Positions 1 through 64,000 of a DNA stretch of 64,000 nucleotides are shown in pieces. The DNA is taken from NCBI GenBank assembly GCA_026075535.2, contig AP026546.1, positions 2,356,001-2,420,000 on the forward strand, in the 5' to 3' direction. Each line of letters begins with the position of its first letter. Positions within the stretch are counted from its first letter, which is position 1. The translations under genes were made by a program, and so were the position numbers. Origin of the DNA: Tricholoma matsutake. Its lineage: Eukaryota; Basidiomycota; Agaricomycetes; Agaricales; Tricholomataceae. A model generated the notes under the pieces. That model was given only the letters and a program-made list of their open reading frames with translations, was not told the origin of the DNA and made no database searches.

Positions 1-665
1 TTTCCCCTTTCCAGATATTTATGACATGTAGTACACATACCAGTACAATCATAATCAATTATAGGGTTCTCAATCTCTTGTTGCTCTTGTGACTCACATG
101 TTTGCTCGATTGAAGTTACTCCACTTCATTTGAGAGGATCAAGACTGCAGTTGACATCTTTTAATGGTATGCTTTCTTTTTTCAAGGTCAATCGACCACA
201 GACTGCACATCCCATCTCTTCAAACCGAGAAGGATGTGTATCACTACAAAACCCACTTATGATCTTGTGAAGAAGCTTGTCTTTTGGTGGAGATGGCAGA
301 AAACTACATGCATTCTGGTTTTTGTAATTATTCTTATTCTGCACCATTTTTGCTTGTTTAAAGGTTGTTGTAGACTTTTTATGCTGATAAAGGTTTGTTT
401 GATATTTTCTAAGTTTCACCCTGGTAAGGCCTTCCTTCCAAGATTTATACAGTTTGTTAACCGGTTTAAAGACAAAGACATTGTCATAACAATATTTCAA
501 ACATAAATGTCCAGTGAGACTATGCAGTATAGCTCCTAATGGTGCTTTGTTTGCCACAAATATACCGTGGATCTTTGCTACAGACTTTGCTTGGCCAAGT
601 GTAAGGTGATTTATAATTGCACCAAGTGGCATACAGCATACCACCATATTTCTGATCAGCCGCAT
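1..665 (-). pseudogene. Helitron-associated protein, N-terminal region (partial, runs off left edge)
   Basis: The minus-strand frame contains CAVCGRL followed about 55 codons later by a CTTCHKYL-type Cys pair. Known family: this pairing of a CxVCGRL motif with a second Cys pair is typical of the region upstream of the Helitron replicase/helicase in agaric genomes. Preceding residues resemble the family's extension, with a Cys-rich stretch (HLCLKYC) and a basic linker. The frame is interrupted by one TGA at 126-128, where relatives usually carry Arg; after it the same frame continues to the window edge, so this is a decayed copy or needs the upstream context. The Rep and helicase domains would lie left of the window and cannot be checked. 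The initiator is unclear because upstream sequence is poorly coding. Confidence 0.6.
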
Positions 666-2263
666 CTATCGTGTTCAAGTAGAGCATGTGAGAAACAAAT
701 TGATACTGGGTACTGTCAGCAATATTTGAAATATGACTGTTTGGTAGAAGATATGATGCCTGCATTCCATATGTAATATGCAATTTTTGGTCACCTATCA
801 GCATTGCATTTGTGGTGGCTGGTGTATCATTTGAAAATATGACTTCATTTTCTATGTTGTATGCTTTGTTATATTGGATGGTGAGAAGTGCATATATAAG
901 ATGATTTTGTAGATGCCAGATAAAAGCCCATGCAACACAATATAATGTACTGGATACATTTGTATCAAGAATGTCCATGGATGCCCGATGTGAAGGTTTG
1001 CATGTTGAATTGCAAACAATATTAATGTAATCATGCTTAAGCATATAGTTTCACATTGTGTGCATAGCAACTATCTGGCAAATATGTGTTGGATTCATAT
1101 GCATTGAGACTAAATGAAGCATTGACATCCAACCAGGCAATATAAACTGAGTTGAATAAAAATATTCCCAAAAAATCAGTCGCCATACAAGCAACTTCAG
1201 ACTCAAGACTCGCAAACGTATGTTCCTTAATGATTTGTTTTCTCTCGAACTATTGTTTGATAAAGCCTCAGACATGTCTGAACAAGTCTGGTAGATTGAC
1301 AAGTGATCATCGATGTTATAATTCCCATTGTTCAAGATCTTCCACAATTCAGAGAGTAGCTCAGTGCTTTTGCCAAGCACAAGAAAAGTGTCATATGTTG
1401 GCAAACTTTCTTTAGAGACATAGTTTCCCATAGTCCAGCTATTCAAAGATTGCATAACAAGCTTTGACTGGCTTGGACTATCAGTAGGAACACCAAAAGA
1501 CCAAGATGAACTAAGTCCATCAAAAGATCCATTACTAATAGCATATGAGAAGACATCTTTCTTTGAGCATGTGCAGACTTACTTGAATGTTAAAGGTATA
1601 GCAGAAGTTAAATGAGCAATACAAAGCCAACAGAAAGTTATGAGTATCTGTAATGACATGTTGACTAGAAGCAAAGTGCAAAGTAATGTGAGTATGCTGA
1701 AACATCAACAAAAAATCATGTGGTTTCAAGATCAAATGTGGACATCTTGCAATGTTTTATCAAAGTCTTATCTCTGTAACTAATGATGAGCACAAAGATG
1801 GCTGAATCTACTGTTGCTAGTACCAGAGTCAGTTCTGAGTGAGCCATTAGCTTTGCTTTGGAATATTTAACAAACTGGTCGCAGGCATGCCATGGATATG
1901 GATGCTTCTCACAAACTACCTCAGATCCCAATCAATGTAGCTTCAACACCACAAGATATAATTCAGGTGAGAATAGTGTCTATGTTAACAATGGCTCATG
2001 TGTGTTAACTTGTATACAAATTCATCGGCGCAATACAAGCCATGGTCATAGTGATTCCAGAGATCAGCCTGGTGGTAATTATCCTGATCATCACAGGGAG
2101 AAGATAAATGGGGTGCAGCTGATATGAAATAATCTGTAACAACAAAGTTACATTGCACAATATTGAATATTACAGTATGTACAACAATTCTCAAGATATT
2201 AACAAAGAATTGTTACAAGACACATTTACAAATGATAACTATGCTGTGCTATTTCTTTACAAG
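666..2263. other. Region without a recognisable gene
   Basis: Only short ORFs are present on both strands (longest minus ones at 520-1044 and 1051-1455). None shows a motif I recognise. Base composition resembles the flanking minus-strand coding regions, so this may be eroded sequence upstream of the Helitron ORF or intron-rich decayed coding sequence. Confidence 0.4.
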
Positions 2264-5234
2264 TCATGTATATTTACAAAGGCCATGCTCTAACATATCA
2301 ATATCATAGCCAATCAACTCCTTCTCCTCTGCAGTGAGATTGGTCTCAAGATAGTTGTGCAAGAATGAAAGTCTGATCTCAACCTCTTGAACAGAAGGAT
2401 TCAGTGATTTGACAATACCAAGGCATTGCAAGCTGAGTATAGCACCTTTATCTACATCAAACATCAGCCTTGCCATCTGTTGGACTGTAGGTTATTCCAC
2501 CACTCCCGCATTCGCTAAATCACCACATATAAGCAGCGCTGTCAGCTCACCAATATTTGGGAAGTTTAGAGGAGGGTTCTTTCCATCATTCTGTTGCTTC
2601 AACTTCTTTTTTCTCCTCCTTTGGATTGTAATCGGCAAAGTTGTCAATGACTTTGGGTTTGATGGGTTGTGAATACAAGAAGCAAAACAAGGACATGATG
2701 CCATTGAACTTATTCGCTGAGAAGTTGGTCCATTTGTGTCGCAAAGACCAGTATTTCTCAATCAACTCCAGCATTCAGTGATAGTTGGCAGGACCATAGG
2801 CATTTGAAATAACAAAATATTTGTCTTCTTTGGTCAAGCCTTCTCCATCCTTGTAAGAAATCCAATCCTCCAAGGTTGCAAACCGACCCCCATGAGTACG
2901 AGCAAATTCAGAACCATAAAAAGCTCCACGATGCAGAGAATATTCCAGAAATCTTCTGGTGTCAAACCATCTTCCAAACCATCATAGACCATATCGATTG
3001 CATGTTTTCAAGTGGGTGCACATTCCCTAAATGGAAGAAAATGGTCGGGTCTATTTGCAACTTTGGACAGCATCTGATCCTTGCTTTTTAGATATGGCTT
3101 TGTTCCATTCTTGACTATAGGCATCAGCATCCGAAGATACTGGAGAAAGACATTGCATTGAGATGAAAGATCATCTGTTGTTGATGATATAGGCAATGAA
3201 GGGGGGGAAGGTGTGACAACAGCTGGAATGCATAATTGTGTAGGCTTTCTTGTAGGCTGTAACATCCACAGGCCATGAAGATCTGTTAAGACATCTAAAG
3301 CCAAGTGCAGTGGAGATGATGAATCCAAGAAACCTGCTGTCTGCAGGCTGATGTGGAGAGTGCTGATGACTTTATCGAAATCTTTAATTGTAAGGTCTCT
3401 TTTACACCACACACCCAAGAGTTTTCCAATAGGATCATTATACAAATGCCACATTGGATCAAGGAGAAGCACAGAGGCTGGAGCTACAGAAAGAATCATA
3501 TCCATAGCCTTGTATTGCAGAATCTGTTTAGGTTCAGAAGGGAAATAGAGCCACAGTTTGAGACAATCGTTAACCACATCAATAGTAAGCACCAACAATG
3601 AAGTGAGGGACCTTGTATTTGAAAATACATGGGGTATCAAGGGAAAGGAGGTAGTTTTCTGAACAAAAGTTGATTGTCTGGCCTGCTCCAATACTGGATG
3701 TGTGATAGTGTTCAATGTCATTTATTAAACGTTGAAGCCAGTTGGACGAGGATGATCATGATGTTGATGAATATGCTGAACTAATCTCCATTTGAAGCCA
3801 GTTTATAATCTTTCATTCTGACGTCATGATAACACTTTGCATATAGCAAAGCTCCACAGCAGTGATGGATCTATAGCATTCCAACCCTCTGAGCTGATCC
3901 CATAGAGCCAGCACTAACTTGGCAGTTTCAGGTTCAGAAGGCCTGTCATTTAATAGCCCCATCATAACAGTGATATTCTGTGTGATCGACCAGGTGTCTT
4001 CAGAAGGCTTTTTATCTGAACGAGCATGTAGGCCCTGGATAAAATCCTTGATGGCATGGAATACAGATATCAAACTAAACATATTGACAAAATATTCTGC
4101 TGGATGTCATTCTTTAATAATGTCAGCTTACTACCAAAGAATGAATGTTTTGTAATACATATGAAGATTAACTTCAATGGCTTCTGATGCATCAACACGA
4201 GTTATTCTTGAATTTGATTCAACAGTATCCTTTCTTGGATCGTAAGGAGAATCATCCATGGACATGTCATCTTCCAAGAGGGAAGATAGCAATGATAATT
4301 CTTCATCACTTCCAAGACCAAAGGAATATGGTACTATTCTAAGCAGGCCCAGAGTAGCATTCTTGACCAACTCGACAACATCAGGTTCCACAGGTGAAAC
4401 CACCAAGTGAGAGCTATCAACCTGCATGCAATCATCATCTTGGGAAGTAACATTTTGAGGAGGTTGGCATGTGTTTTCTTCTTTGAAGTCACTGTCGTTC
4501 AAATTGTCAGTTGGTTGGTAATCATCATCTTTAAATTATAAGGTAAATAATTGTACAAAAACATTTGATTGATATTATATTACACACCCATGTTTGTATC
4601 ACCATCATATCCTTTGTCAATTGGCACATGCAATGAAAGAGGAGGAACAAGTATACCATCAAACACAAGTTTACCCTTTCCTTTTCGCTTCTTTTTGGCC
4701 TTTGAAGATGAGATGGAGAAATTTGGTAGTGGTCTGGGTGGTCTGGGTAGTGGAGGAGCTCCTTTATTTAATAAGGAATGAGTTTCTGGTCAGGAAGAAA
4801 TCATGTTTTTAGCAGAATGTATTATAACCAGAACTGATGAGCACTTACGTCTTCAAGCGACTGGATTATTAAATTCATCGTCTGGAATAAGTCATCAGTG
4901 TTTTGACAGGCAACTTTTCCGAGCATGTCCGAGCTTTTATCTCCTTATATGGTGCGAATTTAATGCAATTTGATGAGATTTTGCAATCTTGCAAGCCACA
5001 TCTAAAAAGCCACAAGTTGGTGAATTTTGCATCACTACAGCAACTCAAATTCAAATCCCAGAGCTCCAAGATTTTTTGTATGGGAAGTGGGCCTGAAACA
5101 GTACATTTCCTACCTTGCAACCTTGCCAGTTTATGGCTTGCTTCAGGCACAGTGAATCCTCTGCAAGCTCGAAAAGTTGGGAAGTTGGCAATCAAAATGT
5201 GCTCTTGCTGATGAATTGTAGATGTCATTGCCAC
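2264..5234 (-). CDS. Unrecognised multi-exon gene, probably decayed
   Basis: Several minus-strand open stretches follow each other in the same direction: 5234-4875, about 4760-4572, 4540-4131, 4082-3813, 3721-3008, about 2774-2590 and 2476-2264. A plausible intron joins the 4.7 kb and 4.5 kb segments: a GTGTGT donor near 4570 and a TTTAAAG acceptor near 4543. The segment at 4.7 kb encodes a Pro-rich stretch and a basic run (KAKKKRKGKGK) that could be a nuclear localisation signal. The 4.5-4.1 kb segment is acidic. The 3.7-3.0 kb segment is hydrophobic and helical in appearance, with no domain I recognise. Other junctions cannot be assigned without transcripts. The 5' end at 5234 is only the first ATG of the open segment. 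I see no transposase triad and do not infer a function. Confidence 0.35.
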
Positions 5235-5565
5235 AGGGCCATCTGTGTTTCAGTTGTCAGTAACCAAAGTTGATATTAAAGTACAACCACTTAACCTATA
5301 TCCATGTCTGGCAGTCTTCTCTCATTCATATCAGGCAGTCATTTGTCAAAGGCATTCATGATTAAATTTAATGCAACTTGGCCAGCTACAGGATAATCAT
5401 TAGATGGCATTGAACTTTTATCTTGCTTAGTGTGTTGTCCTAAGATATAACACATTACCCAATAAAATCAAATTTATAAGTCGTGAATACATACACTTTG
5501 AAGCAATGGTAGACATATTGGTTTTATTCTGACTTGTATGCGCTAGACATTGCTCAACGTATTCC
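5235..5565. other. Intergenic or intronic gap
   Basis: About 330 bases between two minus-strand gene regions. No ORF, repeat or RNA gene was recognised. It is AT-rich and could contain the 3' end of the upstream gene and the promoter of the downstream one. Confidence 0.3.
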
Positions 5566-7584
5566 TTATGTTAAAGGGGATAAATTCATACCCTTTCTCT
5601 TTCTTGAGGGGCCATCCCTCTTAGTGGCTCTTTGAAAAGGCCTGACATCTCTTCCAACCAAATGTGGAATGAACTTTGCACCATCCACTTCCTGTTCCAA
5701 GAACTCCGACACTGCAAATTTTATGGCATCGATTGATCGACGGTCAGCATCCATTATGCTTGGATCCTCTTGTTCTTCTGGTACAGAATGTGTATATCCT
5801 GTGGGGGTGTGCGGCCAATCCTTGGCATGGACACAATTTCCATTCACCTCAGCAGAAAAAGCACTCAGGCAAATCTTTGGATCAATGCGTGCACAGCATT
5901 TGATGGGAAGTTGTCATAGGAAATAATTGTTTATGAGAAGATTTCGACATGAATATTCAAAGAGGTCATGTGTTTCCATCATTACAGGACCATCAGTCAA
6001 CCATGTTGCTTCGTTTGGAGGTTTGATGGGATTGTAAGCATCCTCTCTAAGCAAAAAGCAAAAAGAAATATCAGCATATCAGCAAAAGCATACATGGATT
6101 GTGACTCACAGCACACTCGTCATCTCAGGAGCCAAGGTGAAGATCTTGCCATTTTGGAGCGACCTAGAGCCTGCACGATGATTGGCTGATTGAGAAAGCA
6201 TAGATGCTGGGGGATACATAACAACCATTATTCTGCATGCCGAATCTGCAAGAGGTTTTCCTGGTGGGGATAAAGGTGGAGTGCCTTCATGCTTGCAAAG
6301 GCCACTAAATCCTGTCAGCTTGAACAGATCTAGCTTGATGTAGAGTCCCATGCTCAATAAGTTAAAGCGACCAGATTCATATCCCTTGTCAGCTGGCACA
6401 GCGACGAGTGAAAGCATTGCAGTCTCTGCACCCGGGTCATCCTTCTGGTCAATATGGCCATTTTTCTGACCAAAGTGACCCATGTCTGGGCTCATGTCAG
6501 TCACTATGATAAAAAACCTGCATAAATTTACAATACTAAAAGTATGTAGACAAAGACATACTTTCACATCCATCCCCTTTGGATAGCAGATGCAAGGTTC
6601 AACTGTATGGTGGGGTAAGCACAGTTATCCAAGACACCAATTCGTGGCATGTTGGTGGCCTCTGCAAGCAGTTCAAGATGTTGGACAAATTTGACTGGTG
6701 CATGTTTTTGAATTCCCACCATGCCAACTTTCCCAGTGATCTGAGTTCCATCAGAATCAATTGTAATGTAGTAAATAATTGGGCATACCTTCACAATGTC
6801 ATGGTGGAGCTCTTGATGCTCATCAAGAGTATGATCAGCAACCTTGGCCGAGGCTGTAGGCAATACCAATTGGCGAGAACATTGATGGGAAGGTCCCAGA
6901 GTGTAGCATTGGCTCCCCTTGACACCACTCAGACCATTGCAGTGCTCCCATGTGGTGCCTCCAATCCAAACACCATTTGCCTTAACAGGGCGCCCCAGCT
7001 TTGTGAACGCCTCATTGCCTACTATCAAACATTGGACATGGATCATTTCTTTGAGGACACTAGGATCGTCCGCATGTAACCGGGTACTGAAATAAAGGTT
7101 CACAAGATTGCCAGTGTCTGAACTGATGAAACTTACTAATCACTAACCCACCCACCCAGAACATCCTTTTCAGGATTCGGATCCTGCATGTCCCTTATGA
7201 AGACGAGGTCATCATGATCGATTTCAAATATACCTTGAAATCACTGTAAACGATTACAAGAAAGTTAAAATGCATACACGCACCAAGGTTTGAAACACTG
7301 TCATTTGGGCCCAATGGAACCTCCAAACTGGCCTCGAAAGCTTCAAGAGCTTCTAAACCTTTGACTGATGTATCCTGAATGTACATGAGGATGCGCCCAG
7401 GAGATAACAGGTTGTGATCGTGAACTAACGGATGAGAATCGACCTGGAAGATGTAAGGGAATTGGCCATCCCGATTCACATTGTAAAGAAGAACGCTGTC
7501 TGGCACCACCAGCTCCAGAGGCGCTATTTGCAACATCCTAGGATGGATTGACATGTTGGAAATCACCAATGAACAGAAACACAA
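5566..7584 (-). pseudogene. TET/JBP-like 2-oxoglutarate/Fe(II) dioxygenase, decayed copy
   Basis: The gene reads through exon segments 7584-7255, about 7235-7160, about 7130-6580, about 6530-6106 and about 6045-5566, separated by short GT-AG introns. The N-terminal part has EMIHVQCLIVGNEAF. The central part has a Gly-rich GVWIGGTTWEHCNG and a conserved MPRIGVLDN segment. The third segment holds GHIDQ, matching an HxD iron-binding motif. About 55 residues later comes FSGLCKHEGTPP, and 19 residues after that His an Arg in CRIMVVMYPP. HxD...H...R is the metal- and 2-oxoglutarate-binding layout of this superfamily, and TET/JBP members are expanded in agarics, where tested ones oxidise 5-methylcytosine. 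A TGA near 5921 precedes the basic C-terminal tail (RKRKG), and the splice near 6560 is not clean. Superfamily placement is inference from motifs. Confidence 0.45.
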
Positions 7585-8214
7585 TTGGTCTGCAGTTAAA
7601 CTGCTGATGGACAGTTGCTAGGAAAATGAAAAAAAAAGAATGTAACAATGAGGGGTGATGCCAAACGACCACTGAAAACAACTGGTTTGGAAAGAGCTGT
7701 CTGTAGTTGAACTACTGACAGAGTGTATCCAGAAAACTGAGGTGCAAGTGCAGATGGCGAGGAGTAGATTATGATGGCAAGAAGAAAGGGCATGGATAAA
7801 AGCATGTGACAACATCATAAAAGTCTATTTTTAAACACATGTAACTACATCAAGTAAGTACCAATAACAAGGCTGTTAATAAAGGTTCAAGTGCATAAGT
7901 TAACAATGTTCCTTGCAGTTGAACTGCAAGGAATAGTTTGAAGCCAATGCAGATGATCCAACACAGGAAGGCCGCCAACCAGGAGTTGAACCTTTCAGAA
8001 TGTCAACAGCAAGAGGAGGCAGCAACCGTCTGCATGAACGGTTGGTCTTCCTGAACAGACTTTTCTTGCCATTCAATGGCGAGGAATATTAAAGGCAAAA
8101 AGAAAACAAGAAGAAGTCGAAAGTGAACAGGGTAAAACATGGTTCACTGAACACCCAGATTAGAATAGGGACACTGGTGATGAACAAATGTTACCAACCG
8201 TTCAACAGCAAGCA

Positions 8215-8693
8215 TCAATGACAAGCAAGTTTGTTGGAGCAGGACAAGAGCACCTTGAAATTGATGCCAAGTGAAGCCAACAAGAAAACAAATAAATGTT
8301 CCTTGGGGTTCAACCGCAAGGAACAAGAGATCGAGAAATATTTGAAGATATGGGTACATCAGGATGGAAGGAAAGTTACCTGCTGTTCAACAGCAGATAA
8401 CAACAAAAAGATTCAATATTCTGGTAATACTCATATGAAATAAACACTAACCTCAATGGCAACGATGACAGGTGTGAAGGTTACCAACTGTTAAATGGCA
8501 GGCAACAATGACAAGCAGGATTGTTGGAGCAGGCAAAAGTGCCTTGAAATCAATGCCAAGTGAAACCAACAAGAAAACAAATAAACATTCCTTGTGGTTC
8601 AACTGCAAGGAACAAGAGACTGAGAAAGATTTGAAGATATGGGTACATCAGGATGGAAGGAATGTTACCCATTGTTCAACAGCAGATATAATA
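8215..8693 (+). repeat. Direct duplication inside the palindrome array
   Basis: The segment from TGACAAGCA at about 8219 to the CAGATA at about 8400 recurs at about 8511-8692, offset by about 291 bases. Shared stretches include ACCAACAAGAAAACAAATAA-like and AAGATATGGGTACATCAGGA. It shows that the array grew partly by local duplication. Confidence 0.7.
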
Positions 8694-8878
8694 ATAAAAC
8701 CAGTATTTTCTAGCTGTTAACTTGCCAAAAAATTGAAAATGACAAGATTCAGGCACCAACAAAAAAAAAATAGGAAGGCCGGTTCACAAAGCTTATTCTC
8801 CTGAAGCATGAAAGGATTGATTCTGGTAAGTTCGACCTAGCAGAACAAGTATAAATGAAAAAATGGATGGAGATTGAG

Positions 8879-8945
8879 GTCACATGCACCAAATATTGAC
8901 ATCTCTCCCCCCCCCCGAGAGATGTTGATATTTGGTGCATGTGAC
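8879..8945. repeat. 29-bp-arm hairpin with poly-C loop
   Basis: Left arm GTCACATGCACCAAATATTG... and right arm ...TATTTGGTGCATGTGAC pair over 29 bp with two mismatches. The loop is a run of about 9 C. Flanks match those of the hairpin at 9966-10032. Confidence 0.9.
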
Positions 8946-9965
8946 TTTTTTAGAAATGCAAAAAGTAAAATGCAAAGGAAACATGAATATTCCATGCAAT
9001 TGAACTGCAGGAACATAACATGGCTTGAACATTCTCCACCACACTGCACCTATAGTAAGTAAAATATGGCAACTACAAAACATTCTCAACAGGGAACAAC
9101 AGAATGAAACTGGTTCAAAGACACTGGAACGCTGATACTGAATCATCCATCATTCTCCCTTGAGCATGAACGCTCTCCGCAGTTCAACTGCAGGGAACAA
9201 TGTACTGAGAAAGATCTGGAATGCGGGTAAGGGTCAAACATTATCCACCATTCAATGGTAGGTAACTATGAACTTCCATACGACTGATGGTGTGATTGCT
9301 AGAGCAGGACGACGTTCTTTGAACTTGAAAGCCTGGAAAGTATAACTTGGCAACAACAAAACATCCTCAACAAGCGAATGTTCCCTGCAGTTGAACTGCA
9401 GGGAACAACATGACAAAAACATTTCGAAGATATGGGGAAGCTGGCACTGACATCCGTTGTTCAACAGAAAGAAACTATGATGAAGCAAGCAAAAAAACTA
9501 AGCTAAAACCAGGTGGTTGAACTACACCCAACTAACTCGCAATGCCGATGGAAAGACAAATTCAAAAAGAAAATAGCGTACACATTGCTCAACATCACCC
9601 AACATGCACGCATCATGGTCTACTGTGGGCACAAAGGTAGGTAAATTCTGCTAAGCTCATGTTGAATGATTCCAATGACTTCAACAACATTCTCTGCACT
9701 TCAACTGCAGGGAACAACCAAAAGGTAGAAAGACAGCCATCATTTCCTAGCTGTTGAACAGTGCGGAAGAGGTTATAGTCAAAGAAACCAGGTATTTCTA
9801 GCAGTAGAATTGGCAAAAAATTGAAATTGTCCAGATGCTAGTGCCAAAGAATAGAAATAGCATGGTTTCTCTGTAAAGAGTAAACTCCTGAAGCAGGAGA
9901 AAATTGTTTATGTTAAGTTCAATATAGCAGAAGACATACAAAAGACAAAATGCCTGGAGATAGAA

Positions 9966-10032
9966 GTCACGTGCACCAAATATTGACATCTCTCGGGGGG
10001 GGGGAGAGATGTCAATATTTGGCACATGTGAC
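9966..10032. repeat. 29-bp-arm hairpin with poly-G loop
   Basis: Same hairpin arms as 8879-8945, and homologous flanks on both sides (upstream CTGAAGCA..., downstream TTTAGAAATGCAAAA), but the loop is a run of about 9 G instead of C. Confidence 0.9.
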
Positions 10033-10119
10033 CTATTTAGAAATGCAAAAGCAGAAAACACAATGGGAAAACAATCATTCCATGCAATTGAACTGCTGGG
10101 AATAAGGCAACACAGCATG

Positions 10120-10859
10120 TGTTAAGAGTGAAGCCCTAACCACTTGATCTAGTCGATGTCATTTGACGAGGTGCTTCCTTGACAAGTCGTTCGGCACTAG
10201 TCTTACTCAGAGCATCTGATGTAAGATGGATAGCGCACTCTAGCAGGCCTTCTGCATAGAGTTGTTCAGGTTCATGCACTAAGGGGCTTCCTTAGTGGTT
10301 TCAAGTAAGCTCGCAAGTTCACAAGTTAAAGCTGTAGGTTGCCTAGATCTAAACTAAGGACATCCCTACTACAAGTTGCAGTACTTATACTAGAAGGGAG
10401 GTCCCTATCGTCCAATCGGAATGGTAGATGCATATCAAGTAACAATAGAAACAATCAGCCTCATGCCTTGCATGAGGCATCCGATGTCACAGAGTGCTGT
10501 GGTGCAGCATGTCAGGGAACAATAAGAGATAAGCCTCATGCCTAGCATGAGGCGTCCGATGTCACGGATCCAATGTCAAGGATCCAATGTCAATCATGAG
10601 AGTCCGACGTCATGGACCTCATGTCAAGGGGCTGTTGTATCACAGCATGTGTGGGAATGGTTTCAGGTGCATGGAGTCATCATGCATCAAGGGTGCCTTC
10701 CATGGGAAGGGGATTGAATGTATGTTGTTGGCATGCATTGTGTGTGTGTGTGGTGTCAAGGGCATGCCCTAAGCATGAATCAGGAGTCTCCTGTCTGGAG
10801 GGGATTGTCGGGTATGTCAGGTCAGTCAGGTTCCATGAGTTACAAGGAAAATTGTAACA
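10120..10859 (-). repeat. Gypsy 1 3' LTR
   Basis: Begins TGTTAAGAGTGAAGCC and ends AAAATTGTAACA. It matches 19557-20048 plus 33223-33427 throughout, with differences mostly C/T and G/A at CpG. It contains short palindromes around GCCTCATGCCTAGCATGAGGC-like sequence, present more often here than in the other LTR, which explains the length difference. Confidence 0.9.
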
Positions 10860-11338
10860 TTACCCCCTCGTTATGGTCAAAAGTTCCACACTTTGACATA
10901 AATCTTTGTTCCTCCTCCGGGGTCAATTGGTTGTGGTGTGGATATGTCATGGCATTGGCATCTGGGTGTGGGATGGAGGGACTGTTCATGTCCGAGCCTA
11001 GACCGTGATCAGGTTCTTTTTGTTCTATACTGCCCCTAGCAGTGGTGTCAAGGAGTCAGTGATGTCGTCAAAAGGGGAGGGGTCTGTAGGGTCTGTGCAG
11101 TATCAAGGGTAATCATCATAGTTTTACATCTTTGCGGATGCTTGGTAGTTTAACATCTCTGCAGATGGTCAGTAGTTTAATGTCTTTGCAGACAATCGAT
11201 AGTTTAATGTCTTTGCGGACGATCGGTAGTTTAATGTCTTTGCAGACATTTGGTAGTTTTCTAGTTGTGCCCAGCAGTCTGAGGCATCGCGGTGTGGGGG
11301 TGTCATTCAGAACGCAGCAGCATCCCTAGTTCTCCATG

Positions 11339-11740
11339 TCATCCAAATAAGAGCTGCCTTGCCAGCTCGAATCCACTTTCTTCATTGTAGTGGGTGTTCC
11401 ACTGAAGGTCTTTCCACAGTGATGGGTTAATCCCCACCAGTGGTCTTCTGCCTGGGGTTAGGCCATTGTGGTCAAGGTAGAATTCTTCAGGGAAATAGTT
11501 GTCGTTGTCTAACTCTCCTTTGAAGCACCACTCTTCAAATTGTGCTTTTACCCAGGTCAAATCCATCTTTGTGCTCCTCCGCATATAGAGGCAACATCTC
11601 GGGCAAGTCGAGGATACTCTTTTTATCCAGTTGTCTCTGTTTATCCAGAATGTGATTCTGTGCGGGCATTCCCAAGAGGGTTGCCCCAGCAGTCTGTTCG
11701 TTCTTGGTGACTGGTCAATGACTCGTCGTCCAGTTGCCAT
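11339..11740 (-). pseudogene. Gypsy 1 accessory ORF downstream of pol
   Basis: A 133-codon ORF between the chromodomain and the 3' LTR on the element's coding strand. Visible features are a Cys pair (CPRCCLYMRR), Trp-rich segments (TWVKAQFEEWCF) and LTPGRRPLVGI. I know of similar ORFs after the integrase in agaric gypsy elements but no established function. It lacks envelope-like features (no signal peptide, no membrane segment). It is the longest uninterrupted ORF in the 3' part of the element. The initiator at 11740 may be internal, because upstream sequence is low complexity (poly-A/G around 11768-11790). Confidence 0.5.
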
Positions 11741-11904
11741 GTTCTTCTCATATTCATTCTTTTATTGAAAAAAAAAAAGGGGGGGGGGGCGGGGTTGAAC
11801 ATGAAGGGCATCAACGTTCAGTGGGTCAATCATCGTTTGGGGGGTATCAGGGGTGTCGTTTGGCTGGGGTTTGGTTCAGATAGTGGGGGTTTCTTGGGTT
11901 CTCA

Positions 11905-13085
11905 TCAGAGGTGGTACCTCTTCTTATATGCCATCAGGATCTCGGGGGCATTCTTCAAGTTTGATTTGGGTTCCCATGTGTTTTCGGATGTTGGGTAGTC
12001 AACTCATTTCACAAGGTAACGGCATGTCTTGCCATGCTTCTTGTGTGCGATGATCGCTTCCACTTTGTATTTGTTTTCTCCTTCTACAAGGTCGGGTGGT
12101 GGAGTCAGGAAGTTTCACCCATGAGTGTCGTTCTCATGGTGTTGTGTGAGTAAAGCCGCATGGAAGACCAGGTGGATCTTCCATCTCAGCAGCAGTTTCA
12201 GTCGGTATGTCGTTCTTGACAGGGCATCTTCAATTGTGAAGGGCCCTTCTTGTTTTCGTGCCAATTTTCTTGTCGGGTAGCCAATCTTCAGGTTCTTGGA
12301 GTCGAGCCATACTTGCTCTCCAACCTTGAATGGTTTGTATCGCCCTTTCATTTGGGTGGCCATAGCCTGTCTGGCCAGTTCATGTGCGGCAAGAGCTTCC
12401 CTTCTCGCAGAGAGAAGTTCTTGGATTCTCTGTTTGGCAGCCGGCACGTTCGTCTTTTCATAAGGGGTGGGGATAGCATGTGGTTGATATCCCATCATCA
12501 AGTAAAATGGCAAATGTTTTACTGCGGAGTGCATCTTCTGGTTATGTGCGAATTCTGCTGTTGGGAGATAAAGCTCCCAATCTTCTGGTTTGTTCGAACA
12601 GAACATGTGGAGGTAAACCTCTAGCTCTTAGTTTACTCGCTCCATTTCTCCATCGGTCTGAGGGTGATAGGTGGTGCTCATGGATAGCTTGATTCCAAGC
12701 AGTTGTCCGAGTTCTTGGAAGAGTTTGGATGCAAATTGAGGGTCTCTGTCTGAGATGATTCTTCTGGGGAGTCCAAATCTTGTGTATACATGGCACAGGT
12801 AGAGGTCTGCGGCGCCAAGTGCATCAATCATCTTTGCGCAAGGGATAAAAATTACCCCCTTCATAAGACCATGGTCTACCATGACCATGATTGAGTCAAA
12901 TCCGTTTATTACTGGCAGGTCCATAATGAAATCTGTCGTTACCAGCTCAAATGGTCTGCTGGCATTGGATGATATTGGTGTCAGGGGTGGGGTCATCGGG
13001 TGGGTGTTGATCTTCATTTGCTGGCACTTTGTGCAGCCTTCAACGTATTTCTTTATGAAGTTGGCCATTCCTGGCCACCAGTAGT
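11905..13085 (-). pseudogene. Gypsy 1 integrase and C-terminal chromodomain
   Basis: The integrase zinc-binding part ends in CTKCQQMK near 13010. The catalytic core shows [16 protein letters not shown] and [13 protein letters not shown], so the D, D and E positions are present. Downstream (12606-12115) comes the family's C-terminal region with KPEDWELYLPTAEFAHN and a GPFTIEDALS-type fold. The last part (about 12110-11905) reads as a chromodomain: KVEAIIAHKKHGKTCRYLVK, then a TGA at 12004-12006 where the conserved Trp of the aromatic cage should be, then VDYPTSENTWEP. Frames shift between 12628 and 12606. Chromodomains direct such elements to modified chromatin. Stops and frame changes make it inactive. 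Confidence 0.8.
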
Positions 13086-13089
13086 CTCG

Positions 13090-13915
13090 TCAGATCAGTT
13101 CGATTGTTTGCCATTGTCCAGGGTGCCCTGTCATGATGCTGTCATGGTATTTCTGTATGATTGCTTGGCGGAGGGTTTCGTCCTGTGGCACATAGCACCT
13201 GGCTTTGAAAAAGAGCAGGCCATCTTCGAATTTCCAGTCCTCCAATGCAGACTTGATTGGGGGAGTTCCATTGTTCTTCAGGGCTCGTAAAGCATCATTT
13301 ATGAGGTCGTCCTTCATTATTGCTGAGACCAGGGCTCCCTGGAGTTCAGCGTCGATTGTTTTCACAAATAGTTCATCGGTGAGGATGGTCTTGTCCTCAT
13401 TATTGGTGTCTTCTTTGGCTATATGATCTGCTCTCCTCAATAGGGCATCAGATTGTACCATCTGTGATCCTGGTACATGTTGTAGCTTCAGGTTTAATTG
13501 TGACAGGTAGATGCTCCATCTAGCCTGTTGTCGGTTCAGTTTCTGTGCCTGACGGAAGTATGTCAGGTTCTTGTGATCGGACAGTACCGTCACAGAAAAC
13601 GGTGTCCCCTGTAGGTAGTGTCTCTATGTCTCCAGCGCTCGGATTACTCCCAGTAGTTCTCTGTCGTATATCTTGTAATTTCTTTCGGCTTTGTTGAAAG
13701 AATGTGAGATGTAACTGCAAAGGTGCCAGTCTCCATTGGCATCCTGTTGTCTGAGTACTGTGCCTGTCGCAAATTTCGAGGCATCAGATTCCACCATGAA
13801 TGGCTTTGTTGCATCTGGCATCAGCAGTACTGGGGCTTCATTGAATTTCCTTTTCAGTGCATTGAACGACTGCTGGCAGTCGTTCATCCATTCAAATTTT
13901 TGGTTCTTCTTCATC
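13090..13915 (-). pseudogene. Gypsy 1 RNase H
   Basis: The minus strand shows [47 protein letters not shown] and QARWSIYLSQ, which are the RNase H motifs of Ty3/gypsy pol, followed by the linker to the integrase zinc finger. Two frame breaks lie near 13600. The coding sequence is cut upstream at 13916-13923 by a hAT-like element. Joining across that element restores the reading [14 protein letters not shown] expected between reverse transcriptase and RNase H. Confidence 0.8.
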
Positions 13916-14122
13916 AAATTGTTCAGTAATTTACACTCCTCCACCTATTCTGATCGGACTCACCGGAGTCCAGTGGATTCCATTGCATTCCAGTGGATTC
14001 CGGTTATTCCAACCAGATTCTGGTTACTCCAGATGCTCAACTTAGAGTATATACCCTAATGGATAGTCAAATTTCAAGTCTTAAGTTGTCAAAGTGCCTA
14101 CAAAATATATTTGTGCAGAGTA

Positions 14123-14201
14123 AGAATTGAACTCAAGACATCTTGATTAGAGTGATCACATGACAAACCAAACATGTGTGCTTAACCAGTTGAGCCACAG
14201 G
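14123..14201 (-). other. tRNA-like segment (left, element 1)
   Basis: On the minus strand the A-box-like TGGCTCAACTGGTTAAGCAC is followed about 50 bases later by the B-box-like GAGTTCAATTC. Spacing fits a tRNA-derived pol III promoter. No stable cloverleaf with a full acceptor stem is apparent, so it is not called a tRNA gene. It points out toward the left terminus. Confidence 0.6.
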
Positions 14202-15622
14202 AAAATTATTAGTTAGTAATATAATGTTTATTCATGACACTCTAATTTTTTTCAAAGTAGTTAAGATCAAATTTTTTTAATTAACCACATCCCTCACATT
14301 GAATGCGAGGGAGTGGGCATGATTGTGATTATATACATAAACAAAAATCCTCCCTCTCACAAGATGTGAGAGGGAGTTTTATTTATATACATAAAAAGCT
14401 AACCCCTTGTGCTGAACACCAGGGGGGAGGTAAAAATGATGAAAAAAATCCCTCCCCCAGGCAAAACAGGGGAGGGGGGGCACAATACTAATAAATAGTT
14501 AAAAGTACAAAAAACATCCCTCCCCACATGAAGTGCGGGGGAGGGGGAGGGGACACAACCCCACTGTTGTCTGTCCTTCCACCAATGATCCACCCCATGA
14601 GCAGTTGCTCATGAGGCTGGAGGTGGGTGGCTTGTCGTTGTTGTCGTTCCACCCATGATCCACCCCACGAGCAGTTGCTCATGAGGCTGGGGGTGGGTGG
14701 TGTGTCGTCGTTGTTGCGCCTGGGCATCGTTCCACCCACAATCCACCCCACAAGCAGTTGCTCGTGAGGCTGGGGGTGGGTGGTGTGTCGTTGGCCTTGT
14801 CGTCGTTGTCCGTCATCATTGGCAGCCATGCTTTGCATTCTGGGGGGTTCTGGTGCTGGTAGACGGTGGCATCATTGTTGTTGTTGCCTGCACACACTCA
14901 CGATCCACCCTACAAGCAGGGGCTCGCAGGCATGGGGTGGGTGTGTTGGCTCGTTTGCAGGTGGTGGTGTCGTTACTAGTAGATTATAACCTAGAAAACT
15001 AAAAAAACGAGTTAGTTAGTTTATAAAAACAAAAGCAAATGAAAAAAACTCACATAGGGCCCATGTTGGCTCGTTTGCGGGTGGTGGCATCGTTACTAGT
15101 AGATTATAACCTAGAAAACTAAAAAAATGAGTTAGTTAGTTTATTAAAACAAAAACCAAATGAAAAAAACTTACATAGGGCCCAAACGACGTGATCTGCG
15201 TCGTTTGGGCCTGTGTTGGCTCGTTTGCAAGTGGTGGTATCGTTGCCAGTAGATTATAACCTAGAAAGCTAAAAAAAAGGTTAGTTAGTTTATAAAAACA
15301 AAAAGCAAATGAAAAAAAACATACTTAGGCCCCAAACGATGCGATCTGCATTGTTTGAGCCCGCATTCCATCCAGTCGGCTCATTTGAAGGTGGTGGTGA
15401 TGGTGGGAGTGGGCATGGGAATGGTGGTGGCGGGTGCACATGCAGTGGTGGTGGTAGAGTGGAGAGGAGGAGGAGGCGGCCTTGATGATGGTGGTGGTGG
15501 TTGTGAGCTGGCAGTCATGTGTCACGTGTCATGCAATATGCATGTGTGCATATTCTGTTAATGGCTGTAACTATGCACCTTGGTTGGGTAATAAAAGTAT
15601 TAGATGTTTGTAGTTGAATAAT

Positions 15623-15700
15623 GACCTGGTAGCTCAGTGGTTAAGTGTGCTGTTATGTGTGCAGACCCAAGGTCAAGTGTTCAATTCTTGTTGCACATCG
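15623..15700 (+). other. tRNA-like segment (right, element 1)
   Basis: A-box-like TAGCTCAGTGGTTAAG at 15630-15645 and B-box-like GTGTTCAATTC at 15677-15687. It points toward the right terminus, so it faces away from the left tRNA-like segment. Confidence 0.6.
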
Positions 15701-15975
15701 AAATTTTATTTGGGAAAGCACATGCATTCCGGTTATTCTGGTTATGCTAGTGCCATGCATCTGGTTGATCCAACTATTCCAGGTAAAAATGAGTCCGGGT
15801 AGATTCCAGGGATTCCAGAGGTAAAATTGACCCCCCAGTCCGACCAGAATTATGAATTGTGAGAAAAATATATGTAAATGGAATTGACCGGAATTCTGGA
15901 AATTCCGATCAGAATGGGCATTCTGACTGGAATCCGACTGGAATAGGTGGAGGAGTGTAATGTACTCAAATCGTT

Positions 15976-17300
15976 CAGCAGTCTAGCCAGATCCGCAAAG
16001 TGTCTGATGAATCTTCAATAGAAGCTCCCAAATCCTAGGAAGGATCTTACATCCTTCACTGTCTTTGGCATGGGCCAGTCCTTGATCACAGCCAGCTTTG
16101 TGTTGTCCATTGCAAGTTCATTGGGCCTGATGATCATGCCCAAGAAGTCAACTTCTTGCACATTGAACTTGCACTTCTCTATTTTCAGGTAGAGATCGCA
16201 TTGTCATAGTTGTTCGAGGACCCTTTTGGTCCTTGTCCTGTGTTCTTCTTCCATCTTCGAGAAGATCAGGATGTCGTCCATATAGATGATGAGCCATCCT
16301 TCATCTAGCATGTCTTGGAAGAGATCATTCATCATGGCCTGGAATGTCACCGGTGAGTTGCACAGCCCAAAGAACATCACCATTGGCTCGAATAGCCCTC
16401 GGTTAGTCTTGAATGCTGCCTTCCACTCGTCTCCTTTCTTTATCCATACGTTATGGTATCCCCATTGAATGTTGAGTTTCGTGAAAAATCTTGCTCCTTT
16501 CAGCTTGTCCAAGAGGTCTCCGATCAGCAGTAGAGGGTAGTTGTTCCAGATCATTCCTTCATTCAGATAGCGATAGTCTTGGCAGGGTTGTAGAGCATCA
16601 GAGTCCTTCTTTGACATGAAGAAGAATGGGGATGCCATGGGTGATTTCGATGGTTGGATGTATCCTTTCTCCAGGTTTTCATCTAGAAACTCGTTGAGTT
16701 TCTCTTGTTCTTTTGGGGTCAGTGGGTAGACTTTGCAATCCTTTGGTACAAAGCCTTCTTTTAGGTCGATCGCATGATCCCACGGTCTCGATTCCGGGGA
16801 TCGTTCAGATGCAGCTTTCTTGAATACCTGTCTGTACTTCTGGTATTCCGGTGGCAGTAAGTCATCCAGGGTTTGTTGGCTAGTCTCCTTCCCTCCTCTT
16901 GTTCATGCGCTAGTCATTGAGATATGGATGTCTTTGCTCTAATCCATATGTCCGAGTTGAGTAGGTACCATGGGGAGCCCTTGCTCTTTGTAAGCCTGTT
17001 GATTGTGTTTGTTTTTTGGATGTATTTGTAGCTCGGCTCTCAAAGTTCCTCCATCAGGGGCAGTTCTATATCTGGTCCAAATAGGCCAATGACCGGTTCG
17101 CCTTGTACATATGCGATCAATACCGAGTCGTCTTTGATTGCATCTCATTTGGGGATCTGGTTCATTGCTCGTATTTCCATGCCTGTGTCTGCCAATAGTT
17201 CTTGGTTGGGTACCTCTTCGATCTTTACTCGAGGGGGGGTCTCCCTGGGTATCGGTACTCTGGTGTCAGTAGTACCATAATCTGGGGTTCCATAATCGTG
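15976..17300 (-). pseudogene. Gypsy 1 reverse transcriptase
   Basis: The ORF at 16638-16204 shows the palm motifs: TKLNIQWGY (motif A, normally TKLD), [14 protein letters not shown] (motif B) and [10 protein letters not shown] (motif C). The motif A Asp is replaced by Asn through GAC to AAC, and the following Arg is Gln through CGA to CAA. Upstream, about 17148-16650, the frame is broken but reads toward the protease. Downstream, [12 protein letters not shown] and [18 protein letters not shown] sequence continues to 15976, where the hAT-like element interrupts it. Loss of the motif A Asp removes a metal ligand, so the enzyme would be dead even without the stops. Confidence 0.8.
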
Positions 17301-17329
17301 TATTGGGGTAGCCTCCTGACAAGGGTCTT

Positions 17330-17880
17330 TTGTCCTGTTTTGTAGTGCCGTTTTCGAGTTTCATTTGCCAGTGCTTTCCTCCCCTGTGGAGGTCAGCAAG
17401 TCTTTTTTCTTCCACAAGATCCATCACGTCTTGTCACATTTGTTGTATTTGCCCTTTTCCAGTTGCTTCTTCTTCTGGTTTTCTTGGGTCTTGGCAACAG
17501 CACATCATGCTGCTTCGAGGTTTCTGGTTTCTCTAGGAGTGCTGCTGCTCCTGGTCTTTGCGACAGCTATCTGGGCAGAATTCAGTTCTTTGGCTTTTCT
17601 TTTGGAAAGCCTTTCCTTCATCTTTGCCATGGCTAGTCATGCTCAGGCAAGGTTTCTCTCCTTTTCTTTGGAGAGTCTTTCTCTTGTTTTTGCCATGGCC
17701 AATCTGGCTTGGGCAAGGCTCTTCTCTTTTTCTTCAGAGAGCCTCTGTCTTGTCTTGGCCACGATGCGTTGAATTCATGCCATCTTGTCATTTGGTGCCT
17801 CCCTTCCAGTGTCAACCCTTGGGAGGTTTAGGGTGTTTGGGAGGGCCCATTCAGCTCTTCTTGTCTTCTCCAAGATTTGT
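17330..17880 (-). pseudogene. Gypsy 1 charged coiled-coil linker
   Basis: Between protease and reverse transcriptase the minus strand encodes repeats of the form AMAKTRERLSKEKE, at least three tandem units of about 26 residues, with stops between some. It is strongly charged and likely helical. I know of no catalytic role; it probably links protease and polymerase in the polyprotein. Confidence 0.5.
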
Positions 17881-17906
17881 TTGATCTGAGCCCATCGTTC
17901 TTCATC

Positions 17907-18275
17907 TCAGAACTCAAAAGTTCCCTTCTTCCAGTCGGTGATTGGGTTTATCTCCCACAGCCATGGCAGACCCAGGATTACTGATTCTTTGCCTAGTCTG
18001 GCAACTAGGTATTCCATCGGGTAGCTCCTCCCATTGATGTGGAGCCTCCCTTTCATGCATCTGGTGATCGTTCCCTGCCTATTCAGGGTTCCATCTACAT
18101 TTGCGGCCCGGATGGTGCAGCCTAAGGGATATGTCCTGATCCCTTCTCGTTCAACAAATTTCGAGTCAATAAAAACTCCTCCTGCTCCAGAGTTGAGGAG
18201 CACGTTCATTGCGACGTCTTTCCCATTGTCTGACTCAGCTACCCAAATAGACAGGCACATAGATTGTCTATTCAT
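17907..18275 (-). pseudogene. Gypsy 1 aspartic protease
   Basis: Minus-strand ORF with the retropepsin pattern: the hydrophobic approach VLLNSGAGGVFID, a central GTITRCMKGRLHIN and the C-terminal VILGLPWLWEINPITDW (ILG motif). The active-site triplet DSG reads NSG, from GAC to AAC, so the catalytic Asp is lost. The flanking sequence otherwise looks intact, which suggests decay rather than divergence. Confidence 0.8.
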
Positions 18276-18340
18276 GGTAGCTAAGAGTACAGATCCTAGG
18301 GAGACTACAGCGGTGACTGGCGTCGTATCAGGCTGCTGTT

Positions 18341-19240
18341 CTAAAAACCTGATTCCTCCCTGAGGTTGAGGGCTCGTTCCTTTTCTTCTTTGTCTAGTTC
18401 ATCCAGCATCGTGCGGATCTTCTGGTAGGTGTCCACCCCAGTCTTTTTCTGGGTGAAGCGGTTTTGGTAGGGAGGGGGTGCTGACCCCATCTGGGTGGGG
18501 TTCTTTCCATCCCTGTGGTCGGACAATCAGTGTCCTGGTTGGTGGCAGATGAAACACAATCTCTTTTGGAGGTGTTCCACTCATTCTTGGTTTGTCAGTT
18601 GGTTGATGTCAAGAGAGGGCTGTCCTTTCTTTGTTGTTTTGTTTGTCTTCTGGTTCTGCCTGGTCTTTCCCAGGATTGCCATGGCCCGTCTCCATTGGCC
18701 TTCATATTTCAAAGCTGCCTTTATCCAGCCTTCGAGAGTGTTGGGTATTGTTTTTATTGTGTGTATTTTTTTTAGTAATTTGGGGTGTAGTTTGTTTATG
18801 AAGTATTTGATTATGGTTGTATCTTCGGTGATTCCCATCCTGTCTTTCAGGATGTGGAAGTTCGCCACATATTCTTTGAGGTTCCCTGAACCTTGTTTGA
18901 GATTTTTAATCTCTGTCTTTGCCGTTCCGGCGTCATCAATCAGTGAGAAGGCTTCTAGGACCTTCTGTCTGAAGTCTGCGTATTCTCTGAGTCCCTCAGA
19001 TTGGTGTTGGTTGACAAATGCCTGCACCCAGGCAGCTGCTGTCCCTCCATTCATGAAGGACAGTGTGAAGATAATCTTCTTGTTGTTTGTGTCATAGACC
19101 TGGTCATTGATTCGCAGGTATAGGTCTATCTCCTGCAGGAACTTGGCGGTCTTGGTCTGCTCTCCTGAGAAGTCTGTGGGTGATCGGATTCGAATGTCCT
19201 TTATGGACATCATGGGTGTGGTTGTGGCAGGTTCAGACAT
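18341..19240 (-). pseudogene. Gypsy 1 Gag
   Basis: ORF from 19240 with a Met start and SPTDFSGEQTKTAKFLQEID, then a helical Gag core (AAAWVQAFVNQ, GNLKEYVANFHILKDRMG). After a stop near 18581, another frame has CFICHQPGH followed by a stop and LSDH, matching a zinc knuckle (CX2CX4HX4C) whose last Cys reads His. The Ty3-type Gag forms the particle shell. The region 19241-19556 up to the LTR holds more broken Gag-like leader sequence. Confidence 0.75.
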
Positions 19241-19556
19241 CTGGTTATAGAGGTCGTCGATTTTGTCTGTTAGGAAGTGGGTAGATGTTTTGGGTGGGGG
19301 TGTGTGTGGTTGTTCGAAGTCTTCGTCAGTGAGGAAATCTCCTCTTTGTCTGTCGGTTGATCTGTAGAACCAACGCTGTGCTGGGGTCGAGTAACGGACT
19401 AGTCTTCCATTGTATCGGTACCAAGATGAACCTGGCTGTGGTTCCGCTTCTCTTGGTGGTCAGTCTGGGGTTTGTCTAGACCCAGGTCATTGTGGTGTGT
19501 TTCGAGATGTATTGCCTACACCTAGGTAGGTGGGCTAGCAGATAGTTTAGATCTTA

Positions 19557-20048
19557 TGTTAAGAGCAAAGCCTTAACCACTTGATCTAGTCAATGTCATT
19601 TGATGAGGTGCTTCCTCGACAAGTCGTTTGGCACTACTCTTACTCGGAGCATCCAATGTAAGATGGATAGTGCACTCTAGCAGGCCTTCTGCATAGAGTC
19701 GTTTGGGTTCACACACTAAGGGGCTTCCTTAGTGGTTTCGAGTAAGTTCACAAGTTCACAAGTTAAAGCTGTAGATTGCCTAGATCTAAACTAAGGACAT
19801 CCCTACTACAAGTTGCAGTACTTATACTAGAAGGGAGGTCCCTATCGTCCAATCGGAATGGTAGATGCATATCAAGTAACAATAGAAACAATAAGCCTCA
19901 TGCCTAGCATGAGGCGTCCGATGTCACGGATCCAATGTCAAGGATCCAATGTCAAGGACATGCTGCGGCACAGCATGTCAATCGTGAGAGTCCGATGTCG
20001 TGGACCTCATGTCAAGGGGCTGTTGTATCACAGCATGTGTGGGAACAG
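19557..20048 (-). repeat. Gypsy 1 5' LTR, part A
   Basis: Matches the first two thirds of 10120-10859, starting TGTTAAGAGC. It stops at 20048 in GTGTGGGAACAG, where the intact LTR reads GTGTGGGAATGGTTTCAGG. The remainder resumes at 33223, beyond gypsy element 2. Confidence 0.9.
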
Positions 20049-21237
20049 TGATAGGTTGCTCCTCGGCTCAAAGGCTGATTCACCATTTCAACCACATTCT
20101 AATCACATTGGATAACTTGCACAAGGTCCCAGAAGCAGCGCGACCACTCCCGACCAAGTCTACCAAGTGCAATATTGTATCAAATGCGGTCGAGCATCAT
20201 CGAATGTGATCGAGCATCATATCGAATGTGATCGAACATTGTCGAGCATCGTTGAACATTGTCAAATATTGTATCGAACGCGGTCGAGCATCGTCAAACA
20301 TTGTCAAGCATCATCGAGCATCATTGAGCATCATCGATCGATATCGAGAGACTACGAGCAACATCGATTGATATCGAGAGACTATGAGCAACATCGGGCA
20401 CCACCTTCGTTATCTAAATGGTGGAAGACCATGCACTAGGATGTATTCCAACTTGTGCTCAAACCTGCTGATCATAGGTCAGCCTTGTTTCAAGTCCCTA
20501 TTGCGTACAGAACCCACTGGATGGATTATTGCAAGACTTAGCATGGTTTATACACAAAGGACAGTCCCCTTTTAGTTCTATACCCTTTATTACTCTTTCA
20601 TCATATGATATATATCTTTCTTGTTTGGATTCCAGTCTCCTTTTTGGCCTTGTGCCTTAACTCATATCTTTTGCCTCATGTTCTACACATGTTTCTCATT
20701 CCATTTTAGGAAGTTTCTTTAAAACATATAAAACTCTGTAGTATCTACTGGGAAATACAAGAAATCATCTCGTATACAGTTCTAAGCATCTGATCAACTT
20801 TCTAAAACAATCTAAGTCTCTACGGGTTTTCTCGATCAACGAGAAACCTCTGCGATCATTGTGTCCTCAATCCTCCCTCAATCCTCTCATCATTAGCACT
20901 AGCAACCCTTCCAACACTTCATAGCCATTTGCCATACCCTTCATATACTATTGACCTATCGAAAGGTCTGCAGAATTCACACATCGACCATCAATGATAA
21001 ACTCATTCGCCGTCGATCTCATCAATCACCCTCGATATTGATCGATACTCGATCGGACAGCACCAAACACCTTCATCTCTCATAGCACTACCTTCACAAC
21101 TAGTACCAACTAGTTATCTTCCCATCGGTTGGGCCATGAACATTCGGAATGACTCGCAACCTTCCTCTGACTTGTCGCAAATATCATCGATTGCCTCATT
21201 GGCAGTTTAGGTGGTTTTCCCAGGTTGAGTATCATCA
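20049..21237 (+). repeat. Gypsy 2 5' LTR
   Basis: Nearly identical to 32149-33222, with extra copies of short GTCGAGCATCATCGA-like tandem repeats (about 20160-20400) accounting for the length difference. Differences elsewhere are mainly CpG transitions. Confidence 0.9.
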
Positions 21238-21278
21238 TTTTTGGAGCCCACTGTGAGGGTTTCTGAATCATTTCATCC

Positions 21279-22263
21279 TTGGACCAACCTCGACTTCCTC
21301 GGCTTAGGCCAACACAAGCAAGAAACCTTCGTATTGATACTCGCCATGCCTTCAAATCTCTCAAACAATCAGGAGACATTCTAATTCCAGTTTCCGAAGC
21401 AGAATCTACTCATCATAGACTATTTCCTTCACCTATATCATTGCCTTCCACATCATCATCTACTTTGTCATCATCATCAACCTCTTCATACATCCTTCCA
21501 ATAACTTCGACACCTCTACCATCCATCATCCAAGTCTTAACCCCTACCCCTAGAGTCATTGCATTCATGACTACCCAAACTGCGATGCCAGCTTGTGGGC
21601 ACTCGACTGCTCTGACATTCGACCCTACTCAGCCTCGAGAGCTCCGATGATACTTCAAAGAGCTTGAACTATTATTCCTGACCTGCGGCGTCACCAAATC
21701 GAATCTGATGAAGAAACATGCCTGTTGCTACCTCAACATCGACTCTTCTGAACTCTGGGAATTGCTTCCAGAGTATCAGCCCAGCACATCATTCAACAAA
21801 TTTCAAACAGCAGTACATAAACTCTATCCCGGCTCGGAAGACGATCGCAAGTGGAGCATATCGGACATGGACAAATTAGTGGGAGAACAGCTACGCATTG
21901 GGATATTCGACACGAGCGATCTAGGAATGTATTATCACGCGTTCTACAACATTACTCACTTTTTGCGAGCAAAGAATAGGATCTCGGAAGCCGAGCAAAG
22001 CAGAGCTTATGTTCGAGGATTCCAACCCGGCTTATGGACTCAAATTGCTCGACGACTCAAACTCAAATTCCCCAACCATTAACCCGACGATCCATATCCA
22101 CTCAACGACATTCACAACACGGCAAAATTTGTACTAGCAGGCTCTAACACATCGAGCTCAGTAATCCACCAATCGACCTCTTCATCGCACTCGACATCAA
22201 ACATCAGAAATACAGTCACCTCATCACCCAGAACTATTACGATTAAAACTGAAGATCTAAACA
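21279..22263 (+). pseudogene. Gypsy 2 Gag
   Basis: The leader is Ser/Thr-rich. The core reads ALTFDPTQPRELR, then a TGA at 21648-21650, then YFKELELLFLTCGVT in the same frame. It continues with KKHACCYLNIDSSELWELLPEY, KWSISDMDKLVGEQ and SRAYVRGFQPGLWTQIARRL. A TAA after FPNH (about 22081) is followed in frame by DDPYPLNDI. The residues around both stops match the family, with Arg and Gln the likely originals. Gag would form the particle. Confidence 0.8.
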
Positions 22264-22265
22264 CG

Positions 22266-23348
22266 ATGTTTGAACAATTTGCTAGCACCATCACTACGCA
22301 CATCGCAGGTACTAAAAATAAAAATCCTCACACTAATTCGGCAGACAGACAGGCACATATCGACACACTCATCTGCATATTTTGCAGTTTATCAGGACAT
22401 TTTATTCCTGACTGTATGGTTTGTCAGTCGTACTTGAATAAAGGGAAGTGTAAGCAAAATGCGGAAGGAAAGATCATACTTCCAAATGGACAATTCACCC
22501 CTCGAAGTATCCCTGGCAGGTTTATCAAGGAATGCATTGACAAATGGTGGAAATGCAACCCAGATGCAACCCCAGCAGCCACACTTTTATTCAGCATCGC
22601 ACCATCGGCACCTTCAACTTCGACTAGTTCAACCTCGGCTGCAATCACTTCGATAACAGAGTCCGATGCCGTTTCTACATCGGGATCAGAGATGAAAGGC
22701 ATTTATCATAATTTGATGTTGACAGCTGACTCCGAAGATAGAATAGTGGCTCTCAAGCGTGAAATATTTGCGCTTCGAAGTGGTCGACCATTTTCGCATC
22801 TGAACAAAGAGGTTCGAAATTTGGTTCCAGCCACGACAACCCCTGTCCCTGCATCGTCAACATCTACTGCTCCAGTCCCACCACCCTCGACATCTGCATT
22901 GACAACAGTCAACCCTTCAACTATGGCTCCAACATCGACATCGATGTCTCCCACATCAACCACTTCACCATCGACCACCATACCCCCAACACAAACCTCG
23001 GTACACCCATACGCATTGGTCAGGGAGAACACCTATTTGCCACCACACAAAAGGAACTTTGCTGGTGCATCGAAGGGTAAGGAAAAAGATGGACCATCAT
23101 ATGCGACACAGGCACCAGTACAGAACGAGAAAATCGTGCATGATATCTTTGCATGCTCAATGAAAATGCTGATCGTCACGCTGACATCTGAAGAACTACT
23201 CTTGCTTTCACCCGAGGTTCGAACAAAATGGAGAGAACAGGTCACACCAAAACAAGTCCCACAATCTGGAAACAATGCGACGAACATGTTTAGTCCTGAC
23301 GCGATCATTGTGCCTGACCCATATGAGACCTATATTAGCAGTCTCTGA
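22266..23348 (+). pseudogene. Gypsy 2 zinc knuckle and Ser/Thr/Pro-rich linker
   Basis: A 360-codon open frame. It contains one CX2CX4HX4C knuckle, CIFCSLSGHFIPDC, and RSIPGRFIKECIDKWW. A long Thr/Ser/Pro-rich linker follows, then YALVRENTYLPPHKRNFAG. The end leads into the protease after a TGA at 23346-23348. The zinc knuckle binds the RNA genome. This is the longest intact frame in the element, perhaps because it has few CGA codons. Confidence 0.8.
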
Positions 23349-23350
23349 CC

Positions 23351-24340
23351 TGGTGAAATCCCTCAGCCTTTCATCATCACTAAAGAAACTTTATCGATTA
23401 GATCAGTTATTATGGATGTCCATGGTAACAACCAGGTAGAAAGCGTCATCGATCCCGGTTCCTTGATCATATTGATGGCTGAAGATGTTTGCCACGAACT
23501 TGGTCTGGCATATGACTCCTTGATTAGGCTTCTGATGCAGTCTGCCAATGGGACTGTGGACAAAACACTCGGCTTAGCACGCAACATGCCCTGTGATCTT
23601 GGTGGAATCACCTTATACATGCAGATACATATTATTTGGGACCTGGCTTACGATATTCTACTCGGATGACCTTTCGACGTCTTAATGGAAAGTGTCATTA
23701 GAAACTATCAGAATGAAGCCCAAACCATCATGATATGCGATCCTAACTCAACTTGGACCGCTACCATTCCCTCGATACATCGATCACACTGTCGTAGAAA
23801 AGTAGTTCGAGAGGATTTTCAGTGTTAGAGAATGAAATTTCGGAACAGTGCACTTTCATCATCTCGTTCAACTCTTCTGACTCCTCTATATTTATCGAGC
23901 ACACTGCAAATATCCCCAAAATTGACTCCTCTGAAGAATTATCCACGACGCTTTCTGACCTATATTTATCTGTGTGCGACAAGTTCCATGTTCCTCGAAA
24001 TGCCTCGATGGTGTTTATACCTATGCAAACTTCTTCATCATATGTTTCCCCTTCTCAGTTATTTCTGACAATTGCCAGTCTAGTTATTTATCGATGAAGA
24101 AAAAGTATAAACCAGTCGCACAGAAGGTCCATCCAATCGTGGCTGGACTACCCAATCATTTTCAAATTATTCGACGCATCGAGGGTGACCCCCTCAAAGA
24201 CATGCCTCCACTAAATCCCCATCCTCCGATATTCAAACCAACTCCCCAATATAACCTCAAATGCAAAAACATCATTGATCGAAATCATCCAGGTGATTTC
24301 TTATGGCCTCAAGAATGAGACCTCATGCATGACTTCATTT
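23351..24340 (+). pseudogene. Gypsy 2 aspartic protease and following linker
   Basis: The protease shows ESVIDPGSLIILM (DPGS active-site form used by this group), GLAYDSLIRLLMQSANGT, GLARNMPCDLG and YDILLG. A TGA at 23667-23669 stands where the family has Arg before PFDV. A linker with frame breaks (23760-24120) is followed by VHPIVAGLPNHFQIIRRIEGDP, which precedes the RT domain. The sequence reaches GFAWTEN at 24370, where a hAT-like element interrupts it. Confidence 0.75.
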
Positions 24341-24497
24341 GAAACCAGCAAGCAGGGTTTGCATGGACTGAAAATGAACCAGTACTTTACAGTCCCCCAC
24401 CTGTCCTAGTGGACTCTGACTGGACTGACCAGAGTCCACTGGAGTCTGAGTGGAGTCCAATTGAACTACACTAAGTCATGTAGAGTTCAATCCCCCA

Positions 24498-24920
24498 TTG
24501 GAGTCCAACTGGAGTCCAAATGGAGTCCAACTGGAGTCCAAATGGAGTCCAACTGGAGTCCAAATGGAGTCCAACTGGAGTCCAAATGGAGTCCAACTGG
24601 AGTCCAAATGGAGTCCAACTGGAGTCCAAATGGAGTCCAACTGGAGTCCAAATGGAGTCCAACTGGAGTCCAAATGGAGTCCAACTGGAGTCCAAATGGA
24701 GTCCAACTGGAGTCCAAATGGAGTCCAACTGGAGTCCAAATGGAGTCCAACTGGAGTCCAAATGGAGTCCAACTGGAGTCCAAATGGAGTCCAACTGGAG
24801 TCCAAATGGAGTCCAACTGGAGTCCAAATGGAGTCCAACTGGAGTCCAAATGGAGTCCAACTGGAGTCCAAATGGAGTCCAACTGGAGTCCAAATGGAGT
24901 CCAACTGGAGTCTGAGTGGA
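24498..24920. repeat. 22-bp tandem array, about 19 units
   Basis: The unit is GGAGTCCAACTGGAGTCCAA plus AT, itself two 11-bp halves differing at one base. Units are almost identical, so expansion is recent. Several frames on both strands are open through the array, which creates long but meaningless ORFs. Confidence 0.95.
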
Positions 24921-25042
24921 GTCTGAGTGAAGTCCAACTGGAGTCCAAGTGCAACCAAATGATAAGTCAATTAGATATGAGCTCAAAGGACTTCAGACTT
25001 GGTGAATTTCATAAAGTACCCGCAAAATAAATTTGTGTACTG

Positions 25043-25123
25043 CAGGAATTGAACTCAAGACCTCACCATAAGGAATCACATGACAAACCAAACAAATGTG
25101 CTCAACCACTTGAGCCACAGGAG
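25043..25123 (-). other. tRNA-like segment (left, element 2)
   Basis: Minus strand: TGTGGCTCAAGTGGTTGAGC (A box) and GAGTTCAATTCC (B box). It is clearly homologous to 14123-14201, including ATGACAAACCAAACA on the plus strand between the boxes. Confidence 0.65.
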
Positions 25124-26522
25124 ATTTATTGGGGATCAATATAAGGTTTATTTATGACTCAACTTTTCATATTCTTCGAGGAGGCATTTTTCAAACAATT
25201 AAGATCAAAAAATTTTAATTAACCACATCCCTCGTGTAGGACACGAGGGAGTGGGTATAATATAATAATAAACAAAAAAAAACCCCTCTCGCATCTTGCA
25301 AGAGGGGGGGGGATTACTACTATGTACATAAAAAACTAAACCCCTCGCATTCAGTGCAAGGGGGGGATTTGTAAGTACTACAATATATATACCCATCGCA
25401 CGCGTCTGTTGCCATAGCAAGCCACACCCATCATCCACCCTATGAGCAGAGGCTCGTAGGCGTGGGGATGGGTGCCATGGTCGTCGTAGCCCTGGTCTAC
25501 CCACCATCCACCCGACAAGCAGGTGCTCATCGGCGTGGGGTGGGTGTGTTGTTGGTTTTGCAGGTCTCCTAGCTCGGAGGGGTTGGGGGGAGGGGTCAGT
25601 GATGTGGCATGTGAGGGAGGGGGTAGGTGGGTGCTTACCGGGTGGGTATCCTGCTCCGCAGGTCTCCCGTTACCCCTCTGCCATCTCCTACCCTTTATCA
25701 ACACCCTCACATCCTGTTTGGATGGGGAGGAGGGGGCTGGCATGGGTGTTGTTGGGTCTGGGTTGATCCCCGTCATTCCATGTTGGCATCAGTGTTGCCC
25801 TGTCATCATTCACCATTGTCACCTCCATTCCACCCATGATCCACCCCCCGAGCAGTTGCTCAAGGGGCTGGAGGCGGGTGGTGTGTCGTTGGCCCCATTG
25901 CTTCGCATTCTGGGGGTCCTGGTGACACTCATGATCCACCCTACAAGCAGGGGCTCGCAGGCATGGGGTGGGTGTGTGGGGTTGTCTCGTGTCCAGCCAT
26001 CGGTTGTTACCAGTAGAGTAGAACCTACAAAACAAAAGAAACGAGTTAGTTAGTTTATAAAAACAAAAAGCAAATGAAAAAAACTTACGTAGGGCCCAAA
26101 TGACATGATCTGCATCATTTGGGTCCACGTTCCATCCAGTCGGCTCGTTTGTGGGTGGTGGCATTGTTACCAGTAGATTATAACCTAGAAAACTAAAGAA
26201 ACTGGTTAGTTAGTTTATAAAAACAAAAAACAAACAAAACAAAACTTACCTAGGGCCCAAATGACGCAATCTGCATCGTTTGGGCCCACGTTCCATCCAT
26301 TCAGCTCATTTGCGGGTGGTGGTGATGGTGGATTGGGCGTGGGAGTGGTGGCAGTGGGTGTCCATGCAGTGGTGGTGGTGGTAGAGAGAGGAGGGAGGGA
26401 GGCGGCGTCGATGGTGGTGGTGGTGGTGAGTGATGAGCTGGCACATTTGATGATGCGGCAATATGCTTTGTCATACACAGCTGCACCATGGTACCTAATG
26501 CAAGTAGATGATGCCTTACACA

Positions 26523-26606
26523 AGGTACTGTGGTGTAATGGTTATATTGTGCATCATGATTCATTACATAAGCAACCTACGGGGATCTGGGTTCGATTCC
26601 TTTTCT
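26523..26606 (+). other. tRNA-like segment (right, element 2)
   Basis: TGTGGTGTAATGGTTAT (A box, as in tRNA-Glu/Asp) at 26530-26546, and a perfect B box GGTTCGATTCC at 26590-26600. It points to the right terminus. It differs from the right segment of element 1, so the two right-hand heads derive from different tRNAs. Confidence 0.7.
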
Positions 26607-26793
26607 TACACACTTTTTCAGCAGAATCCAACCGGACTCCACTCAGACTCCACTCAGACTCCACTTGGAGTCCAGTTGGACTGGACTGGGACTGGACTGG
26701 CAACTTTGCAGGCAGTTGGCTGGTGACCAGTCCCAGTGGACTCCAGTTGGAGTCCACTAGGAAAGGTGGGGAGTGTAAAGACCTCAAATGAAC

Positions 26794-28195
26794 GAGGAAG
26801 GTTTTGACCCGATTTCTTCCCCCCTATCAAGTTCCCAGTTGTCCCTCACACTCCTTGGGTCGAACACAATATCCCCATACCACCTGGTTTGTATGAACAG
26901 ATTTGTGAGATGCTGAAAAAGAGATCGAAGCAGGAGTCTACGAATCATTGAACTCATCATACCGATCACAATGGTTTTGCATTGCAAAGAAGGACACAAA
27001 ATCGCTCCGAATAGTCCACAGTCTCAAGCTGCTAAACCAAGTTACGATTCAGCACTCAGGCATCGTCCTGATCCCCAAGCATTTAGCTGAACAGTTTGGA
27101 GGATGCGCTTGTGGTGGAATGTTGGATTTATATGTTGCTTTCAATGAAAGGCTCATATCTGAATCCTCTTGAGATCTAATGACTTTCCAGACCCCATTCG
27201 GCACACTTCAAATCATCACCCTACCAATGGGTTGGACAAACTCGGTTCCGATCCTACACGACGACGTCACTTTCATCCTACAACCCGAGGTCCCTCACAT
27301 CACGATCCCTTATATTGACGACACACCAGTGAAGGGTCCGAAATTGGAATATCGAACAATCGGTGGGTCTTACAAAATGATCGCCAAGAACTCAGGCATT
27401 CGACGATTCATATGGGAGCACTTCAAGAACTTGAATCGCATCATCCAGCGCATGAAGTATTGTGGTGGGACATTCTCAGGACCAAAGTTATTTGCTTGTG
27501 TCCCCGAAATAATCATTTTAGGTCATCAATGCAATATTCAAGGTTGAATGGCTGACCCAACGCGTATAGATAAGATTCAGAAGTGGGGTCCATGTCATAC
27601 GCTCATGGAAGTTAAGGCATTCTTAGGAACGATCGGAGTTTGTCAAATTTTCATTCAAAGTTTCACACATCGAGCAGCTGCGCTAATCAACCTTACTCGA
27701 AAAGATGTGCCCTTCGAATTTGGCCCATCTCAGGTAGCAGTGCAAGAGGATCTCAAGCATGCGCTCCTAGACTCACCAGCAATTCGAGACATTGACTATA
27801 CCTTGAACACTCCAGTAATCCTCGCAGTTGACACATCGACCATTGCCATCGGCTATTTCCTAGCGCAATGCGACCGCAATAACCCTCGAAAGCGATACTA
27901 CAGTTGATTTGGCTCAATCACACTTAACGACCGCGAATCCCGGTTTTCACAACTCAAACTCAAACTTTATGGTCTATATCAAGCCCTTGGGGCACTTTGT
28001 TTATATTTGATAGGGGTACAAAGCCTTATCGTCAAGGTTGATGCAAGGTATATCAAAGGCATGCTCTCAAATCCCAATATCATGCCTAGTGCTAGCATCA
28101 ACCAATGGATAGTTTCCATTCTAACGTTCCACTTCACACTAGTTCATGTCGCAGGTATGCACCATGGGCTGGACGGTCTTTTGCGACGTCCTTGA
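26794..28195 (+). pseudogene. Gypsy 2 reverse transcriptase and RNase H
   Basis: The region starts with ERGRF and FPVVPHTPWVEHNIP. RT motifs include SSYRSQWFCIAKKD, LRIVHSLKLLNQVTI, TFQTPFGTLQIITLPMGWTN and YIDDTPVKGP (motif C, xxDD). RNase H follows with NTPVILAVDTSTIAIGYFL and VDARYIKGMLSNPNI. TGA codons end successive in-frame segments at 27170-27172, 27545-27547, 27905-27907 and 28193-28195. The first three stand where relatives of this family have Arg. There is also one frameshift near 26935. Apart from these nonsense changes the protein is well preserved. Confidence 0.85.
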
Positions 28196-28199
28196 CAAA

Positions 28200-30300
28200 C
28201 CGAAGATGATGATGTCAAAGTAGAAGAAGAATTCAGCAACTGGATTGACAAATTACATGGTTTCATTCACCAAATCAACCCAGTTTTGATTCAACCATTC
28301 CCCTCTCACACGACTTATCCCACTTTCGCCCAAGCTTCAGATTTCAGTAAGGGGGAGGATGTTGCATACCAAGACATACCTCAATCGGACAAAGCAAAGA
28401 AAGAAGATGAACAATTACTGCTCATTCATAGATGGTTAGACAATATGGTGTGACCCCCAAATCTATCAGACACCGAGTACGCTACCTTTGTGCAATATTG
28501 CACCGAGTTCTTCATAGATTCCGGAAAACTATGGCAAAAAGATCGTCACAGCGAACACAAGATTGTTGCAATTCCAAACTGTTGCATCGATATTATCCGG
28601 TCATTGCACAACCATATTGGCCACAAGATGATCTTTGCCACGAAGTCTCACATCATGCTATGATTCTGGTGGCCCAACCTGAAAGCCGATATTGCATGGT
28701 ACATCTGAACATGCCACTACTGTCAGTTGCAACAAACTCGAAATCTTCTTATCCCACCAATTGTCACCACCCCCACTCCTCTATTCGGAAAAGTCTACAT
28801 CGACACAATGCACATGCCGCCTTCTGGCAGATATCGCTATATAGTACAAGGTCAATGTTCAATATTGTACTGGCCAGAGTTCAGGATGCTTCACAATGAA
28901 ACAGCAAAGACCATTGGCGATTGGATCTTCAAAGAAATCATTTGTCAATGGGGCTCGCTTTATGAGATCAATGGCCCAGCATTCCTTTCTGCTCTTGAAT
29001 ATTTGTCAAAGCGCTATCACATCAATCACATTTGGATAAGTGGCTACAATCCTCATGCCAACGGCCTCATCGAACGAGCCCACTTTGATGTACAACAATC
29101 ACTCTACAAGGCCGTTGATGGTGATCAAACTCAATGGTCGGTTGGGACATACTCAGTGTTTTGGGCAGAATGGGTAACAGTTTGAAAATGAATGGGCTGT
29201 TCACCCTATTTTGTGATCACAGGTTCTCATCCACTCATCCCTCTCAACATCTCAGAAGCGACATATCTACAACCACCACCCGATTTGATACTCTCCTCCA
29301 CCAATCTTATTGCCTGACATGCTATCACACTACAGAAACACTCGATCGATCTCAAAGTACTCTACTCTAGAGTCTACACTGCTCGATGAGAAGCTGCGAG
29401 ACGATTCGAAGAAGTTCACAAGCAAACAATTCAGGACTACAATTTTGAAAAAGGTGACCTCGTACTCACACAAGAGGCAGAGCAATATATTACCCTGGAG
29501 AATATGTTGGGAATAATAGGGAAAAAATACACTTTTTCCCTGGGGAAAAATAAAAGCAACCATCAGTAAAAAAATGTTGTTTTTCCCACACTTTTCTCTT
29601 TGCTCTTGCTCAGCAAAAATAACTCATCCATTCCTGGGAGAAAATCAGGTGAAAATGGAGGGGAAATATATCTTTTTTTCCACATTTTCTCTATATCTGG
29701 TGAAAATAACTTTTTTTCTCCTGACTTCCACAATTTTTTCACCTAGAAACAGATTAGTTATTTTTCCACAGAGAAAAAAGTGGGAATATGTGGGAAAATG
29801 CCCTTTTTCCCCCTAATGTTCACAAGTTTTTCTCCTGGAAACAGATTAGTTGTTTTCCTGCAGCAACCAAAAGGACAAAGTGTGGGAAAATAACATATTT
29901 TTACTGATGGTTCCTTTTATTTTTCCCCAGTGAAAAAATGTCTTTTTCTCCCATTATTCCCAACATTTTCTCCAGGGTAATATATTGCTCTGCCTCTTGT
30001 GTCATCACACAGATTGAGAAAGCTCTTAATCGAAAAATGTGAGCTCAATATCTTGGCCCACTCATTGTCATCGCATGAAACTATGGTGGCACTTATATTC
30101 TTTGTGAGCTTGATGGCTCAGTTCTTCATTGACCAGTAGCTGCCTTCCGAGTTCTACCCTATCTAGCATGGAAATCGATTCCCCTTCCTCCAAACTTCTT
30201 CGATATCGACAATCGTTGGCTCAAACAACTTCAAACAACATTGGACATCAACAGAGACATCGACAAAGGCATTCCTGACCTCGATGAAGACAAATCGAGC
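28200..30300 (+). pseudogene. Gypsy 2 integrase, interrupted
   Basis: The zinc-binding part reads SLHNHIGH, then about 30 residues, then CHYCQ (HHCC). The core has GKVYIDTMHMP (first Asp) and GLIERAHFDV (Glu). The middle motif reads YEINGPAF and lacks the TDN that normally precedes G-P-F, so the second catalytic Asp is deleted. The C-terminal domain is split by a MITE at 29473-30004: GDLVLT before it, TQIEKALNRKM after it. The end shows GTYILCELDGSVLH and AAFRVLPYLAWKSIPLP. Several TGA codons interrupt it. Confidence 0.8.
29473..30004. mobile_element. MITE with terminal inverted repeats of about 50 bp
   Basis: Left end AGAGGCAGAGCAATATATTA continues through CCCTGGAGAATATGTTGGGAA; the right end is the complement, ...GGGTAATATATTGCTCTGCCTCT. 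Pairing is nearly perfect for about 50 bp. TCACACA occurs directly before the left end (29466-29472) and after the right end (30005-30011), a likely target-site duplication. ACACA also forms part of the inverted repeat, so exact ends are uncertain by a few bases. The interior is T/A-rich repeats of TTTTTCC/GGGAAAA. No ORF of note. Confidence 0.8.
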
Positions 30301-31004
30301 TTTTTCTTTTTCTTTTTCTTACTTGCGATATTAAAACAAACTCTCGATCTTATAACAGTGTACTATTACAAGTCGCGATATTGTTCGAAACGTGTTTGTG
30401 CAAGCTCGACGGGGTTTTTCGGCTATGAAGGAGTTCTGAGCCTTTCCCCTATGTCTCATTTGATGAATTGTCCATCTTACTTTCTTTTTCTTTTTCTCTC
30501 CTATGTTTTTTCGCATATATCTTACATTTCCTGACTTCAATCGCATGCAATATTTCTCATTTCAAACTTATCTCACTCAGACACATGAAAAACAATAAAG
30601 TTAAAATGATAAAACAAAATTCTACTGGGATTCCTCCCACTTCCTCTCCAACACCTCTATTTCCTCCATCAAAACTTCCACCTCCAGTTTCTTCCGCACC
30701 AGCACTTCTGCAAGATACCGATGACAGAGTTTTGCTATGTCCAACTATGTCATCTCGTCCTCCACCGCCATTGATGCCCCCTCAACCATACCCGCAACCT
30801 TGGGTTCGACTTCTCACACTCTCGCTTTCCCTTCCCCTTCCCCTTGTCCTTCTCAGCCGACTTCATCTTTGCCTTTATTGTTCATTTTGGGCGCTCATCG
30901 ACTTTCGAGGGCCCGGCCTCCGCGTTTTGGATGGGCTGGATAGCCCGAATGTGTATGGCTAAGTAATCATACAGATTAGTGATCGTACTCATTATTGAAA
31001 AGGA

Positions 31005-31991
31005 TCACTTACTACGTCTTGGAGTCGACACTTCCATCGACTCCACAGTACTCTGTGTTGCTTGCTTGGAGCCCACTGTTTTCCTCAACTTGCCTCGACG
31101 GAGTCCTTGCCTCGATACTCCCTCCCAGTAGCACCCCTGCAGCCCCTGAGTGCATTTCTTGCACTTTGGGGTGCCCTCCTCGACAATGCATTCCAGAGAT
31201 GTCTTCAGCCCGGTGCAATGATCACACTAAAGCAATATCAAGAGCGTAATTAGTCTTAACGATATCAACATAGAACAATGACTTACGGGTCCATGGAACT
31301 CAATCAGTTCACCTTCCTCTAAGCGGACCCACTTCGCGACCACGGGCTCCTGATTGAGTTCGTCTTTGCCCTCCTCCTCCTCCTTGTCCATCTCATCGGC
31401 CTTCCTCTTCTCGACGATTCACTCGACAACTGGAAGGTCATCGACCAAAGGTTCCTCTTCTTCTTTGGCCTCGTCTTGATCGATTGAGAGGTGCATCACC
31501 TCGAGCACAGCTGTTCGATCACGGAACTCATCCTTCAAAACTGTCTTGGCCTGGACTTCAGCCAAGAATGCTTGATGCACCTCGACCAGTGCGTCTCGTC
31601 TATCCTTGATCCTCTTCACTTTGGCCTTGATGGCCACCTGCTGAGCCACCCTCTCCTCCTCTCTCTGCCTCTCCCCCTCGACTTTCCTCAAGTACTCCTC
31701 GAAAAGATATCTGCCACCCCATGAAACCCAATCCTCCTGAGCAAATGGTGCAAATAGACCGATTGCCTTGTCCAACGTCGTGTGCCTCGTCGAACAACCT
31801 GATCAGGTCATTGTATTCAGCCTATCAACAATGTCAAGAAGCAGATAAGTGAAGAAAAACAAAACACACAGCATTTTCTTGCAAAAAACTCAACCCCATA
31901 CCTCGAAGTCGAGGTCTTCAACTTTGCCAGCCTCGGGCATCGATTTTGCTTGGTCGAGGATAGGAATGGCAAGTTCAGCGAGGATAGACAT
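31005..31991 (-). pseudogene. Antisense ORF of gypsy 2 with Cys-cluster motif
   Basis: It lies on the strand opposite to gag-pol, between pol and the 3' LTR. Exon 1 (31991-31902) encodes MSILAELAIPILDQAKSMPE. An intron with GTATGG donor ends at 31822. Exon 2 (31821 to about 31290) is highly charged and coiled-coil-like (EEYLRKVEGERQREEERVAQ), with one frameshift near 31770 and a TGA near 31418. A second intron (GTAAGT...TTTAG) leads to exon 3 with CDHCTGLKTSLEC and KCKKCTQGLQGC, a Cys-cluster pattern. Stop at 31005. I recall similar antisense ORFs in agaric gypsy elements; function is unknown. Confidence 0.6.
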
Positions 31992-32148
31992 GTTGTTGAG
32001 GTTTAGAAGAGAACGATGAAGGAGATCCAATGAGAAGGAGAGAAGTTTGAACCACGATGCATCTTAAATCAATGATCAACAATGTCACATGACCTGGTTA
32101 TTTCAGCTCGACTGACTGGGACAGTCAGAATTTCAGTAAGGGGGAGGA

Positions 32149-33222
32149 TGATAGGTTGCTCCTTGGCTCAAAGGCCGATTCACCATTTCAACCACATTCT
32201 AATCACATCAGATAACTCGCATGAGGTCCCAGAAGCAGCGTGACCACTCCCAACCAAGTCTACCAAGCACGATATCGTATCGAATGTGGTCGAGCATTGT
32301 CAATACATCGTCAAATATCGTATCGAACGCGGTCAAGCATCGTCGAGCATCGTCAAGCGTCATCGATCAATATCAAGAGACTATGAGTGACATCGGGCGC
32401 CGCCTTTGTTATCTAAATGGTGGAAGACCATGCACTAGGATGTATTCCAACTCGTGCTCAAACCTGCTGATCATAGGTCAGCCTTGTTTTAAGTCTCTAT
32501 TGCATACAGAACCTGCTGGATGGATTATTGCGAGACTTAGCACAGTTTATACACAAAGGACAGTCCCCTTTTAGTTCTATACCCTTTATTACTCTTTCAT
32601 CATATGATATATATCTTTCTTGTTTGGATTCCAGTCTCCTTTTTGGCCTTGTGCCTTAACTCATATCTTTTGCCTCATGTTCTACACATGTTTCTCATTC
32701 CATTTTAGGAAGTTTCTTTAAAACATATAAAACTCTGTAGTATCTACTGGGAAATACAAGAAATCATCTTCACCTATCGTCTCATATACAGTTCTAAGCA
32801 TCTGATCAACTTTCTAAAACAATCTAAGTCTCTATGGGTTTTCTCAATCGACGAGAAACCTCCGTGATCATCGCATCCTCAATCCTCCCTCAATCCTCTC
32901 GTCATTAGCACTAGCAACCCTTCCAACACTTCATAGCCATTTGCCATACCCTTCATATACTATCAACCTATCGAAAGGTCCACAGAATTCACACATCGAC
33001 CATCGAGAATAACCTTGTTCGCCATCGATCTCATTGATCGGACAGCACCAAACACCTTTGTCTCTCATAGCACTACCTTCACAACTAGTACCAACTAGTT
33101 ATCTTCCCATCGGTTGGGCCACGAACATTCAGAATGACTCGCAACCTTCCTCTGACTTGTTGCAAATATGATTGATTGCCTCATCAGCAGTTTAGGTGGT
33201 TTTCCCAGGTTGAGTATCATCA
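32149..33222 (+). repeat. Gypsy 2 3' LTR
   Basis: Counterpart of 20049-21237; begins TGATAGGTTGCTCC after the purine tract and ends TATCATCA before ATGGTTTCAGG of the host LTR. Confidence 0.9.
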
Positions 33223-33427
33223 ATGGTTTCAGGTGCATGGAGTCATCATGCGTCAAGGGTGCCTTCCATGGGAAGGGGATCAAATGTATGTTGTCAGCAT
33301 GCGTCGTGTGTGTGTGTGGTGTCAAGGGCATGCCCTAAGCATGAATCAGGAGTGCCTCCTGTCTGGAGGGGATCATTGGGTACATCGGGTTGGTCAGGTT
33401 CCATGAGTTACAAGGAAAATTGTAACA
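33223..33427 (-). repeat. Gypsy 1 5' LTR, part B
   Basis: Continues the split LTR from ATGGTTTCAGGTGCATGG and ends AAAATTGTAACA, matching 10660-10859. Confidence 0.9.
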
Positions 33428-34850
33428 GTGTGTACATATAAATACCAGTTCAACAAAGCAGAAATAAGACAATGTGAATCTTGTTCCTTGCAGTTGAACT
33501 GCTAGGAACAACATACCAAACCATATTGAGAAGCCTTGGCCCAACCGCAGGGAACAAGGTATTGATGAGGCAGGAACAGTTGGTCATGTTGACCAGAAGA
33601 TACTTCCAGTTCAATGATGAGGAGGTACAAGTTAGAACCAGAGGGTAGAGAACGCTGGCGAGAGATGCATTGAATAACAAGCAGTAGAGCCAGCACCAGC
33701 AGATTACAGCAGTCCTATTCTCGGCAGCTGAACTGTTGAGAATTTGAGAGTGTCCTTCCAAAGGAGAAGTGCGCCAGTTTGAATCCATCATCTGTAGAAG
33801 GTCTTTCATGCAGCACAGCAAGTAGGTCTACCGGGAAATTGAGATGGTAAGAACGTTCAATACATGAAGACTCTATTGATGTAGAACATCTCTGCAGTTG
33901 AACTGCTGAGAAGTCATTGGTTGCCACCAAAGGAACTGCCAAGATGGAAGACTGTACACATGTGTGTAGCATACACATGAATAATATAGTAGCTTAGCAT
34001 TCCCTGCAGTTAAACTGCTGGGAACGAGGAATGTAGGTAAATAAGATAGCAGCTAAGCATTCCCAGCTGTTCAACAGCTAAGAATGAGGGAAAGATATGG
34101 TGTAAGACACACACATCTGAGGTGATGAGTGACTTTGGCATTTGTGATGTCACATCTGGACTGTCACCATGAAACATTTGAAACGTGTTTTCATTTATCT
34201 TCATTTCCCAGCGGTTGAACCACAGGGAAAGCTAAACTATCAGCTTATTTACCTGTCTGCCTACTCACCATTGCTTTCCCACACCTACAGTCCTTGATGC
34301 TAGTGCCTCATTCAATGGCAACTAGTGATTTCTCAGCAATTCAACTGCAGAGAACAGACCTGTCTACAGCACACGTGGTGTTGCTTTGTGGTGTTGCTTT
34401 GGCAAGCTTTCCTCGCACTGTGCGTCCACTGACTTTTCCACATGTACTGTCCTCAATTTCCTTGACTTATACAACAGCCAACTAATTCTCCACAGTCAAA
34501 CTGCAGGGAATTTCTATGGTGTACTAGGTCCTTCCAGTTCTCAACGCCCACTTCGAGTTCTCAACAGTTCCATCCCATCAATTTTCCAACCTGGCTCTAT
34601 GATTTATTTGCTATTTTTTGAAACAACTCTCAGCCGCATTCACTTACTGTCAAATCTGCCTGTTCCCCCTGTATGCCCAACATTCCAACCCAAATGCTTA
34701 TCATTTACTGTTGACACAGTTTCATGTTATCCAACACTCAGGAATGTGAACAATCAACAGATTATGGCCACAGGAAGAATTTGTGCACATTGTTGAACAC
34801 ACTGGGAATGGAGTTAGTGGTAGATGTCTAGTTGAACCACTAGCAGAGGC
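33428..34850. repeat. Palindrome array, right part
   Basis: Same kind of units as 7600-10119: 33484-33509, 33717-33743, 33889-33911, 33999-34025, 34059-34085, 34204-34230, 34330-34355 and about 34824-34846. Arms vary (GCAGTTGAACTGC, GCTGTTCAACAGC, GCGGTTGAACCAC) but remain mutually complementary. Between them is ordinary non-coding sequence. This is the other half of the array split by gypsy element 1. Confidence 0.75.
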
Positions 34851-35307
34851 CCCTCATTGGTTTCATAAACCTTTATCTTTGAACAACAAGTGTTATTAGA
34901 TCATCCTTTTTACCTCCTTCTCAAGGCTTCACAGGCGTGTTTGATTGTCTCTTTTTGATTCCAATGTTCATTATTGAATCCATGAATATTACATGCATAT
35001 AGCATGGAGGCTTGGCATTCGTAACCACTCTTCATCAATCAAAGATCAAGGAGGTCCGAAAGCCAGCATTGAGACTAAGTATTTGTACATATTTACACCT
35101 TCTACTCTTCAACCCAGTCCATTCAATGGAACAATGCCTGGAAGCCGTGGAGCTCGTGCAACTCATTGCATTAAATGTTTGTGGCATACACAATCTTCTA
35201 CATCTTGCACTAGTGTGCACAAGGACTGCTAAACCAGCACTAGAAGAACTTTGGAAAAGAAACTATGACTTGAAGAAGCTACTGCATTGCCTGCCGATCT
35301 CAGGCGA

Positions 35308-38197
35308 TGGAGACATGCTGAGTCTCCTAGGCTCTAGCTATGCCCAAGACAATGTAGTTGTAGTGATATTGTGACTATGTACATGCGTGACTGTCTACTG
35401 ACTAGGTGATCACATGACTACTGGAGTAGGTGACCACTCACCCTACTCCATCTGCCCTTCTCCAAGATGGCGACATCCCCATCGCCTCTGAAAAAGAAAG
35501 AAAGGAAAGGAGAAGAGAAGGAAACAATAGGTATATGAATGATAAAACCAATGCAATAATAAAAAATTCTATGTGTAATATAAAAAAATAAAAGACAACT
35601 CAACATGGTGGTGTCCATCCCAAAGCATGAAGGGCTCAGCTTAAGTTGACGAGACAGGGGTCTTGATCCCAGTCTAGCTTCAGAACAGGAGCAGGAGTAG
35701 GGGTTGCTCCAAAGGGAACAATGATGATAGGTTTTCCTGGTCCTATACCAGAAGGGTGACATCGGGTGATAAATGCTTGAGGCTGGTTGAAGAGTGGAAG
35801 AGCTGGTTGAAAAGATCTACAAGATGAAAATATATTTGGCAGGGTTCATCGTTGAACAGTGTCATATCGTTGAACATGCCTGCATAAGGACCGAATGGAC
35901 CCAAGAGCTTCGATCGAAGACCCGACAGGTCTCGTGGGGATGCAGGTGCAGCAGGTGGGGGAATGGGGAGGGATTCCACATCTTTTGCCCAGTCGAAATG
36001 AGGGGGTGCAGGTATCAAACTTGGAGGTACCAAGCTTGAGGGAGGTTCGTCGAGAGCTGGGGGCTGTAAAACAAGAGCTGCAGGGGGTTCAGATGTGTGG
36101 GTGGCTGCATAACATGTGGGGGTTGGCAAAACAGCTTGTCAATGGCTGATCTGGGGGGAAATGGGCAATGTGGTTTGTTTTTCGGGCTGGGTAGGGAAAC
36201 GAAGGGGTCCAGAGGGTTGCATAGTCGTCACTGTACTGTTTTTTCATAGCTGTTGGTGTTCGTCATCAAGGGCTGTCATAGGTGGCACAACAGTGCATTT
36301 CAGAGCATGCAGGTGTGGGCTGGGGTGTACAGGCAAAGATGGGGGAGGATGGTGGGCTCAGGGTGCAGAACAAGGGGATAGGGATTAAGCTGGGGCAAGC
36401 TGGATGGTGTTGGAAGGCTCCAGGACCATCATTTTGAGTTCCTGGTGGAGCAGGGTCATTCCGTCAAGTGAACGATGCATTTCGATGAATGCAGTTGCTC
36501 GTCGTTGTGTACTTTCATTCTCAGGGCTGCAGGCTGTAGTAGTATGTCATTTAGGGCCTGGCAATCAGTACACAAGCTAATAGCAGTCATTTGCATGCTA
36601 GATGAGACCCAGGTCATCATTTCCAGAGTGGTTAGCAGGCAATGTTGCTGTTGTTGAAAACGATGTGGTGGTGGCAATGGGTGGTTCTGGATGCAAGACG
36701 AGGGGCTGTAGAGGCTGCAGGGAGCCTATACGTCGACTTGGCAGGGTATAGTGTCGTGTCAGAGGTGTTTGGGGCTGGTTTGAAGCTGGAAAAGTGGTAG
36801 TGGTGCTTGTCAATGATGTTGTCATCATTGATGGTAGTGGTGCTTGTCAATGATGTTGTCATCATTGATGGCAGCTGTGCAGCCATTGTTAGTGGTGAAG
36901 TGCTGAGGGGAGTGCTGGGGTGCATGTCAAGAGTTTGCATGGCCGTTTCCATGGTATTGGGGGTGACTTGGGTGCTGAAGTTGACAGTGGCAGTAACATC
37001 GGTCTGAGAGGCCATTTCATTGGACCTGGGGGCTACCTGGGTGCTCACATCGCTCCAGGTGGTTGTTTCAGTCTGTACTTTGGCATCGTCAAGGAGGATG
37101 GCACCTTGACATAGCTCATGGATGTGGGCCTCCTTCGAGATGCATAGGCCTAGGCCATGGCCTTCAGCGAGCCACCTCTGTCATCCATCATACTCCCCTG
37201 CTTGCAATCCCATCTTTATGCCCTCAGATCTGCCCTCTTCATACTTCTTGACCTCTACCTCTTCATTCGCTAACCTCACCTCCTTATACCCTTCCTCTCT
37301 TCCTTCTCTATGGCTCTGTATCTTCGCATCCTCCAAGTACTCTTTACCATCCTCAAGCCCATCTTCAAACCCATCTCCATATCCAATTTTCCTTCCTTCT
37401 TCCCATCCTTCTAGTCGAGCTTCGTCCAAGAACACTCAAACTTCTTCGTGCATGTAGGTGAACTGTGGTGGTTGCGAAGTTGCATCGTCTGATGACGCGG
37501 CAGTGGCTGTGTTGACGCATGTTGCATCGTTGGCAACATTGGCATCTGTTGTGTTTGCTGTAGTAGCTGTAGTAGTTTTAGTATATAGTGGAGCTGCATG
37601 TAAGACAGTGTTTGGTGCTGTTTCATTTGCGAGTGAAGGTGTGGTAGTGGCATCATTAGGTGACAATGGTGCTGATGTTGCCATTCTCGCAGTTAGGGCT
37701 GCTGTGCTCAATGCTGTCATTACGGTGTTTACGGCCACTATGTTTGCATTCAGGTTGAACGTTTTCTCATGCCACTTCTTCTTGTGGCTTTGTTTGCCCT
37801 GTCCTGGACCTGGCATGCTGGTGTTGGCAGGTGGGAGGCTGCTAGTAGACTAGTAGACTGATAGAGTGAAGCCAAGATTTGAGAGCCCAAAGATAATACC
37901 AAAAAGCAGATAGCACAAGCTCAACACAAACTCAACACATCATGACATGGTGCGCAAGAACACAAAACTCAGGAGACACAAGACAAGACTCAAGCTCAAG
38001 AACCAGATAGAAGGACAAAGCTGCGTGAGTCGAATCATGCTCTCATCACCAAGATGGAGACATGCCGAGTCTCCTAGGCTCTAGCTATGCCCAAGACAAC
38101 ATAGTTGTAGTGATATTGTGACTATGTACATGTGTGACTGTCTACTGACCAGGTGATCACATGACTACTGGAGTAGGTGACCACTCACCCTACTCCA
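35308..38197 (-). mobile_element. Short-LTR element (2.9 kb) in the F-box gene
   Basis: Direct terminal repeats at 35308-35450 and 38056-38197 (143 and 142 bp) begin TGGAGACATGC and end CACCCTACTCCA, so ends are TG...CA with inverted TGGAG/CTCCA. GCGA flanks both sides (35304-35307 and 38198-38201). The repeats differ at a handful of C/T and G/A positions. Such tiny LTRs recall TRIM elements, but the interior carries a long coding region on the minus strand and no pol. Confidence 0.8.
35743..37816 (-). pseudogene. Protein encoded by the short-LTR element
   Basis: Minus-strand segments in order: MPGPGQGKQSHKKKWHEK (basic start, 37816), an Ala/Thr-rich stretch, then a repeat-rich acidic helix LEGWEEGRKIGYGDGFEDG with EG(R/K) periodicity (37435-37181), then HIHELCQGAILLDDAK and Thr/Ser-rich sequence (37048-36632). 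After a frame break comes PPHFDWAKDVESLPIPPPAA and PRDLSGLRSKLLGPFG (36129-35743). I recall this layout, including the FDWA...LP and RDLSGLRS motifs, from multi-copy agaric proteins without assigned function. Frame breaks near 37180, 36600 and 36130 show decay. Confidence 0.5.
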
Positions 38198-39066
38198 GCG
38201 ATAAGCTAATCGTACACTTGATATCATCTTGGTGAAAGCCATACTTATCTTTCAACATCTTATAGGTTCTGAACTCCACTCCAACCGATTATGATTGGAA
38301 CAAGTTTACTGCTCGTGCACAACTCATGACTGAGCTTGATTTCAATTTTTATACTTCATTCAACTACAATACAGGAAGATATGAGGACCGTGTTGTAATC
38401 CACAATGACGTGTACAATGCAATCATTAATGCATCCCTAACATGGCTGTCCAATGACCACTTATTCCATCACCTGCAAGAACTTTCTTTTAATGGAAGAT
38501 CTCCAATGACACTGACAGAAATCAATTCTGGCATGCTATATCTTGTTAATAGCAAAAGTTTCGGTGCACCAGCAGAACTTACCCTTCATAACATCAATAT
38601 CCATCTGAAGCAGCTCATACAATTTTCTCACTTTGATTCAATCACAAAGCTGGAGATCTCTGCTATGCAAGCAATTGAACTACCACCAGAAAACTCCCTC
38701 CATTTCTGTAACCTCTGATGAGTTACACTATCTTTAGTCTTATTCGAAGGTGATTGCCAATGCACATTCTTCAAAGCTCTCAGCCAAGCTAAACTGGAAT
38801 ACATTGATATTGGTGGCATGGAATATGCACCTAGCATGCAAAAGCTACAAAAAATCCTCACTGCACTACGTGATCATTGCAATCATGATACACTCCAAAT
38901 CTTGATCATGCATATCAGTCCAGATGATGAAGGAAATTTTGATTGGGTGGATGAGATTCAATCTGTTGAGGTTGGTGATCTGGAGCCACTAGCTTGTTTT
39001 TCTCATCTTCAAGCGTTGCACATCAGTGAAGCAACAGAAGTTCACAAAGACGATGTCAAACCTATG

Positions 39067-42000
39067 TAGTGCTTGAAAGTCCAGTCCAGTCCCGGTTTTT
39101 TGCCCTCCTGGGGTTGAACTGGGAACTGAACCAGTCTTGTATATTCACATTATCTACAGAACCGTGGACCAAACCACCAGGGACCAGTTAGACTGGTCCT
39201 GAACTGGACTGCAGTCCCAACCAGTTCTGACTGGTTGGGACCGGTCTCTGCAGACTAGATACTACTACTGTACTTATATGTAGTAAATTTGAGTACAACA
39301 ATGAAATTAAAATTAAAAGAAAAGAAATCCACCCCGCGAGCAGTGGCTCATGAGGCTGGATGTGGGATGGCTCGTTAGTACAAAAAGAAAGATAATGGCC
39401 CCCTCCATCTTGCGCTTCGAGCGAGGGAGGGGGCTGCTGCTGCTGTTGTTGTTGTTGTCCCCATTGCTGCTGTTGTGGTTGTTGTCCCCATTGTGGCCAT
39501 TGTTGTTGTCCCCACTGCAGCCGTCACCGTCACCATCATCCCCACCCACCATTCATCTTCATCGTTTGCTGTGCCTCCCTCACTGTCCCTTGTTTGTTTG
39601 CTGTTTGTTGCTTGTTTGTTGTCCATCCCTCATTGTCTTGACTGCCCCCATTTGTCATTGTCTTTTTCGTTGTCCCATCATTGTTGGGCAGTTTGCACCC
39701 ACAATCCACCTCATGAACAGTGGCTCATGAGGCTGGACATGGGTGCTGACTGGGGTTGTCGTTAGTGATGTGGCAATGTTGGGGTGACAAGGCACACATA
39801 CCTCGCATTGTTGGAAAAGTAGCACCCACCCCACAAGCAGTGGCTCATGAGGCTGGATGCAGGGAACATCCATCATCTCCATCTGTTTTGTAGCTGCCCA
39901 TCGTTGTCTGGCATCTGGTTGTTGGGATCCACCTCATCCTGTTATCCACCCTGCAAGCAGAGGCTTGCAGCGGTGGTGCAGGGGTCATCTAGCCAGGTCA
40001 TTGTATCATAAAGAACCTACAAATCAAAGAAAACACTAGTTAGTTGAAAAGATGAAAAGAACATAAGAAAATACTTACCCTGGCCATACAACCTGCAAAA
40101 GAAGAAAGAAAACTGTAAGAAATGAGAGTGAAAGACTTACTAGAAACAAGATAAAGGTGATAGAGGCTGGATGGGAGGCATGAGAGGTGGTGGAAAGTGT
40201 GAGGTGGCAGTAAGACAAGTGTACACGTGTCGATCAAATGTATCTGGCAATTGCCAGACAATGATTGACACAGTGAGCTCATCAATTTTGACATCTCTGA
40301 AGCTCCCTTCACTGCCCCCAATGCACAAAATACAGGTGGGGCATGTATAGTATCAATACTGCAATATATAGCAACTTCGCTTTTATTTTTATGTAGAGTA
40401 TTCAATATACAATTGCCAAACAATTGTTGTAAACAAAACAATCAAATGGTCAATTCATGCACTTCAACTAGATTTCTGGCCACAACCACTTCCACATCAC
40501 ATTAAACACTCAACTACTTATCTCAGAACATTGAAAGACATCCTATGGCTCATTCCCAACCCTCCAAATTAATTTCTGACATGTACTAAGCTCAAAAGGG
40601 TAAAACATATTAATATAATCTTTATTCATAAATTCATTCTATGCATTTGGATGATTTTAGAAGTGCATTTCTTTTTCAATTTGGATGTTCAAAGCACAAG
40701 ATATAGCCTTAAACTTATCAGACAGTTGTCAATAGTGTTTAAAGGTCCAGTCTGTAGGACCGAAAAAAAGACCGAAACTGAACTGAACTGGACCGAGTAG
40801 GACCGGACCAGTGGTCTATTTATGGACCAGTCTTTTTCAGTCCAGTTGCTGGTCTTTCGTTTTGAAAAATATAGTAGGACCGATGAAGAACCGGTTTAAA
40901 CCGGTTGCAACCGGTCTTTCGTTCCAACGTATGTGGGACCTTACTCCCACACATATTTACTTCATTTTCGGTCCCTGGACCATCAAAAATGGTCAAGAAT
41001 TGGTTGAGATATGACCAAAAACATTTCTGTACAAGTATTTTGTTGTATCAGAACAACTTTGATTGCATTGCTTATTACCTGAGCTATAATTTTTTTTGTA
41101 CAGCTATATGACATCATAAAAGTAATAACAACACACCTAATCATCTGTACCATGGAATTTTATTCATATAACAGCCCAAATGAGTGCAACTACAAACTAC
41201 AAATTACAAACTACAAACTGCAACTTGAATGCATGTTCTTTCAGTTTTGGCCATATCTCAGTCAAATCTTGATGAAATTGCTTAAATGTTGGATCGGTCT
41301 ATGGAGCATTACAATCTCTATCCATGAATATAATATGTATGAGGTAATGGTCATATTTTCTGAGATACATATGGGTTATTTGGCATGATAAATTTTACGA
41401 CAAAAGACTGGTCCGAACCAGTCTTTTTTTGGTCCATGGACTGATTAGGACCGGTCCTAAAGGGTCCGGTTGTGGTCCTTCAATATCTGGGTTGGTCCTA
41501 GACCGGTTGCGGTTGCTGGTTGCCCCATTTGGAAGTCAAAAACCAGACCGGACTGGACCTTTAAACACTAGTTGTCAAGTGTCCTGCTACTAATTCTCTT
41601 GCTTACTAGATTCAATTACAACTATTGGAAAGTGAACTAGGGACTACAAAGTTAGTTTACTACATATTTAGAAGTAGCTGATTGCTTATGGTCCTTGATG
41701 CGCAGCAAAGTGACATCTGTGCATCCAACATTGTCTGGCAACTGCCAGACTGAGTGATCGACACGTTGATCAACGCCCGTACACTGTTAGTGCCAGCTCA
41801 TAGCCTCCCCACCTCACATTCAACCTATGTAGTGCTTGTTTTTGTTAAAGTAAGTCATTTTTTGTTCTTTTCAATGGCTTAATTATCTTTTTATCTAGAT
41901 TATCTCAATAGGATACCAAAACTAGGCCCAAACGATGCTGGATGTTGTTTGGGCCCCCAGGTAAGCCTGCTTCCTTTTTTTTCAAGACTAACTGACATTT

Positions 42001-43070
42001 TACATTGTTCTTTAGGTTCTAGCAGTGCAATTACAAGGTTCACAACCCCCAAACAGCACCTACCCCATCCGGTAAGCCTCCTCTACCCATGCCATGTCAT
42101 TGATGTGCCACTGACCCCCTCGACTAGGCACCACTGCACCCACGACACACCAACAACTCCGCATCTGCCTCCAGCCCTATGAGCAGCTGCTCATAGGATG
42201 GACTGTGGGTGCTAGTATATGAGGACGATGAAGGGGAGCAATGTGGACAGTAGGGATGCCCAATGCTGCCAATGCAAACTGGCCCCAACCAACCACCAAC
42301 CACCACTGCTGCGAGCCACTGCTCGCAGAGTGGGTGGGAGGTACTAGAATGACAATGAAGGACCCACCACTCCGCTCCCAGCCTCACAACCCACTGCTCG
42401 TGGGTGGGTCATTGGTGGATGGATGACTACAACAGGGGAGGGAGATAGCAGGAAAGGGGGCACAATGAGGGATGGTGGGGAAGGGGAACAATGAGGGATG
42501 GCGGGGAAGAGGAATGATGAGGGATGGCGGGGAAGGGATGACAATGAAGGACCCACCACCCACTCCCAGCCTCACGAGCCACTGCTCATGGGGTGGATCA
42601 TGGGTGGAAGGATGACAACAACTGGGGAGGGAAATGGTGGGGAGGGGGAATGATGAGGGGTGGCGGGGTGGGTGAATGATGAGGGGGTGGGGAAGGGGAA
42701 TGACAATGAAGGACCCATCACCCGCTTCCAGCCTCACAAGCCACTGCTCGTGGGGTGGATCGTGGGTGGAAAGATGACTATGACTAGGGAGATGGCGAGG
42801 AGAAGGGATGGTGGGGAGTTCCTCCCCAGCACTCCTAATAGTACTCAGAGTAGTAGTATACATTATATATGTTGTATATGCCAAAGTTTGGTTCGAGACT
42901 GGTCCTAACCGGTCTCGAGCGGTCCTGCTGCTCACCATGAGATCAGCAGACTGTGGACCAAACTGACCCCATAACCAGCAGGACTGGGACCGAAAGTCTG
43001 GTTCTATCGGTTCTGGTTCGGTCTGGTCCCAGTCTTTTTCCAGTCCTTAGGACTGGACCTTCAAGCACTA
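39067..43070. mobile_element. hAT-like non-autonomous element A (4004 bp)
   Basis: Starts TAGTGCTTGAAAGTCCAG and ends GGACTGGACCTTCAAGCACTA, flanked by perfect 8-bp duplications AACCTATG (39059-39066 and 43071-43078). Subterminal GGTCCAGT/ACCGGTC repeats are present at both ends. The interior contains many GAGCAG..GCTC hairpins (39330, 39710, 39835, 39955, 42185, 42315, 42395, 42580, 42735), an intron-like block at 40015-40080 and a CCCAAACGATGC/GTTTGGGCC palindrome at about 41925-41955. No transposase ORF. It carries element B inside. Confidence 0.9.
40733..41570. mobile_element. hAT-like MITE B (838 bp), nested in A
   Basis: Ends TAGTGTTTAAAGGTCCAG and CTGGACCTTTAAACACTA (18-bp inverted repeat), flanked by the 8-bp duplication GTTGTCAA (40725-40732, 41571-41578). 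Subterminal GGACCGGT repeats are dense. Contains a short run of ACAAACTACAAATT-like repeats. No gene. Confidence 0.92.
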
Positions 43071-43436
43071 AACCTATGGCATCGTTCTTAGCTAGATCAT
43101 TTCCTGATCTAGAGGAATGCAGTGTAGTACCTCTCCAAACACATACACCCAACAGAGAAACTGATTATGAGGATTTAAATTTGAAACCAGGGGAAGATTG
43201 GCAAGATTGGCAAGCTGTTCGGAAGGAGCTGGAAAGAATCAAGGGTAGAACAATATGTACTGGGGATGTTTGTTCACAGCTTTTGTAATGTTTCCTATAT
43301 ATATCACTCCTTATATGGCAGCACTTCACAGATGCCATATCGGTCTGGCATCATGCAAACAAACAAACACGTGGAAACCCGCAAGCTCCACACAACTACC
43401 ACTGCAACTGCTACATGAAACTTATAGTAACATACC

Positions 43437-46400
43437 ATGGGTGGGTTTAATTCATTGTACCAGCCAGTAGTTTTAATAACAATCATGAGAAATATAGCCT
43501 CAAGACCATCCGTTTTCGTCGAAAAAGATGGCAGCATTTATTCATCCCCAAACATGACTTATCTCCCTGCGATACCAGCTTATGACAATGTCTATAACGA
43601 TGAAATCCACCATCCCAGAGAAATTAAGAAGCTCAGATGGGCCTCTGGTCTCTCACCACACTTGGCATATGTTCCACAATCAATGACTTTTGATAACCCT
43701 ATTTTCAAGCACTTGATCTGCTCTTACGGCAACATAAGGATCATCAGGAAGGAAACTGGTACATCCTCTTGTTGGAGATATGAGAGCGATGGTTGAGACT
43801 TGAGCAAGCACTCCGATGGGTGGCAACTGCCATTCTTTCGGACAACAGAGTCAATTTGCCTTTAGGTTTTGATCCAAGTCCTTTCCCTTCCACACATGGG
43901 TACCTGCAAAAACATAAAGAGGAATCTCATGCATGATACTGCGCTATGAAGTCACACGATGCCTTCCTCAGTCTTATGGCACTCTGCGCATTCACAATAT
44001 CAACAACCAAACCTTCACCCCATCATAAACCTCAGCGATGGGTTACCATCCTTCAGCGCAACTGTCACGATCCATTCCTCGCCCGCTTGGAACCCGCAAC
44101 CTTCCGATCTTTTCCGCTGTTCCTAACTCAACTCCTATCGCCTTCGTTCTGGCCCCCTTGCACTGCCCACACTGCTGTGCACCAGGCCGCCGTGTACAGC
44201 AACCATGGCTGCCTTCCAAGGCTGCCGTCTAGTTTTGCAAATTCGACTACGGATTCCTGTGCGGCCTCCGCTAGGCAATTTATCTATGCAGTTGAGACAC
44301 TGCCGCAGTTTCCATTTCTATTCTGCTCTTGTTCCGGACTCTAGTATATAAGCTTAGTTAGTTTCGCTTTGTATTCCTCAGTTCGTATATCGACATAGAC
44401 TCGACTTTACCCTGTCAATCTAAAACCTCCTTCTACTCCAACTCCTGACCTCTAAGAGTCTGAACTCCATTCAACTCAACCTCTAGTTCCCCTCTGAAGT
44501 TCTAGTCTCATCTGAACTTAACCTAAGTCCCTCTGTACTCCTTCCCGCATTTACCCGCACTCTCCCACCCCTATCTCTAAAACCTCTACCCAAAATTAGG
44601 ACACCAGACAAGGTGAAGGGCACAGCTTCTTACAAGCTGAAGCCAAGTCCTTATCGTTACCCATCTGCATAATCCGCTACGACCCGACAATCTTCTGCTC
44701 TCAAAGACCCGCCAGGTCCGACCAGATTCCAATGAACCCTTTTGGATCAGTTCTTAACAGCAACAATGCCAACATACAGGCTTCTTGGATTGAAGATTTT
44801 GCACATTCCACTGCTGTTGTTTTTCCGAAAACATTGGGTGAGTCAGCATGGTTGCCAATGTTGCTGACATGGAGTGGACAGAATTCATTGACTGCATGAT
44901 ACTCGCAAACATACCAATATGGTTATACTGGGGTAACAAATACAAACCACCTAACAAGTATCACGCATGGCTTTGTAAATACCTGCCCCTTTCAACCGAA
45001 CTCAATTCTCCACAGCTGCCACAGGCATCCCCAGATGCAACTATGGCTGACATAAAACTCCCAACTGGGTCAAGAAAGAAGCCGAATGAAGACTGGAAAA
45101 CATACTTCATTTGAAGGACAGCACAATGAATGAAATTCATTGAACACAAGTCTAACGAGCAGTGTTCCAGACGTGAAGCTCAAGAGATAAAAAATATAAC
45201 CTTCCCAACTCCTACATGAAAAGGTGCCCATGTGTTTCATTGGGAAGAACAAGGCAATGGGGTTCTAATCAGAAAGTGGATACCCTTCCAGGATATCTAT
45301 GAGTTTTGGGGGGAGTATGCAAACACACAAAAGCGCTACAATGACATCACAGATGAGTGGGATGTGTGCACCGAGTTTGATCCTGGGGCAGTTGGTCCCG
45401 ATGTACTTGATGAGGATGATGAAATTGCCAATCAACTCTACCAACCCATCGATGACACCGTCCCTGATGGAACTGTCTGGCAAGAGGTTAGCCCCAGCTA
45501 CCAAGCAGAGGCTAACAACATCCAGTATCAAGAGCCACCTCAAACCCTCGATGCAATCGCACATTGCAGATACAGTATTCAAATATGTAACAGCCCTTAC
45601 ACAAGGCTTCAACTGCCTGAATGAATGGATTGGGATAAAGCAATGCACATTATGGGCAAAGAGGACAGGCAGGTTGAAGACAAACGATTGGAGGAGGCAA
45701 TTCCAGATATGTTACAGTGGCTTATCAACATGGATGGAGCGGGCGCTGCCAACCCACTTGCTTCACTTTGGGACCTTCATCCCGAAAATCATCTATATCT
45801 ATTTCGTCGTCCAGATTCAATCAGCACAGTTACGGTCAAGGACACAAACCAGGACAAAGTATATCTTATCTGATCAAATCTACTACATTCAGAGAATAAT
45901 ACAGAGTGGAGTCTGGTATTGTCAAACCCAGCTACTGCACTCGAATGTCTATGTCGAAGATGGGGTCCACATTATAGTGATATTGTGCAACAACTGCTTC
46001 TATGAGGATGTCCATTTAGCACAAGAATAATGGGACCAAAGCCAATGGCATCTTACCCAAGACCGTATGTCACCACGCTCGGCTATCGACCCCCAGGTTA
46101 CGTGCCCTATGACTGTGACTATGCATCTTATGAAGCCTTGCATGACAAGTTCCTTCAGACTCCCCAAGCCCGGGCTGCATTGTTAAAAGGTGGTATCATT
46201 TGGTGTCTATTATGGGATGCTGTTGGGGTAGAAGCAGCCCTTGGTGGTCTATCTCCAGAGGTGTTCCAGACCAGCCATCACTTCTTCTCTGAGCAAGCAT
46301 ATCTTTGGGATGATGAGTTGTCAGAAGATGAGCTTAACTTGATATGCGGCATATACAAAGTATTCACAGGTAAGCAATATCAACATTCTTGACCAGATGC

Positions 46401-46680
46401 ATTGATGGCCTGTGCTTAAATATGCATACATTAGGGAGTGGTAAGCAAGATACCCATCAATCTTGGTGGCCAAAACCCAATGCTTGGGAGAAATGCTCGC
46501 TAAACATTGGACAGTGGACAGACAAATGTGAAACATGGTTTCAGATATGCCTCAAGAAGATTTGATCTGGCAATGCACAGCTAAAAAATGGTCAAGAGTG
46601 GACTCATTCACTGAACCTGCATCATGATACAAAGAAGGTCATGAGCATCAACAGAAAGCTGGCAAGGAATGTGTTATGCT
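43437..46680 (+). pseudogene. High-copy agaric protein family member, decayed
   Basis: Successive segments match a large family of uncharacterised agaric proteins that I recognise by motif order: KLRWASGLSPHLAYVP, NIRIIRKETGTSSCWRYESD, MKSHDAFLSLMALCAF, ANIPIWLYWG, GAHVFHWEEQGNG, WGEYANTQKRYNDITDEWDVCTEFDP, ALECLCRRWGPHYSD, LICGIYKVFT, then after an intron (GTAAGC...ATTAG) SWWPKPNAWEKCSLNIGQWT and CETWFQICLKKI. Stops at 45112, 45622 and 46564 and several frameshifts break it; the stops are mostly TGA. A solo LTR splits it at 44063. No catalytic motif is known to me and I assign no function. The start is uncertain. Confidence 0.65.
44063..44759. repeat. Solo LTR (697 bp) inside the high-copy gene
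   Basis: Begins TGTCACGATCC and ends GTTCTTAACA, flanked by GCAAC on both sides (44058-44062 and 44760-44764). It contains a TATATAAG box near 44344 and pyrimidine-rich sequence after it, as in agaric gypsy LTRs. Removing one GCAAC plus the insert joins WVTILQRN to NANIQASWIEDF in one frame. Confidence 0.8.
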
Positions 46681-47138
46681 TGGATTGATATTTTTAATAT
46701 TTGCAATCGTTATAACATCCAATGTAAGCCCCAACGGTTTACTATGTAACATATTTGATCCAAATATATCATGCAATGGCTGGCCCAAGTTTTCCTAATA
46801 CTATTAACTCCAGCTATTAGCATTCAAAGCAAGTACTTAAGTCTTTTATAACTTTGAGCTTGCTCACATGTCACACGATAGGAACAATACTGTCAATATA
46901 ATAAACAAACTGCATATTACAAGAGTACATGATCATGAAGTGGTATGATAGGAGTCAGACCTTGTCAACCAGTTGAATGGAGACTTCCACAAGAGTTGAA
47001 TCCTGTGAACGATCAATGAGAACTCTCAATTGACATGTTCAGCCAACATTAAAAAAAACAGGTCATCAGTGAAAATATGTTGGGAGTACGGCTTATATCT
47101 AGGCCTATCTGGAAGGAGAGATTAGTACATTTTGTAAA
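46681..47138. other. Region without a recognisable gene
   Basis: AT-rich sequence after the decayed gene. No ORF, repeat or RNA gene is evident. Confidence 0.4.
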
Positions 47139-47884
47139 TCAACAAATTTGAATATACTTACACATCTGCTGAACAAAGGACAGCAGCCCACAAGATGTTA
47201 TGAGAAATACAGAATCCACCAGCGGCAGTGGAATAACTTCCAGCTGTGAAGCAAGCCAGAATGACAGCATCTTCTGGAACAGGACCATGAAACCGAGGAA
47301 GGTTGTTGTTACTGCCCATTGTGTTGAGACTCTCTGGAAAGTCAAGCTTACAATTCCTGGCATCAAATATAGGAACTGCTTATGGTAAGCAACCAGGAAC
47401 AATCTTAGACTAGAAATGAATGCACGATCATCTAACGGACCATGGGAGGCTATTGATGTGCTCAGGATCTTGGTTGGAGCACCCACAGACCTAACCCTAA
47501 CCTGCCCAGTCATGTTGTGACCAAATGTTACCTGATGCGGTGGTTGCAGTAGTGGAGCACATAGGCTGGCAGATCATTGAGGTTGACTTGTGCAGAACTT
47601 GCGAAAACTTCCAATGAGTCTAAAAAATCAGCAACACATTCACCTTTAAAAAGAGGAGCATGCGGGGAGCCTGGAGTAGGCATAGGCATGCCGAAATGTG
47701 TGGCAAGCTGAGGATGGGGCTGCACTCCCGTCTGAGCTTGAGTGTTAGCTGGTGCTTGGGTGGTAGTCGGTGCTTGGGGCTGAGCCATAGTCAATGTAGA
47801 AGCAGGTGTTTGGTTCATTGTGGCTTGTGTTGCAGAATTTTGTTGTGCAGCTCTCTGGCGAGTTAAGAGAGGTGTTGGTACCAT
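47139..47884 (-). pseudogene. Retrotransposon Gag fragment
   Basis: The ORF 47884-47528 begins MVPTPLLTRQRAAQQ, runs through a Gln/Thr/Ala-rich stretch (TTTQAPANTQAQTGV) and then GSPHAPLFKGECVADFLDSLE, which matches the start of the gypsy-type Gag domain (APxFxGxxVxxFLxxxE). It stops after HYCNHRIR, where an intron-like GTAACA follows. The segment 47513-47139 continues on the same strand without recognised motifs. No pol or LTR is found next to it, so it is a fragment or a domesticated remnant. Confidence 0.5.
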
Positions 47885-47939
47885 TGGTTTTCATGAAGAC
47901 AGCTTGATGGAGACTGATGGGGCTTGAACTAGCATTTTT

Positions 47940-49300
47940 TGAATGGTCTAAAGGGTAAAAAAAATCACTAGAGGCTTTGGAGGCTTCTGAAGGAACACGG
48001 CCTCTAAGGACTGCTTGAAGGCTTATGATATTTGCAGAACTTGAAAGTGCCAGATTTGATGGTCAATGGTAGCAAGGGAAAGTGTCTTGTTTTGGGGCTA
48101 CCCAGGACAAGGTTGTGGGAATGATGAAGGTAGACTGCAAATCAGGAGGTTTGTTGAAGTGTCACATGTTTTTGGAGATTTGTGGTTCTGTAACCAACTA
48201 ATCAACAAATTTAACAATGTTGTAGGCTTACCTGGGTTGGGAAACTGCAATGGTGAATGGAAAACCTGTGCCCCTGTCTCAGTCACCACTTGTTGGTGGG
48301 AAAATGGTCTACTGGGAGTTCATTGATGATGGTCATCACATCACAAAGAATGAGGTAAGTGTAGATGTGCAGATTAGTGGAGAAAGGAAAGTGTGAGGGG
48401 AGGAGTTTGACAGATGGTAGGTACAACAGGCAACACAAATGCGTTCAACAGAGTCACATGAAGCATGCGTTAGAAACATGGGTCATCAAACGCAGAGTGC
48501 AATGGGGCTGTTTGGCAGTAGGTAAACTCAACGTAACAAGTTGAGTCTTGGAACATTATGTGAATGAAGTTCTTATGTATGAGGAGACAAAAAAGAAGAG
48601 CCACTCAAGCCCATGAATTTAAGAACTTGGGAACTTAACTTGGTTTCTGCACCTTGGTGTGCAGAAGACTTGAGAGACTAAGGAGAAACTTTGTGTAGGG
48701 AGCATTAGGTAAAGGGTCAAGAAAAACACATTCCACATTCGACAGGTGGGAGGACACCCAAATACAAATGAGCTGTAATTACAAGCTAAATCTGATTGTG
48801 CACATTCTCCTGTGTCAACAGCCTGAGCAACCAGAAATGAACAATGAAAAGGGGAAGGGATTGCTGGATTTGGGGTGGTAATGGGAAGGTTCTATACTAA
48901 CTAATTGTCCTTGAGAGAAGCAAGATGGCTTTTGTCAAATCCTTGTCTAACCCACTGGGAATGGCTCGGGGAGAGGTTGTTGTTGAGTTCCTCTATTGAT
49001 GTTGCATCGCCTGTACCCCCTGCAAGTGCAGAGGATACCCAAATGATACCCCTCAACCCTATCGTACAGTGGTTCAACCTGTCGAGTTGGATTTAGCCGG
49101 CCAAAGCATTGAAGTTTGATGTTGTGGATCATCAAAGCAAAAGGTACAAGAAGTGAAACTGTAAAAGGCAAAAAGAAGGGGGAAGATAGAAATGTCAGCA
49201 CTGATCCTTCAAACTGGTGATGCTGTCGATGAGAAGGCCAAGGGAGCTGAGAATGCAGCAACGCGCATGGCTGATGCGACTGCATGGGTGAAATATTGAC
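47940..49300 (+). CDS. Unrecognised gene fragment with exon at about 48226-48354
   Basis: A convincing exon is framed by TTGTAG and GTAAGTG: it encodes YLGWETAMVNGKPVPLSQSP, then LVGGKMVYWEFIDDGHHITKNE. Further plus-strand pieces that look coding are ALKFDVVDHQSKRYKK (about 49102-49150) and LILQTGDAVDEKAKGAENAA (about 49200-49260). I do not recognise the family with certainty. It may be the upstream part of the gene whose last exons lie at 50161-50557, with satellite sequence occupying the space between. Start and most splice sites unknown. Confidence 0.35.
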
Positions 49301-50160
49301 CTAAATAAAATATAATAATCTGCGAAACAAAAATATCAGATGATTAACCAGTAAAATGAAGCTGTTGGGTATATGGGGATGCATCAAGAATGTATGATGA
49401 CATGGGGTCATCGTCATGTAACAAAGGGCTTCCTGGAAAATTCTGGAAATGGTAGGGGTTGATGAGTGGGACTCATCACCCTACCACAACAGCCACTGAC
49501 ACAGACATGGGGATGGACACAGGGACAGCCCTGTATATCTGTTTTGATGTATGCCATCAAACTAAGGCCACTCCCATGTCTCTGGCCACTCCCCTTTCTC
49601 TGTCTACTCCCTTTCTCTCATTATTATACCTTATAATCGACATGCATTAGGAGTGTAATACAGACATTAGTAACATTTGAAATGCAATGCGCACAGACAT
49701 GGCCATGGCCACTGACACGGACATGGGGATGGACACAGGGACAGCCTTGTATATCTGTTTCGATGTATTCCATCGAACTAAGGCCACTCCTGTGTCTCTG
49801 GCCACTCCCTTTTCATGGCTGCTCCCATTTCTCTGTCTGCTCCTGTTTCTCTGATTATTATACCTTACAATAGACCTGCATTAGGAGTATAATACAGACA
49901 TTAGTAACATTTGAAATGCAATGGGCACAGACATGGGAATGGGCAATATTAACCTATGCATACTATTCACTGTACACATTGTATATCTGTTTCAATGTAT
50001 GCCATCGAACTAAGGCTGTTGCCATGTCTCTGGCCGCTCCCATTTCTCTGTCCACTCCCATTTCTCTGTCTGCTCCCATTTCTCTGTCCACTCCCATTTC
50101 TCTGTCCACTCCCATTTCTCTGTCTGCTCCCATGTCTTGTCTATCCCAACTGATATTATG

Positions 50161-50557
50161 ATCAATTTGCAGTCTGGCAACATGACAGCTCGGCCATCCT
50201 ACCTGGTGGCCCATAACCAGCTCACCCTACCTGCTGATCTAGTAAGTGTCATCCTCATTTGCATTTCTACATTAGTTCTTCCTGTTGCAGGACTTGACAG
50301 ACAGGGAGTTGTTGAGCTGCCATGCTGAAGTGAAGGCCCTTCAAGACCAGCTTGGCACATTGTACAAAGATGCCAGTCATTGTCTGTACATGGCAGAGGT
50401 GGAGAAGCTCAAACAACAAGATATAACATTGAGAACATATGCCACTTTGCAGGAAAGGGTTGAAAATAAGTTGAAATCATTCAAAAGGAGGTTCTCAGAA
50501 ATTATGCTGTCATCCCACTCAGATGCTATGGACAATCCCCCTGCCAATTCCCAGTGA
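50161..50557 (+). CDS. Two terminal exons of an unrecognised protein
   Basis: After an acceptor ATCAATTTGCAG at 50172, exon sequence encodes SGNMTARPSYLVAHNQLTLP to 50239. The intron is GTAAGTGTC...CCTGTTGCAG (about 50240-50289). The last exon encodes DLTDRELLSCHAEVKALQDQ, GTLYKDASHCLYMAEVEKLK and a charged helix VENKLKSFKRRFSEIM, ending TGA at 50555-50557. It reads like a C-terminal coiled coil. The two exons join in phase. Upstream lies satellite DNA, so the rest of the gene, if any, is separated or lost. Confidence 0.5.
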
Positions 50558-50662
50558 TGTGGAAGGATAATTAATACCTTACTCATTATATATACATCTA
50601 TGTAGCTTTTGTCTGTATTCTGTTCTTAATGCACATCATTGTAGTAATATCATTGTTTTTGT

Positions 50663-52119
50663 TAGTGTTTTAAAGTCCAGTTAGGTCCAGTTTTTTTCCA
50701 TTTTTGGAGTGAACCGGGAGCAAGACTGGTTTGACTACATTCAAAATGTATATAAAACTGGACTGGACTGCAGGAAACTGGTTTGTTGTGGTCCAGTCCA
50801 AGTCTGACAACCAGTTGTAGCCAGTTTGGGTTACAACTGGTTGTTGACTGACTCGCGTTGGTCTAAACTGACTTTATATACATAATAATACTACTATTCT
50901 ATACTAAGATTGTGCCCCTCACAAGCAGGGGCCTGTAAGCGGGCAAGTGGATAATAAAGACACAAAAAATAACTAAAACAAACCACCCCTACCTTGCAGG
51001 ATGTGCAAAGGGAGGGGGCCCGTTACCATCAAAATGAGAGAGAGAAAAAAACCCTGAGAGGGGGCATCATTGTTGTCATTGTCGGCAGCTGCACCCCCCA
51101 ACCCACCCTGCGAGCAGTGGCTCACAGCAATGGTGGTAGGTGCTGAGCTCGTCGGCAGCCTCTTCCAGGGTGGTTTTCAATCTGTAGGTGGGGGGCTCAT
51201 GGTTAGCAGGACAAGGAGCAATTGGGGGGGCAGTCGCATACTGCATTCCCTTTGTTCATTGTCCCCATTGGCATTGTTGTCACATTGTTCCCCCATCACA
51301 TTGTTCCCCTGCCACTGCTGTTCCCCTGTCCCCCCCCATTCATAGGCCATTGTCTTAGCTACTGGCATTGTCATCAGAGCTGCATGAGGTGGCATCATTC
51401 ATCATCTTCATTGGCATCAGCAGTGGATGCTGGTGATGTGGCAGCAATGCCATGTTGTTGTTATAGTTGGTTGGTGACATGGCAGCAAAGCCACATTGTT
51501 GTTGTTGGTGTTGATGGCCATTCGGTGTCGGGTCTGGGGTGTGCCAAGTCAGGGGGGGGGGGTCATTATAACATGTGTAGTACCTAAAAATCAAGTTGAA
51601 GTATTAGTTAATAAAAATGAAACAAGTATTAAACAAAAACTTAACTAGGGCCCATACAACAGCTATGGTCATTTGGGCCCATCCTGTGTGATGCTTTGTG
51701 GGAGGCAGCATCGTGCTGGGCAGAGGAGCAGTGGTGGTGGTGAGGAGACACAGTGTTGTTGGTGGTGACATGTTGTGGGAATGGTGTCTGCAAAGTGGCA
51801 CCACTTCTATTTTTCGTGAGCAAGCACAACCAAATGGTCCATGCATAGCTCCAGGGTATATAAACCCTCACTGTTGGTCATCTTTCACCCCATTAGAATT
51901 CTTTAGTATTAGTTAGTATATAATCAAGTAGGTACTATGTAAATAAGTCGATTGGGACCAGTTAGGACTGGTTTCAATCAATTTTACAATTTAAAGAACT
52001 GCAACCGACCCCATAGCAAAATGTAAGGCAACCACAACCGCCAAAAAAACTGGACTGCAGTTTGGTCCAGTTTGGTTTGTGGTTTTTTCCGGTTGCATGA
52101 ACTGTACTTTTAAACACTA
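50663..52119. mobile_element. hAT-like non-autonomous element C (1457 bp)
   Basis: Starts TAGTGTTTTAAAGTCCAG and ends ACTGTACTTTTAAACACTA, flanked by the perfect 8-bp duplication GTTTTTGT (50655-50662, 52120-52127). Subterminal CCAGTTG/CAACTGG repeats occur at both ends. Interior has GAGCAG hairpins at 50915-50940 and 51105-51130, an intron-like block at 51590-51650 and a GGGCCCATACAACAGC...TTTGGGCCC palindrome at 51648-51680. No transposase ORF. Confidence 0.92.
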
Positions 52120-53005
52120 GTTTTTGTGGTCCTGTCAAGCCCTGATGTCAGTCCCACTTCCCCATTCCCATTCCCGTACCCCTTCCCCTACAATTTCATT
52201 AAAAACATTACTAATGTCTGTACTATGTGCTTAATGCACATCTATCTGTATGGTACAGCAAGTAAAGTAGTAGTCATTGGTTAATTAATAGAGTATGTAC
52301 AGATATATAGTGAGTTTGATGGCATCCATCAAAACAGATATACAATGTGTATAGTCAATAGTATGCATAGGTTAATATTGCCCATTCCCATGTCCGTGCC
52401 CAATGGCAATGCCCTGGCCATCCCTGTGGCCATGGCTGTGTCTGTGCCCATTGCATTTCAAACTTTACTAATGTCTGTATTACATTCCTAATGCATGTCC
52501 ATTGTAAGGTATAATAATCAGAGAAACAGGAGCAGACAGAAAAACAGGAGCAGACAGAGAAACAGGAGCAGACAGAGAAACAGGAGCAGCCTTAGTTTGA
52601 CAGCATACATTGAAACAGATATACAATGTGTACAGTCAATAGTATGCATAGGTTAATATTGCCCATTCCCATGTCTGTGCCCGATGGTGATGCCCTGGCC
52701 ATCCCCATGGCCGTGTCTGTGTCCATGGCTGTGTCTGTGCCCATTGCATGTCAAACATGACTAATGTCTGTATTACACTCCTAATGCATGTCTATTGTAA
52801 GGTATAATAATCAGAGAAACGGGAGTGGACAAAGAAACAGGAGTGGACAAAGAAACGGAAGTGGCCAGGATATGGCAGCGGCCTTAGTTCGACAGCATAC
52901 ATTGAAACAGATATACAAGGCTGACCCTGTGTCCATCCCCATGTCCATGGCCATTCCTGTGTCCGTGTCAATGGCTGCATCAGTGGCTGTGTCCATATCC
53001 ATGGC

Positions 53006-53407
53006 TGTTAGGGTGACACCCACTATCTGCTAGCTAAGACCGTGCGGGTTCTCTCTACAAGAAGGGGGCGGGATCCATGCGCGTGATGGGGAAATTGATG
53101 GTTTTGATGCGAGGGGTTATTAATAGGTAAGTTTGTTGAGATAGGCCTTTCACACTGAAAACGTAGGTGGAATACCTAAGAGAACACAACTGGGGTCCCC
53201 TAGGTGTATATTTTGGGTTTATATACTATGTTACATATATTGTACATTGTTGTTACCGATGCGCGCATACAGGCGTGTACATAGTGATGCATCCAAAATA
53301 ATATTCTCACGCTATCAAAGTGTAGTGTCATTTGGCGTCATGTAGCGTAATTCGACATAATAAAATAAAAATGAAAGTTTATTAGGTAATGGGGTGGTTT
53401 CCTAACA
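53006..53407. repeat. Small solo LTR (402 bp) in the satellite
   Basis: Begins TGTTAGGGTGACACCC and ends GGTTTCCTAACA, inverted TGTTAGG/CCTAACA, flanked by ATGGC on both sides (53001-53005, 53408-53412). Contains TATATACTATG, a possible TATA region. Size and ends suggest a Ty1/copia-type LTR. Confidence 0.88.
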
Positions 53408-54677
53408 ATGGCCATGTCTGTGCCCATTGCATTTCAAATGTTACTAATGTATGTATTACATTCCTAATGCATGTCTATAGTTTGATGGCATACATCAAAA
53501 CAGATATACAAGGCCGTCCCCATGTCAGTGGCTGTGTCCATGGCCATGGCCATGTCTGTGCGCATTGCATTTCAAATGTTACTAATGTCTGTATTACACT
53601 CCTAATGCATGTCGATTGTAAGGTATAATAATCAGAGACACGGGAGTGGCCAGAGACATGGGAGTGGCCAGAGACACGGGAATGGCCAGAGACATGGGAG
53701 TGGCCAGAGACACAGGAGCGGCCTTAGTTTGATGGCATACATTGAAACAGATATACAAGGCCGACCCCATGTCCATCCCCATGTCCATGTCTGTGTCTAT
53801 GTCCATGTCCATGGCCATTCCCATGGCTGTGTCCATGGCTGTGTCTGTGGCTGTGTCCGTGTCTGTGCCCATTGCATTTCAAATGTTACTAATGTCTGTA
53901 TTACATTCCTAATGCATGTCTATAGTTCAATGGCATACATCAAAACAGGTATACAAGTCCATCCCCATGTCCATGTCCATTCCCATCCCCATGTCAGTGG
54001 CTGTGTCAGTGGCTGTGTCAGTGGCTGTGTCCATATCCATGGCCAGGTCTGTGCCCATTGCATTTCAAATGTTACTAATGTCTGTATTACATTCCTAATG
54101 CATGTCTATAGTTCGATGGCATACATCAAAACAGATATACAAAGCCGTCCCCATGTCCTTGGCCATGTCCGTGCCCATTCCTGTGCCCATGTCAGTGGCT
54201 GTGTCAGTGGCTGTGTCCATATCTGTGGCCAGGTCTGTGCCTGTTGCATTTCAAATGTTACTAATGTCTGTATTACATTCCTAATGCATCTCTATTGCAA
54301 GGTATAATAATCAGTGTACAACGTAGTCATTGGTTAACATAGTATGTACATGGCATGTCCATCCCTGTGCCCATGTCTGTGCCCATTGCATTTCAAACAT
54401 TACTAATGTCTGTATTAGATTCCTAATGCATGTCTATTGTAAGGTATAGTAATCAGTGTACAATGTAGTCGTTGGTTAATATAGTATAGTGACTTTATAT
54501 AGTGAGTTCGACAGCGTCCATCGAACCTGTATCATTCGATACAATGTAGCTTACCTATGTGCATTTTCGGAAGGACAATAACTTATTCAGGGAGTTTTCT
54601 ACGGTGGCAACACTACCACTACAATCGTTTGGCGTCATTTTACTTGCACTCTAGGTAAGTGCTAGCAGAGACAACAC

Positions 54678-55708
54678 TCATGTTGAACTGATGGTGACGA
54701 TATACGACTTTCGAGAGTCTGGGTTCTTCTCCCAGTAGTCTGCGTCCAACACTGGTCTATAAATACAATCTGTATATCTGATATTGCAGCCATGTAGCCA
54801 CCTCCGTTCAAGAATTGACTCCTCTTGTTCTACGCCTTCATCCGACGAGAAAGACATGTGAGGTGCCATGCTCCTAACAGTACATCGTTCGACCATAGGT
54901 CATCAGAGGTAACAGCTGAACTGGAATATACAGTGACCGACTCCCGTGATCTTGATGCAATCATGGGTTCAAGGGGCGCTAATGGGTTTTAAAATTAGCC
55001 TGGATCCCGGACACTAGGCAAAAAATCCTACCAAGCGTTTGCGATCCTGCCGGCAAAGCGCCATCGGTATTTGTGGATTCGGAAGCGACTAGCCTCATGA
55101 GTTTGGTGTCCGTATCTATGTCCTGCAATGCAGCTCTGCCATTGACCTGCTCTTGTCTCTGCGGAGTTTGAGTAAGCAGAAGCTGGTACTTCATAATCCT
55201 AAACCTTAACACTTACCTCCGTTTCCATGTGTCTCCCTCGAAGGCGCCGTATAGCGCGGCACGCGTCTCGATGTTTCAGCCAGAGCCCGGAATAGTACGC
55301 GCCCTTGCGTTTATCCAGGCTAAATACCTTGTTACACCCACCACAAGTAACAGAGCGGGGCTGTACGTCCCTTGCCCATTCGTCACGCTCTAGAAAAGTT
55401 TTTCGATCTTCTTCTTTCATCATGTTCTTCCTCTTGCTGCCCGTTCTGGCACGACGTCTCCGCTTTGTGTCACTTATAGAGTTGGCCGCCGTTCTTCGCC
55501 TCTTAGGTAACTGTATAACTTCGCCACTGGAATGAACCTGTTAGTCTTCCGTACTCGTGATCCTCGGTGAATTAAAAACCACCCACCTATAGTTGAGCGT
55601 CTCCTGCCCCAGCCCACGGGACACGATTTTAGGACGTTCTGACTGGGGAAGAACTTGCTAATCACTTACAGTGACCTGGAGCCGCGCTTTACTTCTCGTC
55701 TTCACCAT
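54678..55708 (-). CDS. Small Cys-motif protein of agaric type
   Basis: The start MVKTRSKARLQVT (55708-55670) precedes segments 55642-55587, 55526-55217 and about 55158-55033. The main exon is basic (PKRRRTA, DTKRRRRARTGSKRK), then has FLERDEWARDVQPRSVTCGGCNKVFSLDKR and GLWLKHRDACRAI. The CGGC...H...C pattern with W-x-K-H is a zinc-finger-like module that I know from many small agaric proteins of unknown role. The basic region suggests nuclear or DNA/RNA association. Exon 4 encodes RQEQVNGRAALQDIDTDTKL. The candidate intron between the first two segments is only 27 bases, so the 5' structure is doubtful. The 3' end (segment 54896-54678) is tentative. Confidence 0.55.
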
Positions 55709-55751
55709 TCCCGACTATGAGGTGATGAGTTTTTATAGATAGGATAACCTT

Positions 55752-56004
55752 TTACAACACAAATAGCAAGGAATCATAAAACTGGGAAATCGAACCAAGG
55801 TTTAAGTAAGGAAACGCACCTGGTGGCATTTGTGCAGTCGTTCCACGTGATGTATTGGGATGGACCAAGCACCATTGTTCCTGGTGGGCAATCGTTGTGT
55901 GGTGGTCTCCGTGTTTTCTTAACCTGGCAGTTGCATTGTCCTGATGGCCATAGCAATAACAGCAGAAAACGAGTAGCATTTCTGGTCCTGTACGTGTTCT
56001 TCAC
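55752..56004 (-). CDS. Possible small secreted Cys-rich protein
   Basis: A 76-codon ORF starting MKNTYRTRNATRFLLLLLWP, a basic N-terminus followed by a hydrophobic run that could be a signal peptide, then five Cys (QCNCQ, NDCPPG, WNDCTNATRC). No family recognised. ORF length is close to chance expectation, so this is weak. Confidence 0.2.
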
Positions 56005-56346
56005 TGTCTGTGTGATGCGTGTTATTTCTTCACAGCATAGAGTTCATGGTAAATCATTTAGCTCTCCAGTTCTTTGACTTACTAGGTACTGTCGGCAGAA
56101 ATATCAATGATCCTTGAACAGAACTCGGAGCCATGCATCACTGAATGCATGGCCCGCTACTGTGTTTTCTCCACCATTTCTTTGTGTTTATTTGGTGGAA
56201 ACTGTAAATATGTTTTATCCGCGCCCATTGACATTAGGTTGTATTATGGATTGAGGAGAGGGGAGGGGAAGAGCTGTCAAAATGAGATTTCTACCACACA
56301 AGAAGACGCAAAGAATTCTAGATGTTACATAGGTGTCACTGCGGAG

Positions 56347-56571
56347 GATGGGCAGCAAGGAAACAGCAAACCCACAGTCCAAAGGTCGAGGAAAGCGGAC
56401 AGATGGAGGAAGTAAGCCAAAGGTAAGTTCACCTAGAAAGTGTGCAGTTCGACTTTGTGAAAAAAGTGGAATTGAATGAGTAACATACCTCATACGTTGT
56501 CTAATTGTTTTCTGTAGCTTGAAGAAGGCAAGAATGGATTCTGGGAACATAGAGCAACCATGTATCAAGTG
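56347..56571 (+). CDS. Short two-exon ORF
   Basis: MGSKETANPQSKGRGKRTDG leads to a GTAAGTTC donor at about 56423; a TTTTCTGTAG acceptor at about 56518 is followed by LEEGKNGFWEHRATMYQV and a stop. The splice signals are good and the frame is kept, but the product is about 43 residues and unrecognised. It may be the remnant of a longer gene. Confidence 0.25.
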
Positions 56572-57227
56572 TAATCATGCAATGGCAGAGTCTTCAGTTG
56601 GTGACCATCATTCACTTCAACTTGTAGGGCTGTGCACCGTCCGTATTACGGCCACGGCCTAGGGTACAACGTACGCTAGTTTGACGGATACGGTAGACTG
56701 TATACCGTCCGTATATCTAATGCATACTTAAGCTCTGATGGTACGGTACGGGTACTAATATACAAAATTGTTCGAATATATGATGTTCCAGTAAACAACG
56801 CAGCGACGGGAATCCATCGGTTGCAATGGTCCAGAGGGTTTTTCACCCGTAGATTGGAATTTGAATACAAATGTTGGGGAGATGACATAGGGGCTACAAG
56901 GATAATGAATGATAGAAAACAGAAAAACCCCCCTGCTCGTTTTCCCCCGCCGTGTGTTGTTGCCACGGCTCGGGCAAGCGTTAGTTGGCTTTGTAGCTCA
57001 TGCACTGCTATCGTGTCTGGCCGCTTCCCCTGCGCTCCCTCCCTTTCCTGTGAACTCCTCAAATGGGGCATCAGAGATGATTCTAACGACAACAAGGACC
57101 TGGGAGAACAAATGGAAGTGACGGGAGGCCCGTGCAGTGGGGTACCCTAATGGTATGTGACTATCACTATACCGAAAAACGCCCACTGACCTCCTTGCCT
57201 CCCCTTGCATGAAATCCGGGTCTCACG
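56572..57227. other. No gene seen; hAT-like left terminus candidate
   Basis: TAGGGCTGTGCACCGTCCGT at 56627-56646 looks like a hAT MITE tip followed by repeats of GTACGGT/ACCGT, but no matching right terminus is found in the window. The rest shows no coding signal that I trust. Confidence 0.3.
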
Positions 57228-58012
57228 ATGAACGAGAAGCAAGGACACAAACCACTCTCCCCATTGCTGTCAGTATCTACTCGCAGGGTGCGTAAGGGGT
57301 CACACCGCAACGGCAACGGGATGACAGCAGGCACCAAAATGCAGACGGCGCACCCTGGACGACCCAGCAGGCTTCCGATGGCGAGTTCTCAGAGGATGAC
57401 CAGGCCAACGAACCGACATGACCACCATCACTGCCAGCAGGACAGCCTAGACGCAAGAGACAGCCCCATCGACAACGCCTACGTGACAACACCAGGATGC
57501 AACCACCACACCGACAGGACAACCCGAGCACTCAATTCTACCGCTGCGAGCCACTGCCCGCAGGGTGGATGGGAGGTGCTAACGGCTCCAATGAGCGACA
57601 GAGATGACCGGGAACGCCGATGGCGACGAGCTGGGGCCAATGCCCCTCGAGCTCGGATCTTCTTTTCCTTGGTATGTATCTTCTTTCTTTTTTCTTGTCT
57701 CATATTCACTCTATTGACTACATACAGGTCAAGCCCCCGGCGGAGAGGCGGACGAACGGACCACCTCCACCACCACTAACGAGCAACGATGAACCGAGGT
57801 ATGTATTTTCAAAAATTTCTTCGTCTGTTTTACTGACTATGTACAATGTCAAAGGTTCGAAAGGGCCCGCGTCACCAATGACAAACAAAATGATGACGAT
57901 AACGACAACCCAGGGGTGATGGCGATGGTGAGCGATGACGAGAGGGCAACAGGTTACAAGGGTGACAGGGTGTGGCATGGGATATGCATAAGGTATATGA
58001 CAACTCCCTACT
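57228..58012 (+). CDS. Multi-exon ORF containing a hairpin module
   Basis: A plus-strand frame ends ...GANAPRARIFFSL at 57670, followed by an intron (GTATGTATC...ACATACAG), exon VKPPAERRTNGPPPPPLTSN (57729-57798), a second intron (GTATGTATT...CAAAG), and exon FERARVTNDKQNDDDNDNPG to a stop at about 58012. A CGAGCCACTGCCCGCAGGGTGGATGGGAGG module at 57546-57575 is the same type as in the hAT-like elements. The ORF is therefore probably part of a mobile-element remnant rather than a host gene. No domain recognised. Confidence 0.3.
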
Positions 58013-58910
58013 AACTGCAAGCTGCAACCACACCCACCTACACCACCATCCACTGATGATGACAACCAACCCAATGCGAGGGGCGAGATGATGCGGGACT
58101 CCCGCTACGGGAGGGACTTCCATTTTAGACTTCGCCCCTCCCTCAGGTGGTGAGCTGGAGGGGGTTTCTTGTATCTTAATTCGTAGAATACTACAACAAT
58201 ACAGGTTTTATTTTACTTCCATGCCTGAAATGAGCCCGTAACACTCGTATTAAGCTACAAATTATGTGAAGATCTTTTAACTTTTAAGTAATATTCGAAA
58301 ATGCCCTAATTTAAGACAAGTCCGAGGTACGAGGACTCAGCGCGTCGAACGCGTCGAACGCGGGACACATGTAACCGCTGCAACCATCAATCCAACTCGG
58401 TTGCACTAAATCGAGCTGATATCAAACCGACTACTTATCCTTAAATCAAGCTTTAATCGAGCCTAAATTGAATCAGTTCACCTTTAATCAATCCGAGATA
58501 CTTACCCCTCTTATCTCTCACTTATCCCCCAAACCTATGGAATGAGCACAGGCTAAGGCTTGTAACAGAGTGCAAATAGTTCACATATACATATATTCCC
58601 TACTACAGCAGTGCTAGTCCACTATTTCGAAACAAGCACACATTTGGTTACTGCCATGAATCATGCAATCAGCTGTAACTGCCTTCTTGACGTTCTAGGG
58701 GCCAAACGCCGCAACGTCGTGTGGGCGCTCTGCAAAGCTGTCATGGGAAAAACATAGAGGCATATCACAGGGAGTCATCTGGATCTGAAAATTGACGCCC
58801 CCACATACATCCTGTGACTGCTTCGCTGATAAGGCCGGGGGTTGAATGCTAGGACAACCCAAGAATCTCTCATTCTTCCCCATCATCTCCCACTGTTGAA
58901 ACTTTGAACC
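58013..58910. other. Upstream region of the AAA+ gene
   Basis: No gene recognised. Short GTCGAACGCGTCGAACGCGG repeats occur at 58343-58363. The last 100 bases are pyrimidine-rich (CTCATTCTTCCCCATCATCTCCC), common just before fungal start codons, and probably contain the 5' leader of the next gene. Confidence 0.35.
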
Positions 58911-61621
58911 ATGCGTCGCTTTTCAACTCTTGTCACGAAATCATCTCCCCGCCCTCACCCTTGGACTGTGGCGTCTACTAGTAACACTGCTGACGACGAT
59001 GACTCTGACGCGCTGTCAGAGTCGAAGGTGTCTGCGTTTACTGTGACTCGTGACGAATCGTCCCGACCTGCCCCGTCTCTCAAGGTCAAGCGTGTCGATC
59101 ATTATTTCAGTCGATGGACAAAGAGCTGGAAGTATCGAGTAAGCCGTCCTCCACATCTTTTCAGCCTCAATACAATGAATGACACAACATTATCAGAACA
59201 TGGATGCGAAGGTCACTGTGGAGAATATTCCGATCCTGCAGAGCGGGAATAACGATCCTTGGAAGGATTACAGTTTCGTGTATGTAGTCCACTCCTTGGT
59301 GTTTCATTATTCCTTATTTTCATTTTCATAGCATTGTTCGAAAGATGCCTAGACATGAAAACATGGAGCCGACATTCAAAATTGTCATCAAGAGCGAGTA
59401 CATTCTCAAGGCATGCAAGGATGTAATCCAAACCTGGCCAGGGATCTCCTGGAATTCTGATCCTCTTGAGGTTCGCTCTGATCATTGTATATTTATTTCT
59501 TGTCTGATCGACTGAAACCAGCTTGACCCCGAAATATTCCTCACTTTCCTTACTGAGTTCACTGAATACCGCGATGCGCTCTCCAATAAGAAGCCCCACT
59601 CTTCGGATTTAGACATGCACCTCCTCTCCTCCGTCTCCTTGCTCATCTCTACCATTTCCACTGACTACCGCAGCACCATTTCTAAGATCAATCGGCTCAT
59701 TCAGCACGGAGAGATGACTTTTGATTTACTCTACTCTATCCTGGTACCACGCACCTTCTTCGTCGGATCCTGCGCCGTGACCAGGCGGCCCCGGCTCTTC
59801 AAACTTGTCTCATTCACGCGTACCACTGTCGGTGGCATGTCCGTGTACCAGCTGATATGCGAGAATGTGGACCTCATGAACCAGCTCGATACTTTCGTAG
59901 TGGGCCGCGTACACACTGTGATTCTGATAAAATACTTTAAGGGAACTGTGCGCATCCAGTCACTGGATGTGTTTCCGTTGAAGTATCATCCTGATGAGAA
60001 AGGGTTGAAGGAGATGTTGATCACGAGAGGGAAAAAGTGGGCGGCGCTTACTGGAATACACCACAAGCAGTACAACGGTATTGCGGCAATCAAATCTGAC
60101 GATAAAGTTGTGAAGCATAATGTGGGTCCTTGTATTTCGGTTTCGTGTATTGTCACTGAATATTGGTTCTAATAGGTCAAGGGCAGGATTATGATTGATG
60201 CAGGCACGGTTTATTGTTAATTAGCACATCTAAAATACCTAACACCCTCATTTCTAGTCACTTTCCGCCGTCTCAACGCAACCCATCAATTCCCTATTCC
60301 CGCGCCGTCAAAATCCGAACTAGCCATGATGGAACAGGCACACCCAGCAAATCGTACTTATGACTTCCCCGTTGCCCCTCTACCGACGATGCCTCCACCT
60401 CCACGAGTTCCGTTCGGCGGTCAACTTGTGACCCTGAACAATCAATTTGGGAATCGTACGTTCTTTCGTACGATGCAACAATTTTATTTAATTCACATGT
60501 GTACAGGCAATTTAGTGCAAAATGTGACCAACACTGCGAGGAACGCAGATCTATCTGAAGAAGATCTACTTCTTGCTTCGACAACTGTGTATGGATTCAG
60601 CCTTTCCGATAAAGTATGGTGTAAGTATCTTCGTACCCACCTTGTCTTCTGCGCATTGTTCACCTCGGCTGTACGCAGTGGAATTCGACGCCGAGAAAGT
60701 CGAAGATGTGGAGTGGAACGAGGATGCATTTGATAACCTCGTGCTCCCAGCTGACCGGAAGCATCTCCTTCAATCGCTTGTCGAAGCGCACCACCAGGAA
60801 CTTGGATTCGATGACTTCATCAAGGGGAAGGGACATGGGTTGGTCATCAACCTGTTCGGGCCGCCTGGTGTTGGTACGTTCAGATCCTCCGTTTATACTG
60901 GGGAAGCCTGACTTGGCCCCTCCCCCATTCCAGGTAAAACATTCTCAGCAGAAGCCACGAGCGAACATGTTAAGCGCCCACTGTATGTGATTGGAGGCGG
61001 GGATTTGGGTACAAATGCGTCCTCTTTAGACGCAGCGCTCGAGCGTATTTTCGATGTTGCCACAGCATGGAAAGCTATCGTCCTAATTGACGAGGTTGGC
61101 ATTGATTGTTCAACTATCTATCGAGACCTTGGCTGACGATGATGAACGATTACAGGCTGATGTCTTCCTTGAACAACGTTCGCTCCATGATTTAGAGCGT
61201 AACGCCATGGTGGCTGTATTGTACGTCGTTTCCTTCTCATGTACGGAGAGACACCGAATTCCCATTCTTTCACAGCCTCCGACACGTCGAGTACTACAGA
61301 GGCATCCTCTTTCTCACCACCAATCGCGTACAAGTATTCGACGAAGCCTTCCTCTCTCGTATCCATGTTGCCCTGCACTTCCCGCAGCTCTCGCATGCAT
61401 CCAAGGTGCAGATATGGAAGGCGTTCATCACCAAAGCCGGGGCTCAGCATGTAGTAAGCGATGAACAGATTGCGGAGCTGGCAAAACAGGAAGTCAACGG
61501 GCGACAGATTAAGAATGCAGTGCGTACTGCGCATTCGCTGGCGAGAGGAAGGGGAGACCAAGTGTCGTATGTGCATTTGATGGAGACGATGGATGCGATG
61601 AGGGAATTCGTAGGAGTTTGA
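58911..61621 (+). CDS. AAA+ ATPase with N-terminal fungal domain, 722 residues
   Basis: Eleven exons join in one frame: 58911-59138, 59197-59279, 59332-59470, 59522-60121, 60176-60215, 60258-60455, 60507-60620, 60679-60873, 60934-61094, 61156-61220, 61276-61621 (2169 nt with stop). The N-terminal half carries a conserved fungal domain (YRSTISKINRLIQHGEMTF, TTVGGMSVYQLICENVDLM, YNGIAAIKSD), probably DUF7025. The AAA+ core has Walker A GPPGVGKTF (split by an intron), Walker B AIVLIDEADVFLEQR, sensor 1 FLTTNRV, arginine finger FDEAFLSRIH and a C-terminal helical lid VNGRQIKNAVRTA. All catalytic positions are present. It is an ATP-driven remodeller of unknown substrate. The exon 5 donor is the least certain. 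Confidence 0.9.
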
Positions 61622-62290
61622 AGGGTGGAAGGTAAATAGTAATGAGGGAAGCGGCTGCTGAATGAAGATGATACTTTGTACAACACTTTTGTCGCCAGAT
61701 AGTCAATGTGTTTTTATTAACGTTTCGATTCGGTCTCGATCGCACTGGTGCAGGGCACAATTCCTTGTGGGAAGCATCTCAAAGATGCTCTAGCTTTGTT
61801 GTTACAGGACGGCGAGAAGGGATATGTACGTGATGCGCCTCCCGGGGTGGGTTGTGCAGCGCCCTTATCTTTCTTTCCATTTCTACCCGCCATCCTCTTG
61901 TCTAAGGCCAAAATTGCTCATGTACCGGTTCACAAGGTCAATGCTGTACGTTAACACTACTGCACCCACCTTTTGTACCGCTCCAAAATCCTTGCCAAAT
62001 CTTTGGCACATTGTTGAAATCTTGCTGACAGATAAGGCTCCAACTGTTCTATCTATATAACCATTTTACATGGTTTATACCGTATATGTTTACATACATG
62101 TATACCCAAGCCATGTATACCAGGAGATCCATTCATGACAAAGCACGACTGGTGATTTCCGGGACACGGCATGTTAGTGGCATGGACCATTGCTATCAAA
62201 TTTGAATCAACTGCGCTCCAGCGCGGTGAATTGAAATGAAAGATTACAAGTACAACACCTGCAGTAGGACCCCTCACTGGGACAGATCAC
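61622..62290. other. Downstream region, no assigned gene
   Basis: Short ORFs overlap on both strands at 61717-61960 (minus MAGRNGKKDKGAAQPTPGG; plus CGKHLKDALALLLQDGEKGY). Neither is recognised. The remainder is non-coding with an inverted ATATACCATGTA-like stretch near 62060-62130. Confidence 0.3.
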
Positions 62291-62700
62291 ATGACTTCAT
62301 TACAAACTTCATCGTTGCTCCGCCGTCCACCCTGGATCATCGCAGGGGCTCGCAGCGGTGGTGTGGGGGTGCCGTGGTGGTTTGTTCGTTCGGTCCCCGC
62401 CGTCTTCCGTCGTCGTCCAGTACCTAAAAAAGTTCATCCCCGTTGTGGTTCCTGCTCCTGTCATCCCCCGCCCATCGTCCCTCGTTGTTGCCTGTTAGCA
62501 CCCGCGATCCACCCTGCAAGCAGGGGCTCGCAGCGGTGGCGTGGGGCACCGGGGTTGAGAACGGGGTGTCCTAGGGTTGGTGGGTCCGTCATTATAACAT
62601 ATTCATAACCTAAAATATAGTTGGTTAGCAAAAATACAAAGAAAAAAGAAAAAACTTACCTAGGCCCAAACGACGATACTTAGACATCGTTACCAAACGG
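62291..62700. repeat. Remnant with hAT-type internal modules
   Basis: Two CCACCCTGCAAGCAGGGGCTCGCAGCGG hairpin modules (62327-62356, 62509-62540) are followed by an intron-like block and ACTTACCTAGGCCCAAACGACG (about 62655-62676). This is the internal arrangement of the hAT-like elements in the window, but I find no termini or duplication. Confidence 0.55.
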
Positions 62701-63218
62701 TGAAACTTTCAAGTGGAAAGCAACTGTTTGTTTACGCATCAATGGAACCGAAAACAATCCTTTCGGTCACAATAAGGCAATTCAGTATTTCGTCTAGTAG
62801 CAAGATTAAGATACTCGACATTCATAACAAATAAACGAAGAGAACATAAGGGACAACCAAAAAAGGCCAGGAAAAAAAGCTAATACAGAAACAGAACACG
62901 AGTGTGTATAACGTACAACATGTACGGCTATGAGTATACTACTTGTTTTTTTTTCGGACGTGTAACTAATCGGTAATGGTTGATCGAGATGGAATGGAAC
63001 GCGTTGTCACGGAGTTGTGTCCATATAGATATATGTACATGCACAAAAGAAAACAAGAGCGCGGTGAGTGCAGGGAGAAAGCTCGCAAAGGTATTCGAAA
63101 AAATAGAACAAAGGAGAGAGACCAGTCAACCTAGGGGTGGAGCTAGTGATGTTCCGAGGCTGGCGTAGGGTGATTGTTCTGGGAAAGAGGTTGTACCCAG
63201 CAAGGACTATCCCATTTT
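62701..63218. other. Intergenic region
   Basis: No gene or repeat recognised. It contains the presumed 3' untranslated region of the minus-strand gene to the right. Confidence 0.35.
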
Positions 63219-64000
63219 TTATCCGTCCATACTGAACAACTCGTCATCATCGTCGGGCGTAACCACGGGCCCGCTCAACGGGCTCAGTGGGTGCTGCTGG
63301 TACCTCCCGCCACTCGCGTTCCTCTGCAGCCCCGGCGGACTCATATTGCTTCCGTTATTGATCCCGCTTCCCGTACCATTGCTAATCCCATTATTGGTAC
63401 CATAGTTTCCCTGTCCTCGCGCGGCGGTGGCAGCAGAATATGACAACCTCGAGAACATTGATTCCAATCCAGACGGGTTGCCAGTAGCCCCACTCCCACC
63501 GGTAGGTGGCGGCGACCCTGCGCTCTTCCATCCACCATACGGACCGCTGCTAGGAGCATGGGCATCGGCGGGAGGCGTGCCGCCTCCAAAGATGCTTGCG
63601 GATCCAGGAGATGCTAGGCTCGGCGGTGGTGGTAGGGCGTGGATACGGGAGTACCCCGCGGCGAGGCCCTGTGGGAGACTCTGGCCCGGCGCGTGGGCCT
63701 GCAGCGCGCGCGCGCTTGGGGATAGGAGATGTGTACCGTGGTGTGGATCGTCGGGCTTGAGGGAGGGGGTATTGGTCCCGCTGCCACCTGGGGAGGGGAT
63801 GGCGAGGGAGGTGTGTGGAGGCTGTGGGTGTAGATGGTGGTGGTGCTGTTGTTGTGTGAGGTCGAAGGGGGAGGGTGTAGTGCGATACATATGCTGCGGA
63901 GGCAGGTGCGGGTTGTGTGAGGTATTAGTGGAGGATAGGGTGTTACTGCCTAGGAGGTAGTTGGTGGCGGAATCGTTTGTCCCGGCTGTACTAGTAAACA
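63219..64000 (-). CDS. C-terminal part of a low-complexity protein (runs off right edge)
   Basis: The minus-strand frame is open from the window edge to TAA at 63219-63221, so the Met at 63890 is internal. The sequence is Ser/Thr/Asn-rich at first (TNYLLGSNTLSSTNTSHNPH), then Gln/His-rich (TQQQHHHHLHPQPPH), Pro/Gly-rich, and has a conserved-looking helix GLESMFSRLSYSAATAARGQ. It ends with an acidic tail TPDDDDELFSMDG. Such disordered tails with an acidic, hydrophobic end are common in fungal transcription regulators, but no DNA-binding domain lies in this part, so this is only a possibility. GC content and codon use are higher than in the transposon regions. Confidence 0.7.
   Translation of the reverse strand, partial: FTSTAGTNDSATNYLLGSNTLSSTNTSHNPHLPPQHMYRTTPSPFDLTQQQHHHHLHPQPPHTSLAIPSPGGSGTNTPSLKPDDPHHGTHLLSPSARALQAHAPGQSLPQGLAAGYSRIHALPPPPSLASPGSASIFGGGTPPADAHAPSSGPYGGWKSAGSPPPTGGSGATGNPSGLESMFSRLSYSAATAARGQGNYGTNNGISNGTGSGINNGSNMSPPGLQRNASGGRYQQHPLSPLSGPVVTPDDDDELFSMDG

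What the first reader, a model, noticed from the sequence alone, without database searches (positions are those of the whole stretch)
7600..10119. Array of palindromes whose arms covary around a fixed GTT(G/C)AAC centre
Seen: about 20 or more units here and at 33428-34850. Arms read GCAG..CTGC, GTAG..CTAC, GCCA..TGGC, ACCA..TGGT or GCTG..CAGC, so changes in one arm are matched in the other while the TTGAA/TTCAA centre stays. Inference: the palindrome itself is kept, by hairpin-templated repair, selection as a binding site or RNA stem, or repeated insertion of palindromic units. I know of no described repeat of this kind.
Basis: partly seen in the sequence, partly recalled or inferred. Interest (0 to 1): 0.82.

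Follow-up and report, generated by a model that had tools for sequence, protein, structure and literature searches.

The report
Hairpin-palindrome array inside mushroom Helitron
A giant jumping gene in the matsutake mushroom carries about two dozen short mirror-image DNA units whose two halves change together, as if a folded hairpin shape, rather than the exact letters, is what has been kept.

Summary
The genome is Tricholoma matsutake TMA_r1.1 (total and five chromosome lengths match); window = chr9:2,356,001-2,420,000. A model finds 24 palindromes in the window, all in the two stretches named. The stretches are ONE array cut by a 23.3-kb LTR-retroelement. The array belongs to a >20-kb dispersed element with at least 10 other copies; copy L026 encodes Helitron Rep and PIF1 helicase, in broken frames, and its 3' end resembles Helitron2/Helentron ends. 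A smaller Helitron2-like family carries related palindromes.

The unit is about 25-27 bp: near-fixed loop TTSAA, GC and outer TT/AA, with variable but paired positions. In threshold-free genome-wide patterns, arm position 4 pairs in 85-90% (shuffled 31-47%), positions 8-10 in 79-90% (38-59%); position 7 pairs at chance. Between subfamilies palindromes are 85-90% identical, other array DNA 73-76%. So pairing is kept, probably by selection on a DNA hairpin or cruciform; pure arm-to-arm repair should not spare position 7. What reads the hairpins is not shown. My literature searches found no description of such an array in Helitrons.

The parts
1..10119 (-). Helitron2-like element, window copy, 3' side of the element (a matching 3' end lies 6.4 kb left of the window at chr9:2,349,580)
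   Evidence: 93-95% collinear with the best other copies; 3' end search
33428..35308 (-). Helitron2-like element resumed, second half of the palindrome array
   Evidence: L013 6474-8355 = window 33430-35308, 93%
38200..39066 (-). Helitron2-like element resumed (carries + strand ORFs of unknown function)
   Evidence: L013 8353-9219 = window 38200-39066; ORFs
43071..44062 (-). Helitron2-like element resumed
   Evidence: L028 8550-9543 = window 43070-44062
44761..47490 (-). Helitron2-like element resumed; 5' end of the element not located
   Evidence: L032 599-3329 = window 44761-47490
10120..33427 (.). LTR-retroelement insertion (23.3 kb, TGTTAAG...TGTAACA ends) that splits the array; not part of it
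   Evidence: Ty3 gag inside
7696..7722 (.). palindrome unit 1
7908..7934 (.). palindrome unit 2 (10/10 paired; centre G here, C in the four other B1 copies aligned)
8061..8087 (.). palindrome unit 3
8190..8216 (.). palindrome unit 4 (weak score)
8298..8324 (.). palindrome unit 5
8375..8401 (.). palindrome unit 6
8480..8506 (.). palindrome unit 7 (weak score)
8587..8613 (.). palindrome unit 8
8664..8690 (.). palindrome unit 9 (weak score)
8989..9014 (.). palindrome unit 10
9172..9198 (.). palindrome unit 11
9240..9266 (.). palindrome unit 12
9380..9406 (.). palindrome unit 13 (10/10 paired)
9689..9715 (.). palindrome unit 14
9743..9769 (.). palindrome unit 15
10077..10103 (.). palindrome unit 16
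33483..33509 (.). palindrome unit 17
33717..33743 (.). palindrome unit 18
33887..33913 (.). palindrome unit 19
33999..34025 (.). palindrome unit 20
34059..34085 (.). palindrome unit 21
34204..34230 (.). palindrome unit 22
34329..34355 (.). palindrome unit 23
34485..34511 (.). palindrome unit 24 (weak score)
6567..7139 (-). element ORF next to the array, related to T. matsutake hypothetical proteins, no Pfam match at E<=1

Best explanation
SHOWN: the array is an integral part of a >20-kb Helitron-type rolling-circle transposon of T. matsutake whose 3' end is of the Helitron2/Helentron kind; it consists of 25-27-bp imperfect palindromes (TT-C-Y-C-W-G-C-N-G-TTSAA-C-N'-G-C-W-G-R-G-AA as the commonest form) conserved above their surroundings; Watson-Crick matching of the arms is kept at variable positions while position 7 is free. 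INFERRED: the units work as folded DNA hairpins (in the single-stranded form that rolling-circle transposition would create, or as cruciforms), read mainly by the near-invariant loop and by the paired stem largely irrespective of stem letters, by a protein of the element (Rep or an unknown accessory protein). The likely role is docking or control of transposition/replication, as the 3' hairpin does in Helraiser.
For: Rep PF14214 E=5e-31 and PIF1 PF05970 E=4e-23 on one strand of copy L026. A shared end: 13 of the 18 other long hits (177-227 bp) start at query position 7 or 8, the rest at 4, 5, 9, 10 and 40. 3' sub-terminal repeat TAAGGACTCATA + hairpin GCCAGTACTGGC + CCCAAG|T in L026 and L027, mirrored by 5' T|TATGAGTCCTTATG in the small family. 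Threshold-free pairing at d4, d8, d9, d10. Doubly changed cells 101 v 34.4 (sd 4.8) shuffled, 0/500 (rows pre-selected for pairing). Orthologous compensated A:T to T:A changes (GCAG/CTGC v GCTG/CAGC). Palindrome identity 0.85-0.90 v 0.73-0.76 controls in 9 of 9 (non-independent) pairs of copies; within B1 68 of 600 palindrome columns vary v 840 of 4119 others. As ssDNA, 8 of 10 units tested beat all 200 shuffles. In Helraiser a swapped stem keeps ~90% activity, a changed loop does not (PMC4778049, passages).
Against: No clear G.T over A.C excess among mismatches (28:26; 53:44), so no sign of a particular strand being folded (decay of dead copies could mask it). Units lie in both orientations, and the link of position 7 to the centre base is weaker in the genome-wide list (TT 12, AA 9 of 66 centre-G strings). 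Positions 5 and 6, inside the stem, hardly covary. The array is internal, not terminal, in the big element, whose 5' end I could not find. Under the conditional null, window-only positions 8-10 are weak (P 0.06, 0.58, 0.09). Two of 10 window units do not beat all shuffles as ssDNA hairpins. No binding, RNA or transposition data.
Confidence: 0.45

Rival explanations
1. RNA hairpins: the array is transcribed (e.g. as leader or lncRNA of the element's left-hand gene) and the stem-loops are recognised or processed as RNA.
For: Covariation with a near-fixed loop is what RNA stem-loops show; the array adjoins minus-strand ORFs.
Against: Wobble pairs not clearly favoured on a strand (a weak test, see report); units in both orientations, and a 1.0-1.35-kb part of the array is inverted between subfamilies with units retained; no Rfam match at gathering scores.
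Confidence: 0.2
2. Dyad-symmetric double-stranded operator sites for a dimeric DNA-binding protein of the element or host; no folding.
For: Strong invariants about a helical turn apart (TTSAA centre, TT/AA at +-11,12), both orientations, sequence conservation including of imperfect units.
Against: A homodimer would not require complementary letters at free positions: d4 uses all four pairs yet is paired 77-90% depending on the subset counted.
Confidence: 0.2
3. No function: mutational homogenisation of palindrome arms by template switching or hairpin repair, plus array growth by segmental duplication.
For: G/C centres swap G<->C more than background: 27 of 135 B1-B2 comparisons v 4.6%, 10 of 163 within B1 v 0.7%; a poly-C/poly-G hairpin loop is flipped at one orthologous site; internal duplications exist.
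Against: Would not spare position 7 (28% paired) nor keep the same imperfect units identical over flanks only 0.58-0.71 identical. The within-B1 swaps are only two sites, and within B2 0 of 77 centres swap.
Confidence: 0.15

Closest known systems
Helitron2 / Helentron (non-canonical Helitrons; Fusarium FoHeli)
   Same: Rep + PIF1 helicase, asymmetric (sub)terminal inverted repeats, 3' hairpin, T next to the ends seen (PMC5148889, PMC4067079: passages)
   Different: >20 kb, several unknown ORFs, and an internal array of palindromes (16-29 detected per copy) not mentioned in the passages I saw
Helitron 3' terminator hairpin (Helraiser, PMC4778049: passages)
   Same: palindrome whose loop matters more than stem letters
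   Different: single and near the 3' end there; here an array, internal (big element) or 5'-proximal (small family)
Bacterial REP/BIME with TnpA-REP (PMC8266576: passages)
   Same: clustered imperfect palindromes, both orientations, stem irregularity, linked to an HUH-type transposase (HUH class of Helitron Rep: recalled)
   Different: eukaryote; no GTAG foot seen; no evidence that units move singly
HINE/DINE-1 central satellite arrays (PMC4067079, PMC7492417: passages)
   Same: repeat array inside a Helentron-type element
   Different: those are tandem repeats; here palindromes dispersed among mostly unrelated spacers
Integron attC sites (recalled)
   Same: structure kept, letters free, unpaired bases kept
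   Different: bacterial, integrase-read; no kinship claimed

Membership tests
Helitron (superfamily) | Rep (Helitron_like_N) domain plus PIF1-type helicase in the element | tested here: met
   PF14214 5.3e-31, PF05970 3.7e-23 in L026 (copy at C4), same strand, in separate open stretches; not scanned in the window copy, where that part lies outside
Helitron (superfamily) | precise shared end, no long target duplication | tested here: inconclusive
   sharp common 3' end and sharp 5' end in the small family; empty sites not compared
Helitron1 (canonical) | 5'-TC / CTRR-3' ends between A and T | tested here: not met
   3' end ...CCCAAG in L026, L027, L018; small family 5' end TATGAGTCC
Helitron2 / Helentron | asymmetric (sub)terminal inverted repeat, 3' copy some 20-60 bp inside the end, followed by hairpin | tested here: inconclusive
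   3' half met for the big element (L026, L027: repeat, hairpin, 28 nt to the end) and 5' half met for palindrome-carrying small copies; both ends together seen only in L018 about 706-2697, which has no palindrome units
Helentron proper | endonuclease domain | not tested
   the ORFs of L026 scanned gave none; not searched further
Bacterial REP/BIME | GTAG foot beside the palindrome | tested here: not met
   no conserved flank outside +-13 in 24 unique strongly oriented units
Bacterial REP/BIME | dissemination as single units by TnpA-REP | not tested
   only a look by eye for units present/absent between copies

The most novel reading that the evidence does not exclude
A eukaryotic rolling-circle transposon carries a long array of structure-selected DNA hairpins with a shared loop and a tolerated mismatch: a eukaryotic counterpart of REP/BIME or attC-type folded-DNA sites, read by an HUH Rep or partner protein and serving as internal docking, priming or termination points.
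Probability: 0.33. Interest if true: 0.8.

Novelty: new variant of a known kind. Interest (0 to 1): 0.6.

Why it matters
Helitrons move through poorly understood single-stranded steps. A natural array of some two dozen hairpin-forming units per copy, in two diverged subfamilies and a small relative, is a ready comparative data set on which letters and which pairs such an element needs. It shows base-pair covariation in DNA units with no known RNA, so it makes the question 'is folded DNA, not sequence, selected in eukaryotic transposons?' testable.

Tried and rejected
Rejected: two independent clusters (one array). Chance palindromes. Protein-coding repeat: 14 element ORF pieces of the window gave no Pfam match at the curated cut-off, and the one compared with solved structures only a non-significant hit. 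Known RNA family: no Rfam match at gathering scores. 'All covariation is CpG decay': considered after and put too strongly in my note; counted, 27 of 68 variable palindrome columns are transitions at a visible CpG, 24 other transitions, 17 transversions or multiple; it does not explain the A:T/T:A and C:G/G:C classes at d4. Array as 5' end of the big element: a 5'-like end in L029 looked right at first but sits at the edge of a stretch absent from L030 and L031, so it is probably a separate insertion. Exact pattern in prokaryotes and viruses: 0 stretches in viral contigs, 1 in genome contigs. Homologues: 6 and 3 proteins, T. matsutake or unnamed. Literature: 8 searches; none of the listed titles or passages seen describes such an array; one search returned only papers on its common words. 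No structure prediction was run. One search failed in part (files not found), repeated properly. The protein alignment led nowhere.

Dropped rows: one search thinned 110 unique 27-mers to 57 (at least 3 differences); 2 of the 57 were left out of the alignment (one not of the core type, one with a poly-A side). One search listed 100 of 134 hits; 6 background strings were removed in one sub-count and small-family strings in another (all versions printed; d4 0.85, 0.83, 0.77). Searches used 3 of the 5 B1 copies.

Full report
WHERE WE ARE. The window lies in a 161,040,721-base, 13-contig genome at C9:2,356,001-2,420,000. Total length and the lengths of chromosomes 7, 8, 9, 11 and 13 equal those printed for Tricholoma matsutake TMA_r1.1 (PMC10211490, passages; contig lengths), so the organism is the matsutake mushroom.

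OBSERVATION. Palindromes of 10-bp arms around a 5-base centre are 7-8 fold above dinucleotide shuffles in both stretches at >=8 of 10 pairs, and almost five times as dense as in the rest of the window. A covariance model finds 24 units in the 64 kb, all between 7696-10103 and 33483-34511. Other fetched parts of the element (L026, L027, L032) have none at E<=0.01.

ONE ARRAY, ONE ELEMENT. Copies L006, L012, L013 and L028 run across the junction of window 10119 and 33428. The stretch between, 10120-33427, has TGTTAAG...TGTAACA ends and a Ty3 gag ORF inside. Further insertions lie at 35309-38199, 39067-43070 and 44063-44760. Flank searches find the element in at least 10 other places (counted by eye), in two subfamilies: B1 (88-95% to the window) and B2 (L029-L031; 76-90% to the window's flank, 92-98% among themselves). 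The 69 hits of the strict palindrome pattern fall in or beside these places (compared by eye). A few looser hits lie elsewhere (one in L009, one at C4:5988256).

HELITRON. Copy L026 carries on the minus strand Helitron_like_N/Rep (5.3e-31), DUF6570 (6.6e-23) and PIF1 (3.7e-23), in separate open stretches; in the window copy this part would lie left of the window. The 3' end is TAAGGACTCATA, hairpin GCCAGTACTGGC, then CCCAAG with T outside (L026, L027). In one search it is shared by 19 long hits including the query; one is at chr9:2,349,580, 6.4 kb left of the window. A smaller family (S) starts T|TATGAGTCCTTATGTTTACATAAG at mostly different host sites, the mirror of that 3' repeat, and carries palindromes about 250-800 bp inside that end. 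L018, about 706-2697, looks like a complete 2.0-kb relative with both ends and no palindrome units. These are features given for Helitron2/Helentrons in PMC5148889 and PMC4067079 (passages). No palindrome-carrying copy was seen with both ends. The 5' end of the big element was not found; homology between window and L032 continues to window 47490.

THE UNIT. In 173 units from eight copies (score >=7, TTSAA required; 104 unique 25-mers), T at +-11 is 99% conserved and GC at 5-6 is 80-94%. Position 4 uses all four pairs and is paired 88%; position 7 only 28%; position 13 still pairs in 61%. Nothing further out is conserved in 24 strongly oriented units. T:T at position 7 goes with centre G (46 v 9; unique 17 v 4), A:A with centre C (19 v 9; unique 11 v 4), which suggests an orientation; both orientations occur. 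In the genome-wide centre-G list the link is weaker (TT 12, AA 9 of 66).

COVARIATION TESTS. Permuting right arms in single copies: total pairs 243 v mean 189 (max 210) in L031, 183 v 145 (165) in L028, 141 v 111 (130) in the window. Because units were chosen for pairing, a null conditioned on >=7 pairs was run: d4 P = 0.0024, 0.0002, 0.0002; d9 P < 0.0001, 0.029, 0.58; d7 lower than expected (P 0.0006, 0.12, 0.08) for L031, L028, window. A threshold-free test came from genome-wide patterns with N at arm positions: 69 and 134 hits (100 of the 134 listed) against 0 and 1 for the reversed pattern. Unique strings (21 and 66): d4 0.90 and 0.85 paired (shuffled 0.47, 0.31), d8 0.81 (0.55), d9 0.90 and 0.79 (0.59, 0.42), d10 0.82 (0.38); d5 and d6 weak (0.61 v 0.53, 0.74 v 0.69); d7 0.29 and 0.36 (0.41, 0.32). 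Leaving out background strings d4 is 0.83 (0.33), leaving out small-family strings too 0.77 (0.30). The structure counter gives 101 doubly changed cells v 34.4. Related strings are not independent, so P values are indicative.

CONSERVATION. Between B1 and B2, 10-15 of 21-24 palindromes could be aligned per pair; identity 0.851-0.896 v 0.731-0.756 for other 25-mers of the array, P <= 0.0012 in the nine pairs made from three B1 and three B2 copies. Imperfect units stay identical, e.g. TTCCTTGCAGTTGAACTGCTAGGAA with flanks 0.58-0.63 (L030, L031). At one unit GCAG/CTGC (GCAA in L028) is GCTG/CAGC in all three B2 copies; at another GCTG/CAGC faces GCAG/CTGC in L031 but GCAG/CCAC in L029 and L030. 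Within B1, 68 of 600 palindrome columns vary against 840 of 4119 other columns (the others include poorly aligned stretches).

SHALLOW VARIATION. Of those 68 columns 51 are transitions, 27 with a CpG visible in some copy. Decay of a CpG-rich palindrome will leave matched arms by chance in part of the cases, so classes such as GCAG/CTGC v GTGG/CCAC do not prove compensation alone. For the same reason the even G.T:A.C ratio (28:26) cannot separate RNA from DNA firmly.

FLIPS. G/C centres swap in 27 of 135 B1-B2 comparisons (background 4.6%; 3 transitions) and 10 of 163 within B1 (0.7%; two sites only; no transitions), but 0 of 77 within B2 (0.3%); of 15 B1-B2 comparisons with an A/T centre 12 are transitions. 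Longer hairpins with poly-C or poly-G loops lie in 7 of 8 copies scanned; at one orthologous site the loop is G10 in the window (9995) and C10 in L013 (6351). Hairpin-mediated inversion is a plausible minor process.

MECHANISM. Near-fixed loop, fixed GC, free but paired stem letters and one exempt position fit selection on a folded hairpin. The rolling-circle mode (established for Helitrons; not shown here) would expose single strands; in Helraiser the 3' hairpin tolerates a foreign stem but not a changed loop (passages). I therefore prefer folded DNA read by an element protein, with RNA stem-loops and plain operators as rivals. What the units do is inferred, not shown.

KNOWN OR NEW. The carrier is a known kind. 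I saw no description of an internal palindrome array with covarying arms in Helitrons in the searches named, which cover only an open-access library.

Noticed in passing
window 8877-8947 and 9964-10034: Two 29-bp-arm hairpins with C9-10 and G9-10 loops; similar ones in 7 of 8 copies scanned and, with other arms, in the small family (L007). Loop orientation differs at one orthologous site.
   Followed up: partly
window 10120-33427: 23.3-kb insertion with LTR-like ends and many internal tandem repeats, Ty3 gag at 18581-19240, possible imperfect 5-bp target duplication GCATG/GTGTG.
   Followed up: partly
window 39067-43070: About 4-kb insertion with inverted ends TAGTGCTTGAA...TTCAAGCACTA and an 8-bp AACCTATG repeat at both sides, hAT- or KDZ-like (family recalled).
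   Followed up: no
window 44063-44760: 698-bp TGTCACG...TTAACA insertion flanked by GCAAC twice, a likely solo LTR.
   Followed up: no
window 24499-24948: 20.5 copies of a 22-bp tandem repeat at 97% matches.
   Followed up: no
window ~47487: Homology with L032 stops at a CCTAACCCTAACC telomere-like stretch.
   Followed up: no
L018 about 706-2697: Apparently complete 2.0-kb Helitron2-like element with both ends and no palindrome units.
   Followed up: partly
L005 5317-5343: A Thermoflexales bacterium contig has one unit-like palindrome, the only exact hit in genome contigs, probably chance.
   Followed up: no
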